In this document: positions 1-64,000 of the stretch, piece by piece | Layout: each line of letters starts with the position of its first letter | Numbering within the stretch: the stretch's first letter is position 1 | NCBI GenBank assembly: GCA_910575755.1 | Contig: CAJTFO010000001.1 | Span: 496,001-560,000 of the forward strand | DNA length: 64,000 bases | Source: Desulfovibrionaceae bacterium | GTDB taxonomy: Bacteria > Desulfobacterota > Desulfovibrionia > Desulfovibrionales > Desulfovibrionaceae | Direction: 5' to 3' | Made by a program: the position numbers and the translations under genes | The notes under the pieces: generated by a model | Told to the model about the DNA's origin: nothing | Databases searched by the model: none | What the model saw: the letters and a program-made list of their open reading frames with translations, nothing else

Positions 1-2
1 GC

Positions 3-533
3 TCCATGACCCTGGCCGAAAACGTGGGCCTGCCCCTCCAGCAATACACGGATCTGGACGAAGAGGAAATACGAGAACAGGCCTCCCTCAAGCTGGCCCT
101 GGCCGGCCTGGCCGGCTTTGAAGACTATTACCCCTCTGAAATCAGCGGAGGCATGCGCAAGCGCGCCGGGCTGGCCCGCGCCCTGGCGCTGGATCCCCGC
201 ATACTCTTTCTCGACGAACCCTCAGCCGGGCTGGACCCGGTCAGTTCGCGCCTGCTGGATGATCTGATTCTGGAACTGCGGGACACGCTGGGCGCCACGT
301 TTGTCATTGTTTCCCACGAGCTGGCCAGCATTTTTTCCATTGCCAGCAACAGCGTCTTTCTGGACGCGCACACCCGCTCGGTCACGGCCAGGGGCAATCC
401 CGCCCAACTGGTTCGCGACCCCCATACCGAAAAACGCGCCCGGCTTTTCCTGACCAGAGGCGACGAGCGCGAGGCGGCAGAATCCGCCCGCGCCGACGCC
501 GGGGAGAGCCCGCCGCACAAGGATATTGCATGA
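3..533 (+). CDS. mlaF: Mla-type phospholipid ABC transporter ATPase (5' end outside window)
   Basis: This is the C-terminal two thirds of an ABC ATPase; the frame is open through the left window edge, so the Walker A part is missing. The ABC signature SGGMRKRAGLARAL is followed by Walker B ILFLDEPSAGLD and the switch histidine in VSHEL. The DPVSS sequence after the Walker B aspartate and the MCE gene overlapping by ATGA identify it as an MlaF-type ATPase that powers phospholipid movement between inner and outer membranes. The short tail after residue 150 (charged, alanine-rich) is lineage-specific. Family assignment is firm; the exact transport direction is not visible. Confidence 0.9.
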   Translation, partial: SMTLAENVGLPLQQYTDLDEEEIREQASLKLALAGLAGFEDYYPSEISGGMRKRAGLARALALDPRILFLDEPSAGLDPVSSRLLDDLILELRDTLGATFVIVSHELASIFSIASNSVFLDAHTRSVTARGNPAQLVRDPHTEKRARLFLTRGDEREAAESARADAGESPPHKDIA

Positions 534-1495
534 CTTCACAAACATACAGGACAACGGTGGGCGCTTTTGTGCTGGGCGGCATCACCCTCTTCGCCCTGGG
601 CGTCATCATGCTGGGCGGAGGACGCCTGTTCAGCAACGACGTCGAATATGTGCTTTACTTCGACGGCTCGGTGAGCGGCCTTTCCATCGGCGCGCCAGTG
701 GTGTTTCGCGGCGTTCCCATGGGCAGCGTCACCCAGATCAGCCTGGTGGCCAACCCGCGCGACTCCAACGTGACCATTCCGGTGCTCATCCGCATTGACG
801 AAAAAAGCTTCGTGCGCTCCAGCGGCACGGGCATTTCCGAATCGTTCCAGCAGGAAATCATCCGCCGCATGGTTCAGCGCGGTCTGCGCGCCCGTTTGCA
901 GTTGCAGAGCCTGATCACCGGCCAGTACCGCGTGGAACTGGATTTTTATCCGGACGCCCCGGCCCATTTCCGTTCCTCCACGCCGGATCTGGAAATTCCC
1001 ACCGTGCCCTCGCCCATCGACACCCTTCAGCGCACGCTGGCCAAATTGCCGCTGGAACATATGGTTCATTCGCTGGATTCCATTCTGGAAACCCTGTCCC
1101 GGGCGCTGGCCGACGACAAGCTCAAGGAGGGCATTGCCGCTTTTGCCGGCACCTTTGTTGAAGCGCAGCGGATGCTCAGGGACAGCCCCCTGCGCAATGC
1201 GGCGGACAGCGCGCTGCAACAGATTGACCACACGGCCAGGGCCGTGCGCCAGGAACTGCCCGGCGCGCTGGCGGCCTTCCACGACGCCATGAGCAACATG
1301 GCCCAGGCCGCCCAACAGTTGCGCAGGGTCACGGGATCGGCCGAGAGTGTGCTGGGGCGGGATTCGCCAACCATGAACGACCTGCGCCGTCTGCTCAAGG
1401 AAGCCATCGCCGCGGCCCGTTCGCTGCGCGATCTCACGGACATGCTTGAACGCAACCCTGAAGCCCTGCTCAAGGGTAAAAAAGGAAAACGCTGA
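530..1495 (+). CDS. mlaD: MCE-domain lipid transport protein (MlaD-like)
   Basis: The 321-residue protein has one N-terminal membrane anchor (about residues 12-32, GGITLFALGVIMLGG) followed by an MCE domain with the typical SIGAPVVFRGVPMGSV stretch near residues 55-70. The remainder is a long helical region rich in alanine and leucine, as in periplasmic MCE proteins that form hexameric rings binding phospholipid. The ATG overlaps the stop of the upstream ATPase gene and its own stop touches the next start, so the genes form one translationally coupled operon. It is longer than E. coli MlaD, which is usual for relatives with an extended C-terminal helix. Confidence 0.88.
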   Translation: MTSQTYRTTVGAFVLGGITLFALGVIMLGGGRLFSNDVEYVLYFDGSVSGLSIGAPVVFRGVPMGSVTQISLVANPRDSNVTIPVLIRIDEKSFVRSSGTGISESFQQEIIRRMVQRGLRARLQLQSLITGQYRVELDFYPDAPAHFRSSTPDLEIPTVPSPIDTLQRTLAKLPLEHMVHSLDSILETLSRALADDKLKEGIAAFAGTFVEAQRMLRDSPLRNAADSALQQIDHTARAVRQELPGALAAFHDAMSNMAQAAQQLRRVTGSAESVLGRDSPTMNDLRRLLKEAIAAARSLRDLTDMLERNPEALLKGKKGKR

Positions 1496-2091
1496 TGTCA
1501 CGCCATCTTGTATTGCTGGCCGCGCTGCTGACCATGCTGACCGCCTGCGGTCGCAGCGCGCCCACACGGTATTATCTGCTGGAAAGTGCATTGGGGCCGG
1601 TGCAGGCCGACGGTCTGCCCGCCAAAAGCCTGCGCGTGGCCCAGGTCAATGTGCCGGAATATCTGGACCGCAGCGGCATTGTCAGCCGTGTGGACGGCAA
1701 AAGCCGCCTGATCATAGCCGAGTTCCACGCCTGGGCCGAACCACTGAGCCACGGCATACGCCGCGTGTTTCAGGAAACGCTGACCCCGCCGCTGCTGGCC
1801 GGAGGCGTCAGTGTGCTGCCCTCCGGCGACGAGGACAGCGGCGACTTCACCCTTCTGCTGGACATACAGCGCCTGGACGGCAATTTTGACGAGAAGGCTG
1901 TGCTGGAGGCGCACTGGTCATTGCGCAACAGAGACGAGACCATTCTGGGCCGGGGCATCTATGCCGCCGAAGAAATGGTGCGGGGCAAAAGCTATGACGT
2001 GCTGGTGAACGCGGAAAGCAGCCTGGTACGCCGCATGGCGCAGTACCTGTCCGAAAAGCTGCCTCCGCTGATGGCCGGAAAAAAGCCGTAA
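1495..2091 (+). CDS. ABC-transport auxiliary lipoprotein (PqiC/YmbA-like)
   Basis: The 198-residue product begins with a lipoprotein signal, MSRHLVLLAALLTMLTACG, with a lipobox ending at Cys19. The mature part begins with the RYYLL motif and contains the VNVPEYLDRSGIV segment, both typical of the ABC_trans_aux (DUF330, PqiC/YmbA) family. These outer-membrane lipoproteins pair with MCE proteins in lipid transport. The start overlaps the MCE stop codon (TGATG), so it is the third gene of the Mla-like operon. Family identification is confident; the partner relation to the MCE protein is inferred from the operon. Confidence 0.85.
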   Translation: MSRHLVLLAALLTMLTACGRSAPTRYYLLESALGPVQADGLPAKSLRVAQVNVPEYLDRSGIVSRVDGKSRLIIAEFHAWAEPLSHGIRRVFQETLTPPLLAGGVSVLPSGDEDSGDFTLLLDIQRLDGNFDEKAVLEAHWSLRNRDETILGRGIYAAEEMVRGKSYDVLVNAESSLVRRMAQYLSEKLPPLMAGKKP

Positions 2092-2185
2092 GCCGCTTCG
2101 ACCCCGCCCACATGGGACGGATGGCAGATAGTGGACAACCCCGAAAGCCTGTACTGGAGCCATCCCGGCATGTGCGCCGGCACAA

Positions 2186-2209
2186 CCCCGCCGGGACGGC
2201 CCGGCGGGG
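2186..2209. terminator. GC-rich hairpin between convergent genes
   Basis: A perfect 10-bp stem, CCCCGCCGGG, with a 4-base ACGG loop lies between the lipoprotein gene and convergent grpE. No T run follows on either strand, so it may be a Rho-assisted or bidirectional terminator rather than a canonical intrinsic one. Confidence 0.5.
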
Positions 2210-2251
2210 AAACAACCCTCAACGCAAGGCGCGGCTTGGGAGTGGTCAAGC

Positions 2252-2848
2252 CTACTGGTTGACCATCACCTTGGCCGGGCGCAACAGGCGGTCGCCCAGC
2301 TTGTAGCCCCGCTGGAGCACGCGGGCCACCACACCGGAAGCGAAATCTGGCCGGGCTTCAAACCCCATAGCCTCATGCACTTCCGGGCTGAATTCCTCGC
2401 CCTCTTCTCCCAGCGGCGTCAGGCCGTGTTTGATCACGGCTTCCAGCAGCAGTTTGCGGGTCATGGCCACGCCCTGAAGCATGTCCTTGCAGGCGTCATG
2501 TCTGCTTCCGTATTGCAGGGCCAGATCCAGGTTGTCCAGCGTAGGCAGCAGATCGCTGAGCACCTTTTCTGCGGCATAGCGCATCTGCTCCTGATGTTCG
2601 CGGTTGAGGCGCTTTTTGAAATTGTCCATTTCCGCAGCCGAGCGCAGGCGCAGTTCTTCCACTTCGGCCTTGAGCCGCGCCTCAAGCTGCGACTGTTCCG
2701 CCGCGGCCTCCGGCTCTGCCGCGACCGGCGCTTCCTCGCCGTCCGGGTTCAGGCCCTCCTGATTCGTCCGGGCTTCGCTGTTGGCATCCTGCAACTCTTC
2801 GCCGGCCTGAGCCGCCCGCATATATGAACGCATCGTATGACGCCGCAT
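2252..2848 (-). CDS. grpE: GrpE nucleotide exchange factor for DnaK
   Basis: The 198-residue protein has an acidic, alanine- and glutamate-rich N terminus, a long coiled coil (about residues 60-110, with MDNFKKRLNRE) and the C-terminal beta domain ending in YKLGDRLLRPAKVMV, which is the GrpE signature. GrpE releases ADP from DnaK in the cytoplasmic chaperone cycle. I chose the ATG at 2848 because GGAGGA precedes it at good spacing; a longer in-frame start exists at 2920 without comparable support. It is convergent with the Mla operon and divergent from hisD; dnaK is not in the window. Confidence 0.93.
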   Translation of the reverse strand: MRRHTMRSYMRAAQAGEELQDANSEARTNQEGLNPDGEEAPVAAEPEAAAEQSQLEARLKAEVEELRLRSAAEMDNFKKRLNREHQEQMRYAAEKVLSDLLPTLDNLDLALQYGSRHDACKDMLQGVAMTRKLLLEAVIKHGLTPLGEEGEEFSPEVHEAMGFEARPDFASGVVARVLQRGYKLGDRLLRPAKVMVNQ

Positions 2849-2964
2849 GCTTCCTCCTGAAACGGCCCCGGCAATGTCATCCAGCGGATGCAGAGGGCCG
2901 CGCATATCTCCTGAATTCACGGCGTCTTTCGCGCCGCGCCAGATTCTCGTCTGGCCTGGGAAGG

Positions 2965-2983
2965 CATTTCATATTATGAAATG
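2965..2983. promoter_or_regulatory. Palindromic operator candidate upstream of grpE
   Basis: CATTTCATATTATGAAATG is a perfect 9-bp inverted repeat around a single central base, in an AT-rich patch inside otherwise GC-rich DNA. On the minus strand TTACTC and TAATAT spaced by 17 bases would make a promoter whose -10 lies in the palindrome. It does not match the CIRCE element of HrcA. A role in grpE control is inferred from position only. Confidence 0.4.
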
Positions 2984-3115
2984 TCTTTATATTGAGTAAG
3001 GTCGCCGCGCTTCCCTGTCAAGATGTGGCCGCGCCGGTGAAGTTCATTGCCATCCCGCGCCTCGACATTCTTACCTCCCTCCTGTATATTACTTGGTTAG
3101 GGAGAGGACTTGCCT

Positions 3116-4420
3116 ATGACATGCCGTATTTTGAGCCTGCAGAATGATCAGGAATGGCCCAAAGCCGCCCAGTGGCTGAAGGGACGCAGCAATCCCGGCG
3201 ACGGTATTGAAAACGCGGTGCGGGACATGCTCAACGCCGTGCGGGAGAAAGGCGACGACGCTCTTGTTGATTTCACCCGCCGTTTTGACTGTCCCGATTT
3301 CGCGCCGCCCCTGCGCGTGAGCGAACAGGAAATCGCCCGCGCCGCCGCTTCGGTTTCTGTGGAAAGCCGGGAGCAGATCAGCGGAGCCGCGGCCAATATC
3401 CGCGCTTTTCACGAAGCCCAGCTGGAGAAATCCTGGTTTCTGACCCGCCCGGACGGCAGCATTCTGGGGCAGCGGGTTCTGCCTGTGGACGCCGTGGGTC
3501 TGTATGTGCCCGGCGGCCAGGGCGGCAACACGCCTCTGGTTTCCAGCCTGCTGATGAACGCCATTCCCGCCCAGGTGGCCGGCGTGCCGCGCCTGGCGGT
3601 CTGCACGCCGCCCCGCAGGGACGGCAGCGTCAATCCTCATATTCTGGCCGCCGCCCATCTGCTGGACATTGACGAGGTCTACCGCGTGGGCGGGGCCTGG
3701 AGCATTGCGGCCCTGGCCTATGGCACGCCGGGCCTGGCGTCTGTGGACGTCATCGCCGGGCCGGGCAATATTTATGTCACCATGGCCAAACGCCTGGTTC
3801 AGGGCATTGTGGGCATCGACATGATTGCCGGTCCCAGCGAGGTGCTGGTGCTGGCCGACTCGTCGGCCAATCCCGCCTGGATCGCGGCGGACATGCTCTC
3901 CCAGGCCGAACACGACCCCCTGGCCTCGGCCATCTGCATTACGGACGACCCGCACCTGGCCGAAAGCATCCAGCAGGAGCTGGACAGCCAGTGCGCGAGC
4001 CTGCCCAGGGCGCAGACCGCCGGGCGCTCGCTGCTGGACTGGGGGGCCATCGTGGTGGCGCCCAACCTCAGCGTGGCCGTGGCCGTGGCCAACCGCGTGG
4101 CCCCGGAACATCTGGAAATCTGCACCCGCGATCCCTGGGCCGTGCTGCCGCACATACGTCACGCCGGCGCGGTCTTCATGGGCCAGCACAGCCCCGAGGC
4201 GGTGGGCGATTATTACGCCGGCCCCAATCATGTCCTGCCCACCCTGGGCACGGCGCGTTTTTCCTCGGCCCTTTCCGTACAGACCTTCTGCAAAAAAACC
4301 AGCATCGTGGCCGCATCTCCGGCCTTTCTGCTGCAAAACACCCCGGCCATCGCCGCGCTGGCCCGCCTGGAAGGTCTGGAAGCCCACGCCCGTTCCGTGG
4401 AAGCCCGGCGGCACAAATAG
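3116..4420 (+). CDS. hisD: Histidinol dehydrogenase
   Basis: This is a full-length HisD of 434 residues, which oxidises L-histidinol in two NAD-dependent steps to L-histidine in the cytoplasm. Family landmarks seen are YVPGGQGG, VDVIAGPGNIYV, DMIAGPSEVLVLAD, SQAEHDP and APEHLEI, the last two supplying catalytic Glu and His and zinc ligands. I prefer ATG 3116, with GGAGAGG eight bases upstream, over the TTG at 3110. No other his genes adjoin it; purC follows 18 bases downstream, so the biosynthesis genes are probably co-transcribed. Confidence 0.96.
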   Translation: MTCRILSLQNDQEWPKAAQWLKGRSNPGDGIENAVRDMLNAVREKGDDALVDFTRRFDCPDFAPPLRVSEQEIARAAASVSVESREQISGAAANIRAFHEAQLEKSWFLTRPDGSILGQRVLPVDAVGLYVPGGQGGNTPLVSSLLMNAIPAQVAGVPRLAVCTPPRRDGSVNPHILAAAHLLDIDEVYRVGGAWSIAALAYGTPGLASVDVIAGPGNIYVTMAKRLVQGIVGIDMIAGPSEVLVLADSSANPAWIAADMLSQAEHDPLASAICITDDPHLAESIQQELDSQCASLPRAQTAGRSLLDWGAIVVAPNLSVAVAVANRVAPEHLEICTRDPWAVLPHIRHAGAVFMGQHSPEAVGDYYAGPNHVLPTLGTARFSSALSVQTFCKKTSIVAASPAFLLQNTPAIAALARLEGLEAHARSVEARRHK

Positions 4421-4438
4421 CGCACAACAGGAGCCATC

Positions 4439-5326
4439 ATGAAAGTCGTCGTCAAAACGGACATCACCGCCTATCCCCTGCTTTCGCGCGGCAAAGTGCG
4501 CGATATTTATGACGTGGATGAAAAAACGCTGCTCATTGTCACCACGGACCGCATGTCGGCCTTTGATGTGATCATGAACGAGCCCATCCCCTACAAGGGC
4601 GTAATCCTGAACAAGATCACCCTGTTCTGGATGGAAAAATTCAGGGACATCATTCCCAACCATCTGCTGGAAAGCGACGTGAACCGCTTCCCCACCGCCC
4701 TGGATCCCTGGAAGGACGAGCTGGAAGGCCGCGCCGTGCTGGCGCGCAAGGCCAGGCCCCTGCCTGTGGAATGCATTGTGCGCGGCTATATCACTGGCTC
4801 CGGCTGGAAGGACTATCAGGCCACCGGCCAGGTGTGCGGCTACGCCCTGCCCAAGGGCCTGCGCGAATCGGACAAGCTTGAACCCGCCCTGTTCACGCCT
4901 TCCACCAAGGCGGAACTGGGCCAGCACGACGAAAATATCAGCGTGGACGAGGCCGCCCGCCTGCTGGGCGACGACACGGCCCGTCTGGCGGAAAAGACAT
5001 CCCTGGCCATTTACGAGGCCGGGCGCGCCTTTGCCGCCGGACGCGGCATCATTGTGGCGGACACCAAGTTTGAATTCGGCTTCATTGACGGTCGCCTGCA
5101 CCTCATCGACGAAGTGCTTACGCCCGACTCCTCGCGCTTCTGGCCCGCTGATCAGTACAAGGCCGGTCAGGGCCAGCCCAGTTTCGACAAGCAGTATCTG
5201 CGCGACTGGCTCAAAAAGCAGCCCTGGAACATGCAGCCGCCTCCGCCACACCTGCCCGAGGAAGTCATCCAGGCCACGGCGGAGCGCTACAAGGAAGCCT
5301 ACGAAATCCTGACGCGGGAAAGATAA
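4439..5326 (+). CDS. purC: SAICAR synthase (purine biosynthesis)
   Basis: The 295-residue protein matches phosphoribosylaminoimidazole-succinocarboxamide synthase, which joins aspartate to CAIR with ATP. Visible motifs are LSRGKVRDIYD at the nucleotide site, TTDRMSAFDVIM, VECIVRGYITGSGWKDY and the C-terminal LIDEVLTPDSSRFW. It is of the longer PurC type (about 290-300 residues) rather than the short E. coli type. The gene follows hisD closely, and AGGAG precedes the ATG. Assignment is firm. Confidence 0.96.
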   Translation: MKVVVKTDITAYPLLSRGKVRDIYDVDEKTLLIVTTDRMSAFDVIMNEPIPYKGVILNKITLFWMEKFRDIIPNHLLESDVNRFPTALDPWKDELEGRAVLARKARPLPVECIVRGYITGSGWKDYQATGQVCGYALPKGLRESDKLEPALFTPSTKAELGQHDENISVDEAARLLGDDTARLAEKTSLAIYEAGRAFAAGRGIIVADTKFEFGFIDGRLHLIDEVLTPDSSRFWPADQYKAGQGQPSFDKQYLRDWLKKQPWNMQPPPPHLPEEVIQATAERYKEAYEILTRER

Positions 5327-5394
5327 CGGGCAGACGCCCTTTGCATAAACACCAACACAAGGTCGGCGCGCCGGCTTGTTTTCAAGGAGAAACC

Positions 5395-6165
5395 ATGCTG
5401 CTGCAAGGTAAAAAAGCCCTGATCATGGGGCTGGCCAACAATAGAAGCATTGCCTACGGCATAGCCTCAAGCCTCAAAGCCCAAGGGGCCCGGTTGGCCT
5501 TCAACTATGTGGGCGACGCTATCAAAAAGCGGGTAATGCCCCTGAGCGAGGAACTCGGCGGCGAGTTCACCTTCCAGTGTGATGTCTGCGATGACGCTCA
5601 GATTCAGGCCGCCGCCGATCTGGTCAACGATAAATGGGGCGATCTGGATATTCTTGTGCATTCCGTGGCCTTTGCCAACCGCGAGGATCTGGCGGGCCGC
5701 TTCGTGGACACATCGCGCGACGGCTTCAGGCTGGCCCTGGAGGTTTCCGCCTACTCGCTCACCGGACTCTGCCGGGCCTTTGAGCCCTTGCTGCATGACG
5801 GCAGCTCGGTGATCACCATGACCTACCACGGCTCCACCAAGATCATTCCCGGCTACAACGTCATGGGCGTGGCCAAGGCCGCTCTGGAAGCCTCGGTACG
5901 CTACCTTGCGTATGACCTGGGCCCCAAGGGCGTGCGCGTCAACGCCCTCAGCGCCGGCCCCATCAAAACTCTGGCCGCCTCGGCCGTGTCCAGCCTCAAG
6001 GATATCTTCAACCATGTGGAGACGCATGCCCCCCTGCACCGCAACGTCAGCACTGCGGATGTGGGCGGCGCGGCGGTATTCCTGGCTTCGGAGCTTTCCC
6101 ACGCCATCACCGGCGAAGTTATTTATGTGGACAGCGGCTTCAACCAGATCGGCATTTCGGCCTGA
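5395..6165 (+). CDS. fabI: Enoyl-[acyl-carrier-protein] reductase (NADH)
   Basis: The 256-residue short-chain dehydrogenase-like enzyme reduces trans-2-enoyl-ACP in type II fatty acid synthesis. It begins with LLQGKKALIMGLANNRSIAYG, the FabI dinucleotide-binding region, and carries the Y-x6-K catalytic pair in GYNVMGVAKAA. The SAGPIKTLAAS segment is also FabI-typical. I start at ATG 5395 because AAGGAG precedes it; the frame is open further upstream to 5341 but without family similarity. It lies downstream of purC with about 70 bases between. Confidence 0.94.
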   Translation: MLLQGKKALIMGLANNRSIAYGIASSLKAQGARLAFNYVGDAIKKRVMPLSEELGGEFTFQCDVCDDAQIQAAADLVNDKWGDLDILVHSVAFANREDLAGRFVDTSRDGFRLALEVSAYSLTGLCRAFEPLLHDGSSVITMTYHGSTKIIPGYNVMGVAKAALEASVRYLAYDLGPKGVRVNALSAGPIKTLAASAVSSLKDIFNHVETHAPLHRNVSTADVGGAAVFLASELSHAITGEVIYVDSGFNQIGISA

Positions 6166-6176
6166 CGGCGACTGGC

Positions 6177-6311
6177 ATGGACTATATCACTCTTAATGCT
6201 CTGGGCATTACCCTGCTGGCCGCCTTCGGCCTCTGGGCCTTTCAGCGGGGCGCGCAGGGCGGCAAAAAACGCCCGCCGCGCTCCGATGAGGACAAGAATG
6301 CCAAAGACTGA
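6177..6311 (+). CDS. Small putative membrane protein (44 aa)
   Basis: A 44-codon ORF starts 11 bases after fabI and encodes one hydrophobic helix (LNALGITLLAAFGLWAF) followed by a basic and acidic tail (GGKKRPPRSDEDKN). The hydrophobic-then-charged pattern resembles single-span small membrane proteins. It has no clear Shine-Dalgarno sequence and I know no family. It could be spurious. Confidence 0.4.
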   Translation: MDYITLNALGITLLAAFGLWAFQRGAQGGKKRPPRSDEDKNAKD

Positions 6312-6339
6312 CCCCGAAGACTGACGGCACGGAAAAAAC

Positions 6340-6438
6340 ATGTTCTGGAGCATTCTGGCAATCGTGATTGTGCTGGCCCTGGCCTGGTTGCTCAAAAAAG
6401 GCCGCGAAGGCACTCCCTTTGCGAATCACAGTCCGTGA
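6340..6438 (+). CDS. Small putative membrane protein (32 aa)
   Basis: A 32-codon ORF, ATG preceded by CGGAAAAAAC, encodes MFWSILAIVIVLALAWLLKK and then a short polar tail. This is a clear single transmembrane helix with a positive-inside lysine pair. It directly follows the 44-residue ORF of similar layout, so the two may form a pair of small membrane proteins in the fabI transcript. No family is recognised. Confidence 0.4.
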   Translation: MFWSILAIVIVLALAWLLKKGREGTPFANHSP

Positions 6439-6487
6439 GCACCGCCTGTTGAACACCTCCGGTGGAGGGAAAAAAGCGATACGCCCC

Positions 6488-6505
6488 CCGGCGGCAAGCC
6501 GCCGG
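6488..6505. terminator. GC hairpin downstream of the fabI transcript
   Basis: CCGGCGGC AA GCCGCCGG forms an 8-bp stem with a 2-base loop, between the last chromosomal small ORF and the tRNA gene. No T run follows. The 140 bases from 6439 to 6579 hold no gene that I can support. Confidence 0.35.
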
Positions 6506-6579
6506 ACAACTTGTGGTGATACGGGCCGCATTTTTTGCTTGCGGTCCACACGATTTTAGCATATACAAATTCGGCCTCA

Positions 6580-6671
6580 GGAGAGGTGTCCGAGCTGGTC
6601 TAAGGAGCACGATTGGAAATCGTGTGTGCGTTAACAGCGCACCGGGAGTTCGAATCTCCCCCTCTCCGCCA
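6580..6671 (+). tRNA. tRNA-Ser(GGA), prophage integration site
   Basis: A complete class II tRNA: acceptor GGAGAGG (6580-6586) pairs with CCTCTCC (6661-6667), followed by G and an encoded CCA. The anticodon arm CACGA-TTGGAAA-TCGTG gives anticodon GGA, reading UCC/UCU serine codons; the long variable arm and T arm (GGGAGTTCGAATCTCCC) fit serine. The prophage integrase gene ends 13 bases downstream on the opposite strand, so the tRNA 3' end is very likely the attB core. Confidence 0.97.
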
Positions 6672-6677
6672 GATTTC

Positions 6678-6709
6678 AAGGGGTTACTGTAAAAGGTAGC
6701 CCCTTTTTT
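6678..6709 (+). terminator. Intrinsic terminator after tRNA-Ser
   Basis: AAGGGGTTAC pairs with GTAGCCCCTT (one G-T wobble) and is followed by a run of T. It lies just past the tRNA and includes the last codons and stop of the oppositely oriented integrase gene. Confidence 0.7.
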
Positions 6710-7856
6710 CATTGGTGGAATTTGCGCCATTGGTGATTTCATTGGTGATTCCATTGGTGGAATTTATAAAAGGGTCGTTTTCAGGGGCATTTTTCCCCTT
6801 GCGGACGACGACTTCCGGCACCGATTTTTTTTCATTGGTGATGCGATTGGTGATGTCTTCAAAAATAGTGGCCGCCTCTCTGTCCACGCCCAAGTCGTGG
6901 AGGTAGATTTCCGTGGTTTTCAGATTCTGGTGTCCGAGCACCTTCTGCGCCCGGTATGGATCGTGAAAACCGGTAGCGATGAAGTGTCGCAGGCTGTGCG
7001 CCCCGAAATGAGGCACCCCGGCTCGCAGACACAAATCGCGCATGAAATATTTGATGCGGTTGCTGGTGCGTGTGTAAGCCGTGCCTGTCTTTGGGTCAGT
7101 GAAGACGTATCGCTCATCTCTGGCCCTGATTGAGCGCAAGCGGCTCAATACCGAGTCCAGCGTCTCGGACATGGCGATTTTTCTTGCCTCCATGTTGCCG
7201 CCGCGCCTCTTTGAGGTCCAAAGCGTGATGATGCGCCGGTCGAGGTCAACGTCTTCCCATGTCAGAACCCGTATTTCAGAAATACGGGCTGCGGTATGCA
7301 GCAGGCAGGTCAGGAAGTCGTGCTCAAAGCCTGGCTTCGCAACGGAGAGCAGACTTTTTATATCCGCGGCTGGTGGGATGTATTTCACGGCCTTTTTGAC
7401 AGCATAGGCATCAATCTGCCGTGGGGGGTTGCCAATGGTATACCCTTCTTTCCCTGCCCAAGCCCAGAGCGAGGAAAGTTCTGTCTTGTATTTGTTTGCT
7501 GTCTTCTTGCTTATCATCTTCGCCACCGCTTCCACAAAGCTGTCTATTGCGGCTTTGTCTATTTCCCTAAACAGAGTCATCGCGCCTGTATATTCAATGA
7601 ATCGTCGGTATGCAGTTTTTTTGTAAGAAATTGTGTTTGGCTTCAGCCTGCTTTCACAGTAGAGCAGATGTGCTGTACACACATCACGCAAGCCCAAATC
7701 TTCGGGCTGCGTCCGACAAGTTTTCTGCTCCTCTTCCCACGCCAGTGCGTCGCGCCTTGTCCGAAACCCCGCCTTCCTTCCGATGCGTATTCCGTCCTGA
7801 TACACGTCGGCAATCCAGCGCGGTCCGTTCTTTGTCTGATACTTCGATACCGCCAT
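6684..7856 (-). CDS. int: Tyrosine recombinase (prophage integrase)
   Basis: The 390-residue protein has an N-terminal AP2-like arm-binding region (KYQTKNGPRWIADVYQDG), a SAM-like core-binding domain, and a C-terminal catalytic domain with Arg in HTAARISEIR, HSLRHF, LGHQ and the nucleophile in TEIYLHD. It catalyses integration and excision at the neighbouring tRNA-Ser. I start at ATG 7856, with GGAGG nine bases upstream. The C-terminal tail after the tyrosine is unusually long and low-complexity, with repeated I/S-T-N units that arise from CACCAAT DNA repeats. It is last in the leftward early operon. Confidence 0.93.
   Translation of the reverse strand: MAVSKYQTKNGPRWIADVYQDGIRIGRKAGFRTRRDALAWEEEQKTCRTQPEDLGLRDVCTAHLLYCESRLKPNTISYKKTAYRRFIEYTGAMTLFREIDKAAIDSFVEAVAKMISKKTANKYKTELSSLWAWAGKEGYTIGNPPRQIDAYAVKKAVKYIPPAADIKSLLSVAKPGFEHDFLTCLLHTAARISEIRVLTWEDVDLDRRIITLWTSKRRGGNMEARKIAMSETLDSVLSRLRSIRARDERYVFTDPKTGTAYTRTSNRIKYFMRDLCLRAGVPHFGAHSLRHFIATGFHDPYRAQKVLGHQNLKTTEIYLHDLGVDREAATIFEDITNRITNEKKSVPEVVVRKGKNAPENDPFINSTNGITNEITNGANSTNEKRGYLLQ
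6711..6852. repeat. ATTGGTG direct repeats in the integrase 3' end
   Basis: Six copies of ATTGGTG begin at 6711, 6729, 6741, 6753, 6834 and 6846, with 12-base spacing between several. Another begins at 8052, upstream of the excisionase-like gene. They encode the T-N-rich integrase tail. Direct repeats this close to the attachment site could be arm-type integrase or excisionase sites; this is inference. Confidence 0.5.
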
Positions 7857-8034
7857 CGTTCGTCGCCTCCGCCCTGACCGGCCCAGACTGCCAGTAGAAG
7901 CGCATGGAGCGGAGCGTATTGCCAACGCCCACGCGCTCGTGCTTCCAGCGCTTCCAAGTCCTGCGAAACGTGTCAAAGTTGGTTTTTAGCCTCTCGCACA
8001 TTTCATCAGCCGTCAGGAGTTCGGTGTCCATCAT
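7684..8034 (-). CDS. Putative excisionase / AlpA-like DNA-binding protein
   Basis: The 116-residue ORF starts MMDTELLTADEMCERLKTNFDTFRRTWKRWKHE, which reads as a winged-helix AlpA/Xis-type N terminus (LLTADEMCERL). It sits directly upstream of int in the same direction and runs into it by about 170 bases in another frame, so only the first 60 or so residues may matter. GGGAAG precedes the ATG pair. The position suggests a recombination directionality factor. The arginine-rich C-terminal half could be an out-of-frame extension with little function. Confidence 0.5.
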   Translation of the reverse strand: MMDTELLTADEMCERLKTNFDTFRRTWKRWKHERVGVGNTLRSMRFYWQSGPVRAEATNDGGIEVSDKERTALDCRRVSGRNTHRKEGGVSDKARRTGVGRGAENLSDAARRFGLA

Positions 8035-8049
8035 AACTTCCCGGATCAA

Positions 8050-8292
8050 TTATTGGTGATTATTTACAGCTTTAACGTCACGAAATTTTTCAAAACAGCT
8101 GTCATGCACCGGGCACGTACAAAATAGCGTAGAATTGAGCTTGGGCATGTCAGGAACCGGCTCATAGCTGCCCACTATCCCCGTACCCCTACAGAGGGGG
8201 CACAGCGTGACAGGTAGGGCGAGTTTCAACGTGCCATCGCCGTTACAGCGTGGACATTTACGATCTACGAAGGCGTAGGATTCATCAGGCAT
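8050..8292 (-). CDS. Small zinc-finger protein with two CxxCxGxG motifs
   Basis: The 80-residue protein carries CPRCNGDG and CPLCRGTG, the DnaJ-type zinc-binding repeat, followed by a third Cys cluster (FCTCPVHDSC). GGAGG precedes the ATG at 8292, which overlaps the stop of the upstream DUF5131 gene by a few bases, so translation is probably coupled. It may act as a small metal-binding adaptor; no specific function is known to me. It lies in the leftward early operon. Confidence 0.7.
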   Translation of the reverse strand: MPDESYAFVDRKCPRCNGDGTLKLALPVTLCPLCRGTGIVGSYEPVPDMPKLNSTLFCTCPVHDSCFEKFRDVKAVNNHQ

Positions 8293-9094
8293 TGGATACC
8301 TCCGGGAACTGATGCCATTCCCTGCCGTCCAGCAAAGGTGCAGATTTTTTGCCGCTGCCGCCCCACCCCTTGAAGTAAAACGGGACGCCCGCCGCCGCAC
8401 ACTGGTCGCGCAGGCTCCGCGCCCAATCCGGGTGCATCGGACGCGCTCCGAGGCCGGTTTCGCCGCCGCAGATGACCCATGAAATTGCACCGTCAGGCGG
8501 CGTTACGCACTCCATTTGCCTCTTTCCGTTTTTGGTTCGGAATTTGCCGGTTGGCTCTGAAAAGAAATGGTGCGTCAAATCCACCGGCCCCAGCATCGGT
8601 TCGATAGACACGAACCGTTTGGCGGCAGGGATATCAAGCAACACGGGAATCTTGGCATCCGCCTCTTCCTGGTTGCAGACCGTCACGCCAAGCCATACAT
8701 TCGGCAACATGGTATGATAGCGTTTCCAGGCATTCTCCGGGCGCTTTGTGAGCAGGAGAAATGTGTGTTGCTCAGTATGAGCTATCCGATTTAGGACTTT
8801 CCCTTGGTCGTCAAAGTCGGCGTTTTTATGAAAAAAATCTGTCATGCTGCCCACAAAGACACGGCAGGGCTTTTTAGGCAGCTTATCAAAGCATGTCATG
8901 TCCAGTTCTGATATCCACCCCGTCCACTCCCCGCTTTCATTCACCACTCCGGCATACTTCTTTGTTGTGGCCGGGTTCTTTGCCATCCGGGCCGCGAACC
9001 GCTCGGCATAGCAGTTATCGCAGCCGGGCGAGCACTTGGAGCAGCCCACAAACGGATTGATGGTGATATCGCACCAGCCTATCGGGTTATTCAT
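8285..9094 (-). CDS. Phage Gp37/Gp68 family protein (DUF5131), radical-SAM-like
   Basis: The 269-residue protein begins NNPIGWCDITINPFVGC and has the cluster CSKCSPGCDNCYAERF, which contains a C-x3-C-x2-C arrangement like radical SAM enzymes. RVFVGSMTDFFH, LLLTKRPE, WLGVTVCNQ, SIEPMLGPVD and VICGGETG are hallmarks of the DUF5131 family, widespread in phages and mobile elements. The biochemical role is unknown; an iron-sulfur cluster is inferred. I prefer ATG 9094, with AGGTG upstream, over the in-frame GTG at 9103. Confidence 0.85.
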   Translation of the reverse strand: MNNPIGWCDITINPFVGCSKCSPGCDNCYAERFAARMAKNPATTKKYAGVVNESGEWTGWISELDMTCFDKLPKKPCRVFVGSMTDFFHKNADFDDQGKVLNRIAHTEQHTFLLLTKRPENAWKRYHTMLPNVWLGVTVCNQEEADAKIPVLLDIPAAKRFVSIEPMLGPVDLTHHFFSEPTGKFRTKNGKRQMECVTPPDGAISWVICGGETGLGARPMHPDWARSLRDQCAAAGVPFYFKGWGGSGKKSAPLLDGREWHQFPEVSNA

Positions 9095-9103
9095 TGGATT
9101 CAC

Positions 9104-9301
9104 CTACACTTTGTTGAACACAGTGCATCCGCAGCCGGGGCACTTTTTCTTTTTACTGACCATCCCACACTTGGCGCATTGTCTGTTGGGCTTGCCGTCG
9201 CTCAGGCGTTCGCCCTTGCAACTTGCATAGATGTGGGCGAAGTTTTTGGGCTTGCGTTTGCCAGTAAACTCCGGGCGGTTCGGGTCGTCATACGGAGGCA
9301 T
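9104..9301 (-). CDS. Small zinc-ribbon protein
   Basis: The 65-residue basic protein ends with CAKCGMVSKKKKCPGCGC, a two-knuckle zinc ribbon, after a lysine/arginine-rich stretch (EFTGKRKPKNFAHIYASCKG). Such proteins often bind nucleic acid. AGGA precedes the ATG, which overlaps the 3' end of the upstream gene. No named family is recognised. Confidence 0.6.
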   Translation of the reverse strand: MPPYDDPNRPEFTGKRKPKNFAHIYASCKGERLSDGKPNRQCAKCGMVSKKKKCPGCGCTVFNKV

Positions 9302-10733
9302 AGGCTTCCTGCTCCGTCGCACCCGGCGCGTTGTCGGTGCTTCCAGCATCGCAAGTGGGGCCGGAAATATCCGCGCTTTCCCTGGTGGCGTCCGTCCATT
9401 CCCAACGATCTTCGTCGCCGCGATGTTCCGGCATGACGTTGAGCGCGCACCCCTTGCAGGGCGGCAGGTCTATGGTGGCGTGGCTGTGAGAGCAGGTGCG
9501 GCATTCCCGTCGGGGCGTCCAGTTGTCCGCCTCACCGCTGCCGGACTGGTTGCATGACGCGCACTCTTCGGCCTGCCTGCCGTCTTCGTTGTCGAGCATG
9601 TGGCCGCAATCAAGGCAGGTATGACGGTTGGTGGCGTGAGGTGTGCCAATGGTTTCACCCATCGGGGGCGGGGCGGTTTGTCCGTCGTCGAGGTCGGGAG
9701 ACGTTGTGGAGGTACTGTCTCCGGGGCGGGGAATGGGCAGGCGGTACTGGCGTTCTTCCGCTGTCATGGGACGACGCTTCATCTCGTCACCGGTATCATG
9801 ATCGAGCCAGATAATCGCTTCCTGGCCGTAGTCGGCCATGACATCGCAGTAAACTTCCTGCTCCGTCTTGCCTTCCTGCCATTCCTTGCGGGCGGCTTCG
9901 GCGTCCTTTTGGAGAGATTTGATCTGAGCGTTGATGCTTTTGCGGTAGCTGTCGAGGTCGTCTTCCAGTTCGGAGATTTTTTCCAAGGCGCTCGCCATGC
10001 GATCCCCGACAGACTCGCGCTCGGCAGGATCAAGAGGTACGGAGACAGTGATGAACTCCGTTTTCAGGAAAGAGGCTTCCGCAGGCCGGGGCAAAGCGTG
10101 GTCGCTTTCGTCATCTTCGGTTGACTGCACCAGGCCAAGCACCACAGCGTAGGCACGGGCAAGCGTGATCTTGTCTACATCATCTTCGTTGAGTTCTTTG
10201 GACAGCACTTTGTTCAGCGGAATGGTGTATTCCGTTTCGTCATAATTTCCGTATTCGTCCTCATGGCCTATGGCGAAGATGACTTCCCTGGCCTCACCGT
10301 TTTTGACTTCGTTGTAGTTCATGACGGAGCCGGTCAGTGTCACCGTTTCAGGCTGCTCCGGGTTCGTGGGGGCCTCCTCCCAGTGGTCTTCCGTCGCATC
10401 TCCGTTGGCCTGAGAACATCCATAGCACACATCAGGCATGTAGTTTTCATTGTCACTATAGTGGACGCACTTCTGGCATGAACGGTAGACGTTCTGTGTG
10501 GGAGAAAGCGTCGTCACAACGGCCCGCTTCATGCCGTCGCCATCGGACAAGCCCTTTTCATCGGCCAGCCATTCGGGGAGTGAAATAGATACATTCATAT
10601 CGCCACGCTCTCCGTCGAAGTCGATTTGCGAGAGGGGCAGCCAGACTTCCTCGCCTCCGCAAGTAATCAGCACAGCGGCGTCAGTGACTTGCAGGATGTC
10701 GGCATGGATGGTGATCATATCGTCGTGAGGCAT
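9288..10733 (-). CDS. Unknown 481-aa phage protein with cysteine pairs and a coiled coil
   Basis: The N terminus (residues 1-60) looks like a small beta domain (LITCGGEEVWLPLSQIDFDG). Next come Cys pairs (CQKCVHYS, CYGC), a central acidic region, a coiled coil (about residues 235-275, SALEKISELEDDLDSYRKS) and a C-terminal set of CxxC pairs (CLDCGHM, CASC, CRTC, CKGC). AAGGAG precedes the ATG. The mix of metal-binding pairs suggests a nucleic-acid or protein scaffold in the early replication/recombination operon, but I do not recognise its family. Confidence 0.6.
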   Translation of the reverse strand: MPHDDMITIHADILQVTDAAVLITCGGEEVWLPLSQIDFDGERGDMNVSISLPEWLADEKGLSDGDGMKRAVVTTLSPTQNVYRSCQKCVHYSDNENYMPDVCYGCSQANGDATEDHWEEAPTNPEQPETVTLTGSVMNYNEVKNGEAREVIFAIGHEDEYGNYDETEYTIPLNKVLSKELNEDDVDKITLARAYAVVLGLVQSTEDDESDHALPRPAEASFLKTEFITVSVPLDPAERESVGDRMASALEKISELEDDLDSYRKSINAQIKSLQKDAEAARKEWQEGKTEQEVYCDVMADYGQEAIIWLDHDTGDEMKRRPMTAEERQYRLPIPRPGDSTSTTSPDLDDGQTAPPPMGETIGTPHATNRHTCLDCGHMLDNEDGRQAEECASCNQSGSGEADNWTPRRECRTCSHSHATIDLPPCKGCALNVMPEHRGDEDRWEWTDATRESADISGPTCDAGSTDNAPGATEQEAYASV

Positions 10734-10757
10734 GGCAAAACTCCTTGGAATAGCTGG

Positions 10758-12533
10758 TTACATGCCGAGTTCGGCAAGGAAGCGGGACGAACGCTCATCG
10801 TCTTCCGGTCTGACGGCGAGGATCAGGGTATCTCTGGCGCGGGTGACGGCCACATACATGAGGCGGCGTTCGTCTTCGATGGCCGCGGTGTCGCCTTTCT
10901 TTTCGGCGGCGACGGCCTGCTTGCCCGGCAGAACGCTCTCATTGCAGCCCGCGATGATGACACACGGGAACTCCAGCCCCTTGGAAGCATGGCAGGTCAT
11001 AAGCAGGATAGCCGGCTCTTCGTCCCTGCCGGGCATCTCGTCCTGCACGTCGACAAGCGCCAGCCAATCCAGATAGTCGGCGATGGTGTCCAGAGGATGT
11101 TCCGAAATGTAGTCGCCCAACCAATCAAGAAAGGACTGGCTGTCCCCGTCCGCCGGATCAAAGAGGTATCCGCCGGATGCGAACCATTCGAGAGCGTTTG
11201 CCGTGGCGTCGTCTTCCGAGGGCATGGTTTCCAGACGTTCCACGGGCAGATTTTCGCGGAAAACCTCAAAGCCGGACTTGCCCCGTTCCACCGCGGCCAC
11301 ACGGAGTTGCGCGTATTCCGCCGCATCCACGCCCAGCCCCTCATGGGCCAGCAGAAACGCCGTTTCGTCATGGGGATTGACGAAGCACTTCAGCACCGCG
11401 TGCGCCTTGACAAACAGGGGAGAATGCAGGGCCGACGTGCGCTTGCCAATGCGCTTGTGCGACACGTCGCGGGCCGTCAGTTCCTCGCTGAGCTTGTCCA
11501 GCATCCGGTTGTTGCGGCACAGGACAACGGGCGGCGTTGGCCCGCGCCATTTCGCAATCATGTTCGCCAGCACGGCGCTATCCGCCTCACCCAGTTTTGC
11601 AAGGCAATGCAGTATGCCTTCTGTCTCTCGCATGGCCTGCATTTCCAGTACACGGTGGCTGGTGTTGTGGCGGATCAGGTCGTTTGCGGCCGCCACAATG
11701 GCCGGGGAACTGCGATAGTTGGAGCGCAGTTCATACACGGTCAATGCGCCCGCATTGATGAGGGATTGCAGATGCTCCGGCACAGCGCCGCGAAACCCGT
11801 AAATGGACTGGGAAATATCGCCCACGGCGTACAGTTCGGAGCCTTCCGTGTGTTCAAGCATGGCGTCCAGAGCGCGCCACTGCATCCGGTCAAGGTCCTG
11901 CACTTCATCGACCAACAGGTATTTCCAACTGGTAAACTCGCGCACCTTCCCGGCTTCCGCCAGTTGCACAAGCCCGTGGATCAGTCCGTAATACGGCAGG
12001 GCGTTGTTCTGGCGGCAGGCGGCTTCAAAGGTCGTGCGCAGAGGCGCGAATGGTGAATCCTTGAGCGTTTCGTCTTCGCCGCGTTCGACCGCCGCCATGA
12101 AAGCGTCCAGTGCGCGTTTACCCGGCTTTGCCCATTTGCCATCCTTGTACATACCCAGCATTTCCCCGCGGTGGCGGAGCATGATGTCCGTTTCCAGCGG
12201 CGTGTACACCGTCAGGTTGCCGTAGCGCAGGCCGATGTGCTGGCCGTAGCGTTTCAACAGACCAAGCCCAAGGCCGTGGAACGTGGACACCGTGACCTTG
12301 CGGGCCTCCCTGCCGATGCGGGCCTCAAGCCGTGCCCGCATTTCACCGGCAGCGGCGCGGGTGAAGGTAGTGCAGACGATTTCATAGCCACTGACACCGT
12401 TTTTCACGAGGTGCGCCACTCGTTCCACCAAAGTGCGGGTTTTGCCGCTTCCGGCTCCGGCGAGCACCAGCACGCGCTTTTCATCCGCCAGCACGGCGGC
12501 CTGCTGTTCCGCGTTCAGTTCATGAAAGCTCAT
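10758..12533 (-). CDS. UvrD/PcrA-like superfamily 1 DNA helicase
   Basis: This 591-residue helicase shows the SF1A motifs in order: Q motif LNAEQQAAV, Walker A AGAGSGKTRTLV, motif Ia TFTRAAAGEM, motif II DEVQDL, motif III AVGDISQSIYGFRGA, motif IV-V region CHASKGLEFP and motif VI YVAVTRARDTL. It is shorter than UvrD (about 720), lacking part of the C terminus. Encoded next to the split SMC-like ATPase, it probably acts in phage recombination or replication restart. The ATG at 12533 has GGTGGA upstream and lies next to the preceding stop. Confidence 0.9.
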   Translation of the reverse strand: MSFHELNAEQQAAVLADEKRVLVLAGAGSGKTRTLVERVAHLVKNGVSGYEIVCTTFTRAAAGEMRARLEARIGREARKVTVSTFHGLGLGLLKRYGQHIGLRYGNLTVYTPLETDIMLRHRGEMLGMYKDGKWAKPGKRALDAFMAAVERGEDETLKDSPFAPLRTTFEAACRQNNALPYYGLIHGLVQLAEAGKVREFTSWKYLLVDEVQDLDRMQWRALDAMLEHTEGSELYAVGDISQSIYGFRGAVPEHLQSLINAGALTVYELRSNYRSSPAIVAAANDLIRHNTSHRVLEMQAMRETEGILHCLAKLGEADSAVLANMIAKWRGPTPPVVLCRNNRMLDKLSEELTARDVSHKRIGKRTSALHSPLFVKAHAVLKCFVNPHDETAFLLAHEGLGVDAAEYAQLRVAAVERGKSGFEVFRENLPVERLETMPSEDDATANALEWFASGGYLFDPADGDSQSFLDWLGDYISEHPLDTIADYLDWLALVDVQDEMPGRDEEPAILLMTCHASKGLEFPCVIIAGCNESVLPGKQAVAAEKKGDTAAIEDERRLMYVAVTRARDTLILAVRPEDDERSSRFLAELGM

Positions 12534-12534
12534 A

Positions 12535-12801
12535 TCAGTTCCACCCGTGTTCAATCATGATGATTTTCAGTCGCAGGAGGGCCATAGTGTGTGCCTTTTC
12601 TATGGGACGCATGGCTCGCCGAGCTTCTCTCCGGGCCTGTCGGGGCAGCGGGATACCGAGTTTCCGGGCACGGGCCAGCGTGAAGCGGTAGTCCGCGATC
12701 AGATCGCCCGTTTCAGCGATGCGCCTGGACAGAGCCGCAAGTCTGTCCGAGAGAGCGCCCACGCCTCCGGGCAAAGCGGGCAAGGTTTCGCAGTATGTCA
12801 T
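12535..12801 (-). CDS. Unknown small helical protein (88 aa)
   Basis: The 88-residue basic protein is predicted mostly helical (LSDRLAALSRRIAETGDLIADY, then RQARREARRAMRPIEK). It lies between the SMC C-half gene and the helicase gene, with overlapping or adjacent start and stop codons on both sides, so it belongs to the recombination block. I do not recognise a family. Confidence 0.5.
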   Translation of the reverse strand: MTYCETLPALPGGVGALSDRLAALSRRIAETGDLIADYRFTLARARKLGIPLPRQARREARRAMRPIEKAHTMALLRLKIIMIEHGWN

Positions 12802-13385
12802 TGCGCAACCTCCCGAACATGCACAGCCGTCCATCCATCGCTGACGGCGGTCACTTCATGGCAGGTGCAGGCGATGATTTGCGTGTCCACGTTCGCCCTG
12901 GCGACGCTTTCCAGGAGCAGGTCGATTTCCCGACCAAGTTCCGCGCCTTCAATCAGAATGACCGCATTTGGGCGATCCTGTTGTGTCAACGCGTAGGCCA
13001 ATGCGGATTCAAAAAGCACACGCTGTCCACCGGACAAGCCGCCGTAGGACACGACGCCGTGCCGCGGGATGTCCCAACCAAGAAAAACAGTGCCATCATC
13101 ATCCACGCTGAACCGGGCTTCCCCATACGGGAGCACTCGCCCCATTTTTTCGGCAATGGCCGTTGCCGTACCCTGCATGGCCGCGGACTTTTTGTCTCGC
13201 AGGTCGTTCAGGGCTTTTTTGGCGGCTTCAAGTTCCGCCTCCAGGTCCAGCTTTGTGGCGTGATCTTTTTCTCTCTGGGTCTCAAGCCCTGCCGCGCGCT
13301 GAAAAAGGCGTTCGTCGGCGCGTAGCGTGTCCAGTTGCGCCCGAAGGCCGGAAACCCGTTGCTCCAGGATACCCACGTTATCCAT
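12798..13385 (-). CDS. C-terminal half of a split SMC/Rad50-like ATPase
   Basis: The 195-residue protein has a coiled coil (residues about 5-75), then the ABC signature GGLSGGQRVLFESAL (LSGGQ at 117-121) and a Walker B-like AVILIEGAE (141-149), but no Walker A. These are the C-terminal elements of RecN/SbcC/Rad50-type ATPases. GGAGG lies just upstream of its ATG, which overlaps the last codons of the N-half gene, so it has its own start and is not simply a frameshift remnant. It probably pairs with the N-half to form one ATPase head. Confidence 0.75.
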   Translation of the reverse strand: MDNVGILEQRVSGLRAQLDTLRADERLFQRAAGLETQREKDHATKLDLEAELEAAKKALNDLRDKKSAAMQGTATAIAEKMGRVLPYGEARFSVDDDGTVFLGWDIPRHGVVSYGGLSGGQRVLFESALAYALTQQDRPNAVILIEGAELGREIDLLLESVARANVDTQIIACTCHEVTAVSDGWTAVHVREVAQ

Positions 13386-14313
13386 TGGTCGCCTCCGTCC
13401 GAAGTTGTTTCAGTTCGCGTCGCAGCACCATTTGCGCCGCGCAGCCCTCGCAGCCTGCCCGGCGAAGCGCTGACAGCACCCGTTCCAGAGCGGCGACGGC
13501 AATGCCGGGGCCGTGGACGAAAGCGGGCTGAGTATTGTCCTGTTCGCTCTGGATCGGGGTCTGAATTGCGCCTTGCGGTTGTGAAAACAGCGTGCTTTGC
13601 TGTGCCGTATTCGGCTTTTCCCTCTCCGGCCGCACCTGTGCCTGCTCCAGTCGCGCGCGTTCCCGCGTCAGTTCGTCGCGGGCCGCCTGGTACTCGCGTT
13701 CAGTCCGCACAATGGCCGCCTGCACTTCCGGCAGAGTGCCCGCCGGTACCTGCATGTCCGCAAGGGATTCGGTGATGCTCCGGCAGGATTGCTCCTTGCC
13801 CCTGATCGCACTTTCAAGCTCTGAAATGCGTTCCTTGGCGCGGGTAATGGCCGCGCCAAGTCCCCGCACATCCCCTGCCGGAGGGAACAGGCGGAACAAT
13901 TCGTCCACCTTTTTCGCGTCAGAGAGAGCGAGAAAGGCGGACACATCGGCAATGCTCACCCCCCGGCGATCCAATTCCAGTTCAAACAGGTTTTTGGGGA
14001 CGGATTCTCCGGCGTTGCGGTATTCGCAGCCCACCGCGCCGTTTTTTTTGCGCTTGTATGCGCGTTCCAGCGTCACGCCGTCATCAAATTCCAGCCCGAC
14101 AGTCAGACTGTCGCCGTTGCCCACGGCGTTGAGAATATCGCTGTTGGATTTGGCGATACCGGTTCCCGGCAGGCTTCCCGTTACCAGCAGAGCCAGGGCG
14201 AGGGCGCGGGAACTTTTGCCGCTCCCGATACGCCCTGTGATCACGGTGCGCAGCGCGAGGGACTGGTCAAAATCCATGCCTTTAAAGCCGCGTGCGTAGA
14301 TACGGGTGATCAT
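13378..14313 (-). CDS. N-terminal half of a split SMC/Rad50-like ATPase
   Basis: The 311-residue protein opens with an AAA_23/SMC-N fold containing Walker A ITGRIGSGKS (GRIGSGKS at residues 27-34), then a coiled coil from about residue 165 (ERISELESAIRGKEQ). It ends soon after CEGC (Cys288, Cys291), a possible Rad50 zinc-hook half. No signature or Walker B is present here; those are in the next gene. Start ATG 14313 has GGGAGAAGC upstream and overlaps the previous stop. Together the two genes resemble SbcC/Rad50 cut at the hook apex. Confidence 0.75.
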   Translation of the reverse strand: MITRIYARGFKGMDFDQSLALRTVITGRIGSGKSSRALALALLVTGSLPGTGIAKSNSDILNAVGNGDSLTVGLEFDDGVTLERAYKRKKNGAVGCEYRNAGESVPKNLFELELDRRGVSIADVSAFLALSDAKKVDELFRLFPPAGDVRGLGAAITRAKERISELESAIRGKEQSCRSITESLADMQVPAGTLPEVQAAIVRTEREYQAARDELTRERARLEQAQVRPEREKPNTAQQSTLFSQPQGAIQTPIQSEQDNTQPAFVHGPGIAVAALERVLSALRRAGCEGCAAQMVLRRELKQLRTEATNG

Positions 14314-15671
14314 GCTTCTCCCCCATCAAGAATCCGGTTGAGCGTGTGCAGCACTTCGCCCGCGTTGCCGGGATTCACTTCCGTGTCGAGCAGGCCGCAT
14401 TCCGTCAGGGCGTCGGCGTATTCGGACGGGAACTCCTCACGGGCGACGCGCAGGTTGTTCCACGCCTTCAGTTCCCGCTCTGTCCAGTCGTGATCCCTTT
14501 GGTTCTGATCCACCTGATCCGCTTGCGTTCGGGCTTCCTGGGGCGGTTCGGCAACTGTCGGCGTCGGGAGAGGCCGCGCTTCCGCTGTCGGCATGGGCTG
14601 TTCTTCGGGCATGGGATCGGGCATGGGCATTACGGCGGCTGTCTGCGGCGTTTCATAGCGGTCGGGATTTTCGAGCGGATCGGCTTCATCGTCCATATCA
14701 CTGCCCTGCACCTCTTCTGTGCCGCGAGAGATAACAATGGGCTGCTGCGCTTCGGGCAGGGCGACCGGTTTGCCTTCGGTCAGTGCTTCGATGATCTGCG
14801 TGGAGGCCGCATAGCGCGAGGTGTCGAAGCGGATGAATCCGCCGTCACTCGGCGCCCAGCACACGACCGGCACATCCCACACGCTGATGGAATGGTTCTT
14901 TTCCTGCCCTGGCACCACGGCCAGGCCAAAAAGATGCTTCAAGGCGTTTCTCTGGGCAAAGGTTTGGGCGAACTCCAGCGCCTTTTTCTTGCGGTTGAGC
15001 ACCTGGCCCAGAAAATTGATGACTTCCTCGTGGGTGATTTTCATCCACAGGTTGACGGCCTCATCCACCCGGTAGCAGGCCCATTCTTCCGCAGGTTTCG
15101 GTGCGGGCATTCCGGCGGGGAGCAGTTTGAAGGCGTCTTTCTGCCTTTTCGCCTTGCCCACCATATCAGCCAGGGTGTAGGTGGCCGTGTCGAAAATGGT
15201 AGTTCGGTCGCTCACCATGGGCTGGCCGTGCTCGTTGTAACGGAAAGCCATGGCCCGGCAGTGAACTTCAATGATGCTTCCGTCCGGCCCGCGACGGACA
15301 TACGGATTCTGTTGCGCCACACCATCAACGGTGACAGTAGGTGCGTTCATCACAACGGCCCCGGCGGCATGGGCCAGCATGGCATAGCCGGGGGCGGATA
15401 TGACATACGGACCGTTATAGACCGGCTGCGTCAGACCGCCGTTTTCCGCGCTCAGGCGCACCATGCGCTTGGTGGCTTTGATAGCTCTGCCTTCCGCATC
15501 GGTGAGGGCAAAGGCTTCTCCCTCGCCCAGAGCGATGACGTTTTTCTTGTGCAGGGCGGCCATGTACTGCCCCAGCACCTTCCCGTCCTCCGGGCAGGCC
15601 GCGGCCATACGAGAAAAGGCATCCCTGGCCCGATCAGCGAGAGGGGCCGGCATGGTCTGATGTGCGCTCAT
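14310..15671 (-). CDS. Unknown 453-aa phage early protein, possible recombination mediator
   Basis: The protein is globular to about residue 320 and then has a proline/glutamate/methionine-rich linker (PMPDPMPEEQPMPTAEARPLP) and a short charged C-terminal helix region. The segment ALEFAQTFAQRNALKHLFGL recalls the helix of single-strand-annealing proteins, and its place just before the split Rad50-like genes fits an annealing or recombination role, but I cannot confirm a RecT or Rad52-like family. GGAG precedes ATG 15671. Confidence 0.5.
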   Translation of the reverse strand: MSAHQTMPAPLADRARDAFSRMAAACPEDGKVLGQYMAALHKKNVIALGEGEAFALTDAEGRAIKATKRMVRLSAENGGLTQPVYNGPYVISAPGYAMLAHAAGAVVMNAPTVTVDGVAQQNPYVRRGPDGSIIEVHCRAMAFRYNEHGQPMVSDRTTIFDTATYTLADMVGKAKRQKDAFKLLPAGMPAPKPAEEWACYRVDEAVNLWMKITHEEVINFLGQVLNRKKKALEFAQTFAQRNALKHLFGLAVVPGQEKNHSISVWDVPVVCWAPSDGGFIRFDTSRYAASTQIIEALTEGKPVALPEAQQPIVISRGTEEVQGSDMDDEADPLENPDRYETPQTAAVMPMPDPMPEEQPMPTAEARPLPTPTVAEPPQEARTQADQVDQNQRDHDWTERELKAWNNLRVAREEFPSEYADALTECGLLDTEVNPGNAGEVLHTLNRILDGGEA

Positions 15672-15853
15672 CTCAAACTCCATTGGTTTGCATCGTGGGT
15701 AAAAGCCGCGCTTTCCTCACGGAGAGCTTCCGCTTCCGCAAGGGCTTCTTGATAGTCGTTTTCTGATTCGTAGGCCTGCGGACAAGGCATTCCCTTCGGG
15801 AGGCGGCATAACTCGGCGAATCGTTCAAAATGGGGGCAGGCGTTGTAACACAT
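15668..15853 (-). CDS. Small cysteine-containing protein (61 aa)
   Basis: The 61-residue protein starts MCYNACPHFERFAEL with further cysteines (LCRLPKGMPCPQAYE) and ends in an acidic helix (EALAEAEALREE). The four cysteines could bind a metal. GAGGT precedes the ATG, and its stop overlaps the next start, so it is part of the leftward operon. No family is recognised. Confidence 0.55.
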   Translation of the reverse strand: MCYNACPHFERFAELCRLPKGMPCPQAYESENDYQEALAEAEALREESAAFTHDANQWSLR

Positions 15854-15856
15854 AAA

Positions 15857-16015
15857 CTACCTCAACAGGACGCTGATGCAGGCGCAAATCAGAATAGTAG
15901 CGCCTACAACGATGATGGTAGCCGCCATGCGCAGCGCCTCGCTAATGCCGTTTCGTACTCCATCGCGAAGATGGATGGTCATCTCTCGGCGGAGTATTCC
16001 AATTATGGTGTCCAT
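15857..16015 (-). CDS. Small membrane protein (52 aa)
   Basis: The 52-residue ORF has an amphipathic N terminus (MDTIIGILRREMTIHLRDG) and one C-terminal transmembrane helix (AATIIVVGATILICACIS). GGTGG precedes the ATG, just after the stop of the upstream gene. It could be a small membrane effector; the function is unknown. Confidence 0.5.
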   Translation of the reverse strand: MDTIIGILRREMTIHLRDGVRNGISEALRMAATIIVVGATILICACISVLLR

Positions 16016-16016
16016 G

Positions 16017-16337
16017 TCAGGCCACCAAATCCAAAGCTTCTGCGAGAAACGACGCTGCGTCCGCATCCTGCATGGAAACGCAGCCCTTCTCCTGGATATG
16101 GTGAAGGAGAGCTTGCGCCGTTTCTGCCAGTTGAAACTGCCCATGCCTGGTGGCGTCGCGCACAACGTGCTTCAATTCGCCGACAACCTGATTCATGGCC
16201 TTCTCCTCCGCCGGTTGAACAGCTTCCACGATCCGTCCGTTCGGGCAGGCGACGCGGAGCCGGGCCATCACTTCGTCGAATGGGCCGCAGTCGAAATACT
16301 CTGCGCCGTTGTAACGGATCATGAGCTTCAGCTTCAT
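16017..16337 (-). CDS. Unknown phage protein (106 aa)
   Basis: The 106-residue protein begins MKLKLMIRYNGAEYFDCGPFDEV and continues as mixed alpha/beta sequence with helices (QVVGELKHVVRDATRHGQFQ). AAAGGAAAA lies before the ATG. It is co-directional with the early operon and directly follows a tRNA gene. No family is recognised. Confidence 0.5.
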   Translation of the reverse strand: MKLKLMIRYNGAEYFDCGPFDEVMARLRVACPNGRIVEAVQPAEEKAMNQVVGELKHVVRDATRHGQFQLAETAQALLHHIQEKGCVSMQDADAASFLAEALDLVA

Positions 16338-16364
16338 TGGTTTTCCTTTTACAGATTCCTTGTT

Positions 16365-16439
16365 TGGTCGGAGTGGCGGGAATCGAACCCGCCTCCCCCT
16401 GTTCCCAAAACAGGTGCGCTACCGCTGCGCTACACTCCG
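16365..16439 (-). tRNA. Prophage-encoded tRNA-Pro(UGG)
   Basis: On the minus strand acceptor CGGAGTG pairs with CACTCCG, followed by a discriminator A and encoded CCA. The anticodon arm CCTGT-TTTGGGA-ACAGG gives TGG, reading CCA proline codons. The D arm (GCGCAGCGGTAGCGC) and T arm (GGCGGGTTCGATTCCCGCC) are intact, so it looks functional. It lies inside the leftward early operon, between two small ORFs. Confidence 0.93.
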
Positions 16440-16451
16440 GGTGTCGCCCAC

Positions 16452-16718
16452 CTATTCCACCAGCACAAACATGCTGGAAGCCACGATGTAACCGGGCTCG
16501 CCTTCCGGGTCATCGCAGGGCTCTGACGTGCAGAGATTCAGCCAGATCCCCCCTTTTTCTTCCGGTGATGCGCTCGGAAAGCCCCCATCGGGATCAAGTT
16601 CCGTGGACTTGTAATAGTTTCCCTCTTCATCCCTGAAGACAGGACGGCCCCACGAATCGGCCCCGATGTAGCGCACACGAACTTGGCCTTTGGTAGGCGA
16701 CAGGTTTGTCATTGTCAT
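16452..16718 (-). CDS. Unknown phage protein (88 aa)
   Basis: The ORF encodes a beta-rich sequence (GQVRVRYIGADSWGRPVF, then NYYKSTELDPDGGF) and ends IVASSMFVLVE. The Shine-Dalgarno sequence before the ATG is weak. It lies in series with small early genes on the same strand. No family is recognised. Confidence 0.5.
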   Translation of the reverse strand: MTMTNLSPTKGQVRVRYIGADSWGRPVFRDEEGNYYKSTELDPDGGFPSASPEEKGGIWLNLCTSEPCDDPEGEPGYIVASSMFVLVE

Positions 16719-16761
16719 GGAAGCTACTCGCTTTTTTGAAGGTTCGTACAGAACTGCCTTG

Positions 16762-16980
16762 TCAGCCGATAATGATGTCAATCCCCGCGCGCTTCAGATA
16801 GCGGCGCAGGAACTCTTTTTCCGTGCAGGGCGCGATTTCGTCGTGGACGAACTCGCGGATGTCCCTCTGCATGTGATCCACTATTTGGGGCCACAGGTCA
16901 GACAGGGATTTGGGATTGAGGTCTTGCACGTCTTCGGGGCCATAAAAGGTCAATCCGTTGTCCAATGAAATCTGAGCCAT
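16762..16980 (-). CDS. Unknown acidic early protein (72 aa)
   Basis: The 72-residue protein MAQISLDNGLTFYGPEDVQDL... is acidic and mostly helical. It has a strong AGGAGACGGAC before the ATG and is the first gene of the long leftward operon, immediately downstream of the operator pair at 17.05-17.10 kb. Its expression is therefore probably repressor-controlled. No family is recognised. Confidence 0.6.
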   Translation of the reverse strand: MAQISLDNGLTFYGPEDVQDLNPKSLSDLWPQIVDHMQRDIREFVHDEIAPCTEKEFLRRYLKRAGIDIIIG

Positions 16981-17049
16981 GTCCGTCTCCTTTGTTTATT
17001 CCGCTCCAGTTCCGGCGGAGTTCGTTCCCTCTTTTCCGTTGGCAAAAAC

Positions 17050-17104
17050 AAACTAGCGTAAATTGCGCTATTACGTCAAGCATAAAATAGCGTAAATTAC
17101 GCTA
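17050..17104. promoter_or_regulatory. Twin palindromic operators O1 and O2 with leftward promoter
   Basis: Two 17-bp palindromes, TAGCGTAAATTGCGCTA (17054-17070) and TAGCGTAAATTACGCTA (17088-17104), lie between divergent genes. A leftward promoter with -35 TTGACG (17079 to 17074) and -10 TAGTTT (17055 to 17050), 18 bases apart, has O1 within its spacer. The same operator recurs at 19.04-19.08 kb. Together they look like the phage repressor's binding sites. Confidence 0.75.
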
Positions 17105-17127
17105 AAAAATTTAAGGAGGAAAAACGT

Positions 17128-17661
17128 ATGCGAGTGATGATTTCTCAGCCCATGAAGGGGCTATCGGCGGAGGAAATTCGGGAGCGGAGGGTGGCAGTTG
17201 TCGCCAAGCTGGAAGCAGACGGCCATGAGGTGGTGGATACCCTGCTCACTGATACGCCGCCAGAGAATGGCAGCCAAGCTCTATGGTATCTGGGCAAGGC
17301 GCTCCAAGCGATTGCCGGTGTAGATGCCGTCTATTTCATGGAAGGATGGGAGAAGGCGCGGGGATGCAGGATCGAATATGAGGCGTGTGTTGCTTATGGT
17401 GTAACAATAATAAATAAAGGGTCTTTCAACGCCCAAACAGAAAAATCCGGCACAATGAGCGTGATCGAATTTATAAAAATGATGCAGGAAGCAGCATCCC
17501 TTACCATTGGCAAGGATATGCCACGCAATGAAACTGGGGCACTTTGGGGATTACGCGACGCTGACGGAATTGACTGCCATATCCATTTGACCGCGCAAGG
17601 ACAAATAAGCGACAAGCCAACTGGCATTCAGGTTGGCTTCCATGTGCCGCCGAAGGTGTAA
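17128..17661 (+). CDS. DUF4406 (nucleoside deoxyribosyltransferase-like) protein
   Basis: The 177-residue protein starts MRVMISQPMKGLSAEEI, contains AIAGVDAVYFMEGWEKARGCRIEYEAC, and so matches the DUF4406 fold related to nucleoside 2-deoxyribosyltransferases (residues 1-95). The C-terminal 80 residues are a separate unknown segment. AAGGAGG precedes the ATG, and operator O2 lies just upstream, so the phage repressor probably controls it. Activity on nucleosides is only inferred from the fold. Confidence 0.75.
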   Translation: MRVMISQPMKGLSAEEIRERRVAVVAKLEADGHEVVDTLLTDTPPENGSQALWYLGKALQAIAGVDAVYFMEGWEKARGCRIEYEACVAYGVTIINKGSFNAQTEKSGTMSVIEFIKMMQEAASLTIGKDMPRNETGALWGLRDADGIDCHIHLTAQGQISDKPTGIQVGFHVPPKV

Positions 17662-17676
17662 TTTCTAAACATGCAC

Positions 17677-17710
17677 GGGTTGACTTGGAGCAATCCGGTC
17701 AACCCATTTT
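17677..17710 (+). terminator. Intrinsic terminator after the DUF4406 gene
   Basis: GGGTTGAC (17677-17684) pairs with GTCAACCC (17698-17705), followed by ATTTTT. It ends the short rightward transcript that starts at the operator pair. Confidence 0.75.
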
Positions 17711-17782
17711 TACAATATGGGAACACCTTTTTTTAGAAATTTGACGACCTGTGCCGCTATGGCGTCTATCTGCTTTAATGGA

Positions 17783-17965
17783 TCAACTCCTACTGAAATA
17801 ATTTTCCTGTAACGTGGGCAAATGTAAACCGCTAAAGAGGTGACTGAGATGGATACCCAGGAGAAGTACACAGATAATACCGTCCATCCATATTTGAAAT
17901 TTTATCCCGATAATCTTTCCGGCTATAATAACAGTCAGCGTATACATTTCAGAATTCAGTAACAT
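17783..17965 (-). CDS. Small AT-rich membrane protein (60 aa)
   Basis: The ORF encodes two probable membrane helices (TLTVIIAGKIIGI and MDGIICVLLLGIHL) and follows the HTH gene on the same strand by 15 bases. AGAGGT precedes the chosen ATG. Its AT-rich composition matches the adjoining regulator and differs from the rest of the prophage. It could be a lysogeny-expressed superinfection or exclusion protein, which is speculation. Confidence 0.5.
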   Translation of the reverse strand: MLLNSEMYTLTVIIAGKIIGIKFQIWMDGIICVLLLGIHLSHLFSGLHLPTLQENYFSRS

Positions 17966-17980
17966 GGACATTACCTCTCA

Positions 17981-18541
17981 TCATTTTCCATCATTTTCAT
18001 CAGAAATTTCTTCCAGAAAAAGCTCTACCGTCTTGGAGTATATATTCGGCTCAACAAAATGACATTTTTTTACATGAAAAACACTATCATAAGCTACCGT
18101 AACTTCAAATGTTTTGCCTGCACCAACATAGTTTCTGATTTTTTTCATGGAAGTGTTTGTAATCCCTGTAAGCAAATACGCCCCACTTGTTTTTCCATTG
18201 GCAATTTCTATTTCTATATTGGGATATATCTCATCAAAATATATTTCATCTTGTGGATACTTGTTCTCACCGAGGGAAACATACAGGCAATTATAGGAAT
18301 CAATCTCCTCAAGCAGTTGTTTCCTCATATCAAGCCATTCATTTTCAAAGACAATCCTGCCATCGCTTGTCGCAATAAGCTGTGCGGCATCGGAAAAAAG
18401 AATATCCCTACCGTCCAGAAACTTTTGAATGGTGGGGATACCTACGCCAGAATTGCGAGAAAGTTCTTCAATCGAGCCATAGTCGCAATTCTTGATCGCA
18501 TCGCGAAGGTGATCTTCCAGCTCTTTTGCCTTTTCCTGCAT
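17981..18541 (-). CDS. HTH-containing lysogeny-region protein (186 aa)
   Basis: The N terminus (about residues 20-60, YGSIEELSRNSGVGIPTIQKFLDG) is a helix-turn-helix of the XRE/lambda-repressor type. The C-terminal 120 residues form an unknown, aromatic-rich domain with no LexA-like Ser-Lys protease motif that I can see. It lies downstream of the proposed repressor on the same strand and is AT-rich. It may be an accessory repressor or immunity protein expressed in the lysogen. Confidence 0.6.
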   Translation of the reverse strand: MQEKAKELEDHLRDAIKNCDYGSIEELSRNSGVGIPTIQKFLDGRDILFSDAAQLIATSDGRIVFENEWLDMRKQLLEEIDSYNCLYVSLGENKYPQDEIYFDEIYPNIEIEIANGKTSGAYLLTGITNTSMKKIRNYVGAGKTFEVTVAYDSVFHVKKCHFVEPNIYSKTVELFLEEISDENDGK

Positions 18542-18650
18542 GGCTACTCCTGTATCTAATGCTTTCTGGGGCTAGGCCGCCTTTTAGGCACTCTTGGCAA
18601 TCGATGTAATATACACCCGCTTGGAAGAACTACAGTTTCAACTTCCGACT

Positions 18651-18992
18651 TTATGCGATCTTTTCTTGCTTCTGGGGCACATCATTAATTACCTCAGATC
18701 GCGCTGGGGCAATATCGTTAACTTCGCCGGACGGTTTCCAGCCCATCTTTAAGCGTTGCTCAACCCGAAAAAAAAGCTCTGATAGTGGAATTTCCAAGGC
18801 AGTTGAAATGCAAATCAAATCCTCAATATATAATGCCCGTGCTTTTCCGTTTTTCCGTGGGTTTCTAATTGCACGCCATGTTCCGGCCTGGTTTTTGTAG
18901 CCAGGCCATGCTGCCCGTGAAAATTTGGAGTAGTCACCGAATTTGTCGAGGGCGGCTTCGTCTATTGTCTCAATCAGGCATCTCGTAAACAT
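18651..18992 (-). CDS. Putative prophage repressor with HTH
   Basis: The 113-residue protein reads as an XRE-type DNA-binding domain (DKFGDYSKFSRAAWPGYKNQ as helix-turn-helix, IEDLICISTALEIPLSELFF as the following helices) with a short polar tail. It is divergent from the Cro-like gene across operators O3 and O4, the classic cI/cro layout. GGAGGTGGGG precedes the ATG at 18992. There is no cleavable C-terminal domain, so induction may depend on another factor. The repressor role is inferred from position. Confidence 0.65.
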   Translation of the reverse strand: MFTRCLIETIDEAALDKFGDYSKFSRAAWPGYKNQAGTWRAIRNPRKNGKARALYIEDLICISTALEIPLSELFFRVEQRLKMGWKPSGEVNDIAPARSEVINDVPQKQEKIA

Positions 18993-19038
18993 CCCCACCT
19001 CCACTTAAGGATAATAGCGGAAAATCCGCTACCTTCAA

Positions 19039-19079
19039 CCGCGCAAATTACGCTTGCTTTCTTAGCGTAATTTGCGCTA
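19039..19079. promoter_or_regulatory. Twin operators O3 and O4 between divergent regulators
   Basis: O3 (19039-19055) keeps the GCGCAAATTACGCT core but lost the outer TA; O4 (19063-19079) is TAGCGTAATTTGCGCTA, matching the 17.05-17.10 kb operators. A rightward promoter TTGCTT (19054-19059) and TATCTT (19078-19083) spans O4. The sites lie between the repressor-like and Cro-like genes. Confidence 0.7.
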
Positions 19080-19109
19080 TCTTTTCTCTGTACCAAACAG
19101 GAGGATGAC

Positions 19110-19304
19110 ATGGCCCCTGATGAAATGACCATCCGTGAAGCCTTTGAAGCCCTTCGCAAGAAGCATGGCAGCCATTCGGCGGCAGCACGGGCACTCTCCA
19201 TCAATATTTCGTACTACCGGGATATTCGGAACGGTCGGGCGAAACTGACAGAACGGATGAAAGAACTTCTTTTGCTTAAAGCCGCTGAGGAAGGCGTGGC
19301 ATGA
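19110..19304 (+). CDS. Cro-like HTH regulator
   Basis: The 64-residue protein is essentially one helix-turn-helix domain: EAFEALRKKHGSHSAAARALSINISYYRDIRNGRAKL. GGAGG precedes the ATG. It is the first gene of the rightward early transcript and faces the repressor gene across two operators, so it is the likely Cro equivalent. Direct binding to the TAGCG palindromes is inferred. Confidence 0.7.
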   Translation: MAPDEMTIREAFEALRKKHGSHSAAARALSINISYYRDIRNGRAKLTERMKELLLLKAAEEGVA

Positions 19305-19462
19305 GAAGGAAACAAGTACTCTCATTGCTGCTCACCGTTCTGCTGTACGGTACCGTAACCCAGAAGCGAGCCTTGCAGGCACAGGCGAACGCACCCGCCG
19401 TTCGGCGCAAGGTGCCGTGCCGCCGTCCTCGCTACGGCCTGCAAATCATCGGGCGTCGGTAG
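19301..19462 (+). CDS. Small ORF with signal-peptide-like N terminus (53 aa)
   Basis: The ATG overlaps the Cro-like stop (ATGA). The product starts MRRKQVLSLLLTVLLYGT, a short hydrophobic segment, followed by a basic tail. The opposite strand is also open here (19322-19582), and the codon use is not convincing. The rest of the 320-base gap to the CII gene holds an inverted repeat but no other gene I can support. Confidence 0.25.
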   Translation: MRRKQVLSLLLTVLLYGTVTQKRALQAQANAPAVRRKVPCRRPRYGLQIIGRR

Positions 19463-19496
19463 CCTTGCAAGGCGGTATCGTCGCCAAATGATTTGC
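19441..19496. repeat. Imperfect long inverted repeat centred on GCCTTGCAAGGC
   Basis: GCAAATCAT (19441-19449) pairs with ATGATTTGC (19488-19496), with partly matching inner arms around the perfect 12-bp palindrome GCCTTGCAAGGC (19462-19473). It lies between the Cro-like and CII-like genes. It could be an RNA structure or protein site; function unknown. Confidence 0.4.
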
Positions 19497-19625
19497 CCCG
19501 GCGCTGTAATCCGCACGAGCGCCGACAACCCCTTTTCTGTGCTTCGGAGTGTGACAAGCGCAAATGCACAGCAAATATTCATGTAAAAAGAGATACCCGG
19601 TCGCAGTCCGGCAAGGAATCATAAG

Positions 19626-20093
19626 ATGGAAAACCCTTCGCAGACCGTTACAAGGCTTATCAGTCAAGCCTGTGCCCAATACCCTGGAGGCTTGCGGGCT
19701 GTTTTCTCCATACTTCGGGAACGTGACGGTAATACACATCGTTCTGAGTCGGCGCTGTATGGCGACTTCAACCCCAACCCATCCAGCGCCGGCAAGCTCA
19801 AAGTGAAAGACCTGATGGACGCCATGTCCATTACTGGGGACTACAAGGCTCTCCACTTCATGGCCGCCTTTTTCGGTTACAGCCTGACAGCACTTTCAAC
19901 GGTGGAGCCAGACGCTCCTACCATTGAAGCAGAAATGCTTCAGGACTACCCGGCAGTCGTGGCTTTCCATGAGGCCGTCCAAGACTTCCGGCGCGGAACG
20001 GTCAAGTATGAAACCGTCCTGGCGCGACTTGAGGGCGCACTCCTTGATCTTCGGCAGACCGCAGCGATGGCCCGCCGCGATAAAGAAAATTGA
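19626..20093 (+). CDS. Phage regulatory CII family protein
   Basis: The 155-residue protein resembles the phage_CII regulators of P2-like and Mu-like prophages: NPNPSSAGKLKVKDLMDAMSITGDYKALHFMA is typical, followed by a C-terminal helical domain. These proteins bind DNA and influence the lysis-lysogeny choice. The gene follows the Cro-like gene on the rightward early transcript. The family call rests on recognised sequence pattern and position. Confidence 0.7.
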   Translation: MENPSQTVTRLISQACAQYPGGLRAVFSILRERDGNTHRSESALYGDFNPNPSSAGKLKVKDLMDAMSITGDYKALHFMAAFFGYSLTALSTVEPDAPTIEAEMLQDYPAVVAFHEAVQDFRRGTVKYETVLARLEGALLDLRQTAAMARRDKEN

Positions 20094-20110
20094 GCCGTGA
20101 GAAGAGTCAC

Positions 20111-20353
20111 ATGAGCGAAGCATGCCAGAAAGCCGTTTCTCTCCGCACGTCGCGCGTTGCGTATTACCGGCAGTGTGGCAACGCCAGGTCGGATTACGAA
20201 GTTTTTGACAGCGAGACGGGCGAAATGACACGGCTGTCCCCGCGTCAGTTTGAAGCCATGTATGTGCCGGACTGGAAACTGCCGCCGCACATGCGGCACA
20301 TAGCTTCAGCGGCCCCATCGTGGTGGGACTGGAAAGCGCGGAGGGGCGCATGA
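20111..20353 (+). CDS. Unknown small early protein (80 aa)
   Basis: The ORF starts MSEACQKAVSLRTSRVAYYRQCG and is basic with a tryptophan-rich end (PSWWDWKARRGA). It lies 17 bases after the CII-like gene and overlaps the truncated methyltransferase gene by 4 bases (ATGA), so it is translated as part of the early operon. No family is recognised. Confidence 0.5.
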   Translation: MSEACQKAVSLRTSRVAYYRQCGNARSDYEVFDSETGEMTRLSPRQFEAMYVPDWKLPPHMRHIASAAPSWWDWKARRGA

Positions 20354-20739
20354 ACGGAACCATTCTCACCGGCGACGCGCTGTCCATGCTCCGCACTCTG
20401 CCCGACGAGTCCGTGCATTGCTGTGTGACCTGCGGCCCGACACGCGCCCGTCGTGATGTCTGGACTGTGGCTACACGGGGATTTCCTGATGCCCATTTCG
20501 CCACGTTCCCTCCCGATCTCATTCGTCCCTGCATCTTGGCAGGGTGTCCACAAGGCGGCGCCGTCCTCGATCCGTTTTTCGGCTCTGGCACGGTCGGGCA
20601 GGTCTGCATTGAGGAAGGGCGTAATTTCCTTGGTATCGAACTGAACCCGGAATATGTGGCCATGGCCGAACGGCGTATCGCCAATGCGCGGCCACACGGC
20701 CCGCAGCAGGCGTCTTTCCGAGAGGAGGAAACGGCATGA
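20350..20739 (+). CDS. Internally deleted DNA methyltransferase (N6/N4 type)
   Basis: The 129-residue protein has both ends of a phage DNA methyltransferase: GDALSMLRTLPDESVHCC at the start and HFATFPPDLIRPCILAGCP, then the SAM-binding motif VLDPFFGSGTVGQV and FLGIELNPEYVAMAERR. The middle is missing: where the catalytic S/DPPY motif IV should follow there is TCGPTRARRDVW, which jumps straight to the sequence before motif I. It is about half the usual length of this family, so catalysis is doubtful. The reading frame itself is intact. Confidence 0.7.
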   Translation: MNGTILTGDALSMLRTLPDESVHCCVTCGPTRARRDVWTVATRGFPDAHFATFPPDLIRPCILAGCPQGGAVLDPFFGSGTVGQVCIEEGRNFLGIELNPEYVAMAERRIANARPHGPQQASFREEETA

Positions 20740-21716
20740 GTATTTGTCTGCCTTCGCGCATTCTTGAGCAAGCTAAAGGCCGCCCCATACGGCATGTCGT
20801 CTCCGTCTCCGGCGGCAAAGACAGCACGGCAACCTATTTGCTAGCCCTGGAAAAAACCGGAGGGGACTTTGACGCGGTGTTCGCGGACACCGGCAATGAA
20901 CATAAAGAAACGTATGAGTATGTCGCGCGGCTGCATGAGCGTACCGGTGGCCCAAAAGTACAGACAGTGAAGGCCGATTTTTCGCGGGAACTGGCACGAA
21001 AGCGGGCGTATTTGCAGTACGGGAAGGCCACGTCCAGAGCCGTGAATCCCTGGACAGAGGAGCGGGTGCGAGACGTGCTTGCGGCTGGGCTTGCGCCTTC
21101 CGGGGTTCCGTTTCTTGATTTGTGCCGGATGATGGGATTTTTCCCCCGTCGTAACCACGCATTCTGCTCTCGGTTTCTGAAGCGCCTGGTTTTGCACGAG
21201 CAAGCTCACGAGCCTCTGATCAATGCTGGCTTTCACGTCATTTCCTGGCAGGGCATCCGCGCGGAGGAATTCCGCCGACGCTCCTGTTACCCTATGTGGG
21301 AGCTTTCGCCCGATTCGGAATCCATGACGATTTACCGCCCACTCATGGGGTGGTCGCTTGAGAATGTGGACTCCATACACTGGCGGCATGATCTCAAGCT
21401 CAATCCTCTTTACGGCATGGGCTTTTCCCGTGTCGGCTGTATGCCCTGCATCCAGTCAAACAAGCGGGACATCCGTCTCATTTCAAGGTTGTTCCCCGAA
21501 CACATCGCCAAAATTCACAAGTGGGAACGCATTGTGCGGACTTCCAGCCGTTCGGGACAGGCTACGTTTTTCCACCAAGACACCACAGGCAGCGATATAC
21601 CGGCAGACATTGATGAAGTCGTGCGCTGGTCCATGACCAGGCGCGGCGGTCATCAGTTCGACATGCTTGCGTATACAGCGCCGCCGACTTCCTATGCGGG
21701 AGGGCTGTGCGAATGA
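20736..21716 (+). CDS. PAPS-reductase-like PP-loop protein
   Basis: The 326-residue protein has the PP-loop motif VSVSGGKDSTATYLL (residues 22-36), FADTGNEHKETYEYV, and further cysteines (NHAFCSRFLK, GCMPCIQSN). It belongs to the phosphoadenosine phosphosulfate reductase family common in phages, related to DndC and other ATP-pyrophosphatases that act in sulfur or base modification. True sulfate reduction is unlikely for a phage gene. It overlaps its neighbours by 4 bases on both sides. Confidence 0.82.
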   Translation: MSICLPSRILEQAKGRPIRHVVSVSGGKDSTATYLLALEKTGGDFDAVFADTGNEHKETYEYVARLHERTGGPKVQTVKADFSRELARKRAYLQYGKATSRAVNPWTEERVRDVLAAGLAPSGVPFLDLCRMMGFFPRRNHAFCSRFLKRLVLHEQAHEPLINAGFHVISWQGIRAEEFRRRSCYPMWELSPDSESMTIYRPLMGWSLENVDSIHWRHDLKLNPLYGMGFSRVGCMPCIQSNKRDIRLISRLFPEHIAKIHKWERIVRTSSRSGQATFFHQDTTGSDIPADIDEVVRWSMTRRGGHQFDMLAYTAPPTSYAGGLCE

Positions 21717-22603
21717 AAATCGCCCTCCATGATTCAGACCGGACACGTTTTCCGAACTTGCCGTTGATGAAGCTCTCGGCGTGGCATCGAACACAGAAGG
21801 ATACCGTTGAACGATTCATCCCTTTGATGAACGACAGCTATGACCGCGTGTATTCCTCCAAGGTCTTCTCCTTTACCGCAGAAGAGCCGAATCTTCCGCG
21901 CGGCGTAATTCGGGGCGGCACCGGGTATGGAATTGACTCAGATTTACCTGATGAAATTGAACACATCATGCCGGACTACTCGTTGTACCCCGGTTTCAAA
22001 GCAAGCCTTGGCTTTACCACGCGGGGCTGCATCCGTTCTTGTCCATGGTGCGTCGTACCCGGCAAGGAAGGAAAAATCCACGCCCATGCCGAACTGGAAG
22101 AGTTCTTGCGCCCTGACTGCCGTGACGTGGTGCTCATGGATAACAACATCCTCGCGCATGAGCATGGGATCATGCAGTTGGAGAGGTCCATAACCCGCAA
22201 CCTGCGCATTGATTGCAATCAAGGGCTGGACGCCCGGCTCATTGCCGCTGACGACGCCCTTGCCCATTTACTTTCGCGGGTTCACTGGCTGAAAAGCATT
22301 CGACTTGCCTGCGACCACAAATCACAGATGCCCGCTGTTGAAGCGGCGGTCAAAGCAATCCGCCGCCACGGCAACAAACAATACAATTTCTCGTGCTACG
22401 TTTTGGTGCAGGATGTAGATGATGCCCTGGAGCGGGTCGAGTTTCTCCGCACCCTGAAGGTTGATCCTTTCGCTCAACCATATCGCGAGCCTGGTTCCAA
22501 GGCCCTACCTGCAAAGCATCTACGCGACTTCGCGCGGTGGGTAAATCACAAGGCCATCTTCAAAACTGTGCCGTGGACGGAATACCGGCGGAGTGCGGCA
22601 TGA
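21713..22603 (+). CDS. Phage radical SAM protein
   Basis: The 296-residue protein has the radical SAM cluster C-x3-C-x2-C in GFTTRGCIRSCPWCVVPGKEG, with DVVLMDNNILA and DCNQGLDARLI typical of a subgroup found in phages. It probably binds a 4Fe-4S cluster and S-adenosylmethionine. It lies between the PAPS-reductase-like and cytosine methyltransferase genes with ATGA overlaps, suggesting joint action, perhaps in nucleotide or tRNA/DNA modification. The substrate is unknown. Confidence 0.8.
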   Translation: MKIALHDSDRTRFPNLPLMKLSAWHRTQKDTVERFIPLMNDSYDRVYSSKVFSFTAEEPNLPRGVIRGGTGYGIDSDLPDEIEHIMPDYSLYPGFKASLGFTTRGCIRSCPWCVVPGKEGKIHAHAELEEFLRPDCRDVVLMDNNILAHEHGIMQLERSITRNLRIDCNQGLDARLIAADDALAHLLSRVHWLKSIRLACDHKSQMPAVEAAVKAIRRHGNKQYNFSCYVLVQDVDDALERVEFLRTLKVDPFAQPYREPGSKALPAKHLRDFARWVNHKAIFKTVPWTEYRRSAA

Positions 22604-24393
22604 ACGTGCGCTATCTGTCCGTCTGCTCCGGCATTGAGGCCGCGTCCGTGGCGTGGTCGCCCCTTGGATGGGAACCAGTGGCCTTTTCGGAGATTGAGCC
22701 ATACCCGTGCGCCGTCCTTGCTTACCACTACCCGCAAGTCCCGAACCTTGGGGACATGGCGAAAATCAACGGCACGAACTACCGCGGCATTGTCGATGTC
22801 CTGGTAGGCGGCACGCCTTGCCAAAGTTTCAGCGTGGCCGGGCTGCGGCGCGGGCTTGATGATGAACGGGGCAATCTGGCCCTTGAATTTGTGAGGTTGG
22901 CCGATGAGTGCGATCCAACTTTCGTTGTTTGGGAAAACGTACCGGGCGTTCTCTCCGACAGGGGAAACGCTTTCGGATGTATTCTTGGAGGACTGGCCGG
23001 TGAAGACGCGCCGCTTCTCCCGCCAGGGGGAAGGTGGGCGGACGCTGGTTATGTGCTTGGACCCAAAAGGTCAATCTGCTGGCGTATCCTTGACGCCCAA
23101 TATTTCGGCTTGGCCCAACGCCGCCGCCGTGTCTTTGTTGTCGGATGTCCTCGAAACGGCCCCGATCCCCGAACGATACTTTTTGAGTTCGACGGCCTGC
23201 GCCGGGATACTCCGCCGAGCCGACAAACGCCGGAGGACATTGCCGGAACCCTTGATGCGAGCCTTGCAAGAAGTCGTGGCGCGGGAACTGCCCCCGGAGC
23301 CTGTGTCGATGTCTGCCAAGCTCTGACAGGAAGCTTTGGAGGCGGTGGGCCAGACGACAACAAGGCCCAGGCCGGGTTTTACGCAGTCGTCCCGCCCCAA
23401 AAGGCTGGTAGCTGGAAGAACAATGTGGAGATGGCCGCTGCGGGCTACATGCTTCCATGCTCACAGTATGGCGCTGTAGCGGCGTCATTGACGGCAGAAG
23501 GCGCCGATGCTTCACCATGCGCCGACAGAGGCCCTACAGTCCTGGCCGTGCGAACCGCGCAAACCTCCGCCAACGGCAATGGCATTGCCCAAGAGGTTTC
23601 CCATACTCTCGACCGTGCGAACGGGCAGGCGGTCATTGCCTTTCACGGTTCACAGGACCCGGATGTTTCCGGCGAAGTCACGCACCCATGCGGGCGAAAT
23701 AACGGAGCGGAGACCTGTATCTGCTACGCCCCGGAAATCGTCAGCCAGGCCATATCCTGCAAATGGAGCAAGGGGACAAGCGGCCCCGCCGGAGATGAAC
23801 ATCACAATCTGGTGGGCTGTATGGCCTTTACCCAAAACTCACGCAATGAGGTGCGGCTGCAAGGCGGCGATGGGCAGATAAGCGGCGCTCTTGGGGCCGA
23901 CGAGGGGATGAAGCAGCGGACCTATGTCGCCATTGAGAATCCATGCCTCGCATTTACCGAGCGTGGTCGAACGGAAGGCCGAACGCTCGAATACCTTGAA
24001 GAACAGGCTTACTGCCTGACGAATCCCGGCAGCGGCGGACGCACTCATTCACGGCAGATAATGACGCCGCAGCTTCAGGTACGTCGCCTCACCCCGCGTG
24101 AATGCGAACGCCTCCAGGGATTTCCCGACGACTACACGGTGATCCCTTACCGAACCCGCAAATTGCCCAAACGAATCGTACTGCGTTCCTATCGGCGCTA
24201 TCTCCGCAGAATGGCGCGGCAATGCAAGGAACCGCTCTCTTTGGCAGACCTCCTCAAGTGCGCTGACGGGCCACGCTACCGGGCAATCGGAAACAGCATG
24301 GCTGTCAACGTCATGCACTGGATAGGTCAGAGGATAATGCGGGCCATGGCCGCACAAGAACAAAATGCAAGAAATGGGAGGAACCATGCCTGA
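22600..24393 (+). CDS. dcm: DNA cytosine-5 methyltransferase
   Basis: This 597-residue enzyme shows the C5-methyltransferase motifs: I (LSVCSGIEAASVAW), IV with the catalytic Cys (GGTPCQSFSVAG), VI (VWENVPG), VIII (GLAQRRRRVFVVG), IX (RRLTPRECERLQGFPDDY) and X (RAIGNSMAVNVM). Between VIII and IX is a very long recognition region (about 300 residues) of glycine-rich, loosely repeated segments, usual for phage Dcm-like enzymes. It probably protects phage DNA or alters host restriction. ATG overlaps the radical SAM stop. Confidence 0.92.
   Translation: MNVRYLSVCSGIEAASVAWSPLGWEPVAFSEIEPYPCAVLAYHYPQVPNLGDMAKINGTNYRGIVDVLVGGTPCQSFSVAGLRRGLDDERGNLALEFVRLADECDPTFVVWENVPGVLSDRGNAFGCILGGLAGEDAPLLPPGGRWADAGYVLGPKRSICWRILDAQYFGLAQRRRRVFVVGCPRNGPDPRTILFEFDGLRRDTPPSRQTPEDIAGTLDASLARSRGAGTAPGACVDVCQALTGSFGGGGPDDNKAQAGFYAVVPPQKAGSWKNNVEMAAAGYMLPCSQYGAVAASLTAEGADASPCADRGPTVLAVRTAQTSANGNGIAQEVSHTLDRANGQAVIAFHGSQDPDVSGEVTHPCGRNNGAETCICYAPEIVSQAISCKWSKGTSGPAGDEHHNLVGCMAFTQNSRNEVRLQGGDGQISGALGADEGMKQRTYVAIENPCLAFTERGRTEGRTLEYLEEQAYCLTNPGSGGRTHSRQIMTPQLQVRRLTPRECERLQGFPDDYTVIPYRTRKLPKRIVLRSYRRYLRRMARQCKEPLSLADLLKCADGPRYRAIGNSMAVNVMHWIGQRIMRAMAAQEQNARNGRNHA
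22904..23326 (+). CDS. ORF embedded in the methyltransferase gene (second frame, 140 aa)
   Basis: A 140-codon ORF with a good GAGG-ATG start lies wholly inside dcm in another forward frame. Its sequence (SIQ-type start MSAIQLSLFGKTYRAFS, then NAAAVSLLSDVLETAPIPERYFLSSTACAGILRRADKRRRTLP) matches, from memory, a family of small phage proteins normally found beside Dcm genes. The SDVLE...RYFLS..ACAGILRRA pattern is too specific to be chance. Dcm motifs VI and VIII are intact in the other frame, so this stretch appears dual-coding. Confidence 0.55.
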   Translation: MSAIQLSLFGKTYRAFSPTGETLSDVFLEDWPVKTRRFSRQGEGGRTLVMCLDPKGQSAGVSLTPNISAWPNAAAVSLLSDVLETAPIPERYFLSSTACAGILRRADKRRRTLPEPLMRALQEVVARELPPEPVSMSAKL

Positions 24394-25048
24394 ACGAGCA
24401 TACGGAAAGCGGAAATGCCTTCAGTGTGGGCAGACTTTTGAAGCCAGCCATCCAGCGCACATTACCTGCTCCGCAAAATGCGCGGCGGAACGCAGACGCG
24501 GGCAAAAGCGGCAGACGGGAGCCCGTACCAGAGCCAGGCGTAAAAAGTATCTGCTGGATCTGCTGACATCGCTGGATGAAGCATGGGCCGAACTGGAGTG
24601 GCTCAACTGCCGGTATGAGGCCCGACGCAGAGAAACAGAAGCGCTTGCGATGGCTATGTGCGCCGCACATGCCCTGGAGACGAAGAAGCTGAAGGCGGAA
24701 CTGGAGGTGATGCGCCAGGCGTCCGCCGAACCCGCCCCGGCGGAAGAAAAGGCTCCCGCTTCTGCCGTAACAGGCCCCGCGCCTTCCACTGCCGTAAACA
24801 TCGACACGAGCGATTGGGATTTCTGCCGACGGATGAACCTGCGGGCGCGGCGTCTGCCCTGTGGGGAACGCGGAGAATGCCAGGGCTGTGAGCGCATCAC
24901 GGGTACAAAATCGCCGCTTGTGCTGGAACCGGGCGACAAGCTGTGCAAACAGTGCAAGCGGCCTTTCACGCCGAAGGCGTCCGCGCAAAAGTATTGCTCG
25001 AAGCAATGCCAGACCGAAGCAACAAAGGCAAAGGTGTACGGGAAATAA
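24386..25048 (+). CDS. Zinc-finger protein with N- and C-terminal Cys clusters (220 aa)
   Basis: The protein has an N-terminal zinc knuckle (CLQCGQTFEASHPAHITCSAKC), a helical basic/acidic middle with an alanine/proline-rich linker, and a similar C-terminal knuckle (CKQCKRPFTPKASAQKYCSKQC). The two knuckles look like copies of one unit. GGAGG precedes the ATG, which overlaps the dcm stop. A nucleic-acid-binding role is likely but unproven. Confidence 0.65.
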   Translation: MPERAYGKRKCLQCGQTFEASHPAHITCSAKCAAERRRGQKRQTGARTRARRKKYLLDLLTSLDEAWAELEWLNCRYEARRRETEALAMAMCAAHALETKKLKAELEVMRQASAEPAPAEEKAPASAVTGPAPSTAVNIDTSDWDFCRRMNLRARRLPCGERGECQGCERITGTKSPLVLEPGDKLCKQCKRPFTPKASAQKYCSKQCQTEATKAKVYGK

Positions 25049-25052
25049 AAGA

Positions 25053-25074
25053 AAAGCCCGGCTGCAACCGGGCT
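25053..25074. terminator. Hairpin after the zinc-finger gene
   Basis: AAGCCCGG CTGCAA CCGGGCTT is an 8-bp perfect stem right after the stop codon. There is no strong T run, so termination may be partial, or the hairpin may protect the upstream mRNA. Confidence 0.5.
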
Positions 25075-25114
25075 TGCTCGACGTAAAGCCGAAAGAAACC
25101 AGAACGAGGTAAGT

Positions 25115-25756
25115 ATGAACCAGAATAGCAACAAGGTCAAATGGTATCCCCGACTTTTGACGGGAGAAATGGTCCGCGCCGTTCTTTCCGGCCACAAAAC
25201 CGCCACACGCTGGCCGTTACGCAAACAGCCAGTGGAGGACGTGGCCAAAAGAAAAGGAGAATGGGTGTGGGAGGATGTGGATGGCAACATCTTTCGTGCT
25301 CCGGTGCGCCCTGGCGATGTCATCTGGGTGAGAGAGGCGTGGTCACAGGAAAACGCGGCATTCCCCCCTGTTTATCGCGCTGATGGGATTGATATGCTTG
25401 GAAACCAATGGACAGAGGAGGCTTTGTCCGAAGTCCGGTGGAGACCCGGCATTCACATGCCCAGGAAGTGCGCCCGACTGCTGCTCCGAGTAACAGACGT
25501 GAAGCTGATTCGGGTTCAGGACATTTCCGAGCCGGAAGCACAGGCCGAAGGAAGTATGCCGGAATTTGAGATGAATGCGGCTGATTTCATCAAGGGTGAA
25601 CGCTGTCCAACAAGCACGTATTTCCTGGGTTTCAAGCATATCTGGCAACAACTGTATGACAGTGGCCCCCACGCATGGAACGTCAATCCGTGGGTATGGG
25701 CGGCGTCTTTTCATCGCATTTCCTGGGACGAAGCAAGGGAGGCGTGCCGTGGCTGA
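25115..25756 (+). CDS. ASCH-like domain protein
   Basis: The 213-residue protein contains YPRLLTGEMVRAVLSGHKTATRWPL, VRPGDVIWVREAW and a C-terminal NPWVWAASFHRI, the layout of phage ASCH/PUA-fold proteins that often precede replication genes. Such folds bind RNA or modified bases. TAAG and a weak purine stretch precede the ATG. It overlaps the next start. The precise function is unknown. Confidence 0.7.
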   Translation: MNQNSNKVKWYPRLLTGEMVRAVLSGHKTATRWPLRKQPVEDVAKRKGEWVWEDVDGNIFRAPVRPGDVIWVREAWSQENAAFPPVYRADGIDMLGNQWTEEALSEVRWRPGIHMPRKCARLLLRVTDVKLIRVQDISEPEAQAEGSMPEFEMNAADFIKGERCPTSTYFLGFKHIWQQLYDSGPHAWNVNPWVWAASFHRISWDEAREACRG

Positions 25757-26789
25757 CGATATACGCTTTTCAGTCAATTTCTGGCAGCACCCGAAAACGA
25801 TCAAGCTGACCCGCAAGGGCGGCCTTGAGGCCGTGCGCAGCCTGCAAATCTTGTGGTGCTTTTGCGCCCAGGAGCGGACAACCGGCATTCTGGACGGCAT
25901 GGACGTTGACGACATCGAAATCGCGGCGGACTGGCGGGGTGAACCTGGCCTTCTTGTTGAGCTTCTTTTGTCCGGGAACTGGCTTGAACAGCTTCAGGAC
26001 GGCACATACGCACTGCACGGCTGGGAAGAGCGGCAGGCATACGTCAGCAAGAAGGAGCTCCGCAAGGCGCAGGCAAGGGACGCTGCTGAAAAACGCTGGA
26101 AGAAGATGCGCGGTGTGCAATCGGCAATGCCGGACGATGCGATGAGCAATGCTGATGGTATGCGAGCAGCATCGGAAGCCCATGCCAACAGCAATGCTGA
26201 TTTATGCGAACAGCATTGCCCGCAGCATGAAGCGGCAATGCTCGACCATGCTCAACGCAATGCCCCTCTTCCTCTTCCTGATCCTGATCCAAAAGGCATA
26301 AATACACCCCCCTTACCCCCCACGGGGGGAAACGCTGTGGGAGAGACTGAGCAAATTCCCCCCCAGCCGATACCGGAACAGCCCGATGTGCCGGAGGGCG
26401 CGTCGAAACCGGAACGTCGCAAACGCGACCCTACCGGCAACACTTTGCCGGAACTCCGGCAGACCATAGCCAAATTCACGGCACACGAACCCTTGCGCAA
26501 GGCGCTGGAAGACTTTCGGGTCATGCGGGAGCGAATACGAAAGCCTCTCACCGGGCGGGGACTGGAACTCCTGTTTGGCAAATTGCATGAGCTCGCGCCG
26601 GGCAATGAAGCGATGCAGGTTGCCATCGTCGAGCAATCGACCATGAACGGCTGGCAGGGGATCTTCCCGGTGAACGGCCCGATGCGGACGGATCATGCCG
26701 TGGGGCAGCTCATGGGCAAAAACGCGCAGACAATGGCGGCGGTACTCGCCGCACGGCAAAAGGGGAGGGCTGGAAATGAACGAGTATGA
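25749..26789 (+). CDS. Phage replication initiator-like protein
   Basis: The 346-residue protein starts at GTG 25749 (GGAGG upstream). Its N-terminal domain (VNFWQHPKTIKLTRKGGLEAVRSLQILWCFCAQERTTG) is the winged-helix module of phage replication organisers, and a long proline-rich linker leads to a C-terminal helical region (LRQTIAKFTAHEPLRKALEDF). It probably binds the phage origin and recruits the host replisome with the following gene. Start overlaps the preceding stop, and its end overlaps the next ATG. Confidence 0.65.
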   Translation: MADDIRFSVNFWQHPKTIKLTRKGGLEAVRSLQILWCFCAQERTTGILDGMDVDDIEIAADWRGEPGLLVELLLSGNWLEQLQDGTYALHGWEERQAYVSKKELRKAQARDAAEKRWKKMRGVQSAMPDDAMSNADGMRAASEAHANSNADLCEQHCPQHEAAMLDHAQRNAPLPLPDPDPKGINTPPLPPTGGNAVGETEQIPPQPIPEQPDVPEGASKPERRKRDPTGNTLPELRQTIAKFTAHEPLRKALEDFRVMRERIRKPLTGRGLELLFGKLHELAPGNEAMQVAIVEQSTMNGWQGIFPVNGPMRTDHAVGQLMGKNAQTMAAVLAARQKGRAGNERV

Positions 26790-27375
26790 CGCGACGGAAG
26801 GCCAGAAGGCCCTCGCAATCACCGTCCTGGCCGAGAACTTCGGCAAGGAACTCTCGCCCGCGCTTGCGTCACTGTGGCTTGATCTGCTTGCCCCGTATGA
26901 TGCTGCTCACGTTCAGGCCGCCGTTCGAGCGGTTATTGAGGGCTATGAATACAAGACCCTGCCGCCGTTCGCCGTGTTGAAGCACGAACTGGACAACCTC
27001 TCGGGCACAAGCGAGCAGGCAATGGCCTTGCAGGCAGAAGCCGAATGGGTGCTGCTCCGGGAAAACATTGCGCGCCTTGGCATTTACAAGCAGCCCCACA
27101 TGCACCCCACCACGGCGCATGTTGTGCGTGTCATGGGCGGTTGGGAAGCGGTTTGTCATTGGGAGACGCGAAGCCTTGATTTCAAGCACAAGGATTTCTG
27201 CGAACTCTGGACGCAAGCGCATGGCAAAACGGATGCGCTGGCTCTGGGGGCTGAGGAGGTACAGAGGGCTATTGCACAAACTCATGGCGGTTTTGTGCGT
27301 GTGGGCGCGGCCCTTCCCAATGGCCTGCTGAAGGCGCTGAGCGAAACCGGAAAACAAGGAGCGCTTGTGTCATGA
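26776..27375 (+). CDS. Putative helicase-loader-like replication protein (199 aa)
   Basis: The helical protein (ENFGKELSPALASLWLDLLAPYDAAHVQAAVRAVIEGYEYKTLPPFAVL) matches small phage proteins located after replication initiators and resembling the N-terminal domain of lambda P or DnaC-like adaptors. It has no Walker motif, so it is not an ATPase. GGAGGGCTGGAA precedes the ATG. The function is inferred from the order initiator, adaptor, RusA. Confidence 0.55.
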   Translation: MNEYDATEGQKALAITVLAENFGKELSPALASLWLDLLAPYDAAHVQAAVRAVIEGYEYKTLPPFAVLKHELDNLSGTSEQAMALQAEAEWVLLRENIARLGIYKQPHMHPTTAHVVRVMGGWEAVCHWETRSLDFKHKDFCELWTQAHGKTDALALGAEEVQRAIAQTHGGFVRVGAALPNGLLKALSETGKQGALVS

Positions 27376-27803
27376 TTGCTTTTACCCTGCCCTGCATCCC
27401 CACAGCACAGGCACGCGCCCGGCACGGCGTGGTCAACGGCCACAGCATGACGTTCAAGTCCGACCGGCAGGCGGCCAACGAGCAAACACTGGACGCTCTG
27501 CTGGCGTCTTATGCGCCTGCCTCTCCGTTTTCCGGGGCGGTGGTGTTGGAGTTTCGGGCCGTGTTTCCACCGCCAAAGAGCGCGAGCAAAAAAGCGCGGG
27601 CGGCCATGCTGCGCGGAATCGAGCCGCACACGAAAAAGCCGGACTTGGATAACCTCACGAAACAGTTGAAAGACGCCATGACGCGCCTGCAATTCTGGCA
27701 TGACGACCGGCAGGTGGTCCGCCTGGCGTGCGAAAAACGCTATGGCGAAACAGGCCGCTGGGAAGTGTGCATACGCGAAATGATGGAGGGCGAAACGATA
27801 TGA
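27372..27803 (+). CDS. rusA: RusA-type Holliday junction resolvase
   Basis: The 143-residue endonuclease has the RusA signature HTKKPDLDNLTKQLKDAM followed by FWHDDRQVVRLACEKRYG, which include the conserved aspartates for metal binding. RusA dimers cut Holliday junctions and help resolve phage replication intermediates. It overlaps the preceding gene by 4 bases (ATGA), ending the early replication block. Confidence 0.9.
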   Translation: MIAFTLPCIPTAQARARHGVVNGHSMTFKSDRQAANEQTLDALLASYAPASPFSGAVVLEFRAVFPPPKSASKKARAAMLRGIEPHTKKPDLDNLTKQLKDAMTRLQFWHDDRQVVRLACEKRYGETGRWEVCIREMMEGETI

Positions 27804-28006
27804 ACGAATCGTGAACACCGGTTGATCTGCAGCTGCCTGTTGTTGACGGCATAATCGGCGATGGCGTCAGGTTTGAGCGCATTCGCCGGATTACCGGCTA
27901 CCTGGTGGGCACAATGGAGCGCTTCAACAACGCCAAGCGCGCCGAGGTTGCGGATCGCGTGAAGCATACCGGAACAGGCATGGAAAAATGGAGGGAAGAC
28001 GCATGA
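27800..28006 (+). pseudogene. Remnant of a small anaerobic-RNR-C-terminus-like protein
   Basis: From the ATGA overlapping the rusA stop the frame reads M-N-E-S-stop and then continues open for 63 codons as TPVDLQLPVVDGIIG, then RIRRITGYLVGTMERFNNAK and RVKH. This is the C-terminal motif of anaerobic ribonucleotide reductases and of small phage proteins that copy it. A single TGA at codon 5 interrupts it, and no other good start exists downstream until GTG in the GYLVG region. I call it a pseudogene unless the TGA is bypassed. Confidence 0.6.
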
Positions 28007-28055
28007 TTGTGTCCACTGAACGCAACCCATACAAAAAACAAGAAAGGAGTATGCC

Positions 28056-28346
28056 ATGACAAAACAGGAGTTGATTGCAAAAGCTGCGGCGGAAACAAAA
28101 GGATACGGGCGACCGCTGACTCAAGCAGACATGGAAACAGCCCTTCATACGCTGTGCAATGTGGCCTCTGCCGAACTGCTGGATGGCGGGGAGATTTCGT
28201 TGCCGGGTCTCGGCAAGCTGAAAATCAAAGAGGTACCCGCCCGCCAGGGGCGTAATCCCAGAACAGGCGAGGCCATGGAGCTTCCCGCGTCACGGAAAGT
28301 GGTGTTCAGCATGAGCAAGACACTGAAAGAAACTATGAATCCGTAA
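28056..28346 (+). CDS. HU/IHF family DNA-binding protein
   Basis: The 96-residue protein has the complete HU fold: MTKQELIAKAAAETK at the N terminus, LLDGGEISLPGLGKLKIKEV in the beta sheet and the DNA-binding arm ARQGRNPRTGEAMELPASRKVVF. It bends DNA and may assist phage transcription, replication or packaging. GGAG precedes the ATG. It is separated from the late lysis genes by about 210 bases with a hairpin. Confidence 0.93.
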   Translation: MTKQELIAKAAAETKGYGRPLTQADMETALHTLCNVASAELLDGGEISLPGLGKLKIKEVPARQGRNPRTGEAMELPASRKVVFSMSKTLKETMNP

Positions 28347-28354
28347 TTCGTGTG

Positions 28355-28391
28355 TCTCGCACGGTTCTTCTCACACAAGGGTCGTGCGAGA
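28355..28391. terminator. Hairpin between HU and lysis genes
   Basis: TCTCGCACG (28355-28363) pairs with CGTGCGAGA (28383-28391) across a 19-base loop, just past the HU gene. It has no T run, so it may be an inefficient terminator or a regulator site. The remaining bases up to 28558 probably hold the late promoter, but I see no convincing hexamers. Confidence 0.4.
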
Positions 28392-28558
28392 GCCATACAA
28401 AACCATACATCATCTTTCCCCTCACGGGTTGGAGTGCAAGGGCCACAAAAATGTTCTCAGGCGCTAAATATATCGCATTTGCGGGGGCTTTTCTTGCACC
28501 CAAGGATTCCGTCCGCGATTTTTTGGCAAAGAACGACAATCAGCACAAGGAGGCTCCG

Positions 28559-29179
28559 ATGTCAGCCCTTTGCCATGAAACGGCCTTTGAACTCGTTCAC
28601 GCCCATGTTGCCAAATGGGAGGGAGGATACTTCGACCATCCAAACGACCCCGGCGGCGTCACCATGTACGGCGTCAGCCTGATGTTTTTGAAATCCCTTG
28701 GCCTGATTGAAGGGGACATTGACGGCGATGGCGACATCGACAGGGATGATGTCCTTGCCATCACCAAGGCCACAGCCAAACAGATCTTCCGCAAACACTT
28801 CTGGGAAATCCCGCGCGCGCCGCAACTGCCGCCTCTGGTGGCAATGGCTTTCTATGATTTTGCGGTCAACGCCGGAGCCGGACGCGCCGCAATCGTCTTG
28901 CAGGAAGCCATCAACGTACTGTGCCCCGACGCCATCAAAAAGCTGGCGGCCAATGTCGGCCCCCTTACCCGCTCCTACAGCAACAACCTCGCCAGCATGG
29001 GCCGCGAGGCAGACCTCGTGTACGCCTACCTCGACAGGCGCGAGGCATGGTATCGCAGACTGGCAAAAGCGAAGCCGCAGTCCGCGGCCTTTCTCAAGGG
29101 GTGGCTGAATCGCACCGCCGATTGCCGCAAGCTCATTGCCGATACCGCAGCAGCAGGGCAGCAACAGGGGGTGGCGTGA
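28559..29179 (+). CDS. Endolysin, glycosyl hydrolase family 108 (muramidase)
   Basis: The 206-residue enzyme starts after AAGGAG and carries the GH108 catalytic stretch VAKWEGGYFDHPNDPGGVTMYG, with Glu as the likely catalytic acid. An EF-hand-like loop DIDGDGDIDRDD follows near residues 55-70. The rest (FYDFAVNAGAGRAAIVLQEA) is the family's PG-binding-like core. It cleaves peptidoglycan at lysis. No signal peptide is visible, so holin action is needed; the next gene is a holin candidate. Confidence 0.9.
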   Translation: MSALCHETAFELVHAHVAKWEGGYFDHPNDPGGVTMYGVSLMFLKSLGLIEGDIDGDGDIDRDDVLAITKATAKQIFRKHFWEIPRAPQLPPLVAMAFYDFAVNAGAGRAAIVLQEAINVLCPDAIKKLAANVGPLTRSYSNNLASMGREADLVYAYLDRREAWYRRLAKAKPQSAAFLKGWLNRTADCRKLIADTAAAGQQQGVA

Positions 29180-29742
29180 TGGACTGGAAAGACGTTGGCA
29201 AGACGATCTCCAAAGCGGCCCCCATCCTTGGCACCATCCTGGGCGGCCCGATTGGCGCCGCCGCTGGCGGGGCGGCGTCTCTCATTGCTTCTCTCTTCGG
29301 TTGCGAAGATGACCCTGCGGCTGTCATGCAGGCAATCCAGAGTGATCCACAGGCAATGATTCGCCTCAAGGAGCTTGAAGTGCAGCACCGGGCGGACATT
29401 CTGAAATGGAAAACCGCCCAGATTGAAGCCGAAGTTGCCGACCGCGTGAGCGCCCGGCAGGCATCCATTGATGGCGGGGACAGGACGCGCCTTTACTGGC
29501 TCACAATATTTCTTGTGGCCGTGATTTTCGCATTTCATTATGCGGTATTCTTCTGGGGTGTCGGAGACAACATTGACTCTGGAATGGTTGACCGCCTTCT
29601 TGGCTCAATGGGCACACTTTTGGGCATCATTATCGCTTTTTGGTTTGGGGCATCCCGTTCGAGCCAGAACAGCGAAGCACTGCTTTACCATTCCACCCCC
29701 CTCCAGCAGAGCCTCACCAGGCCGGAAGGAAGAAAGCAATGA
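29179..29742 (+). CDS. Holin-like membrane protein (3TM family)
   Basis: The 187-residue protein has an N-terminal amphipathic/glycine-rich hydrophobic region (ILGTILGGPIGAAAGGAASLIASLFG), a helical middle (MIRLKELEVQHRADI) and two C-terminal membrane helices (LYWLTIFLVAVIFAF; LLGIIIAFWFGAS). This fits the three-span holin family found in phages and gene transfer agents. Its ATG overlaps the endolysin TGA, so lysis genes are coupled. Confidence 0.78.
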   Translation: MDWKDVGKTISKAAPILGTILGGPIGAAAGGAASLIASLFGCEDDPAAVMQAIQSDPQAMIRLKELEVQHRADILKWKTAQIEAEVADRVSARQASIDGGDRTRLYWLTIFLVAVIFAFHYAVFFWGVGDNIDSGMVDRLLGSMGTLLGIIIAFWFGASRSSQNSEALLYHSTPLQQSLTRPEGRKQ

Positions 29743-30092
29743 GCAATGAAACCCCAAAAAGCGGGATTCAGACTGTTACCGCGCAAGTCGTGGCTGGAAT
29801 TGCCATTGCTGTTTTGGTGGGCATAGGCAGCGCGGCACTCACCGGCTGGACAATGATGATTCGGATTGAGGGGCGGCTTGACGTGCTGGAGCGAGATGTG
29901 GCCCGACATGAAACCACCATCAAGGAAGACCTGAAGCGCATGGAAGGCGCGAGCGTCCAGAACGCGCAACGGACAGACGACCAGGAGCGAAGACTGACGC
30001 ATCTGGAAACCGTTTTGAGCGGCTTGCGAGACGATTTCTCGGAAATCCGGGCGGACATCAAGTCTCTCCTCAAAATAACCGCACAGCATTAA
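29739..30092 (+). CDS. Single-span membrane protein with coiled coil (lysis accessory)
   Basis: The 117-residue protein has one N-terminal membrane helix (QVVAGIAIAVLVGIGSAAL) followed by a coiled coil (RIEGRLDVLERDVARHETTIKEDLKRM). This layout resembles inner-membrane spanins or holin accessory proteins next to holins. ATGA overlaps the holin stop. I do not see an embedded lipoprotein spanin partner, so a spanin role is only a suggestion. Confidence 0.55.
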   Translation: MSNETPKSGIQTVTAQVVAGIAIAVLVGIGSAALTGWTMMIRIEGRLDVLERDVARHETTIKEDLKRMEGASVQNAQRTDDQERRLTHLETVLSGLRDDFSEIRADIKSLLKITAQH

Positions 30093-30101
30093 GAGGTGTA
30101 T

Positions 30102-30449
30102 GTGAAAGAAATAGAGGCCGGGGACTACTGGTGTCCGATGGGGCGCATTTCCATTCAGCAAGGCTCAGACAAGCCGCACCTCGAAGTCGTGAAGTGTGGC
30201 GCCTTCAACAGGGTCGTCATCTACGCCCCTGGCTCACAAGACCAGGGGCAGGCCTCATATCCATCGCGGTGCTTGGGCGTAGGCTGCGCCTGCTGGAAAT
30301 GGGGTTTTTTCAGTGGCCTTGGCCTCGCCCCTTCCGGGCTGCGGCGGGGGAAATGCGGTTTGGCTGCATCAAGTAGCTGTTTTGCATTTTTATGGACATT
30401 ATCTGCTGTAGCTGGTTTTCTACTCTATTTTCTGCATGTGTTTTCGTAA
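30102..30449 (+). CDS. Cysteine-rich small phage protein (115 aa)
   Basis: Starting at GTG 30102 (AAGAGG five bases upstream), the protein has YWCPMGRISIQ, RCLGVGCACWKWG and KCGLA, the spaced Cys pattern of small phage proteins that resemble CIGxxCMAWRW families, then a C-terminal hydrophobic helix (FLWTLSAVAGFLLYFL). It may be a metal-binding, membrane-anchored accessory of the lysis cluster. Function unknown. Confidence 0.55.
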   Translation: MKEIEAGDYWCPMGRISIQQGSDKPHLEVVKCGAFNRVVIYAPGSQDQGQASYPSRCLGVGCACWKWGFFSGLGLAPSGLRRGKCGLAASSSCFAFLWTLSAVAGFLLYFLHVFS

Positions 30450-30462
30450 GGGAGGATAGTTG

Positions 30463-30657
30463 ATGCCACGAACTATGGGGGTAATGGCAAGATGCAAATC
30501 TTGTAAAAGGGTGCGCCTCATCAATCCTGAAAACGGATTCTGCATTTTGTGCGAAAACGATGCTCTGAAGGAGCGCGTGTCACTCCTGGAATTTCAACTC
30601 AATGAGTGTTCAAAGCAAAAGGCTGAACTTTTGCGACAGAGAGAGGCGAACGGATGA
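30463..30657 (+). CDS. Small zinc-ribbon/coiled-coil protein (64 aa)
   Basis: The protein has two CxxC pairs (CKSCKRVRLINPENGFCILC) followed by a coiled coil (LKERVSLLEFQLNECSKQK). GGGAGGATAGTT precedes the ATG. It is small and basic, sitting directly before the Ogr-like gene, and may be a transcription or packaging accessory. No family is recognised. Confidence 0.5.
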   Translation: MPRTMGVMARCKSCKRVRLINPENGFCILCENDALKERVSLLEFQLNECSKQKAELLRQREANG

Positions 30658-30893
30658 CAGAAAAAGAGTATGGAAGCTATCAATGCCCACGTTGCGGACA
30701 ACCGACAACATGTGTTCGCAACACGATGTCGTTTGATAACCACATTACGCGCAGGCGTGTATGTCTTACCTGCGGAGAAACCCACGAAACTATTGAAATG
30801 CGCGTGGATTCCATGAGCGTATTGAATTTTGCAAACAGGATAACACGCGAAGCGGAGGCAGAGGCCGCCAGGGCCTCCGGGGTATGCGCGTGA
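30654..30893 (+). CDS. Ogr/Delta-like zinc-finger late activator
   Basis: The 79-residue protein has CPRCGQPTTCVRN followed by RRRVCLTCGETHETIE, the zinc-finger arrangement of P2 Ogr and P4 Delta, which bind RNA polymerase alpha and activate late promoters. It precedes the terminase and structural genes, as expected for an activator of late transcription. It is coupled by overlap with the previous gene. Assignment is by pattern and position. Confidence 0.65.
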   Translation: MTEKEYGSYQCPRCGQPTTCVRNTMSFDNHITRRRVCLTCGETHETIEMRVDSMSVLNFANRITREAEAEAARASGVCA

Positions 30894-31708
30894 AAAAGAC
30901 GCCCAAGTCTCGCAAGCCCATACCCACGGGGCGGCAAAAGCTGTTTGTGGAGCACTACCTCATTTCCATGAACGGCGCCGATGCCGTCCGTGCAGCCGGA
31001 TACCAGACCAGGAATCCGCGTTGCACCGCGAGCGAGCTTCTTTCCAAGCCCCATATCCAGGAGGCCATAGACAAAGGCATCGCAGACCGTGTGGCGCGCC
31101 TGCATATCACCCAGGACTATGTGCTTCTCAAACTCGCGGAAATCGCTCAGTCGAACATCGGGGACTACCTGCATTTCGACCACAACGGCGTAAGGCTACG
31201 CGACATGGATGAAATTCCGCCCGAAAAAATCGCCTTGATAAAGGAGCTCACGGAAGGCGAAGATAAAAATGTAAAACTGGTGTTGCATGACAAGATTTCC
31301 GCGCTGGATAAGCTCGCCCGGCACCTTGGAATGTTCGAGCGGCATCGGCAGCGCCAGACGCGCCAGAGCGATTTCACACGGCAAATCCTTACCGACGTGC
31401 GGGACAAGAAGATAGACCCGACAGAAGCGGCGCTTACGCTTGAGGCCGAAGGCTACCCCCTTCCCGAATCCCTGCGCCTGCTGCTCGCCAAGGCGGAACC
31501 GGAGCCACCCTCCGATGACAACGGGGCATACGCAACCATCAGCCCGGAAGAAATGGCAGAGAGGGCCAAGGCCCGAATGGAAGCGGCAGAAGCGCAACGG
31601 ACAGGATTTGTCCCGGCCAGGGCAGAAGAGGTTCGACAGATGAAAGACGAAATGGGCGGAGGCTCATTCCAACCGGAGCGCGTCAGCGATGGCGAAAAAG
31701 GTTCGTGA
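30884..31708 (+). CDS. terS: Terminase small subunit
   Basis: The 274-residue protein opens with PTGRQKLFVEHYLISMNGADAVRAAGY, the classical HTH of terminase small subunits (PBSX/XtmA type), which recognise the packaging site. LYSKPHIQEAIDK-type helices and a long charged C terminus (EPPSDDNGAYATISPEEMAERAKARM) follow; the tail contacts the large subunit. It directly overlaps the terminase large gene. Confidence 0.88.
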   Translation: MRVKKTPKSRKPIPTGRQKLFVEHYLISMNGADAVRAAGYQTRNPRCTASELLSKPHIQEAIDKGIADRVARLHITQDYVLLKLAEIAQSNIGDYLHFDHNGVRLRDMDEIPPEKIALIKELTEGEDKNVKLVLHDKISALDKLARHLGMFERHRQRQTRQSDFTRQILTDVRDKKIDPTEAALTLEAEGYPLPESLRLLLAKAEPEPPSDDNGAYATISPEEMAERAKARMEAAEAQRTGFVPARAEEVRQMKDEMGGGSFQPERVSDGEKGS

Positions 31709-33233
31709 AATCCTCCGCGACCCGCGGTATGTCGAGTTCCAAAACCGCTACTACGACAATCTGGTTGCGTATGTGCTGGACAACTCCCGCTACCAGCCGA
31801 CATGGCAGCAGATGGAATTTCTTGAAGCGGTGAGCAAGCCCGGTTGCCGCGTGGCCGTTTCATCAGGGCATGGCACGGGCAAAAGCGCGATGCTCGCGTG
31901 GATTCTGGACTGGCACCTCCGCGTCTTCCATTTCTCCAATGCCATGCTCACCGCCACGAATATCGAACAGGCCCGCTCTGTGGTCTGGAAGTATCTCGAC
32001 GACGTGATTGCGGACGTGGAAGCCATGTATCCGTGGCAGGCCGGGTATTTCGTAAAGGAAACCCGCCGCTATTTCTCGGTGCTTCACAAGGATTCATGGT
32101 ATGTCATGCCGAAAACGGCGAGCAAGGCCAAACCGGAAAACCTCGCGGGGCAGCACAACATCAACTACCTGGTTGTGGTGGATGAGGCCTCCGGCGTGGA
32201 TGATGTGATTCACGATGTCCTGAAGGGCGCGCTCACCAATGAGCGGAACCGGTACGTCATGACCTCACAGCCGACCAGAGCAACAGGACATTTCGCGGAG
32301 GCCATGACCAAGCTCGCGGTGAAGGAAGGTGGCGGGAATGGCATTTACACCGCAATCACCATGAACTCGGAATTGAGCCCGCTCGTCTCGAAGCAGTTTA
32401 TCCGGGACAAGCTCATAGAGTACGGCGGACATCACTCCCCGGAGTACCAGATTCGTGTTCTGGGCAATCTTCCCGACAACCTTTCCGGCTACCTCATACC
32501 CCGAAGCTGGTGCGTCCAGTGCGTATCGAACAAGATTGTCCATGAAGAGGCGTGGGGCTGGGTTCTGCTCGCGGACGTTGCCGAAGGTGTCCACAGGGAT
32601 TCATCGGTGATGACCATTTGTCGCGTGTCCGGGAGCGGCCCGCGGCGCATGGTGGAAACCGTTTCATGCGATGAATACCTCGACCTGGATGAAAAGCGGT
32701 TCGCACGGTGTATTGCGGCAAAATACCACGAACTGCCGGCGCTCACGATAGCCGTTGACGCGGACGGTGCAGGGAGAACCGTTGTCCTTGAACTCGAAGA
32801 AATGGGCATCCCCGTATCCCGCATCCACTGGGGCTTGCCCTGTCATGCGGCGGCAGACCAGCGGCGCTATTTCAACTTGCGGTCGTATGCCCACTGCAAG
32901 CTGCGGGAAGCCATCTTTGAAGAGCGGTTCAGGGGGCCGGACCTCAAAAAATTTGTCGAGCAGGCCTCCCGGCTCCCTTACAAAATTGATGAACGCGGGC
33001 GCTACCAGATGCTCCCCAAGGACCAGATGAAAGCGCAAGGCATAAAAAGCCCCGACATATCCGACACCTGCTGTTTCGCCTTCATCGTTGACTACATCCC
33101 CGCCGACCAGGATGCCACCATAGTTGGGGAAGAAGCCGAACTCTTGCGCCTCGCAAGAGAGCTTTCCCGCTTGCGGGACGGTGAAGAAACCAAAAGCCCC
33201 CGCGTAGAGCGGGGGCCGGAGGTGAGGCGATGA
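31689..33233 (+). CDS. terL: Terminase large subunit
   Basis: The 514-residue motor protein has the packaging ATPase motifs: Walker A SSGHGTGKSAM (about residues 58-68), Walker B YLVVVDEASG (about 160) and coupling motif VMTSQPTRATG. The C-terminal nuclease domain begins with WVLLADVAEGVHRDSS and TIAVDADGAGR, containing the metal-binding aspartates. It pumps DNA into proheads and cuts concatemers. It is followed by a leftward moron island rather than a portal gene. Confidence 0.93.
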   Translation: MAKKVREILRDPRYVEFQNRYYDNLVAYVLDNSRYQPTWQQMEFLEAVSKPGCRVAVSSGHGTGKSAMLAWILDWHLRVFHFSNAMLTATNIEQARSVVWKYLDDVIADVEAMYPWQAGYFVKETRRYFSVLHKDSWYVMPKTASKAKPENLAGQHNINYLVVVDEASGVDDVIHDVLKGALTNERNRYVMTSQPTRATGHFAEAMTKLAVKEGGGNGIYTAITMNSELSPLVSKQFIRDKLIEYGGHHSPEYQIRVLGNLPDNLSGYLIPRSWCVQCVSNKIVHEEAWGWVLLADVAEGVHRDSSVMTICRVSGSGPRRMVETVSCDEYLDLDEKRFARCIAAKYHELPALTIAVDADGAGRTVVLELEEMGIPVSRIHWGLPCHAAADQRRYFNLRSYAHCKLREAIFEERFRGPDLKKFVEQASRLPYKIDERGRYQMLPKDQMKAQGIKSPDISDTCCFAFIVDYIPADQDATIVGEEAELLRLARELSRLRDGEETKSPRVERGPEVRR

Positions 33234-33244
33234 ATGTGAAAAGG

Positions 33245-33916
33245 TTATTCCGTGGCGGCCAGCGTGGTGGAGTACACGTCCAGCAGGTCGGACAACGCGG
33301 ATACATTCATACCGATGGCGGTGACGAACTGCGGCAGAGTGCGTTCCAAGGCCTTGGGCAGGTCAGGCACGGCTGGGTTCATCTTGATCGGGCGAAAGCG
33401 CAAGGCAGATTGCAGCATGAACATGGAGGACATGAACTCGTTCCCTCGCTGCTTCACCTCATTCATAAGCGATTGAATTTTCTGCGTCTGTTCATCGAGA
33501 ACAGTAGGAGATGTGGGCAAGGCAAGCTGCTCCGACGCGGGCAATGCCTTGCGGGAACGCCTCTGTCGGGGGGAGGGTTTGGCCTTATTGAGCAGTTCCG
33601 CCTCCATCGCGTTGAACGCCTGGATGTACCGAATTTTCCAAGCCAGAGCTTTTTTGCCTGCGAACCCCATGGCCAGAAGCGAGAAACCGTCACGGGTGAG
33701 GTGGTACATGGGGAGTTCACGACCTATGTCATCGGAATATTTATTCAACGAAAAATTCCGTTCAATGAACTCCGGCGGACATTCGGAAGAAACACGGCGT
33801 ATCGCTTCAAGAACATCAGCATGTCGCTTTTGAAAGTGGTCTGCAATATCAAGGCTGGTTACGGTAGGTTTACCATTGACCAAGGAAATGGATGGGTTGA
33901 TAATAAGCTCAGTCAT
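33245..33916 (-). CDS. Rha family regulatory/antirepressor protein
   Basis: The 223-residue protein has the Rha N-terminal domain: NGKPTVTSLDIADHFQKRHADVLEAIRR, RNFSLNKYSDDIGRELPMYHLTRDGFSLLAMGFAGKKALAWK. These DNA-binding proteins of lambdoid and other phages interfere with growth in IHF-deficient or other hosts and often act as antirepressors. It is on the opposite strand to the flanking late genes and is the first gene of a moron-like island with its own promoter downstream of the HTH gene. Confidence 0.85.
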   Translation of the reverse strand: MTELIINPSISLVNGKPTVTSLDIADHFQKRHADVLEAIRRVSSECPPEFIERNFSLNKYSDDIGRELPMYHLTRDGFSLLAMGFAGKKALAWKIRYIQAFNAMEAELLNKAKPSPRQRRSRKALPASEQLALPTSPTVLDEQTQKIQSLMNEVKQRGNEFMSSMFMLQSALRFRPIKMNPAVPDLPKALERTLPQFVTAIGMNVSALSDLLDVYSTTLAATE

Positions 33917-33949
33917 AATCGTACCTCCTGTGAAGGTCGGTTGTGGTTA

Positions 33950-33992
33950 GGCTTGGTTCCGGTGTTGGTAGCACCGGGCCAAGCCGTTTTTT
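33950..33992 (+). terminator. Strong intrinsic terminator in the Rha island
   Basis: Two stacked stems, GGCTTGG/CCAAGCC (33950-33956, 33979-33985) and CCGGTG/CACCGG inside, are followed by TTTTTT. It faces the plus strand, between two leftward moron genes, so it would stop late transcription or antisense readthrough entering the island. Confidence 0.75.
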
Positions 33993-34314
33993 AGTCTTTG
34001 CTCCGCAAGTAATTTGACACTGTGGACTGGGAGATGCCGAGTTTCCGCGCTATTTCTGCCTGCGTGGTACGCTCCGTAGCCCTCATTTCACGGACAAGGT
34101 GCTTCATTTCATCTCGGCTCATAGAATTTGGATCGAATGCCGTAAATGCTTGAAATCCACCGCGAGAATAGACTCGTTGTGTCAGCACTCGACCGTCCGG
34201 TTTTCGTACTGTCGCTTGGGCGAAGCCCTTCTGGTATTCTACGACGACCGAATCTTCAGGGTCTGCACCCACGTTGGTTAAAAAACTGGGGAGGAGCGAA
34301 GGGAGTTTACTCAT
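33991..34314 (-). CDS. HTH regulator of the Rha island (107 aa)
   Basis: The C-terminal domain (MREMRATERTTQAEIARKLGISQSTVSNYLRSKD) is a clean helix-turn-helix (TQAEIARKLGISQSTVSNYL). The N-terminal part (SVVVEYQKGFAQATVRKPDGRV) resembles a short beta domain. AGGAGATACAT precedes its ATG. It lies just upstream of rha on the same strand and is divergent from the late gene at 34533 across an AT-rich region with repeated ACCAAATTATG motifs, probably its own operators. Confidence 0.65.
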   Translation of the reverse strand: MSKLPSLLPSFLTNVGADPEDSVVVEYQKGFAQATVRKPDGRVLTQRVYSRGGFQAFTAFDPNSMSRDEMKHLVREMRATERTTQAEIARKLGISQSTVSNYLRSKD

Positions 34315-34336
34315 ATGTATCTCCTGGTTGAAGTTG

Positions 34337-34386
34337 ACCAAATTATGTAATGCACATTTTTTACCAAATTTACCAAATTATGCAAT
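34337..34386. promoter_or_regulatory. ACCAAATTATG direct repeats, operator candidate
   Basis: ACCAAATTATGTAAT (34337-34351) and ACCAAATTATGCAAT (34372-34386) are near-identical, with a half copy ACCAAATTT at 34363-34371. They lie in an AT-rich stretch upstream of the leftward HTH gene. They are the likely binding sites of that regulator; the AT-rich bases to 34532 probably include promoters in both directions. Confidence 0.5.
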
Positions 34387-34532
34387 ATTTATTTTTTATA
34401 ATTAATTTACATAGTTATTATGAAGACTTCTCCAAAGACAAGCCTTGTCTATATTCATCACATATATACGTTTTTTTCTTGCCAATTATCCGCCATGCCC
34501 TCATTTCATACCAAAGTTGGGAGAAGCAGCGC

Positions 34533-35174
34533 ATGGATAACGAGAAAAAGAAGATTTTCACACTGTCCCTGGACAGCGAAAACCGGCACATGGCCTCGGC
34601 TATCCTCTTTGAAGGGAACCGGCTCGCCATCACCCACTGCGTACCTGTTGCCGGCCCTCCCTCACAGTGGCGGAACAAAATGCTTGCTGACATGGAAACG
34701 AAAGCCGCCGCCGGGTTCGCTATTGCCGTTGAAGACCGCTCCGGGGCGTTCTCCTCCCATGCGGCATCAGTCTGTTTTGACGATGTTGAGGACGGGCGCA
34801 CACTTCTCCAGCAGTCTTTTGACTGGTGGTTCTCCTTGAAGAACTCCGGTAACTTGCTTCTGGACGCATCTGTCACGCGGTATGACATGAAGGCAGGGGA
34901 AGAAGGCTCTCTCATCGACATCAGGCACGATGAAAAGGGCCGCATCGTGTATCACCCGAACTGGATGCAGTTCCACGGCGGGCACAAGGCCATGCTGTTG
35001 TGCGTGGCCGCCGCCATGCTTGAGGAGCCGCTGTCCGGGCGCTGGGTTGATACCATGCTTGCCGCTGTAGCAAAGAGAAATCCCGTTTCACCCTCGCCCT
35101 TCTCGTCCTGGCAGGCCATCACCATGCAGCGGGACGCCGACAGGGCCAGAGAATTGCGAGGCGGTCATGAATGA
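34533..35174 (+). CDS. Unknown late protein (213 aa)
   Basis: The 213-residue protein starts MDNEKKKIFTLSLDSENRHMASAILFEG, contains FDWWFSLKNSGNLLLDASV and ends in the packed Ser/Pro and Arg-rich tail. GGGAGAAGCAGC precedes the ATG. It is the first late gene after the Rha island and overlaps the next gene by 8 bases. I do not recognise a family; a structural or head-tail role is inferred only from place. Confidence 0.55.
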   Translation: MDNEKKKIFTLSLDSENRHMASAILFEGNRLAITHCVPVAGPPSQWRNKMLADMETKAAAGFAIAVEDRSGAFSSHAASVCFDDVEDGRTLLQQSFDWWFSLKNSGNLLLDASVTRYDMKAGEEGSLIDIRHDEKGRIVYHPNWMQFHGGHKAMLLCVAAAMLEEPLSGRWVDTMLAAVAKRNPVSPSPFSSWQAITMQRDADRARELRGGHE

Positions 35175-35490
35175 CCGACTTTCTCCTCTCAATATCGAAG
35201 ATCCTCTTGTGCGGGTCGAGTTGTACCGTGAAATTCGACAGGCCCAATCCGAAAGGCCCGGCGCGGACTGGACAGAGTATGAAATTCAGCCTGCGGATGC
35301 ACTTATGCCGGAACTCATAGCTTACAAGGTGTACAGACTGGACACGCTGAAATGGGTCGTCATGGTAGCCGCAGCGCTCGACAATCCAAGAGAAAGGCTT
35401 GCCCCCGGAAACAGGATTTTCTTGCCGTCAACAGCATGGATTCGAGAGCGCATCAAGCACTATCAAGAGTTTGAACGCATCGGCAGGTAG
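35167..35490 (+). CDS. Probable baseplate wedge protein, T4 gp53-like
   Basis: The 107-residue protein has WTEYEIQPADALMPELIAYKVYRLDTLKWVVMVAAALDNPRERLAPGNRIFLPSTAWIRE, which recalls the gp53/LysM-like baseplate wedge of T4-type phages. Its C-terminal helix is basic. Start overlaps the preceding stop. The family link rests on remembered pattern, so the call is tentative. Confidence 0.5.
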   Translation: MNDRLSPLNIEDPLVRVELYREIRQAQSERPGADWTEYEIQPADALMPELIAYKVYRLDTLKWVVMVAAALDNPRERLAPGNRIFLPSTAWIRERIKHYQEFERIGR

Positions 35491-35495
35491 GCGAT

Positions 35496-36620
35496 ATGGC
35501 CGAAAACAAGCAGGACATCCTTCGCCAGCTCAAGGAGTTTGAGAAAGAGGCCACTGCCGAAAGGCGGGAGGCCCGCGAGTTGCGTGAAGACGCGGTAGGC
35601 CTTCTCACTCCGGCGTTGCTCCGTAAACATGTCAGGGCAGGAACCGGTCTTGTGCTTGCCTATGGACGCAAGGGCCACACGGTTGAGTTCACCATCGACG
35701 ACCTCAAGCGCTTTGTGGCCGCCAATGAACGCGCGCAGAAGAATTTCCGGCGTGAAGTCCGGGGCGTTCCTCTTATCCAGCTTGAGAAGTCATCCGATCC
35801 CGCAGACATTCAGCGCAGCCGTAATGTACGCTCCGCCATGCTTTACAAGGTAAACAAAAACCTCCTCTTTTTCAGCGTAACCGGGAACACCAGGGCGCAT
35901 TATCAGGTGCGGGTGCGGCTCGAAGACTGGGATATGGCCCTCCATTCAACGGCAATGCCTCTGGTTTCGGCGCGTACCGTTGCCACGGGCCGCATCTCCT
36001 TCGACTGCTCATGCGGGCGGCATCAATACTGGTATCGCTACCTGACTTCCATCGGCGGCTTTGACGTGAATCCGCCCAAAGAGCAGGACTTCCCCAAGAT
36101 ACGGAATCCCGGCCTCAAGGGTTGCTGCTGCAAGCATGTTCTCAAGGTGCTCCGGGTTCTCAAGAGCAATACGATCCATACTGTGCTGGCGGGCGAAATT
36201 GAGCGCCAATCGGCCACCATTGGCTTTGCGGACACCGTTCGTTCTCGCTTCCTCAAGGCTGACGAACTCCGGCGCGTATCTCTTGCCCGCGGCGTGGCGC
36301 GAAATCCGACAGAGGCCAGACAGGCGCAACAAAAATTCCTCCGTGAAGCGCAAGAGTTCATTACCGATGCGAAAAAGAAAAAGAGCGTCAAGGAAATGCA
36401 GGGAAAGCTCAAGCCAAGGCACAAACAAAAAAAATTGCATGGAGCGATGACCGAAGTACAAAGAAAAAAGATTGTTGAAAGCCTCCACAATCTCTCTGTT
36501 GCTGTAAAATTCAATCTTCCGGGGTTCGACCTCAAGACCGGGCTGGAGAACCTCGCCAAAGAGTTTTCTGTCTCGGTGGCTGACCTCAAGGGCATGATGC
36601 AAAAGGAAGGCATTGCATGA
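35496..36620 (+). CDS. SWIM-like zinc-finger protein in the structural operon (374 aa)
   Basis: The protein has a helical N terminus (FEKEATAERREARELREDAV), a middle domain, then FDCSCGRHQYWYRYL followed after about 35 residues by KGCCCKHVLKVLRVL. That is a C-x-C-xn-C-x-H arrangement of the SWIM zinc finger, which mediates DNA or protein contact. The C-terminal part is lysine-rich and helical. It lies among tail genes, so it may be a structural-assembly factor. Its family is unknown to me. Confidence 0.55.
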   Translation: MAENKQDILRQLKEFEKEATAERREARELREDAVGLLTPALLRKHVRAGTGLVLAYGRKGHTVEFTIDDLKRFVAANERAQKNFRREVRGVPLIQLEKSSDPADIQRSRNVRSAMLYKVNKNLLFFSVTGNTRAHYQVRVRLEDWDMALHSTAMPLVSARTVATGRISFDCSCGRHQYWYRYLTSIGGFDVNPPKEQDFPKIRNPGLKGCCCKHVLKVLRVLKSNTIHTVLAGEIERQSATIGFADTVRSRFLKADELRRVSLARGVARNPTEARQAQQKFLREAQEFITDAKKKKSVKEMQGKLKPRHKQKKLHGAMTEVQRKKIVESLHNLSVAVKFNLPGFDLKTGLENLAKEFSVSVADLKGMMQKEGIA

Positions 36621-37180
36621 TTGAGAAGCTGAATCCGCGGGATTTCCGTGCGCCGGCCCGAATACTGGCCGAAGACCTGCAAACCATGCTTACACACGAC
36701 CCGAAGGCGTTTGACTGCCTCATCTTCCCGGCGATTCCGGGCGACGAAGAAACGGTTGCCGTTGCGGACGACCCTGTGGGCAGCCTTGATGCCGGGGAGC
36801 GCGCGCAGAAGTATGGGGAGCCTGTGCTTGGCCGGGCCATGATTGTGCCGGAGGAAGGCCTCGGATTTGAGGTGCTGGCAGGTGAAGTGGCAAACAGCTT
36901 TCTCGGCGCCACCGCTCCAATGAATATCCTCCTCTCCATGCCCGTGCATAACTACTCCCTCATCCAGTGGAGCGAATACGCCACGCCTGACGCCGATGAG
37001 CCGGAAATCCGCACAGTGTACGTTTTGAACAGCAAGGCTGTTGGCCGGGTGTCCGGGGCGGGAACTGTCTATGTCTGTGCGCCATTACCCGCGCTTGGGG
37101 AGGTACCGAACACGCCTGAACAGGAAACAGAAGACAGGGAGCCGGATACACCCGAAGATGATTGCGTGGGGGTGCTGTAA
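36617..37180 (+). CDS. Unknown late protein (187 aa)
   Basis: The 187-residue acidic protein (NPRDFRAPARILAEDLQTMLTHDPKAFDCLIFP) has a central beta-rich region (NSFLGATAPMNILLSMPV) and an acidic, proline-rich end (NTPEQETEDREPDTPEDD). ATGA overlaps the SWIM-like gene, and TAATG links it to the next gene. It may be a neck or head-tail connector protein, which is only a guess from position. Confidence 0.5.
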   Translation: MIEKLNPRDFRAPARILAEDLQTMLTHDPKAFDCLIFPAIPGDEETVAVADDPVGSLDAGERAQKYGEPVLGRAMIVPEEGLGFEVLAGEVANSFLGATAPMNILLSMPVHNYSLIQWSEYATPDADEPEIRTVYVLNSKAVGRVSGAGTVYVCAPLPALGEVPNTPEQETEDREPDTPEDDCVGVL

Positions 37181-37860
37181 TGGCCGAAGCAAACGCGATC
37201 AGTGACCTCCAGGCTGTTGATTTCGCCGTGGGCGGCGTCATTGTCGGCGCGTATGACGGACTTCGGGACGACAAGCCAGAGGCTTTCCGGCGCTTCCTGA
37301 ACCGCCCGGCCAGGGACAAAATTTTCAGGGCGGAAAATGAAGACCCTCCTTCGCTCATACGGCGGATTGCCCGGCATAATCCCGGCAAAAAGAAGGTGCC
37401 TGATCTCCCTGTCGTTGCCTACTACCGCTCCCCCGGCATCGTCGGCAATCAGAACGAAAAGCCTGTCGTACTGGATGTGGAACGGCACATTGATGATACG
37501 CCGCGGGCCATGCGGTTGAGTTCAATCCCTGTCACGCTGTCATATTCGCTTCTCTGGTGCGCGTGGGACAAACCCACACTGGATAAAATCACCCTGGCCT
37601 GGTTTGCCTATGTGGCGCACCGTGGACGCAAGTACAGCCGGTTCAGCGTCCCCTACAGGCTCGGCAGCGAGCCAATAGAGATTCCGGCTTCCATCTCGGT
37701 GCCGAGGGAAATCCAGGCGGACAATGCGAGCGGAGAGCAGGCCGAAGGCCGCTTGTGGGCCGCCCGTGCGCTTGTGGAGGTAAACACGCAAGTCCTCTAT
37801 GGGCGCGAAGTGCAGCCCGTGGACGAAATAACGGCGCTCGGCCAGGTGCGACTGATTTGA
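37180..37860 (+). CDS. Unknown late protein (226 aa), possible neck/tail protein
   Basis: The protein reads as mixed alpha/beta with RPARDKIFRAENEDPPSLIRRIARHNPGKKK and a beta-rich C-terminal half (SIPVTLSYSLLWCAWDKPTL). It shares TAATG with the previous gene and precedes the hub gene. It resembles small tail or neck proteins of myoviruses in length and style, but I cannot name a family. Confidence 0.5.
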   Translation: MAEANAISDLQAVDFAVGGVIVGAYDGLRDDKPEAFRRFLNRPARDKIFRAENEDPPSLIRRIARHNPGKKKVPDLPVVAYYRSPGIVGNQNEKPVVLDVERHIDDTPRAMRLSSIPVTLSYSLLWCAWDKPTLDKITLAWFAYVAHRGRKYSRFSVPYRLGSEPIEIPASISVPREIQADNASGEQAEGRLWAARALVEVNTQVLYGREVQPVDEITALGQVRLI

Positions 37861-37872
37861 AGGGCAAAATTC

Positions 37873-38886
37873 ATGGCTGATGACACTCTGTTCAAAAAAT
37901 TCATCCACGTCCGTTCCGGCAAGGAGTTCGACATCGGGTTTCTGCGCGAATCGAACTATATTGAAACCCTCGGTCTGGACGGTCCGAAGCTCATTATGAG
38001 TTGGGATGACCCCAACCGTTATCTCAAGGATGAACTTCAAATCAGGGAGCAGGACGAGATAGAGGCGCACCTCTCGGATGACTGGGCTATGGACGGAATG
38101 AACGTAAAGCAGAAGTTCACGGTTATGGTCGACCCGTCCGCCGACAGATTCCTCAAGCTCAATCTCATGGCTTCCCCAGTGTTCAAGCTCAAAACGCTGT
38201 CTGACAAGACACGCATTTTCAGGCAACGGGGGGTGGCGGAGATTATCGGAGCGGTTTCCGCGGGCTTCAGGATCGACGCGGGGAAGTTTCCCGTGGTGGA
38301 AGACTACCACTGCATTGCGGGAGAACGCCCAAGCGCCATGCTGCGCCAAATTGCGGGGGAGCAGGGCGGGCATCTCTGGTTCGGGCGCGAGGGATGGCAC
38401 GTCAAAACGCTTGCCGCTCTCTTCGCCGAAGAACCGGCGTTCGAGTACCACTACGGGAAGCCCGGCGCCGACTTTCAGATAATCAGTTTTACACGGCCAA
38501 GCCAGCAGTCGCAGATTCAGGAGCGGGCCGTGAGAGGCTTTTCCGGGTGGAATGACGTTCTGGGGCGCGTCAGAGCGCCCTCTGCTGGTCCGGTGCTTTC
38601 CAAAGCTCACAGGTACGCCCCAAGCCTGAACGCATCGCAAAACGTGCGGACTCTGGGGAACCGTCCGACATCTTCCCGCATTGCCATTGATTTTCAGACG
38701 CACGGCAACGGCTTTCTCACACCGGGGATGGTGCTCAAGTTGTGGTGGCACATGGCAACCCCGGACAGGCCGCTGGATGAATCCCTGCCGGATAAGGTGG
38801 TGATAAGCTCCGTGGCACACTACTATTCGGCCCAAAAGTATTACTGCCGCGTAAAGGGGGCGGTTCCCTTTGAGCCAACAGCCTAA
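37873..38886 (+). CDS. Baseplate hub protein (gp27/gpD-like)
   Basis: The 337-residue protein has beta domains typical of hub proteins: KKFIHVRSGKEFDIGFLRESNYIETLG, FTVMVDPSADRFLKLNL, RPSAMLRQIAGEQGGHLWFGREGW, and a C-terminal FQTHGNGFLTPGMVLKLWWHMATPD. It lies immediately before the spike gene and overlaps it, the standard order of hub and spike in contractile tails. The T4 gp27 / P2 gpD relation is a structural inference. Confidence 0.7.
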   Translation: MADDTLFKKFIHVRSGKEFDIGFLRESNYIETLGLDGPKLIMSWDDPNRYLKDELQIREQDEIEAHLSDDWAMDGMNVKQKFTVMVDPSADRFLKLNLMASPVFKLKTLSDKTRIFRQRGVAEIIGAVSAGFRIDAGKFPVVEDYHCIAGERPSAMLRQIAGEQGGHLWFGREGWHVKTLAALFAEEPAFEYHYGKPGADFQIISFTRPSQQSQIQERAVRGFSGWNDVLGRVRAPSAGPVLSKAHRYAPSLNASQNVRTLGNRPTSSRIAIDFQTHGNGFLTPGMVLKLWWHMATPDRPLDESLPDKVVISSVAHYYSAQKYYCRVKGAVPFEPTA

Positions 38887-39700
38887 GATATACAGCGGGG
38901 AGTATGTCTCCCAAGTGGTGAATCTCGATGATCCAAAGCGGATGATGCGCGTCCAGGTGCGCGTCTTCGATATTTTTGACGATGTTCCCGTGGCTGACCT
39001 GCCGTGGGCCACTTACCGGCTCCCCCTTGGAGTGCGCCCGTCAGACGGAGGCCTTGTTCCGGTAAAGGTCGGCGATCTGGTCTGGGTGGATTTTCCTTTC
39101 AATGGTGATACCCGCCGTCCGCGCATCACCGGAGGCGTCCACCATGCGCCGGAAGGCAATCCGAACATGCCGCCCGAAGCATGGGCCGGGCCGGGCCAAT
39201 TCGAACATAAGCGCACCCCGAATGAACCCACGCCCGCGGCTCCCGTGTACCATGAAGACATCGTGTTTCAGCAGAACGGCGTTCTCGTCCAGATCACAAA
39301 GCCCGGCGCGGCTCGGATAACCAATCTGGCAAGCGGAACGGCGGCGGAAATCGCGCCTGACGGCGACGTGATTATCCACTGTGAAAAAAACTGCTATCAG
39401 AGCGTACAGGGGGACTACCTTGTGGATGTGAAGGGGGATTTCAAGCTGCTCGTTGCCGGAGCAATGGATATGCTATCCCAGGGGGCAGGGACCGTTCAAT
39501 CGCAGGGGAATATGACCCTCGGAAGCTCCGCCGAAAGCCTGAATCTTTCCGCCGCAAAGGAAGGCAAGATGACTGGCCCCGGCGGCCTTGCCTTCTCCGG
39601 GCCTGCCAGCTTTGACAAGGATGTAAGTATAAGCGGCGATGCCAATGTCGCCGGCTGTGTGAATGATGCGGGCGGGAATACGAATCACCACTCGCATTGA
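38870..39700 (+). CDS. Baseplate spike protein (gp5/gpV-like)
   Basis: The 276-residue protein has an N-terminal OB domain (IYSGEYVSQVVNLDDPKRMMRVQVRVF ... VKVGDLVWVDFPFNGDTRRPRITGGVHHAP) followed by a repetitive beta-helix (about residues 150-260, with GDVIIHCEKNCYQSVQGDYLVDVKGDF). It ends NHHSH, a His-rich tip that could coordinate a metal at the spike apex. It is the membrane-piercing spike of the contractile tail. Confidence 0.82.
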   Translation: MSQQPKIYSGEYVSQVVNLDDPKRMMRVQVRVFDIFDDVPVADLPWATYRLPLGVRPSDGGLVPVKVGDLVWVDFPFNGDTRRPRITGGVHHAPEGNPNMPPEAWAGPGQFEHKRTPNEPTPAAPVYHEDIVFQQNGVLVQITKPGAARITNLASGTAAEIAPDGDVIIHCEKNCYQSVQGDYLVDVKGDFKLLVAGAMDMLSQGAGTVQSQGNMTLGSSAESLNLSAAKEGKMTGPGGLAFSGPASFDKDVSISGDANVAGCVNDAGGNTNHHSH

Positions 39701-39723
39701 CTTCGGAATGGTTTTCTCTCCGG

Positions 39724-40035
39724 CTATGCAAAAACAATCTTTCCCTGATGCCCGCCTGTCGGCTTGACCCTTATTTCCAAATCATTTCCGAGCAGGGAGA
39801 GACAGGCCAGCAAGCGGAACTCACTGACACCACGGAACTGCCCATTCAGGATGTTGGAAATCCTGCTTTGCGGAATCCCTGTAAGTTTGGAGACTTCTTT
39901 CTGTGTCATTTTCCTTTCTTCAATAATACCGCTGATGCGTGAAACAATGGCGGATTTTATCTTCATGGATTCAGCATCATTATACCCCAAGTCTTCATAG
40001 ACATTCCCTGAGCCTTTTTTGATAAAATCATCCAT
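39724..40035 (-). CDS. XRE-family antitoxin
   Basis: The 103-residue protein has a strong helix-turn-helix: RKMTQKEVSKLTGIPQSRISNILNG. It is of the HTH_37/HigA-like antitoxin family, which binds the toxin and represses the operon. It directly follows the toxin gene on the minus strand, with a 1-base gap. The island is on the opposite strand to the tail genes and is AT-richer. Confidence 0.85.
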   Translation of the reverse strand: MDDFIKKGSGNVYEDLGYNDAESMKIKSAIVSRISGIIEERKMTQKEVSKLTGIPQSRISNILNGQFRGVSEFRLLACLSLLGNDLEIRVKPTGGHQGKIVFA

Positions 40036-40036
40036 G

Positions 40037-40390
40037 CTACATCTCCTTTTTCAAAATAGATTTGAGCCTTTTCAATCGTTCAGTGACCAACGTCACATCT
40101 TTTTGTGGTGTTTTTATACCGATAGTTGATTTTTTTTGAAAACAATGGATTACATAGATGGCATCATCATAGCGGACGGTATAGATAGCCCGAAACGTAT
40201 CGCCATCATAATCCCCCACTACCTCAATGATCCCTGATTCCCCCTTCACTTTGAAGGGCTTGGCCTTGGGGTGACGTTTGCCGTTTTGCGCCAAATCAAG
40301 CGCATAGCCAAAAATATCCTGAATATGTTCAGGCATCTCCTTCAAATCATTATAGGATGAGCCAAGCCAAAACAGTTGCTTTTCAGACAT
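40037..40390 (-). CDS. RelE/HigB-like toxin (Gp49 family)
   Basis: The 117-residue protein contains LFWLGSSYNDLKEMPEHIQDIFGYALDLAQNGKRH, GIIEVVGDYDGDTFRAIYTVRYDDAIYVIHCFQKKST and a basic C terminus (RLKRLKSILKKEM). This is the phage-derived Gp49-like/HigB toxin family, probably a ribosome-dependent mRNase. It precedes its antitoxin gene, as in HigBA order. CAATTTTG direct repeats upstream could be its operator. Confidence 0.87.
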   Translation of the reverse strand: MSEKQLFWLGSSYNDLKEMPEHIQDIFGYALDLAQNGKRHPKAKPFKVKGESGIIEVVGDYDGDTFRAIYTVRYDDAIYVIHCFQKKSTIGIKTPQKDVTLVTERLKRLKSILKKEM

Positions 40391-40582
40391 CGATCACCTC
40401 TCACCCAAAACCAAAATATGTCAATTTTGATATAAAGTCAAATCCAAAGCCAATTTTGTGGCGACAAATCTATATGCGCTACATCTGCACGAAAAGTTGT
40501 GTACTCGCGTGCCGACCTGTTGCCAGACTTGGGAAGCCTCCGCTGCGAGGCGAGCAAACCAACCTGACAACGGAGTGCAGCA

Positions 40583-42217
40583 ATGAGCAAAAATCTTGAC
40601 GGGTACAAGCAGCAGGTTACCAACATCGTAACGCGCGCGCACCAGATGCGCGCCGCCCTGCTTGATCCCATCCTTGACGACAGCGGCAAGTTCATCTCGG
40701 ACAGCAAGGCCAGGGCCGAACGCCTGAAAGGGGCGGTGTCCAATTCGGTGTATGAAAGCACCGGCGAAAGCGCGCCCATGATTCTCGGCGCGCACAGCCG
40801 GGCGCTTCAGGCGTTCTGTCAACAGTATGGACGCCTCCCCGGCGACGAGCTTCTGGCGAGCGCCCATCAGGCCATTGAAAACGCCATGATTGTCGGCAAG
40901 GCGGGCAACGGCCTGCCCGGCGTCTTTGAATCCGCCGACATGAGCACGACCGAGGGCATCATGATGCGAGACCGCATGGTGTCCCTCATTCTGCCGGTTC
41001 TCTTGCAGTCCGTCACCGCCCAGATGACGACCCTGATTCCCGGCCAGTTCAACCGCTCGGAGATGTTCCGCGTCCATCGCGTGGCAGGGAGCACCTTCGG
41101 AGACCTTCAGGCCGGAGACCGCATCGACTTCCGCTACAATGGGCGTTACGCCGTCATGGATCAGATGTCCGCGCCGTACATTGGCGATGCGAGCAGGAAG
41201 CAATTCGTCTTCGACAGCGCCACGGACGGCGGCAAACTGATGCCCATCAAGCCCGGCTCGGTGAAAATCCTCCACGACCGCAACATGGTGGCCCATGATG
41301 ACAACAACGGCCACATCCTCGGCGTATTCGCCCTTGATGGCGCGACCATCAATGTCAGCGGTTCCGTTGACTACGCGAGCGGCAAGGTTACGGCTGACTT
41401 CACTGTCGCCCCGGCGGCGGGCATTGAAGTCCACATCGGCTATGATGTGGACATCGAGAAGGACTACAAGCTCATCCCCAAAATCGACCACCAGATGGAA
41501 TCCCGTGTGCTCGTTCCGCACGAATCGGCCATTACGGGCAGCGTTACCCTGCAAGCCCTCTGGGGACTGCGCCGCGAGTTCGGGCTTGATGCGGACAACC
41601 TCGCCATGTCGGGGATGCGTAACCTTCTGGCGGCAGACAAGGACCGCAAGATACTGCGGGATATGTACTTCTTCGCGCGTGATGTGGTGGAGTGGAATCG
41701 AACCCCGAACGAAAACCTCACTTTGCGCGAGCATTACGAAAGCCTGAACTCGGCGCTTCTGGAACTCGATTCCGCCCTGATGAAGCGCAACGGCATCAGC
41801 GGTCTTGTCGGTCTTGTGGGCGACAATTTTGCCGTCAATGTCTTCCGCTACCTTCCGGCCCCGTTCTTCCAGGCCGCGCCGGGCTATCGCAGCGTGCCGC
41901 AGCCCCATTATGTGGGGCGCGTCTTCGGCCAGTTTGACCTCTACTGCGATCCCAATCAGGAAGAATACACCTGCCTCGCCTTCGCCCGCGGCTCGGAACA
42001 CGGCCAGACCGGCTACGTCTGCGGCGATGCCGTGCCCGCCCTTACGTTCCGTCATGCCGTTCTGGGCGACCTCATCACCAGTTCCACGATGTGGGACCTG
42101 GCTTACCGCGATCTTCAGCCCTTCGATGGGCGTGACTACCTGATGAAGCTCAAGATGGTGTCCGGCAGCAATGCAGCGGGCGGCGATACATCCGATTCCG
42201 GCAAAACCGATGAATAG
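40583..42217 (+). CDS. Major capsid protein (T4 gp23-like)
   Basis: The 544-residue protein has the layout of a T4 gp23-type capsid: ALIPGQFNRSEMFRVHRVAG-like scaffold-contact region (MTTLIPGQFNRSEMFRVHR), the helical segment LQALWGLRREFGLDADNLAMSGMRNLLAADKDRKILRDMYFFA resembling gp23's HGLDAE region, and a C-terminal beta-rich domain. It lies just before the decoration-like and sheath genes. I cannot confirm the HK97 fold directly, hence moderate confidence. CGGAGTGCAGCA precedes the ATG. Confidence 0.62.
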   Translation: MSKNLDGYKQQVTNIVTRAHQMRAALLDPILDDSGKFISDSKARAERLKGAVSNSVYESTGESAPMILGAHSRALQAFCQQYGRLPGDELLASAHQAIENAMIVGKAGNGLPGVFESADMSTTEGIMMRDRMVSLILPVLLQSVTAQMTTLIPGQFNRSEMFRVHRVAGSTFGDLQAGDRIDFRYNGRYAVMDQMSAPYIGDASRKQFVFDSATDGGKLMPIKPGSVKILHDRNMVAHDDNNGHILGVFALDGATINVSGSVDYASGKVTADFTVAPAAGIEVHIGYDVDIEKDYKLIPKIDHQMESRVLVPHESAITGSVTLQALWGLRREFGLDADNLAMSGMRNLLAADKDRKILRDMYFFARDVVEWNRTPNENLTLREHYESLNSALLELDSALMKRNGISGLVGLVGDNFAVNVFRYLPAPFFQAAPGYRSVPQPHYVGRVFGQFDLYCDPNQEEYTCLAFARGSEHGQTGYVCGDAVPALTFRHAVLGDLITSSTMWDLAYRDLQPFDGRDYLMKLKMVSGSNAAGGDTSDSGKTDE

Positions 42218-42229
42218 GAGGAAACGTCG

Positions 42230-42706
42230 ATGCTGAAAGTGACCATTGAAAACAAGGGTTCCGCCAGTCTTTCCATCAAGGGCCGCCACAGCTTCCATAT
42301 CGGCGCACACTCCACCGTGAACGTGGAACTGCCCGATACGCCCGGCAGCGCGAATATGCTCCAGCGCCTGCGGCGAGAGTATCCCGCGATGCGTGTGCTC
42401 GTGGAGAGGAAAAGTGCCCAGCCTCCGGTCGTCGCCGTACCCTCCGGCGCCCATGACACCCCCAATGCGTCTTCCGCTTCCGCCACCCTCTCCGGTTCCC
42501 TCGCCGGAGAGGCGGAAGACGGCGCCGAACCGATGAGCGCGGAAGACTTCGCATCCCGCGCCAGGGTGACGGAGGGCGAAGCGGGGTGGTGGACGGTATC
42601 CGTTGAAGGCATCAGGGACATCAAGGTGCGTTCCGCCAAAAGCGAGGTGAACGCCCTTGAAATGGCCTACGCCAAATACCTCGAAGGCCAGGGCACGGGT
42701 GAATAG
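42230..42706 (+). CDS. Unknown head/tail protein (158 aa)
   Basis: The N terminus (LKVTIENKGSASLSIKGRHSFHIGAHSTVNVELPD) is a small beta domain, followed by a linker rich in Ala/Ser/Pro and a C-terminal region (RARVTEGEAGWWTVSVEGIRDIK) that looks like a second beta domain. GGAGGAAACGTCG precedes the ATG. Position between capsid and sheath suggests a decoration or completion protein. No family is recognised. Confidence 0.5.
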   Translation: MLKVTIENKGSASLSIKGRHSFHIGAHSTVNVELPDTPGSANMLQRLRREYPAMRVLVERKSAQPPVVAVPSGAHDTPNASSASATLSGSLAGEAEDGAEPMSAEDFASRARVTEGEAGWWTVSVEGIRDIKVRSAKSEVNALEMAYAKYLEGQGTGE

Positions 42707-42708
42707 CC

Positions 42709-44439
42709 ATGAAGAGCGTCATCACCAATGCGGCGGAAATCACCGTCCTTGAGCCAATCGACAACACCTACAAGACAGGCGGCGGGCCGGTCAGTGTCGG
42801 GGGATGCGTCATCCTTGCCGGCAAGGGACGCCCCTTCACCGTACATGAAATATTCGGCGTGGGCACAAGCCAGGAAGACACCTTTGGCTCTCCCCTGCCG
42901 AAGAAAGCCTACGGCATGGAAGGACTGCGGCATCTCTCCGAAGCAGCCAGGGAATGCAACTGGGTTCAGGCTGTGCGAGTGGTGAACCAGCAGGAATACC
43001 GTTATCCGTCCCTCGGCTTCCTCATGTTCAGGGAATGCGGCGAATGGGATTCCAAAACGGATTATGCGCCCGGCGATGTCGTTTCCTGTGATGGCAGGAA
43101 GTACATTGCCGCGACTGATGTGGCCGCATCGGCGACGCCCCCCGCAACCGGAACCGGGGAATGGCTGGAATACACCGGCCCCGTTGAGAAGGACGCGCAC
43201 CGTCACAATGAAAGCGTCATTGTTGGCGATGACGGCTTCTGGCTCGTGGTATATCCCATTGACGGCGATGCCAGTATCCGGCGCACGCTCCGTTTCGAGG
43301 ATGTGGACAAGGAGCGGCGCCGCTTCAGGCTGGTGTTCTACGATGTGGATGATACCGGCTATGAATACGCCCTCGAATCACATCTTGTCGGCATCAACGA
43401 GGATGACAAGGACGATATGGGGCGTCCGGCCTACATCGAAACCGTTCTTGAAACACAGTCCAAACGCTTTCGGTGTGACTTCCTTGAAGGAACAGCGTGG
43501 GAAGACCTCGAATCGGTTCTGCTTGCCCTTGAAGACAAGAAGGCCATGCCGCGGAGCTTCGGCTTTGAAGGCGGCACGTCCGGCGGCCAGCCCGAAAATG
43601 ATGACTGGTTCAAGGCCGTGGAACTCCTTCGCCGCGAATCCATGCCGCTGAACATGATTTTTGCGGCAGGCATTGCGGAGCAGGACATCATCGCCCGCCT
43701 GGCGGAAATCGCGGATTTCCGCCATATCGGCTTTTTCTTCGACGTGCCTTCCTACCTCCCGCAGGACAGCGCCCTTGAATGGCTCAAGGAACTGGGCCTC
43801 AACTCCCGTCATTCGCGGGCCTACTATGCTCCCTATGAGGCGTCGGACCCGTGGCGCGGCGGCAAGACAGTGTGGGGCGTTTCCGGGGCCATGGCCGCCG
43901 CAAAGGCCCGCGGGAACGCCATATTCACGAAGAACGTGCCGGGCATACACTACTCCCCCGCCGGAGAGAAACGCGGCTACCTTTCGCGCACGGGTGTCGC
44001 CCCGCTGTTCCCGGAGCAGAACATCAACCGGGATACCTTCTACACCGCACGGCTCAACCCCATCATCGACATGACATCGGGCGGAGCCTGCGCCGATGAC
44101 GACCTGACGCAGTTCTTCCGCGAATCCTACCTCCGCTTCGGCTGGATAAACGATGTGCTGGACTACATCGACCAGCGCTTCGTGGAGGCGGCGCGGATCG
44201 CCAAGTTCGAGCCGGATGGCCTGACGCGCGAAATCCTCTACGACCTGCTCAAAACCATCATGGATGAACTTGTCACTTCCGGCGCGCTGGTTTCGCCGCG
44301 AGAGCCGGACAAGGACGGTACGAAGCCGTACATCATCACCATCACACAAGTCGAAATCGACCTCTGGCACTGCGAATGGGCCGTCTGCATCACCGGCGCG
44401 GCGCGGCGCATTGCCGGGCAACCCCGCCTCATGCGGTAA
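42709..44439 (+). CDS. Contractile tail sheath protein
   Basis: The 576-residue protein has the sheath core: GGGPVSVGGCVILAGKG at the start, DVPSYLPQDSALEWLKELGLNSRHSRAYYAPYE, KTVWGVSGAMAAAKARG, and the highly conserved C-terminal domain with LNPIIDMTSGGACADDDLTQFFRESYLRFGWIND and WVCITGAARRI-like end. Sheath length about 550-660 fits myoviruses. It assembles around the tube and contracts at infection. Confidence 0.85.
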   Translation: MKSVITNAAEITVLEPIDNTYKTGGGPVSVGGCVILAGKGRPFTVHEIFGVGTSQEDTFGSPLPKKAYGMEGLRHLSEAARECNWVQAVRVVNQQEYRYPSLGFLMFRECGEWDSKTDYAPGDVVSCDGRKYIAATDVAASATPPATGTGEWLEYTGPVEKDAHRHNESVIVGDDGFWLVVYPIDGDASIRRTLRFEDVDKERRRFRLVFYDVDDTGYEYALESHLVGINEDDKDDMGRPAYIETVLETQSKRFRCDFLEGTAWEDLESVLLALEDKKAMPRSFGFEGGTSGGQPENDDWFKAVELLRRESMPLNMIFAAGIAEQDIIARLAEIADFRHIGFFFDVPSYLPQDSALEWLKELGLNSRHSRAYYAPYEASDPWRGGKTVWGVSGAMAAAKARGNAIFTKNVPGIHYSPAGEKRGYLSRTGVAPLFPEQNINRDTFYTARLNPIIDMTSGGACADDDLTQFFRESYLRFGWINDVLDYIDQRFVEAARIAKFEPDGLTREILYDLLKTIMDELVTSGALVSPREPDKDGTKPYIITITQVEIDLWHCEWAVCITGAARRIAGQPRLMR

Positions 44440-44448
44440 GGAACGGAA

Positions 44449-45174
44449 ATGAATAAACAATCCTTCACCTTTGACGATGACTTCACCTTTCCGGCCACAC
44501 GGCGCGGGCAGGCTCTTTCCGGCGTTCTGGAATCCGCGGACAAACCGAAAACAGGCACAGACGCGGTACAGGTCTTTGCCCGACAGCAGACGCGCACACA
44601 GGCCATGTCCGCCGTTCTCGCGTGGGTCGAGGATGGCGAGTACAACTACAACGCCTTGGATGAGTACATCATCGGCATGGCCGACCTCGACGGCGATTTT
44701 GAAATCAGCGACGAGGAAGAGGCTATCTACAACGCCGTCTGGGCCGAAGTTCCTGACGCTCTTCTGAGCCTCGGCGCTACCGAGGCCGATGCCAACGACT
44801 TCGTGAACGGCGAAGGCAAGGCCAGCGCCGATGCGGCCGCTCGCGTCGGCAAGGCTCTGAAAGAACGCCTTGATGAACTGGAAGCTGATGACGACGAAAT
44901 CATTGCCGGGTTCGCGCTCGGTGAAGACGCCGTTTTCGAGAATGCCTCCGACGACCCCGAAGGCCGTCACATGATTCTGGAAGCCACCTATCGCAAGCAG
45001 AAGGTCGTCCGCGACGGCAAGGTGGTGAAAATCAACAAGCGCATTTCCGGCAAGGTGCGCCTTTCCGCCGCACAGAAGGCCGGGCTTCGCAAGGCCCGGC
45101 GCAAGGCCAACACGGCGGCGGCCCGGCTTCATCGCAAAAAATCCATGCGTCTCCGCGCACGGCGCGGCATGTAG
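44449..45174 (+). CDS. Unknown structural-operon protein with EF-hand-like and basic tail (241 aa)
   Basis: The protein contains DLDGDFEISDEEEAIYNAVW, an EF-hand-like loop, in an acidic helical region, and ends with a strongly basic helix (KRISGKVRLSAAQKAGLRKARRKANTAAARLHRKKS). It lies between sheath and tail genes. The acidic-then-basic layout could be a scaffold or chaperone; the basic tail resembles one seen in other myovirus proteins of unknown role. Function not recognised. Confidence 0.5.
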   Translation: MNKQSFTFDDDFTFPATRRGQALSGVLESADKPKTGTDAVQVFARQQTRTQAMSAVLAWVEDGEYNYNALDEYIIGMADLDGDFEISDEEEAIYNAVWAEVPDALLSLGATEADANDFVNGEGKASADAAARVGKALKERLDELEADDDEIIAGFALGEDAVFENASDDPEGRHMILEATYRKQKVVRDGKVVKINKRISGKVRLSAAQKAGLRKARRKANTAAARLHRKKSMRLRARRGM

Positions 45175-45183
45175 GTCCGCGAC

Positions 45184-45765
45184 ATGGAAGGCATCGGCAA
45201 CCGTGATACCCGTATTTCCCTGTTCCGCAAGTGCTGGATACAGGGGAGCGAGGCCACGGTTGTCGGTGTCTGGGGTACAGGCACATCCAAGGAACTGACG
45301 GCGAACTGGACTTCGCCGTTTGAGGGAGAGAGCATAGGCAACAAGATTCCCCTTGCGGGCGGAGTGGCGCAGGCCGCCACGGACATGACCACCGTGACGA
45401 CGCTGAACTCCCGCCAGACATGGGAGGGGAACAGGCCCACAACCTTCAACATCGAATTGAAGCTCTATGCTCTTGAAGACCCGGAAACCGAGGTTATGCA
45501 GCCCATTCGTGCGCTTGAGTTCATGGCCGCGCCGGACGTGAATGACATGCAACCGGCGGGGGGACGAATCCCCGACCGGGTGTGCGTGAATATCGGGACG
45601 CGCCATATTTTCACCGACATGGTGATAGATTCCATTTCGCAGCCCTTCGACAAGGAAATTGACTCCCAGGGCAGATTTGTCCGGGCGACACTGAATATCC
45701 AGCTTTCCACGCTTACCATGATAAGCAAGGACATGCTGCGAAAAGGCTACGGCCAACAAGCCTAG
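45184..45765 (+). CDS. Tail completion / structural protein (193 aa)
   Basis: The 193-residue beta-rich protein (LFRKCWIQGSEATVVGVWGTGTSKELTANWTSPFEGESIG) lies 10 bases after the previous gene. Its stop TAG overlaps the left terminal repeat of a MITE-like element. It resembles in length the tail terminator or tube-initiator proteins of contractile phages, but I cannot name the family. Codon use matches its neighbours. Confidence 0.5.
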   Translation: MEGIGNRDTRISLFRKCWIQGSEATVVGVWGTGTSKELTANWTSPFEGESIGNKIPLAGGVAQAATDMTTVTTLNSRQTWEGNRPTTFNIELKLYALEDPETEVMQPIRALEFMAAPDVNDMQPAGGRIPDRVCVNIGTRHIFTDMVIDSISQPFDKEIDSQGRFVRATLNIQLSTLTMISKDMLRKGYGQQA

Positions 45766-45911
45766 AGCGGTTTGCCGTTGAAAACGACAGCCGCTCTGGC
45801 GGCCGCGAAAGCGGACGCCCGCGCCGAATGAGCCTGAAAACCACGCTTTTCAGGCGAAATGAGGGCAGCGCCGCTTTTGAAATTGTCCAATTTCAAAAGC
45901 AAAATGCTCTA
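45763..45911. mobile_element. MITE-like element with TA-flanked terminal inverted repeats
   Basis: A 149-bp non-coding element is bounded by TAGAGCGGTTTGC (45763-45775) and, inverted, GCAAAATGCTCTA (45899-45911), matching at 11 of 13 bases and ending in TA, as in TA-targeting IS630-type MITEs. It folds into three hairpins: GAGCGG/CCGCTC, GCCTGAAAA/TTTTCAGGC, and CTTTTGAAATT/AATTTCAAAAG. It sits in the gap between two tail genes and shares the TAG stop of the first. Confidence 0.6.
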
Positions 45912-45924
45912 AAGGGGAAACAAC

Positions 45925-46452
45925 ATGGCAAACATATCGGATGTGGCGGGGAACATTCCCAAGATTCGCGCCGGATACCGCAGGCTGCTCGCTCTGGGCG
46001 AAGGTGTGGCTTCCGATGAGTTCATTCTGACCATCGAAGGCTACCCGAACCTTCGCTATCTGTGCCAGTCCACGCAGCTTCCGGCGCTCATGCGCGAAAA
46101 CATCGAAAGCTACGGCCCGCAAGGGGTGCAGTTCAACCAGCAGGGCCGCTATAAAAACGCGCAGGACGTTCCCATCACCTTCAAGGAGGTGATTTCGGGA
46201 GAAGCCTACAAGGCGGTTCGGGACTGGGTGAAAAACAAGAAGTACCTGAACGTCAAAATCGGTCTGGCCGGGGAGTCCTTCCCCACGTCCAACAGGAACA
46301 CCACTGTTGTTCTGGAAGATTGCTGGCTGGAACTTGAAGGCGCCGACCTGTCCGTTGAGGACGGCGCAAGCCTCGTGCGACCGGCGGGTACGCTCCACGC
46401 CAACTGGATTAGCTGGCTGGACGACGACCAGGACGGAACCCTTTCCCTCTGA
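45925..46452 (+). CDS. Tail tube protein
   Basis: The 175-residue protein (FILTIEGYPNLRYLCQSTQLPALMRENIESYGPQGVQFNQQGRYKN) has the two-layer beta fold pattern of myovirus tail tubes, with a helix DVPITFKEVISGEAYKAVRDWVKN. AGGGGAAACA precedes the ATG. It follows sheath and precedes chaperone-like and tape measure genes, the usual place of the tube gene. Assignment by pattern and context. Confidence 0.7.
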   Translation: MANISDVAGNIPKIRAGYRRLLALGEGVASDEFILTIEGYPNLRYLCQSTQLPALMRENIESYGPQGVQFNQQGRYKNAQDVPITFKEVISGEAYKAVRDWVKNKKYLNVKIGLAGESFPTSNRNTTVVLEDCWLELEGADLSVEDGASLVRPAGTLHANWISWLDDDQDGTLSL

Positions 46453-46465
46453 TTGACGGGCACCT

Positions 46466-47017
46466 ATGACCCCTCTGGAACTGCTCGAAGAAGTGAAGGG
46501 GCGTTTCGTGGTGCTGTATCACAATAATGATGCGGCACTGCGACGCCTTTTGCGGCAATCCCTTGGCAAATATCAGGACAAGGCGGGTGTTCTTCTTCAG
46601 ACCAGATACCCCGCGGGAACGACAGAGGCCGAACTCCCGGAACTCTACCTCACCATTGCGGAATGCCAGGACGAAATGCTTCGGCACGTCCCGGTGTTTG
46701 TGGACGATGCAGAGGGGAAGCTTGTGTTTTCGCCGGAAGCCGCATCCGGTCCCCTGACGCTTTATTGGCTGGCACGGCTTCGTGACTGGCCGGATGACCG
46801 TCCGCTTCCCTACGGCTGTGTCGGCCTGGTGGGCGACTACCTCGAAGCGCTCATCGACATCCCGAACACTTCGCGCACCCGTGACGCCTATCACGGCATG
46901 GACGGTCCCATTCCAGACCTGCCCTCGATGCAGGAATTGCGGGCGCGCCTGACAGAACTCGAACAGCAGATGGAAGAAAGCCGCGCGATTTTGCCGGTGA
47001 GCCTGGTTATTTGCTGA
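46466..47017 (+). CDS. Unknown tail protein (183 aa)
   Basis: The 183-residue helical protein (PLELLEEVKGRFVVLYHNNDAALRRLLRQSLGKYQDKAGV) has a C-terminal coiled segment (MQELRARLTELEQQMEESR). It sits between tube and second tail protein genes, 13 bases after the tube stop. It may be a tail-assembly factor; I do not recognise a family. Confidence 0.5.
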   Translation: MTPLELLEEVKGRFVVLYHNNDAALRRLLRQSLGKYQDKAGVLLQTRYPAGTTEAELPELYLTIAECQDEMLRHVPVFVDDAEGKLVFSPEAASGPLTLYWLARLRDWPDDRPLPYGCVGLVGDYLEALIDIPNTSRTRDAYHGMDGPIPDLPSMQELRARLTELEQQMEESRAILPVSLVIC

Positions 47018-47027
47018 TGGAGGGGCC

Positions 47028-47549
47028 GTGGCGGAGGATTTCAACAAGTTGCGGATGCTGGCCCGGAAGCTGGTAGCCACTGATTTTCAAAAGGACTGGC
47101 TCTTTCGGCTCGAAGTCGAGGGGGAACCTGCCGACCTTGATTTGTACGTCAAGGACATCGCCTACAACCCGCTCGAAATCACAACGGATGAAGAAAACTA
47201 TGGCGGGGTCACCATGTCGTGGCCAACAGGACGTGTGCCGGTAAAAATCACCGCCACCATGCGGGACAACTCGGACCGCAGGATAAGCGCATTCGTCTGT
47301 GAATGGTGCGAGAAAGCCGTCCATGCTGATGGAACCGTGGGTCTGCCCTACGGCGCCGATGGATATGTCCGCAAGGTTCGGGTCTATGAGCAGCGTGATG
47401 ACGGCTCGGAAACCCTGGCCGGTGAATGGGAAATGTACGCCACCACACCGGGAGAAACGAGCCGCTCCCGCGAGAACGGCGCTTACAAGGAATTTCCCGT
47501 AGCCTTTGTTCAGTTCAGCACGGCAACAAGCCCCGCTCAATTCCTGTGA
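47028..47549 (+). CDS. Tail protein, possible tube-like (173 aa)
   Basis: The 173-residue protein starts GTG (GGAGGGGCC upstream) and contains FRLEVEGEPADLDLYVKDIAYNPLEITTDEENYGG, a beta-strand-rich region resembling tube or tube-terminator proteins of contractile tails. It overlaps no neighbour and precedes the chaperone-like gene. Tentative assignment from context. Confidence 0.5.
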   Translation: MAEDFNKLRMLARKLVATDFQKDWLFRLEVEGEPADLDLYVKDIAYNPLEITTDEENYGGVTMSWPTGRVPVKITATMRDNSDRRISAFVCEWCEKAVHADGTVGLPYGADGYVRKVRVYEQRDDGSETLAGEWEMYATTPGETSRSRENGAYKEFPVAFVQFSTATSPAQFL

Positions 47550-47556
47550 GGTATCC

Positions 47557-48372
47557 ATGTCGTTTCTTCCAGATTTCTGCCTTCCATCCGACCCCGCAAG
47601 GAGCGTCCGTCTCGCCGAAGCGACAGTGGCCGACGCCATTGATTTTTCCGGGGTTGACCCGCTTTGCGAAGAGGAAGCCACAAGCCTTTTTCTGGAGCGT
47701 CTTCAGGCGAAGGAAAAATACACCGATCCCAGACAGTGGACGGTCGAGGACAGACGCTATGCGCTCTTCATGTACCACCTGCACACAACGCAGTTCGCTG
47801 ATCTTCCCCTTACTTATGCCTGCCAGCCGTGTTCGGAGGCGGCGGGACATGAAGTGACACATACCGTATCCGTCAAACTGGCGGCCATGGCCGAAGAATA
47901 CACCCCCATTGCCGGAAAGCCTCTACGAGACGTGGTGCATGAGGGACACGCCGTCATCGTTCATCCTCTGTTGGGCGTGGACGCGGAAATCATCGAGAAA
48001 ACCCGCATGGGCATCATAGCCCTGGAGCAGGAAAAGAACGCCATCGCCAGAAAGGAACGCAGCCAGCTTGCCCTGCTCCGCATTCTTTCCTGCATCGACA
48101 TTCCGGCCATGGAAGGCAAAACAGAGCAGGAACGCCGAAAACCGGTCGAAAAATTCATTCTGAGCATGTCCACCAGCGAGTTTCAAGGTTTCAGCAGCAA
48201 GGTGATGAACGCCCTCGCCGAAATGCGACACGGGTTGCAATCTGTCTTCAAAGACGGGCGAATCCTGCTCGAAACTCCTCCGGTGCGGTGCCCGGAGGGC
48301 AGGGACAAGGAGGGGCCGGGAATCCGGCTTCAGTTTCCCTTTCGGGCTTTCGACTACATTCCGCGGGTATAG
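47557..48372 (+). CDS. Tail assembly chaperone-like protein (T4 gp26 / lambda G class)
   Basis: The 271-residue protein (FLPDFCLPSDPARSVRLAEATVADAIDFSG) is helical, with cysteines in a central Cys pair (CQPCSEA) and LALLRILSCIDIPAMEGKT, LSTSEFQGF and CPEGRD near its end. It lies immediately before the tape measure gene, the place of tail assembly chaperones. Its stop at 48372 is followed by an open +1/-2 frame to 48544 without start codon, suggesting a frameshift extension (see the entry at 48370). Confidence 0.6.
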   Translation: MSFLPDFCLPSDPARSVRLAEATVADAIDFSGVDPLCEEEATSLFLERLQAKEKYTDPRQWTVEDRRYALFMYHLHTTQFADLPLTYACQPCSEAAGHEVTHTVSVKLAAMAEEYTPIAGKPLRDVVHEGHAVIVHPLLGVDAEIIEKTRMGIIALEQEKNAIARKERSQLALLRILSCIDIPAMEGKTEQERRKPVEKFILSMSTSEFQGFSSKVMNALAEMRHGLQSVFKDGRILLETPPVRCPEGRDKEGPGIRLQFPFRAFDYIPRV

Positions 48373-48544
48373 TCCCCGTGCGTGGGATACGATTCTGAGC
48401 AATCTATGCCTGAATGACAGCCAAAGCCTTGGCAGTCTGCTTGCGTGTCCGGCTCGCCGGGTGCTTGCACTCCACGAAAACGCAATAAAGCGCCACAAGG
48501 CCATCAAAAATGCCACGAGGAACCGCAAGGGTGGCCGGAGGTGA
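48370..48544 (+). other. Frameshift extension ORF of the tail chaperone
   Basis: The frame one base ahead of the chaperone gene is open from about 48209 to the TGA at 48542-48544, three bases before the tape measure ATG, and has no usable start codon upstream. Downstream of the chaperone stop it reads SPRAWDTILSNLCLNDSQSL and then a basic end. A +1 or -2 frameshift near the end of the chaperone gene would fuse the two, as in Mu-type tail genes. Confidence 0.55.
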
Positions 48545-48546
48545 CG

Positions 48547-51500
48547 ATGGACGAAGACAAAAGACTGCCCTTCCAGGACGTGCCGGAACTCAATCAAAAA
48601 CAGGACGATGCCCAAGGGGAACAATTCTGGGCGCATATCGCGGAACTTCTTGAACAAATCGAGGCCAACACCCGTGGCGGCGCTGGCCGGGGATTGTCAG
48701 CGGCAGCGGTGGCCACGCCCGCACGTCCGAAGGAAGAAGCGAAGGCGGGAAAGAAGCAGGCTGGCGGCCCAGGTGCCGCCCACAGCAATGCAGCAATGCG
48801 AACGACTGCCCGCACGGCTCCCGCTGAACGTCGCCCATCCCGCAGTATTATCCCCTCGCCGCCCGCTCACCAGGAGAAAGCCGCTTCCAGCAGCCCTCTT
48901 GGTGGGCGCTCCGCAACCAAAGCTCCACACCCTGCCGGAAAAGGGAAAAACCAAGACGACGGTCTTGGGGGTGGAACTGGCCCGCACGCGGCCCGGAAGC
49001 AAAAAGAACCCGACGCCCCGCTTCCTCTCCCCACCAAAAGCCAGGAAGCCCTCGCGCAAAAACGCGAAGAAGCGATTGCCCAGAAGCAATCCAAGGGCAT
49101 TTTGGGGGCATTGAAGCAAAACCTTGCTTCGTGGGACGGTTCCGTTGCCTCCTCCGACAAATCCGACATGCAGGACGCGGCGGGTCTGGCCGCTGGAGGT
49201 CCGCTCTGGTCGGCACTCAAGGAACTGAAAGAGGTTATCCCGGAAAACGACAAGGAGGATGACAGCCTTGCCGGCGTCCTGAAAAAGACCATCGCGCAAA
49301 AAACGGGCGTCACTGCCGCAAGGGAAAGGATAGACCGCGCCGCAGAGACAGCACGGGCAAAAGTGGTGACATGGGCCGGGGGAAAAGTTGACGCTCCGAA
49401 ACGGGGCAACCGCGACAAACAGGGCCGCTTCATCAAGGGGGCAGGCAAAGAATCCAAAATTGCGGAAAAAACTCTGGCTCTGGCATCGCAGGAAGCGCGG
49501 GAAGGTAAAAAGCGCCATGATGAACTGGTGGAGGCTGTCAAGCAAGGGCCAAAGCATGGCGGAGGCGGCATCTTCGGGGAAGACGGTCTTGTTGACCGCA
49601 TGGGCCGCAGGCGTGGCGCGCGCGGAGCAGGAACGTCAAAACCGGGCAGGATGCCGGGGCGGAGAGGAAAATTCGGGCTTCTTGCGGGAGCGGGTGCGGC
49701 GCTGTTGGGGGGCGCGTCGGTTTTCAACGGCGATCCCGTGAGTTCCGCCATTGATATTGGCAGCGCGGCATTGTCCGCGCCCGGCGCCGGGAAGGCCGCA
49801 GGCGCGGCAGGAAAAGCCCTGGGGCTTGGCGCAAAAGGAGCCTTGGGGGCCGCGAAAGCCATTCCCATTGCAGGACAGGTCCTTGCCGCGGGTATGGCGC
49901 TTTATGACGGCGTATCCGGCTGGAATGATGCCGACATGCACCGGGAGGCGTTCGGCCTTGAAGATGGGCAAGAGGCCTCCACAGGGCAGAAGGCGAGCGC
50001 GGCGGCGGCAAATATCCTCGATATGGGAGGTCTGCTCACCGGGGCGGCGGGGTTGTTCGGCTTCGAGGTTTCCACGTCTGATATTGCCAGGGGTATTTTT
50101 GACTTCGGCGATTCCATTGGCTCCACCTTGTCCGATGCGTGGGGCGGTGTGACCTCGCTCTTCTCTTCGGACGATGAAGAAGGCTCGGAAGGGCTTTTCG
50201 GCAAGCTCACCGAAGCCATTTCCGAACTTACAGACACGATTGATGATGACATCAGGGAAAAAGAAAAGCCGGGTATCATTGCTTCTGCGGGCGGCTTCTT
50301 CTCCCGCTTTTTCGGGGGTGACAACAGCGGGAGCCGCAGCAGCGATGGCGACCGGAGCACACGCTCGGACACGGGGGCAACCAGACGGGCGCAAGCCATC
50401 ATGGGCAAGGAGCTTGGCGCGCTGTCCGCACAGTACGAGAGTGGCGCCCACGGCAGCGACGCCATAGGCCATGATCGTACCGGCGGTACATCATACGGAA
50501 AATACCAAATTGCATCCAATACCGGCACAATGGATGCCTTTCTCCGCTGGGCCGAACGAAATGGTGGAGAAAACGGAAAAGAAGTCGCAGCCAGAATGCG
50601 CTCCTCCGGCCCCTTGAACACGGGAAGCAAATCAGGCGCGGCTGTGGATACATGGCGGAGCCTTGAGCGGGAAGGCAAGCTCGGAACCCTGGAACATGAT
50701 TTCATCAAGGCGACTCACTTTGATCCCGCATTTGCCGGTATTCAAAGTGAAGAACTACGGAAGCGTGTCGAAGGGTCCAAGGCGTTGCAGGACGTTCTAT
50801 GGTCCACGTCCGTCCAGCATGGGGCGGGCGGCGCAGCAAAATTGATCAACCGAAACTTCAAGCAGGGCATGAGCGATGAAGAGTTTATCAATGCCCTGTA
50901 TGCGGATCGGGCAACGCAATTCAGTTCTTCAACTGTCCAAGTTCAGAAATCCGCTCGCAACCGTTTTGCCGACGAACGTCAGGTCGCTCTGGCAATGCTG
51001 CAAAGGGAGCGGCGTGGTGCTGCCCAAATGCCCCAAACAGCCGTGGAGGCGACATCACAGGCCTTGCAGCTTGGGACACAAGAAGCCATCGACCGTGGGG
51101 TGCGCTACAGTTTCGGCAGTAAAAACTCTGGCTCTGGCGGCATTGATTGCTCAGGCTGGGTGACAGAGAACACCCGAAACATGATGGAGGCGGTGAACGC
51201 CGAAAGCGGTAAGCCAATCTACGGAAAAGAAGCGCAGGCCGTCTTGCGAAAGGGGGCTAATGGTGGCGCCGCCGGCCTGATTCAGACAGTCAGTGAAGCG
51301 ACAGGCGAACTTTTGTCCAACGATGCTCTTGCGCCGGACAGGGTGCGCGAGGGCATGATGATTGGCATGGACACGGGCGACAAGGGATGGGACCGAGGCC
51401 GTTTTGGCGGCATAGACCATATTGTCCAGACCTACCGGGACGCCGAAACCGGAAGGATGATGGTTTCGGAATCCAGCAGTCGCAAGGGTGTCACCGTTAC

Positions 51501-51978
51501 AGATTATGAGGAATGGTACAAGAAGTGGAACGGACGCGCCAATCTGTACGGTACAGACATTACAAAACTTGCGGATGCAAGCCAATTTCAGCCCTCGGAA
51601 GGTGCAACCGTTGCAGACGTGGGACAAACAGGCACAGAAGCGCGCGAAGCGTCCCCAGAGAAAAAGGAACAGACCTCTGTTGCTTCCGCCTCTCCTGCCA
51701 CAGCCGCACCGCAGGAAGTGCAAACTGTGGCGGTGCAAGAGGTTCAGCCGCAGGCGTCGCAACGCTATCCAGAACCGGAACCGATTCGGCCTGAACCTTT
51801 CGCCGCGCCGCAACAAATTGATTTTTCGCAGGTTATCGCGCTGCTCACGCAGCTTGTGGATGTGACCAGGCAAAATGCGACAGGCAAGGAACGAGATACG
51901 GAAAACGCGAGTTCGCCGAATATTCCAATGGACTACGACGATCCGTTCTGTCTGGCTCTCGCTCACGATAGGGCATAA
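48547..51978 (+). CDS. Tail tape measure protein with two cell-wall-hydrolase-like domains
   Basis: The 1143-residue protein starts after CGGAGG. Residues 1-350 are low-complexity, charged helix; 350-450 is a glycine-rich hydrophobic region (GLLAGAGAALLGGA) typical of tape measures. A muramidase-like domain follows near residue 630 (GALSAQYESGAHGSDAIGHDRTGGTSYGKYQ), and an NlpC/P60-like domain near 865-955 with GIDCSGWV and GGIDHIVQT carrying Cys and His. The end is a proline/glutamate linker and short helix. It sets tail length and may help penetrate the cell wall. Confidence 0.8.
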   Translation: MDEDKRLPFQDVPELNQKQDDAQGEQFWAHIAELLEQIEANTRGGAGRGLSAAAVATPARPKEEAKAGKKQAGGPGAAHSNAAMRTTARTAPAERRPSRSIIPSPPAHQEKAASSSPLGGRSATKAPHPAGKGKNQDDGLGGGTGPHAARKQKEPDAPLPLPTKSQEALAQKREEAIAQKQSKGILGALKQNLASWDGSVASSDKSDMQDAAGLAAGGPLWSALKELKEVIPENDKEDDSLAGVLKKTIAQKTGVTAARERIDRAAETARAKVVTWAGGKVDAPKRGNRDKQGRFIKGAGKESKIAEKTLALASQEAREGKKRHDELVEAVKQGPKHGGGGIFGEDGLVDRMGRRRGARGAGTSKPGRMPGRRGKFGLLAGAGAALLGGASVFNGDPVSSAIDIGSAALSAPGAGKAAGAAGKALGLGAKGALGAAKAIPIAGQVLAAGMALYDGVSGWNDADMHREAFGLEDGQEASTGQKASAAAANILDMGGLLTGAAGLFGFEVSTSDIARGIFDFGDSIGSTLSDAWGGVTSLFSSDDEEGSEGLFGKLTEAISELTDTIDDDIREKEKPGIIASAGGFFSRFFGGDNSGSRSSDGDRSTRSDTGATRRAQAIMGKELGALSAQYESGAHGSDAIGHDRTGGTSYGKYQIASNTGTMDAFLRWAERNGGENGKEVAARMRSSGPLNTGSKSGAAVDTWRSLEREGKLGTLEHDFIKATHFDPAFAGIQSEELRKRVEGSKALQDVLWSTSVQHGAGGAAKLINRNFKQGMSDEEFINALYADRATQFSSSTVQVQKSARNRFADERQVALAMLQRERRGAAQMPQTAVEATSQALQLGTQEAIDRGVRYSFGSKNSGSGGIDCSGWVTENTRNMMEAVNAESGKPIYGKEAQAVLRKGANGGAAGLIQTVSEATGELLSNDALAPDRVREGMMIGMDTGDKGWDRGRFGGIDHIVQTYRDAETGRMMVSESSSRKGVTVTDYEEWYKKWNGRANLYGTDITKLADASQFQPSEGATVADVGQTGTEAREASPEKKEQTSVASASPATAAPQEVQTVAVQEVQPQASQRYPEPEPIRPEPFAAPQQIDFSQVIALLTQLVDVTRQNATGKERDTENASSPNIPMDYDDPFCLALAHDRA

Positions 51979-51980
51979 CC

Positions 51981-52328
51981 ATGATTGAAGCACAGCGAAT
52001 GCTCAAATCCTCACCAGGGGACGATGTTGAGCGATTTTCCGATGGCGATGCCATGAGCGAGCGTATCAGGGAATGGCTTGATACCCCGGAAGGGACAATG
52101 GCGCACTATCCGGCGTGGGGGCATAACCTCACCCCGTTCAGGCATGACCCTCTCAGCAAGGGCGGCGACCTTGATGTACTCATGGAAATGGCAATCGCGC
52201 GGAAATTGCCCATTGATGTGGAGGGCATCATCTTGCAGGGCGTGAATGTCGTTGTGATGGACATTGATTTGTGCCGTATTGAAATTCTGCACCAATTCGG
52301 GTTTCAGGCAGAGGAAATCCGCCTGTAG
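51981..52328 (+). CDS. Baseplate wedge protein gp25-like
   Basis: The 115-residue protein has GDAMSERIREWLDTPEGTMAHYPAWGHNLTPFRHDPLSKGGDL, the gp25/GpW pattern, with EILHQFGFQAEEI at the end. It initiates sheath polymerisation from the baseplate. Its ATG follows the tape measure stop by two bases. Length and order (gp25 before gp6) fit a T4-like wedge. Confidence 0.82.
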   Translation: MIEAQRMLKSSPGDDVERFSDGDAMSERIREWLDTPEGTMAHYPAWGHNLTPFRHDPLSKGGDLDVLMEMAIARKLPIDVEGIILQGVNVVVMDIDLCRIEILHQFGFQAEEIRL

Positions 52329-52337
52329 GGGAAAATC

Positions 52338-53744
52338 ATGATTCTGAACGAACAGGTTGCAAATAAACTGAAGACGCTCCTGTCTTCCCTCCCCTCGTGG
52401 AAAAGTCTTACAAATTCGCAATTCGTACAGCATCTTGCCATTTTCATGGGGTGGACCGTCGAAGATGCAAACTTCAAAATCGAGCGCGCACGCCAGGAAG
52501 CGTTCATCGGAACGGCTCTGAATCGTTCAAGCCTTGTCGCCCACGCCGAAGACCGTGAATATCTTCCCCGCAAGCCCAAACCCAGCGAAGGGACGGTTCT
52601 TTTCACCAATGCGGGGCCGCGCCCTGTCCTGCTCAAGAGAGGGCGCGAGTTCGTGTCCGATGCGCAGCTTCCCTATACGTTGGGTCTCAAGCTGCTTGTC
52701 CCCGCGCAGAGCAAGGTGGCCGCTCCTGTCACACAGTACGGAAAAACCTCAATTCTTCATACCGTAAGCGAAGAAAAGCCGTTTTATGAGATTCTTATCG
52801 ACAAGGCTCTAACCCCGAAAGTAATGGCCCTCGAAGTCTGGGTTGATAGCGGAGATGGATTCCGGAAATGGGAGTACAGCCGCCTCTTGACGAACGCATA
52901 TCGGGATTCTTTTGTCTGGGACGAGTTCTATCATGTGAGCGATCAGATAGGCATCAGGTTCGGCAATGGCACCTTTGGTAAAATTCCGCCACAGGGCGCA
53001 CAGGTGCGGATTGACATCAAGTACACGGATGGGGACACGCTTCTTCTGGAGCGGCAATACCTTTATCCCCTGGAAGAAATCGTTGATGTTGCCGGTGTCC
53101 CGGCATCTCTCAATATTGAGGTGGAAACAACCATCCAAAACGGTCAGGCGCAGGAATCAACAGAAGAAATGCGCCGAAACCTGCACTATTGGTCCGTGTA
53201 CAACGAGCGGCTTGTCTGGGACAACGACTACGAATATTTCATTCGCCGCCGATTCCCGGAAGTGGTTTTTGTGCGGGCATGGGGTGAAGAAGAAGCGGAA
53301 CGCCTTTGGGGGCCAAAGCTCGAACACATCAATAAAATCTGGATATGCGCCTACGCCCCGCGAGAAGGCATAGTGCAGGACGTGATGAACGCCATTGCGG
53401 ATGTTCCCATGCTATGCCGCAACTTTCAATGGTACAACCCGGAGCATGTATCCTTCACGCTGAGACTTACCGCACGGGTCTTGTCGGACAAGGTGCTTTC
53501 GGAGGTCGATGAAGACGTTCGCGCGGCCCTCATGCGGGCATATGGCCGCGATTCGCTGTATCGGCGCGACAAGGTGCTTGTCTCCGAAATCTACGAGTGC
53601 ATCCAGTCCACAGGGCACTTTGAAAAAGAAACCGGAGCATGGTTCGAGGCTGTCCCGGAAGGGCATTTTGAGGCCAACCTCATTTACCAGATGGTGAGTC
53701 TCGACCTTGATAATTCACAAATTCAAATCGCGTATCTCACATAA
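52338..53744 (+). CDS. Baseplate wedge protein gp6-like (J-type)
   Basis: The 468-residue protein has FKIERARQEAFIGTALNRSSLVAHAEDREYLPRKP, a domain with YEILIDKALTPKVMALEVWVDSGDGF and RNFQWYNPEHVSFTLRLTARVLSD toward the end, typical of the J/gp6 baseplate family. It links the gp25 ring to the inner baseplate. It is preceded by GGGGAAAATC. Assignment is by order after gp25 and pattern. Confidence 0.72.
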   Translation: MILNEQVANKLKTLLSSLPSWKSLTNSQFVQHLAIFMGWTVEDANFKIERARQEAFIGTALNRSSLVAHAEDREYLPRKPKPSEGTVLFTNAGPRPVLLKRGREFVSDAQLPYTLGLKLLVPAQSKVAAPVTQYGKTSILHTVSEEKPFYEILIDKALTPKVMALEVWVDSGDGFRKWEYSRLLTNAYRDSFVWDEFYHVSDQIGIRFGNGTFGKIPPQGAQVRIDIKYTDGDTLLLERQYLYPLEEIVDVAGVPASLNIEVETTIQNGQAQESTEEMRRNLHYWSVYNERLVWDNDYEYFIRRRFPEVVFVRAWGEEEAERLWGPKLEHINKIWICAYAPREGIVQDVMNAIADVPMLCRNFQWYNPEHVSFTLRLTARVLSDKVLSEVDEDVRAALMRAYGRDSLYRRDKVLVSEIYECIQSTGHFEKETGAWFEAVPEGHFEANLIYQMVSLDLDNSQIQIAYLT

Positions 53745-54054
53745 CCTCCATATCGTAAAAATTGGTTATTTTTACGCTTCCAGTGGGAAATTTGGCAATG
53801 ACATAAAGTTCGCCGCCCATCGCTTCAATATGTTCTCTCAACGTGGAAATATACATGTCTGTCTTTTTTTCCATCTTTGCGATAGTCGGCTGGCGCACAT
53901 GAAGAATTTCCGCCAGGTTTTTCTGTGTCAATCCTTGCGCTTTTCGTAATTCGGAAAGCCGCATCTCTTTCAACATTTCGTCAGCCTTTGCCGTTGAACG
54001 CGCCAGGGCTTCCGGCGACATTCTCGCTTCAAGCAGTTTAAAATTCCTGGCCAT
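53737..54054 (-). CDS. Orphan HigA-like antitoxin
   Basis: The 105-residue protein has ARSTAKADEMLKEMRLSELRKAQGLTQKNLAEILHVRQPTIAKMEKKTDMYISTLREHIEAMGGELYVIA, a classical XRE antitoxin of the HigA type. The gene in the place of its toxin is a 18-codon remnant overlapping its start, so toxin function is lost. Its expression probably still depends on the upstream palindrome. It may protect the host from cognate toxins elsewhere (inference). Confidence 0.85.
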   Translation of the reverse strand: MARNFKLLEARMSPEALARSTAKADEMLKEMRLSELRKAQGLTQKNLAEILHVRQPTIAKMEKKTDMYISTLREHIEAMGGELYVIAKFPTGSVKITNFYDMEVM

Positions 54055-54094
54055 CCAATAATCCATCCTTCATGTACTCCACTTCCCATTCCAT
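54038..54094 (-). pseudogene. HigB toxin remnant (18 codons)
   Basis: From ATG 54094 the frame reads MEWEVEY, the start of HigB-like toxins (WEVEY), and then MKDGLLDGQEF and stop, overlapping the antitoxin start. The rest of the toxin is gone, probably deleted between the 7th codon and the antitoxin leader. It is a decayed toxin gene. Confidence 0.6.
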
Positions 54095-54099
54095 GCGGA

Positions 54100-54123
54100 A
54101 AATATAGCCAAAAGGCTATATTT
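54100..54123. promoter_or_regulatory. Perfect palindrome upstream of the antitoxin, operator candidate
   Basis: AAATATAGCC-AAAA-GGCTATATTT is a perfect 10-bp inverted repeat with a 4-base centre, directly upstream of the toxin-remnant start. Such sites are typical operators of HigA-family antitoxins. It can also form a hairpin. Confidence 0.6.
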
Positions 54124-54241
54124 ATGCAAACTGCAAATATGCCAGATATGCGCTGGTTTTCGTTGATGCGGCCAATAATCGCCCTCTATCCTTGGCGAAA
54201 AATGTACGCACCGTGCATTGAAGCCGGGAATCAGGCGCGAA

Positions 54242-55387
54242 ATGAAAGATTGGCTCGTCAAAAGGCTCACGCCTCGCAAGCAAAAAGAAGACCGCTGGTT
54301 GGGGCTGGCCGAAAGCACCCAGACAATCTGGGAGCAGGACTTTGACCCGCAGCTTGTACGGCTTGAAGCTCTCCGCTCATATTTCAGTGCTGATGACGCC
54401 GACCTGGCGCGCAAACTGCGCGAAATGGGCGACTATTTTGCGGCGGACATGCCGCGGTCGAAAGACCGCCCCATTGCTGTTGCCTGGAGGCGTCTTGAAC
54501 TTGAGTACAAAGACCTCGAACTGATTATCACTTCTGTCTTCCGCAGGCATTACAGCGACCTTCCCGTCACCTGGTTCCCGCTGTTTGCCCCTCTTGATGA
54601 ACCCTACGGGACGCGCTTCATCCCCGCCGATGGCCCATGGCCAGAAAAGAAAAACGTCCCGCCGGAGGGAATGTTCCTTACCTCACGGGGCCTTCTGGGA
54701 ACCGACCACGCGCACCTTCTCTCCCTTGGCCTGACAAAACAGACTTTCCTCGACAAGGCCCTTCCGCTTCTTCTGCGCGCCAAACCGCTGCATATCGTCT
54801 TTGACGGTACTCTCTGGTATGCGCGTTTTGACTTCCCGTTTGAAGGCAATCCTGTTGCTTCCTGGGAACGCGACTGCGGTATTTTTGAAATGAATTTTGC
54901 CGTTCAGGGGACGTATTTCGATTCAACGGATGCCGATGCCTGTCCGCTTGACGTGCAAAAGATGTCTTGCCGATGGGAGCGTGAGCAGCCTTGCATTGCC
55001 ATCCCCTTTATCAGACCGAAAGAGCGCTTCTGGCACATGGATTGGCACGCTCCAGAGGGTTTTCCCCCCGACTGGTTGCCCCTTGATTGGTATATGGCCG
55101 GACACGAAGGAGAGCCTTGTATTCCTCTTGGCCTGTACCTGATTGAGAAAAAACGCTCTATCATCTTCCGTCAAAGTCTGGGGGAACTGGAAATCCATGT
55201 GGAGAAGACGACGCTTCCCTCGTGCCCCACGCCGTTCGTGTCGGAAATAGATGCGGCAGGCGAAAAGAACGTGTCCATGTCCGTAAAATTTCAAGGTCTG
55301 GACCGTCTGGATCGCTATCCGCGTTTCGATGACATCCCCGCTGATACATTCCCTCTGGATATGCCCGTAGGAGGTGCATATGCCTGA
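54242..55387 (+). CDS. Baseplate/tail protein downstream of gp6-like (381 aa)
   Basis: The 381-residue protein (MKDWLVKRLTPRKQKEDRWLGLAESTQTIWEQDFDP) has two beta-rich domains (DLPVTWFPLFAPLDEPYGTRFIPADG; LHIVFDGTLWYARFDFPFEGNP) and an internal repeat of a similar segment (WHMDWHAPEGFPPDWLPLDWYMAG). It is separated from gp6 by the antitoxin island and overlaps the next gene. A T4 gp7/gp8-like wedge or tail fibre attachment role is possible. No family is recognised. Confidence 0.5.
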   Translation: MKDWLVKRLTPRKQKEDRWLGLAESTQTIWEQDFDPQLVRLEALRSYFSADDADLARKLREMGDYFAADMPRSKDRPIAVAWRRLELEYKDLELIITSVFRRHYSDLPVTWFPLFAPLDEPYGTRFIPADGPWPEKKNVPPEGMFLTSRGLLGTDHAHLLSLGLTKQTFLDKALPLLLRAKPLHIVFDGTLWYARFDFPFEGNPVASWERDCGIFEMNFAVQGTYFDSTDADACPLDVQKMSCRWEREQPCIAIPFIRPKERFWHMDWHAPEGFPPDWLPLDWYMAGHEGEPCIPLGLYLIEKKRSIIFRQSLGELEIHVEKTTLPSCPTPFVSEIDAAGEKNVSMSVKFQGLDRLDRYPRFDDIPADTFPLDMPVGGAYA

Positions 55388-55823
55388 AACTCCGAAAGTA
55401 TGGCAACGAGCAAAGCTGCTCAATCGGTACTATGACAAGGTAGGCATGGCCGCTGCGGGCATTGGGCGTTGTCCCCGTTTCGTGGAGTTCCGCGCCGGCT
55501 TTGGACTGGTGGATGAATACAGCCCATCTGAGCTGGAATTGCAGGACATTCCCCCAGATATGAAGGAAATCCCCGGAGAATTTTACCGGGGATTTGTAGA
55601 CGTATCCTACAGCGCCGGGATTGCTCTGTGCAAATGCGAAATCCCGCAAGGCGCTGTCGGCGCTCCGGTACGCCACAACCTTATCGGCATCTTCGATGAT
55701 GAGGGGGATCTGATTGCCGTTTGCTCCACACTTCCCGACTGGGTAACGCCTGCCGAGGTCTATCGGGCGTTCCCGGCCATAACCTTCCCGCGTGAGGAGG
55801 AACGCACAGATGGCAACGAATGA
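55380..55823 (+). CDS. Tail collar/fibre-like protein (147 aa)
   Basis: The protein starts MPETPKVWQRAKLLNRYYDKVGMAAAGIGRCPRFVEFRAGFGLVDEYSPSELELQDIPPDM, a region resembling the N-terminal collar domain found in tail fibre assemblies. GGAGGTGCAT precedes the ATG. It overlaps the preceding gene by 8 bases and the next ATG. A role in fibre attachment is inferred. Confidence 0.5.
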   Translation: MPETPKVWQRAKLLNRYYDKVGMAAAGIGRCPRFVEFRAGFGLVDEYSPSELELQDIPPDMKEIPGEFYRGFVDVSYSAGIALCKCEIPQGAVGAPVRHNLIGIFDDEGDLIAVCSTLPDWVTPAEVYRAFPAITFPREEERTDGNE

Positions 55824-56517
55824 CGCCCCCTTGTTGCGCCAGAGTGTCCGCTGGGGGGAAGAATATGTTTCCCGCGCTCTGAACATGAAGATGGCCGGAA
55901 TCGTCAAGCCTGGCGTCTATCATGGCTTTGTACTCAAACCCGGCGGCACCATGTCAGTTCTCGTAGATCACGGATCGGACTATCCGCGTAGCGTAGCCGT
56001 GGTTGAGCGGAACGGTTATTCCCTCACGGTAGTTATGGACGATCCCGGCCTTGTGCGTATCCCGGCCACGGGAACATGGTTCGTCTGCCTTGAGGCGTTC
56101 TACGCCCCCACGCAGCAAGGGTACCAGCGCATTGTGGTTCGGGAACAGCCGGAACCGCACCATGTCGTGCTGGGCAAGGTCAGAGCCGGTATGCCATTGA
56201 CGGAACCCGGAGAAGATGAGGGCGACGATGGTGACGGGGAAGCGTCGGCTCCCGGTGAGGCGGTGGTCATCACCGAGGACATGATTTCTTCGGATGAAAT
56301 TGACAAGGCCAACGCCGACATTGCCACAGTCAGACAGATGGAAGCGCTCTCCGAGCAGCTTGAAAGGCATACCCGGAGAACGCTCATCCTGCACGCCGAA
56401 TCCACCACGCGGATGATACATCTTTCCCGTCGGCTTACGACCCTCGCCCTTACCGGAAGCGCGGCGGCGGGGGATGAAGACACCTATAGCCCGGCAAGCC
56501 CGGCAAACAGAGGATGA
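55810..56517 (+). CDS. Tail fibre-associated protein (235 aa)
   Basis: The protein has an N-terminal beta domain (VKPGVYHGFVLKPGGTMSVLVDHGSDYPRSVAVVER) followed by an acidic linker and a coiled coil (QMEALSEQLERHTRRTLILHAESTTRMIHLSRR). GGAACGCAC precedes the ATG. It precedes the DGR target gene and overlaps it, so it may be a fibre shaft or connector for the variable receptor-binding protein. Confidence 0.5.
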   Translation: MATNDAPLLRQSVRWGEEYVSRALNMKMAGIVKPGVYHGFVLKPGGTMSVLVDHGSDYPRSVAVVERNGYSLTVVMDDPGLVRIPATGTWFVCLEAFYAPTQQGYQRIVVREQPEPHHVVLGKVRAGMPLTEPGEDEGDDGDGEASAPGEAVVITEDMISSDEIDKANADIATVRQMEALSEQLERHTRRTLILHAESTTRMIHLSRRLTTLALTGSAAAGDEDTYSPASPANRG

Positions 56518-58202
56518 CAATGCCCGAAAACGAAATCCCCGACATGCAGCCCACGATGCAGGATGTCGCCGATAAACTGGATAAGGGGGCAGATGCGCTT
56601 GCGTCCGCCCAGGAACAGCTTGGCGGCGATGTAGCCAGGGCGCTTGCCCGACTTGCGGAGCACGAAGCCGATTCCAGCGCTCACGGGGGGGCCATTGGTG
56701 GCGGCGCATCCGCCTCCCAGATTGCCGAGGCTGTTGCAGCCCATAACGAAAGCCCCCTGGCGCATGGTCTGGATAATCCCGACAGTGCCATGTATCAGAT
56801 GATTGCTGCCGCCGCTGCCAATGCCGTCAATGACAAAATCGGTGAGTCTGACGGGCAAATCAATCTGGTGGCACACGCCAAGACACATGCAGCAGGCGCC
56901 GCTGATGCCCTCACCCCTGCGGACATCGGAGCCGTAGCGGATAATGATGACCGGCTTTCGGACGCGCGCGATCCGAAGCCTCACCATCATACGATGGACG
57001 ACATCACCGGCTTTTCTCTTCCTGGTGAAGAGGGAGGGGCCGAAGATGGCGGTACGGCCTCCATTTCAGAGTTTGTGGAGAAAAAAGCGAAGGCTGCCGT
57101 TTCCGCGCACGATTCCAGCGAATCCGCCCACGCCGCCCTCTTCGAGAATATCCTTGTCGGCAATACAAGTCCCATTATCGGCATCTGCCGTGTGGCAACA
57201 GGCGGCGGCGCCGGCCTCTGGTTCAACATTGACGAAGAAGGGAATCCGGTGTCGCCCAACACCGCCTACTTCGACAATAATCCGGTTTTCGGGGGCATCC
57301 GGCGCATGATTGTGGACGATCAAATCATGGGCAAGATTCCCCAGTTCTGGATGAAGGACTTCACCCCCACGGAAGGAATGTTCGCGGGGAAGCCGTGCAA
57401 GCTTATTTCTCCGGGCCAGAAAGAGGGATTCCGCATTCATCCGGCGTTCATGCACAATAACGCCCAGATTCCCTACTACCTGCTTGGCTGCTACGAAGCC
57501 ACGGATGAAGGCGGAAACCCGAAGAAACTCGGTTCCCGGCCCGGCAAACTCCCCTTCGTCAATGTGAACTTTGATACGATGAAGACCTACTGCGCCAACA
57601 GAAACGTCAACGGTGTGTCGGGGTTCATGCTCTGGGATGTTTATCAGTGGTCGGCCTTGACCCTGCTCATGCTCATTGAGCTTGCAACGACCGATGCTCA
57701 GTCCAGGTTGGGTCGCGGCAATGTGGACAAGACATGGGATGGGAAAACGAGCTATGCCGTCAACACCGACAGCCTGGTCAACCATGTCCCATACCGCGGC
57801 TTCCACGCCCTCTACGGAAACGTCTGGAAGATGCTTGATGGTGTTCGGGCGGATTCCAACAAGAAGACGGAAATTTTCAAGAATGACGGCACACGCGCGT
57901 GGATTTCCACGGGATTTGCCATGCCGCCATACTCCAGCGGTCTCACTGGCTGGCCGGTTTCCATGCGTTCCGGCAAGGGTGACGGTTACAACTTCGATGA
58001 TGTTTTTCTGCCGGAAGTTGTTACCGGGGCGGAAAACAGCGCAACATACGCGGACGGCTTTTGGGGGCCAGTTGCTAATGGTGTTTGTTATCAGGGCGGC
58101 ACTTGGCATTTTGGGGCGCACTGTGGCCCTTTTTGCCTGAATTTCGGTAATCCGTCGAGTGATGCGTACCTCAGCCTTGGAGGCCGTCTCGCAAAGATTT
58201 AG
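56514..58202 (+). CDS. DGR target: tail fibre/receptor-binding protein with variable C-terminal lectin-like domain
   Basis: This 562-residue protein has a helical N terminus, a collagen- and fibre-like middle with GAVADNDDRLSDARDPK and DDITGF, and a C-terminal domain (from about residue 270; FMLWDVYQWSALTLLMLIELATTDAQSRLG near 370) resembling the C-type-lectin/FGE fold used by DGR target proteins. Its last 36 residues (526-561) are the variable repeat: T530, H532, F533, G545, D550, Y552, L553, S554 and L555 replace Asn/Ile codons of the template. Diversification would change host-receptor binding. Confidence 0.85.
   Translation: MTMPENEIPDMQPTMQDVADKLDKGADALASAQEQLGGDVARALARLAEHEADSSAHGGAIGGGASASQIAEAVAAHNESPLAHGLDNPDSAMYQMIAAAAANAVNDKIGESDGQINLVAHAKTHAAGAADALTPADIGAVADNDDRLSDARDPKPHHHTMDDITGFSLPGEEGGAEDGGTASISEFVEKKAKAAVSAHDSSESAHAALFENILVGNTSPIIGICRVATGGGAGLWFNIDEEGNPVSPNTAYFDNNPVFGGIRRMIVDDQIMGKIPQFWMKDFTPTEGMFAGKPCKLISPGQKEGFRIHPAFMHNNAQIPYYLLGCYEATDEGGNPKKLGSRPGKLPFVNVNFDTMKTYCANRNVNGVSGFMLWDVYQWSALTLLMLIELATTDAQSRLGRGNVDKTWDGKTSYAVNTDSLVNHVPYRGFHALYGNVWKMLDGVRADSNKKTEIFKNDGTRAWISTGFAMPPYSSGLTGWPVSMRSGKGDGYNFDDVFLPEVVTGAENSATYADGFWGPVANGVCYQGGTWHFGAHCGPFCLNFGNPSSDAYLSLGGRLAKI
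58089..58195 (+). repeat. DGR variable repeat (VR)
   Basis: These 107 bases match the TR at 59746-59852 at an offset of 1657. All 75 non-adenine template bases match; 15 of 32 template adenines are replaced. The invariant 3' end TTGGAGGCCGTCTCGCAA would act as the initiation-of-mutagenic-homology region. It ends 7 bases before the target gene stop codon. Confidence 0.93.
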
Positions 58203-58235
58203 GCTACTGTGTCCTGTTCACTGCCTTTCTGAAAA

Positions 58236-58275
58236 GGCCGCCGAGAGGCGGCCGTGCTTTACCGCCGAAGGCGGT
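58236..58275. promoter_or_regulatory. Two hairpins just downstream of VR
   Basis: GGCCGCC-GAGA-GGCGGCC (58236-58253) and ACCGCC-GAA-GGCGGT (58261-58275) lie about 40 bases after the VR. DGR systems such as BPP-1 need a hairpin or cruciform downstream of VR for efficient retrohoming; these fit that place, though a terminator role is possible. Confidence 0.55.
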
Positions 58276-58302
58276 CGAAAATATTTTTGAAGGAGAAAGC
58301 GT

Positions 58303-58566
58303 ATGTCCGAAATCAAATTTTCTTATGGCGGACAGGAGTTCACTACGCCCGTACCGCTTTCCGGCCATGTGAAGCTGTACGCAGTACCTGAAAACTACAG
58401 CGATGACGGCCTGTACCTCGCAACATGGGCCAACGGGGAAATCGAACCCATCCCTGCCTGTGCCATCGGCGATACACTCATGCTTGCCCACCTGGAAATG
58501 ACGCAGGACGGCAAATCCTGCAAAAGAATCTATCTCGCGGAGGGGGTGAAGTATGCCCAGAAGTAA
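58303..58566 (+). CDS. Small tail-fibre-region protein (87 aa)
   Basis: The 87-residue protein (FSYGGQEFTTPVPLSGHVKLYAVPENYSDDGLYLATWANGEIE) is beta-rich and lies just after the DGR target with GAAGGAGAAAGCGT before the ATG. It may be a fibre assembly or chaperone protein typical of genes after receptor-binding proteins. No family is recognised. Confidence 0.5.
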   Translation: MSEIKFSYGGQEFTTPVPLSGHVKLYAVPENYSDDGLYLATWANGEIEPIPACAIGDTLMLAHLEMTQDGKSCKRIYLAEGVKYAQK

Positions 58567-58969
58567 CCAAGGGGTGAATCCTGAAACCTGGCTGTCAGGC
58601 GTGGAACACGCCAAGGCCCAAAAACTGGCCGAGATCAACGACCAGTGTGATATGATGCTGGGCGTTCTGACCAAGAGCTACCCCGGTTCCGAACTCCTCA
58701 CCTTCGACCAGCAAAAGACGGAGGCGGAAGCATATCTCTCCGACCAGAGCAAACCATGCCCGCTTCTGGCCCCGCTTGCCCAAGCGCGTGGCATAGAACT
58801 GCAAGACCTGTGTAATCGCGTCATCGTCAAAGCTACAGCCTTTTCTGCCGCGTCCGGTGCAATCATCGGCCAGAGGCAGAAGTTTGAGGATATGCTGGAC
58901 GCCTGTACCACTCCTGAACAGGTGGCGGCCATCGAAGTCATCTATGCGCTTCCGGGAGCAGGGGCATGA
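58553..58969 (+). CDS. Tail fibre assembly-like protein (138 aa)
   Basis: The 138-residue protein (EKAKAQKLAEINDQCDMMLGVLTKSYPGSELLTFDQQKTEAEAYLSD) is a helical protein of the type found after tail fibre genes, with DLCNRVIVKATAFSAASGAIIGQRQKFEDMLDACTTPEQVAAIEVIYALPG at the end. It resembles fibre-assembly chaperones (DUF4376-like). Overlaps the previous gene. Confidence 0.55.
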   Translation: MPRSNQGVNPETWLSGVEHAKAQKLAEINDQCDMMLGVLTKSYPGSELLTFDQQKTEAEAYLSDQSKPCPLLAPLAQARGIELQDLCNRVIVKATAFSAASGAIIGQRQKFEDMLDACTTPEQVAAIEVIYALPGAGA

Positions 58970-59313
58970 AAACGTGGGACTGGCGATTTGGCCCCAGAAA
59001 GGCCGCATTTCGCCATAATGCGAAGCAATGCCTCATTGCGGCAGACCAGCTCGGAAACGCCTCTCTGGGGCTGTTTCTGGGCCTTCTTGGCCTGCTATAC
59101 CTTCTCCCCCGCGCCGCGGGTTATTGGTGGGCCGATGAAACTATCAGCGCCCATTGCTGGCGCTGGGAAATAAGCGGTGTGCGGCGGTGGCCTCGTGTCG
59201 TTGTGGATTTTCTGGCCGCCTGCCTGGGTGACATCAACCACTGCCGGGAATCGTACATTTCGGAGAGGGAGGGACGGCACTTGCCCCCTGATATTCGCGC
59301 CGGCCCCGAATAG
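58966..59313 (+). CDS. Unknown small membrane-spanning protein (115 aa)
   Basis: The 115-residue protein has one hydrophobic segment (LGLFLGLLGLLYLLPRAAGYWW) after a basic N terminus and ends in a hydrophilic stretch (RESYISEREGRHLPPDIRAGPE). It lies just before the terminator preceding avd, and overlaps the preceding gene by ATGA. A holin-like or superinfection-exclusion role is possible; no family is recognised. Confidence 0.5.
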   Translation: MKTWDWRFGPRKAAFRHNAKQCLIAADQLGNASLGLFLGLLGLLYLLPRAAGYWWADETISAHCWRWEISGVRRWPRVVVDFLAACLGDINHCRESYISEREGRHLPPDIRAGPE

Positions 59314-59345
59314 CTCTTGTCTGTCTGTTTGGCCAATGATACCTT

Positions 59346-59369
59346 GCCCCCTGACAAAGGGGGCTTTTT
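59346..59369 (+). terminator. Intrinsic terminator before the DGR avd gene
   Basis: GCCCCC (59346-59351) pairs with GGGGGC (59359-59364), followed by TTTTT. It ends the tail-fibre transcript immediately before avd, so avd-TR-RT may be transcribed separately or by readthrough. Confidence 0.8.
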
Positions 59370-59370
59370 C

Positions 59371-59748
59371 GTGGCATTGGATAGCTTGCAAATCCTGACG
59401 AAACTGGAGGAACTGAATCAGTATTCTCATCAGACCGTTATGCTCTTTCCAAAGTCAGAAAGGCATGTTCTCGCGCAGGATATACGCAATACCCTTGCCA
59501 CTCTGATTCACCTCACAATCACTTCCGCCAAACGCTATTACAAAAAGACAACATTGCAGGATATGGACATAGAGCTTGAATACCTTCGTGTTCTGATTCG
59601 TATGTCCAGAAACCTTGGTTACATCAACGACCATAAATATGAAGTGTGGTCTGGTCATGTTTCCGAAGTCGGAAGGATGCTTGGCGGATGGCTCAAACAT
59701 GTTCGTGACCCAAAACCTGGGACACAAGATAGCAGGGCTACAACCTAA
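59371..59748 (+). CDS. avd: DGR accessory variability determinant (Avd)
   Basis: The 125-residue protein (from GTG 59371) is basic and helical: LQILTKLEELNQYSHQTVMLFPKSERHVLAQDIRNTLATLIHLTITSAKRYYKKTTLQDMDIELEYLRVLIRMSRNLGYINDHKYEVW is the Avd four-helix bundle pattern. Avd forms a basic pentamer that binds the DGR RT and RNA. Its stop codon TAA is the first bases of TR. An in-frame TTG upstream (59317) precedes the terminator and is unlikely. Confidence 0.85.
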   Translation: MALDSLQILTKLEELNQYSHQTVMLFPKSERHVLAQDIRNTLATLIHLTITSAKRYYKKTTLQDMDIELEYLRVLIRMSRNLGYINDHKYEVWSGHVSEVGRMLGGWLKHVRDPKPGTQDSRATT

Positions 59749-59852
59749 AAGGGCGGCAATTGGAATAATGGGGCGCACTGTGGCCCTTTTTGCCTGAATT
59801 TCAATAATCCATCGAGTAATGCAAACATCAACATTGGAGGCCGTCTCGCAAA
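59746..59852 (+). repeat. DGR template repeat (TR)
   Basis: This is the invariant RNA template. It begins at the avd stop codon and codes, in VR frame, for Asn-rich codons (AAT/AAC at nine places) that become variable in VR. Adenines are the only positions that differ from VR. The 3' end TTGGAGGCCGTCTCGCAA matches VR exactly. Confidence 0.93.
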
Positions 59853-59954
59853 TCAGCACCCGCCAGAGGCCATGTCCCTACCGGGGGCGTGGACAGCGCG
59901 AGTGATTTGGGGTTGTAGTCCCCCTCGGCCAACAGCGCCGGGGAAACAACAATG

Positions 59955-60003
59955 GGGCCGGAACGGCAAGTAAGATGCCTGAACGCGGTTCCGGTCCTTT
60001 TTT
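59955..60003 (+). terminator. Terminator-like structure between TR and RT
   Basis: GGGCCGGAAC (59955-59964) pairs with GTTCCGGTCC (59988-59997, one G-U), enclosing a smaller GGCA/TGCC hairpin and followed by TTTTTT. It could end a separate TR RNA or form part of its structured 3' region. The ATG at 59975 lies inside it, favouring the RT start at 60011. Confidence 0.55.
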
Positions 60004-60010
60004 GGAGCCT

Positions 60011-61054
60011 ATGCCAAAACCCGCAAAAAATTTATGGCCGCAGGTCGTGGACTTCGGCAACCTATACGCCGCATGGCATGGAGCGCGTTGTGGAAAACGG
60101 TACTATGATGAGGTACTCCGATTCTACGGACGCCTTGAAGACAACCTGCTTGAAATCCAACGAGCCTTGATTGCCGGGACGTGGTTCCCTTCTCCGTGTC
60201 GAGAGTTCGTTATTCGAGAACCCAAACTCCGCCTTGTCCAGGCGCCCACTTTCGCAGACCGCATCGTCCATCGTTCCCTTGTGAAAGTCATCGAACCGTT
60301 CTTTGAACGGCGGTTTATCCCGGACAGCTTTGCCTGCCGGAAAGACAAAGGGCCGCACGAGGCCAGCAAACGACTCCGCAGTTTTATCACAACCGCAAGC
60401 GCGAACTGGTTCCATCCCTATGCGCTCAAGGCGGACATCAAAAGCTACTTCCCCAACATCCGGCACGGCATTCTGTTACGCCAGATTGCAAGGACACTGG
60501 GCGATGTGAATGTGCTTGATCTCTGCGGAAAAATCGTCCTGAAAAACGGCTTTACCGATTCAGGGCTCCCCATCGGGGCATTGACATCGCAACTCTTTGC
60601 AAATGTCTATCTGGATAAGTTCGACCATTTTGTAAAAGATGAATTGGGGGTCAAATTCTATGTCAGATATATGGATGATTTTATAATCGTTGGCGAAGAT
60701 AAACGATTTTTGAAATCAATTCTTGCATCTATTGAAAATTTTCTGAATGAAGAGCTTGAATTGAATCTAAATCCGAAAACGTCCATCTTTCCTATATCAC
60801 ACGGCATTGATTTTTCTGGATATAGACACTGGACAACACATACTTTGCCCAGAAAGCGCAACACACGCCGGGCAAGGCTTGATTTCAGAAGGATTGCGCG
60901 AGAATACGCCGAAGGGAAAATAGATTTGGACTACATCCGCCCGCGAGTGGCTTCATTCTGCGGCCAGATGAAGCACTGTGACGCCACCAGAACAACGGAA
61001 AGCGTTCTCTCCGAGCTTGTCCTGGTCCGCCCTCCACGCGGACGCATGGCGTGA
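60011..61054 (+). CDS. DGR reverse transcriptase
   Basis: The 347-residue RT has motif A LKADIKSYFPNI (Asp at about 142), motif 4 GLPIGALTSQ (185-194), and catalytic YMDD (220-223) in FYVRYMDDFIIVG. The IGxxxSQ form of motif 4 is typical of DGR RTs. It copies TR RNA with errors at adenines, and the cDNA replaces VR. Start ATG 60011 has GGAG three bases upstream; an upstream ATG at 59975 lies in a hairpin. The C-terminal thumb region is short and basic. Confidence 0.92.
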   Translation: MPKPAKNLWPQVVDFGNLYAAWHGARCGKRYYDEVLRFYGRLEDNLLEIQRALIAGTWFPSPCREFVIREPKLRLVQAPTFADRIVHRSLVKVIEPFFERRFIPDSFACRKDKGPHEASKRLRSFITTASANWFHPYALKADIKSYFPNIRHGILLRQIARTLGDVNVLDLCGKIVLKNGFTDSGLPIGALTSQLFANVYLDKFDHFVKDELGVKFYVRYMDDFIIVGEDKRFLKSILASIENFLNEELELNLNPKTSIFPISHGIDFSGYRHWTTHTLPRKRNTRRARLDFRRIAREYAEGKIDLDYIRPRVASFCGQMKHCDATRTTESVLSELVLVRPPRGRMA

Positions 61055-61160
61055 AAATATCGAACCTCTGCATATCTGCCACATATTCATAAAATCTTCT
61101 TGCCGGGTCTTGATGGCTTTACGACCATGAGCGGAACCATACTTTTGCGAGGTTCCACGC

Positions 61161-61769
61161 ATGGCAGCACCATCAAAGCAAGTTCGGCTCCCATTTGACA
61201 AGCTCACGGAACAGAATCTCCGCCCGATCATCAAAAAAATGGAAAAATGGGGTTTGGAGGTCACGTCCGTGGATGCGCCGAATCGCGCGCGCCGGGAAAG
61301 TGGCTTCTTGCTCAAAGACGTGACCTTCGTCTTCGAGGACGGCCAAAAGATGCTCGTTCGCGTGAAGTCTGATGGTACCGTCTTTCAGGTCAAGCTGAAC
61401 AAGAAGGTCGTCCCTATCCGGCATGTGGATGACATGGACAAGGCCATCATCGAGATGGTGGATTACGTCCAGGAAAACGCGAAGGCGTATGAGCGTGCGA
61501 AGCTCCAACGGGAACGTCGACGCAAGCTGCATATCGACCCGCCGCCAGTGGTCACAAACCGCCGGGAGAAGATTGAGCGTGCCAAGGGCCAGCTTGCAGA
61601 ACTCACTGCAAGCAACGAAGACCTTCAGGCCCAAATTTCCGCAACGGAAACCACAGTTCAAATGAAGCAGGCTGAGTTGGACAAGGCTGTGGCAGCCCTC
61701 AAGGCGGAACAAAATAAAACCGTCGAACTGGAGCGCATACTGACAGAACTGGAGGGGGCACAAGCATGA
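61161..61769 (+). CDS. Coiled-coil protein of unknown function (202 aa)
   Basis: The protein begins RLPFDKLTEQNLRPIIKKMEKWGLEVTSVDAPNRARRESG (a globular region of about 90 residues) and ends in a long coiled coil (AELTASNEDLQAQISATETTVQMKQAELDKAVAALKAEQNK). It is translated with the next gene (ATGA overlap). Its place next to a ClpP-like protease gene suggests a head or internal virion protein. I do not recognise the family. Confidence 0.5.
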   Translation: MAAPSKQVRLPFDKLTEQNLRPIIKKMEKWGLEVTSVDAPNRARRESGFLLKDVTFVFEDGQKMLVRVKSDGTVFQVKLNKKVVPIRHVDDMDKAIIEMVDYVQENAKAYERAKLQRERRRKLHIDPPPVVTNRREKIERAKGQLAELTASNEDLQAQISATETTVQMKQAELDKAVAALKAEQNKTVELERILTELEGAQA

Positions 61770-62914
61770 ACGGGGATTTTGATTTCTTTGAGCCTGCGCT
61801 TGCATCCGAAGACGGTGCCACTCCCGTAAGCGCCCCCAACCCGTATTGGCAAGGGCATCGTGTCGTGGACAGGGACGATCTCTTTCCGAAGGGCTTTTCT
61901 CAAGTCGAGCTTGATGCCACCTATGCAAGCCTCGCCAATGACGTTCACGACCTTGGTCTCTTGCTCGAATCGCCTTCCCTGGACGAACTGGACTACTACA
62001 ATCCCGGCAGGGATGAGGTCGAGGAAGGCTATGTTCTTGAGGCTATAACCGTTGAGCACTTCTCGCGCACGGAACGCCGCATGGCCGCCGTGGTGCGGGT
62101 ACTGAACCGGCACCTCTCCGATTCGGAAATCAAAGCCTTGCCTCCGGTTGTCGGGAAGCCGAAGAAATCCGGTTCCTTTGCGTATGTTATCGTGCAGCTT
62201 CCCTTCTCCGATGGACAAACGGTGAATGTCGTCTTCCATTCGCCGGAAGGGGATAAAAAACGCATCGGCCCAAGTGACGCCATTATTGCCTTCCGCTGGC
62301 TCCTCAACAAGCGGGACATTACGCATGTCGTGGCCCCCGAAGACGGGGAAGAAATCTCTCTGGAGAGCATTGCGAAGCGTATCACGCAACTCGTAGTCAA
62401 GAACTCGGCGAGGTTTGAGCGCCAGCAGAAAGCGGCGCAAGCGGAGCGGAAAGAGCTTGAAGAAACCCGTGAGGCCGTAAAGGACGCGGAAGAACGCCAG
62501 TCCGCCCTGATGGAACAGGTTTCCGCCAAGGCCAAAGAGACGGAAACCATTGAAGCGCGGCTTTCCAACACGCTTTCCCTACTGGAGAAACAGAAGACCA
62601 TCAACGCGGAATTGCAGGCGAAGATTGACGCGCTGCGCAGGGCCAAGCCCGGCGGCGGAACAGGCGGAACCTCTGGCGATGGCAAAGGTAAAAAGGGTGA
62701 CACTGCGGGCAATGGTAGTGGCACACCGCACTATGCCCGCGACCTTCGGGACATTCTGGACGGCAAATACGATGCCGATTCCGGCAAGGTGCTTGACCTG
62801 CTCGAACAGGCAATCACGGCCGCGGAGAGTGACGGCAAGCTTGAAGAGTTCCAAGCCCTCTTGGATGCCGCATCGAATCACCTGACCGATCTGCTGGCCA
62901 AGGAGGCCGCATGA
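61766..62914 (+). CDS. Unknown coiled-coil virion-like protein (382 aa)
   Basis: The N-terminal half is globular (DRDDLFPKGFSQVELDATYASLANDVHDLGLLLES ... VVGKPKKSGSFAYVIVQLPFSDGQTVNVVFHSPEGDKKRIGPSDAIIAFRWLLNKRDITHVVAPE), followed by a coiled coil (about 235-295), a Gly-Ser-rich linker (GGGTGGTSGDGKGKKGD) and a short helix. It may be a head-internal or scaffold-like protein; the domain recalls large phage proteins of defence-against-restriction type, but I cannot confirm this. Confidence 0.5.
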   Translation: MNGDFDFFEPALASEDGATPVSAPNPYWQGHRVVDRDDLFPKGFSQVELDATYASLANDVHDLGLLLESPSLDELDYYNPGRDEVEEGYVLEAITVEHFSRTERRMAAVVRVLNRHLSDSEIKALPPVVGKPKKSGSFAYVIVQLPFSDGQTVNVVFHSPEGDKKRIGPSDAIIAFRWLLNKRDITHVVAPEDGEEISLESIAKRITQLVVKNSARFERQQKAAQAERKELEETREAVKDAEERQSALMEQVSAKAKETETIEARLSNTLSLLEKQKTINAELQAKIDALRRAKPGGGTGGTSGDGKGKKGDTAGNGSGTPHYARDLRDILDGKYDADSGKVLDLLEQAITAAESDGKLEEFQALLDAASNHLTDLLAKEAA

Positions 62915-63873
62915 TGTTGAATATCAAGGAAAAACTGACCCTTCAACGGGCGGTCAAGGAAGGTCTCGACAAGCTCAAGTCAGGCATCAAAGACATCCGG
63001 CAGCGGCTTGCCACGCAAAGACAGATAAAGGAAGCGCTGGACAAGCTGAAAGGCGTGTCTGGGGGTGACTCCCAATCACTCTTCGAGCAGCTTATTGCCG
63101 GAAAATTTCTCAAGGAAGTTCCGGCCCGCTTCCTTGCGATTCTGAAGAAGGCTCTGGCCGAGGTGAACGGCAATATTCAGATGATTCAAGACCCGGTTAT
63201 CGCCTACCTCGCGGAGCACCATAGCGAAGAAGGCGTGTTCGAGAGCGCCGATGTATCTTCTTTTTTACCGGTGCGTCCTTTTGACGCAAAAAATCAGGCA
63301 AATGGAGCCGTTCGCTCCTTGCCAAAAGGCCTCGAATACGGCGCTCCGCAGAACATCATCATAGACATCGACACCGATTTTGAGTCTCCCGAAACCTTCC
63401 GGGGCATCATCCGCGCCATTGAACAGGCGCGCGAAGTGGATACTGTCACCCTCAAAATCAATTCCCACGGAGGCCGCACCGATTCGGCTCAGGCCGTCTA
63501 TGCAGCCCTCATGGAATGCAAGGCCAAGACCATCGCGCGCATCATCACGGCCTATTCCTCCGGCTCCATCGTGGCCATGTCCTGCGATGAGATTCAGACC
63601 ACTCCCCACTGTACCATGATGATTCACAATGCTTCGGGGTTTTCGTGGGGAAAGGTCGGCGACATGAAGGCCCAAAGTACGTTCCTGGAAAAGCATTTCA
63701 GGAAGTGGTTCGATGAACTGTATTCCGGCTTTCTGACTGCTGAGGAAATCGCGGACGTTCTCAAGGGCCAAGAGGTTTGGCTACGCGAGGAAGACATCAA
63801 GAGCCGTCTCCCGAAGTGGAGGCCTATCCGTGAACGCCGAGGTGCAGAAGCGCAAGCCAACAACGCGGGATAG
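62911..63873 (+). CDS. ClpP-like serine protease (possible prohead protease)
   Basis: The 320-residue protein has an N-terminal helical region and then a ClpP/crotonase-fold protease: NIIIDIDTDFESPETFRGIIRAIEQAREVDTVTLKINSHGG, ITAYSSGSIVAMSCDEIQTTPHCTMMIHNASG, with the catalytic Ser in SSGSIVAM and His in MIHNAS, and GQEVWLREEDIKSRLP. It resembles phage ClpP-like head proteases that process scaffold or capsid proteins. Upstream coiled-coil genes could be its scaffold substrates. Confidence 0.75.
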   Translation: MMLNIKEKLTLQRAVKEGLDKLKSGIKDIRQRLATQRQIKEALDKLKGVSGGDSQSLFEQLIAGKFLKEVPARFLAILKKALAEVNGNIQMIQDPVIAYLAEHHSEEGVFESADVSSFLPVRPFDAKNQANGAVRSLPKGLEYGAPQNIIIDIDTDFESPETFRGIIRAIEQAREVDTVTLKINSHGGRTDSAQAVYAALMECKAKTIARIITAYSSGSIVAMSCDEIQTTPHCTMMIHNASGFSWGKVGDMKAQSTFLEKHFRKWFDELYSGFLTAEEIADVLKGQEVWLREEDIKSRLPKWRPIRERRGAEAQANNAG

Positions 63874-64000
63874 CACTGTGGCATTTTATAGCACGCTGGA
63901 ATCGGCAACGCAGGCCGTGCGAGATGCGAAGAGTTTTGGCGACATCGTTGCCATCTTCAGTGTTTTCTCGCGCCATGGAGAGATCATTTCTTCCGAGACC
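63830..64000 (+). CDS. Unknown phage protein, 3' end beyond window
   Basis: A frame open to the window edge starts at GTG 63830 with GGAGG seven bases upstream and overlaps the protease gene. It begins with a basic stretch (QKRKPTTRD) and continues LESATQAVRDAKSFGDIVAIFSVFSRHGEII. It could be a head or portal-region gene; too little is present to name it. Confidence 0.5.
   Translation, partial: MNAEVQKRKPTTRDSTVAFYSTLESATQAVRDAKSFGDIVAIFSVFSRHGEIISSET

Follow-up and report, generated by a model that had tools for sequence, protein, structure and literature searches.

The stretch of DNA analysed here, 64,000 nucleotides from a Desulfovibrionaceae bacterium and called the window below, contains a diversity-generating retroelement (DGR) cassette next to phage tail genes. 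With a probability of roughly 90% this cassette is an intact and naturally active DGR carried by a P1-like temperate Desulfovibrio phage. The cassette is a canonical DGR; directly observed are its anatomy, the adenine-specific signature of its two repeats and the variation of the variable repeat (VR) among otherwise near-identical phages. The DGR itself is a system of an already known type; the new element seems to be the slot which Cin invertible segments and DGRs have in common.

Organization of the cassette

All parts of a DGR are encoded on the + strand in the expected order: the target gene, three small open reading frames, the gene of the accessory variability determinant (avd), the template repeat (TR), and the gene of the reverse transcriptase (RT). 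The VR (positions 58093–58195) comprises final codons of the target gene and can be aligned without gaps over 103 bp to the TR (59750–59852) at an offset of +1657. There are 13 mismatches, and all 13 are located at adenines of the TR. Since the TR contains 29 adenines in 103 columns, this would be expected with P = 6e-9 if the mismatches were placed in random columns. When the TR stretch was searched in the source genome (2.83 Mb, 61 contigs), two matches were obtained, the TR itself and this VR; a second VR was not found elsewhere in this genome.

The avd gene (59371–59748, likely start codon GTG at 59371, open reading frame from 59317) encodes a protein that passes both curated models, NF033474 (E 8.6e-31, 106.3 bits with a cut-off of 80) and PF22296 (101.8 bits with a cut-off of 40). 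The RT (60011–61054, open reading frame 59975–61054) has 347 amino acids and matches PHROG 1423 (E 4e-123). Its sequence contains YMDD and, as motif 4, IGALTSQ, and its best relative in the PDB is 8ub7_A (E 2e-50), a chain identical in sequence to the BPP-1 RT. The cassette RT is the one match to RVT_1 in the source genome (2.83 Mb, 61 contigs), where further matches were not detected. With the RT as the only query, two relatives were found in the genome-contig collection. Thirteen of 13 mismatches at TR adenines, an Avd above the cut-offs and the BPP-1 RT as closest structure confirm the initial annotation, which had proposed a complete DGR with these parts and RT motifs from the sequence alone and had suggested the Avd profile search as a check.

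Several hairpins accompany the cassette. The stem–loop GGCCGCC-GAGA-GGCGGCC (58236–58253, + strand) begins 41 nt 3′ of the VR and is followed by a second hairpin (58261–58275); the DNA fold of 58203–58300 has a z score of −2.7. In BPP-1 a stem–loop after the VR aids retrohoming. Of 12 other DGR loci, among them BPP-1, 10 have a stem of at least seven base pairs within 130 bp after the VR (the exceptions are L068 and L037), compared to 255 of 5,200 random windows. A consensus scan yielded in addition a terminator-like hairpin 5′ of avd (59346–59364, + strand), whose 3′ arm appears to overlap the likely ribosome-binding site of avd. The spacer between TR and RT (59853–60010, + strand) corresponds by its position to the place of the BPP-1 "sp" RNA; the RNA fold of 59846–60010 (z −1.35) is not exceptional and does not support a structured RNA. 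At gathering thresholds, Rfam matched only a tRNA.

The cassette thus combines an adenine-specific TR/VR pair, a DGR-type RT with YxDD, an Avd, a VR at the 3′ end of the target gene and a stem–loop 3′ of the VR.

The target protein and the small open reading frames

The target gene (56514–58202, + strand) encodes a tail protein of 562 amino acids (PHROG 5302 "tail protein", E 1e-32). When the target sequence alone was compared to the PDB, no chain was found at E ≤ 0.001. A profile of the target family (A1, the window protein and 46 relatives) matches 5VF4, which is TaqVP, with E 6.8e-13 over the whole sequence; the third segment of this match falls on the VR and is weak by itself (i-E 1.2). 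Judged from this sequence profile match to TaqVP alone, the C-terminal part of the target resembles a DGR variable protein with a C-type-lectin fold of the FGE subtype. A target homologue is also present at L144, where matches to the RT, Avd, and P1 proteins are absent from the 16 kb covered.

The three small open reading frames on the + strand have counterparts at L036. The first (58303–58566, 87 amino acids) has no family match, is 40% identical to L036 and occupies the same place there. The second (58553–58969, 138 amino acids, 57% identity) belongs to PHROG 2618 and the third (58966–59313, 115 amino acids, 43% identity), which has a hydrophobic stretch, to PHROG 3342, both of unknown function.

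The prophage and its host

The prophage had initially been described as T4-like, with a contractile tail and a sulfate reducer as likely host. The last two assignments agree with our results, as a sheath gene is present and as the named relatives of the host gene hisD that flanks the prophage, among the 120 listed, are from Desulfovibrio or Desulfovibrionaceae. The virion genes are P1-like instead of T4-like: 27 of the 51 P1 proteins compared match the phage at E < 1e-3. The P1 gene order is kept within blocks, except for prt-pro, which is located elsewhere and on the same strand as darB. Among 50,697 phage records, the sheath is matched in 23; these belong without exception to enterobacterial phages (P1, P7, D6, and others), and none has a T4-like name. 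The bplA-like protein is only 21–25% identical to those of Rhizobium, Agrobacterium, and Xanthomonas phages (40 of 43 matches listed), which we take to be T4-type. On the basis of the P1 protein matches, the names of the sheath records and the low bplA identity, we reject a T4-like origin.

A homologue of P1 U was not found at E < 0.5, and P1 cre, repA, parA, and parB are without match in the phage. It is not a Cre-lox plasmid-prophage but is integrated at a tRNA-Ser gene (6580–6671) and has att repeats and an integrase. The attL core of 69 bp (6606–6674) overlaps the tRNA gene, and attR lies beyond the window at the equivalent of positions 76712–76780, with two mismatches to attL. The tyrosine integrase (6684–7976, − strand), for which the Xer-type recombinase models remain below their cut-offs, adjoins attL.

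On the + strand upstream of the cassette are the P1 bplA-like baseplate protein (52338–53744, phmmer E 2.7e-65), a P1 gene 16-like protein (54218–55387, E 1.6e-21), a P1 R-like open reading frame for tail fibre assembly (55374–55823) and a homologue of the N-terminal part of the P1 tail fibre S (55792–56517, E 7e-10, S residues 20–89). The R-like frame is matched with phmmer filters off (E 8e-5) and by PHROG 2032 (E 4e-4), while with default filters no phmmer match is listed. The adjoining S-, R-, and gene 16-like frames place the target in the tail fibre region, as had been claimed. Downstream on the same strand are the P1 hdf-like (61161–61769, E 3.7e-23, PHROG 1620) and darA-like (61766–62914, E 1.9e-30) genes and a ClpP-like head maturation protease (62911–63873, PHROG 1827 and 1684).

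Natural alleles of the variable repeat

The initial annotation had suggested that a VR uniform across many induced phages would speak against a working DGR. In public contigs the VR is not uniform, as it differs between otherwise near-identical phages. UViG 3300006217_000029 (IMG/VR) represents this phage as a complete genome of 70,184 bp, the ends of which are joined across attP. These ends overlap by 77 bp over the phage-att-phage junction, so that the assembled form was circular or had its ends joined in another way. Compared to the window positions 50011–64000 it is identical but for 18 substitutions, all in the VR and 17 of them at TR adenines; its TR is identical to that of the prophage. 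Over the rest of the ∼70 kb, the two genomes are separated by a single substitution, a single indel and two differences in the att core. With so few changes outside the VR and the att core, the 18 changes in the VR are very recent or repeatedly renewed. A second record, UViG 3300006204_000070 (31,199 bp, all compared), has 14 substitutions, again all in the VR and 13 at TR adenines, and outside the VR nothing but one 8-bp insertion at 27468. The sole differing position that is not a TR adenine is 58096, a G in the prophage and the TR and a C in both UViGs.

Each UViG allele contains 11 VR bases that are absent from the TR and from the prophage VR. The two alleles have several variable bases in common, with 9 differences between them over the 98 positions present in both. 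Both are assembly consensuses with neighbouring IMG numbers and thus perhaps from one project. The reading frame is open in all three DNA alleles over the stretch covered. A fourth allele is given by the database protein P0001, the representative of a 24-sequence cluster listed from a source other than the UViGs: it differs from the target by 11 residues, all in VR residues 530–555, and at 0 of 524 residues outside. More distant target homologues also vary much outside the VR, for example P0002 with 11 of 36 residues in the VR and 51 of 523 outside. A search of viral contigs for the exact pattern of the VR end recovered the known UViG alone. In these natural sequences, the VR diversifies and the TR, compared in one UViG, remains constant.

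Could the VR differences arise from assembly, given that VR and TR are confusable repeats of 103 bp? UViG 3300006204_000070 does stop inside the VR (window position 58190), so that repeats or variants do break assemblies. A chimera of TR and VR would, however, make the VR more similar to the TR, whereas 11 bases in each UViG allele are found in neither the TR nor the prophage VR, and P0001 from its separate source provides yet another allele; we regard an artefact as very unlikely. Slightly less remote, but still unlikely, is that the DGR was formerly active and is silent in this copy, the alleles being old variants spread by phage recombination. The changes cannot be dated from public contigs, and the bases common to the UViG alleles, with their few mutual differences, would fit old variants. 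In addition, the VR of L057, a sibling DGR, is the same as in the UViGs L061 and L062, which were compared over 13.8 and 15.5 kb; this single allele counts against a universal fast turnover, unless the records stem from one sample. On the other hand the reading frames of RT, Avd, and target are without stop or frame break, and a recombined VR is expected to carry flanking changes, none of which were found.

It is hardly conceivable that the retroelement is a defence RT or a retron with incidental repeats. The RT is indeed matched by 91 PADLOC models and by several NCBIfam models of defence RTs, but all nine NCBIfam RT matches are far under their cut-offs and the top PADLOC match is a generic RT. 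The Avd, the exclusive mismatches at adenines, the natural VR variation, and the BPP-1 RT as top PDB match argue against such a role, and the allele comparison between prophage and UViG weighs strongly against it.

The slot between the tail fibre genes and hdf

The DGR is located between the tail fibre genes and hdf, with the bplA-like and hdf-like genes as left and right markers of the slot. P1 and D6 have the Cin invertible segment at this place. Among 43 closed slots scored, nine harbor a DGR (six distinct phages), three cin and 31 neither; Cin and DGR together were found in none of them. In the record of the UViG of this phage, neither the serine invertase model PF00239 nor P1 Cin has a match, and Cin-type fibre inversion is not apparent in this phage. 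The RTs of the slot phages do not form one clade. At least three RT lineages are represented, in Desulfovibrio and in further phages whose host is unknown, and the lineages vary even within one bplA clade of phages. The cassette of the window (target, three small genes, avd, TR, and RT) was also found with all its parts together next to a P2-type tail, which suggests that such cassettes are transferred complete with their targets. We consider it probable that the slot in P1-type virion modules is exchangeable for host-range diversification machines, with cassettes moving between unrelated tails.

Comparison with known systems and implications

The cassette resembles the BPP-1 DGR (mtd-avd-TR-brt) in the order target-avd-TR-RT on one strand, in the adenine-specific VR that ends the target, in the Avd and RT families and in the stem–loop after the VR. 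Unlike BPP-1 it has three additional small genes between VR and avd, and it resides in a P1-like contractile phage of Desulfovibrio with a target of 562 amino acids. TaqVP, the variable protein of a Thermus aquaticus prophage DGR (PMC6328139), is matched by the target-family profile, VR on VR; it is described as having a single domain, whereas the Desulfovibrio phage target has a long N-terminal part. For Desulfovibrio piger prophages, the sections of PMC12724379 available to us report DGRs in group B, Mu-like proteins in three of four groups, and a target homology between two strains that is lower over the variable repeat. Host genus, retron-type RT, Avd-like protein and FGE-type or tail fibre target are common to both systems; neither a P1-like phage nor a whole-genome comparison of alleles appears in these sections. 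According to the excerpts of PMC6199706 and PMC12135933 at hand, DGR activity on a tail fibre is also reported for the Hankyphage of Bacteroides, likewise a temperate gut phage with a DGR, which differs in being Mu-like and transposable and in infecting another host phylum.

By analogy to BPP-1, a complex of RT and Avd would reverse-transcribe the TR RNA with errors at adenines; the functions of these two proteins, an RNA as intermediate and the involvement of the stem–loop are carried over from that system. The resulting cDNA would take the place of the VR, at the 3′ terminus of the target gene, and leave the TR unchanged. As outcome the C-type-lectin-like domain at the C-terminus of the tail protein would be rewritten, 11 residues of which differ between two of the alleles. 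From its position and fold, the target product may be a receptor-binding tip, so that the host surface recognised would be altered. The presumed purpose is the same as for the Cin C-segment inversion of P1 and D6, which is found at the corresponding place among related virion genes; there site-specific inversion provides two fibre versions, here error-prone reverse transcription is used.

Between the prophage and the end-joined genome of this phage, nearly all differences fall in the VR, which gives a clear record of DGR activity in nature. Our results suggest that phages of one virion type use interchangeable host-range mechanisms at one locus, either fibre flipping or targeted hypermutation. 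When two-state switching and when open-ended hypermutation is favoured can now be approached by comparison and experiment.

Cassette and natural variation of VR

The initial annotation had claimed a complete diversity-generating retroelement (DGR), and every part is indeed present in the window, all on the forward strand: a target gene (56514–58202), three small ORFs, avd, TR and an RT gene (60011–61054). VR (58093–58195) and TR (59750–59852) align without gaps, and each of the 13 mismatches is at a TR adenine, a base that occupies 29 of the 103 columns (P 6e-9 under random column placement). TR contains ten AAY codons, the usual DGR route to many amino acids without stops. The RT carries the motifs YMDD and IGALTSQ, matches PHROG 1423 and has as its best solved relative 8ub7_A (PDB), which is letter-for-letter identical to the RT in the BPP-1 record. 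The Avd profile comparison likewise bore out the annotation, as the window Avd scores above the NCBIfam equivalog and Pfam cut-offs. Beginning 41 nt 3′ of VR is a stem–loop whose loop reads GAGA; PMC12875486 describes BPP-1 retrohoming as aided by such a stem–loop without strictly needing it. Immediately 5′ of avd, within 59346–59371, lies a terminator-like hairpin whose 3′ arm runs into the probable ribosome-binding site and which might thus limit avd expression.

A VR uniform across many induced phage had been named as the outcome that would speak against the element; in related public phage contigs VR differs, predominantly at TR adenines. By scanning IMG/VR with the window RT we found the virus record (UViG) 3300006217_000029, which differs from window positions 50011–64000 at 18 sites, all inside VR and 17 of them at TR adenines (hypergeometric P 7e-11). 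When this record was compared over its full 70,184 bp with the prophage, that is, the window plus the adjoining stretch of the same genome, the differences outside VR amounted to one substitution (66388), a 1-bp insertion (24139) and two altered positions within the att core. UViG 3300006204_000070 (31,199 bp), which matches window-equivalent positions 27000–58190 and stops within VR, has 14 substitutions, all in VR and 13 at TR adenines, and an 8-bp insertion at 27468. All three alleles cover 26 of the TR adenines, and at 19 of these at least one VR has a base other than A. Each UViG allele has 11 VR bases absent from both TR and the prophage VR; a comparison of the two alleles shows 9 differences in 98 positions. 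At the protein level, the homologue P0001 differs from the window target at 11 residues, all at 530–555, and at none of 524 positions outside VR. More distant pairs are less clean, with 9/36 differences in VR and 7/525 outside (P0003 and P0004), 11/36 and 51/523 (P0002 and the window target), and 11/36 and 83/511 (P0005 and P0006).

The sole VR difference off the TR adenines is position 58096, 4 nt into the repeat, which is G in TR and the prophage and C in both UViGs. Given this place near the start of the repeat, a variable 5′ limit of the copied tract would account for the difference, and the site perhaps marks the 5′ extent of each homing tract. As counter-evidence to variation, the sibling phage L057 and two UViGs share one VR. 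DGR activity is established in phages and metagenomes (PMC8144416 and PMC12135933), and DGRs are described in D. piger prophages (PMC12724379). We regard the window cassette, with a probability of about 0.9, as a canonical, naturally active DGR of an already known kind.

Prophage and target protein

The prophage extends over window-equivalent positions 6606–76780 between 69-bp att repeats with two mismatches between them, and sits in tRNA-Ser with the integrase adjoining attL. The ends of UViG 3300006217_000029 overlap by exactly 77 bp across a phage–att–phage junction; therefore, the sample contained the phage as an excised circle or in some other end-joined state. Judged by its hisD relatives, the host is Desulfovibrio. 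The prophage also carries a gene for tRNA-Pro (TGG) at 16365–16439.

The phage had been called T4-like. However, 27 of 51 tested P1 proteins match prophage ORFs at E<1e-3, and three blocks keep the P1 order: 26-25-7-6-5, then 23-22-21-pmgG-bplB-pmgC-tub-pmgB-sit-pmgA-bplA-16-S, and hdf-darA-ddrB-darB-ulx. The designation is therefore unsupported. The third block is followed by prt-pro, whereas in P1 these genes lie beside darB on the opposite strand, and the pmgT and mat matches are to ORFs outside the three blocks. The other 24 proteins, including cre, repA, parA, parB, cin, R and U, went unmatched at this first threshold; with filters off an R-like ORF is found between 16 and S (E 8e-5). An ORF of 2,064 aa past the window end (window-equivalent 65924–72118) matches the anti-restriction protein DarB of P1 (E 1e-302).

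The target, 562 aa long, belongs to the tail-protein family PHROG 5302. A PDB search with its sequence alone gave zero chains at E≤0.001. When the target was combined with 46 relatives into a profile, 5VF4 was matched (E 6.8e-13) over three collinear segments, the last of which pairs VR with VR and is weak when taken alone; 5VF4 is TaqVP, a DGR protein with C-type-lectin fold from a Thermus prophage (PMC6328139). A target homologue with 47% identity occurs in the Desulfovibrio genome G138 (L144:4737–6167); the 16 kb examined there contain nothing that matches RT, Avd or P1.

Occupants of the fibre slot

Between S and hdf, P1 and D6 have an invertible fibre segment together with cin and lysis genes; the window phage has the DGR there. 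A bplA-family search yielded 185 related loci in viruses, 80 of which were taken on; four other Desulfovibrio genomes (5/348 class genomes including the window's own) and, besides the window's own, one of 395 phylum genomes contributed further loci. The census comprises 85 stretches (the window and L054–L137), many of them near-duplicates. In 43 both markers, bplA on the left and hdf on the right, are seen; nine of these closed slots have an RT, three have cin (in L123 a short weak match only) and 31 neither, in the sense only that homologues of RT and Cin are absent; the search for further kinds of switch consisted of PF00239 in 17 virus records. This serine recombinase family is present in the two cin records and absent in five DGR records and ten others, several records being fragments and the L059 phage being left out. 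Cin occurs in three of the 42 unclosed stretches. L130 has no Cin match, yet its bplA is identical to that of P1, and L142, scored separately from the 85, has neither RT nor cin.

The nine RT slots represent six distinct phages: window (with L055), L056, L057 (with L061 and L062), L059, L068 and L081. All mismatches in the aligned stretches of their TR/VR pairs are at adenines: 13/13 in the window, 12/12 in L055 (a stretch omitting site 58096), 16/16 in L056, 17/17 in L057 (pair split by an indel), 17/17 in L059, 25/25 in L068 and 11/11 in L081. The scan leans to such pairs because non-A mismatches are penalised; it also returns ordinary, non-A-specific repeats in L057 and L059, and no pair in 15 of 15 stretches without RT, among them the unclosed slots L069 and L070 and the entire 19.9 kb of L142. 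The RT of L056 (7264–8292; UViG 3300001580_000240) has YMDN in place of the YMDD of the window, which may reflect a loss of enzyme activity or an error in sequencing, although its TR/VR pair is still A-specific. Beside the divergent RTs, helper ORFs exceed Avd length: that of L057 (11157–11762, 201 aa) matches the Avd PHROG over residues 94–198 only (E 2e-9), and that of L059 (8682–9311, 209 aa) matches only PHROG 30516 (unknown).

A quick-method tree of bplA (37 rows) puts the window in one group with L057 and L059 as well as three unclosed loci (99, starred). DGR presence requires at least three changes on this tree when unclosed rows are omitted, and six (at least five forced by starred branches) when they are counted as lacking a DGR. 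The 22-row RT tree (careful method), a check proposed in the initial annotation, places the window RT among same-genus and same-family RTs (91/91) with L036 first (94/86), neither starred; L057 and L059 form a far clade (100/99, starred), and the L068 RT sits with a pair of RTs from a single same-family genome (98/96, starred). The window phage and its nearest virion-gene relatives thus have distinct DGR lineages at one shared position; the exact tree places of L059 and L081 are unsure because of their long branches. Of 247 family genomes, 11, including that of the window, encode a window-like RT (E≤1e-30). L036 has the seven parts in the window's order (target, three small genes, avd, TR, RT; 36–57% protein identity), downstream of Tail_P2_I and a tail-collar fibre protein; its P2-type tail proteins have no match in the window.

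In open-licence full text we found no paper joining DGRs with P1-like phage, or with phage P1 and inversion; earlier notice outside that literature is possible. PMC8008677, which matches DGR and bacteriophage P1, has the phrase in its reference list only. A search for Desulfovibrio with P1-like gave nothing on topic, as judged by title. We consider the slot which is shared with the Cin switch of P1 and occupied by several DGR lineages to be the part most worth following.
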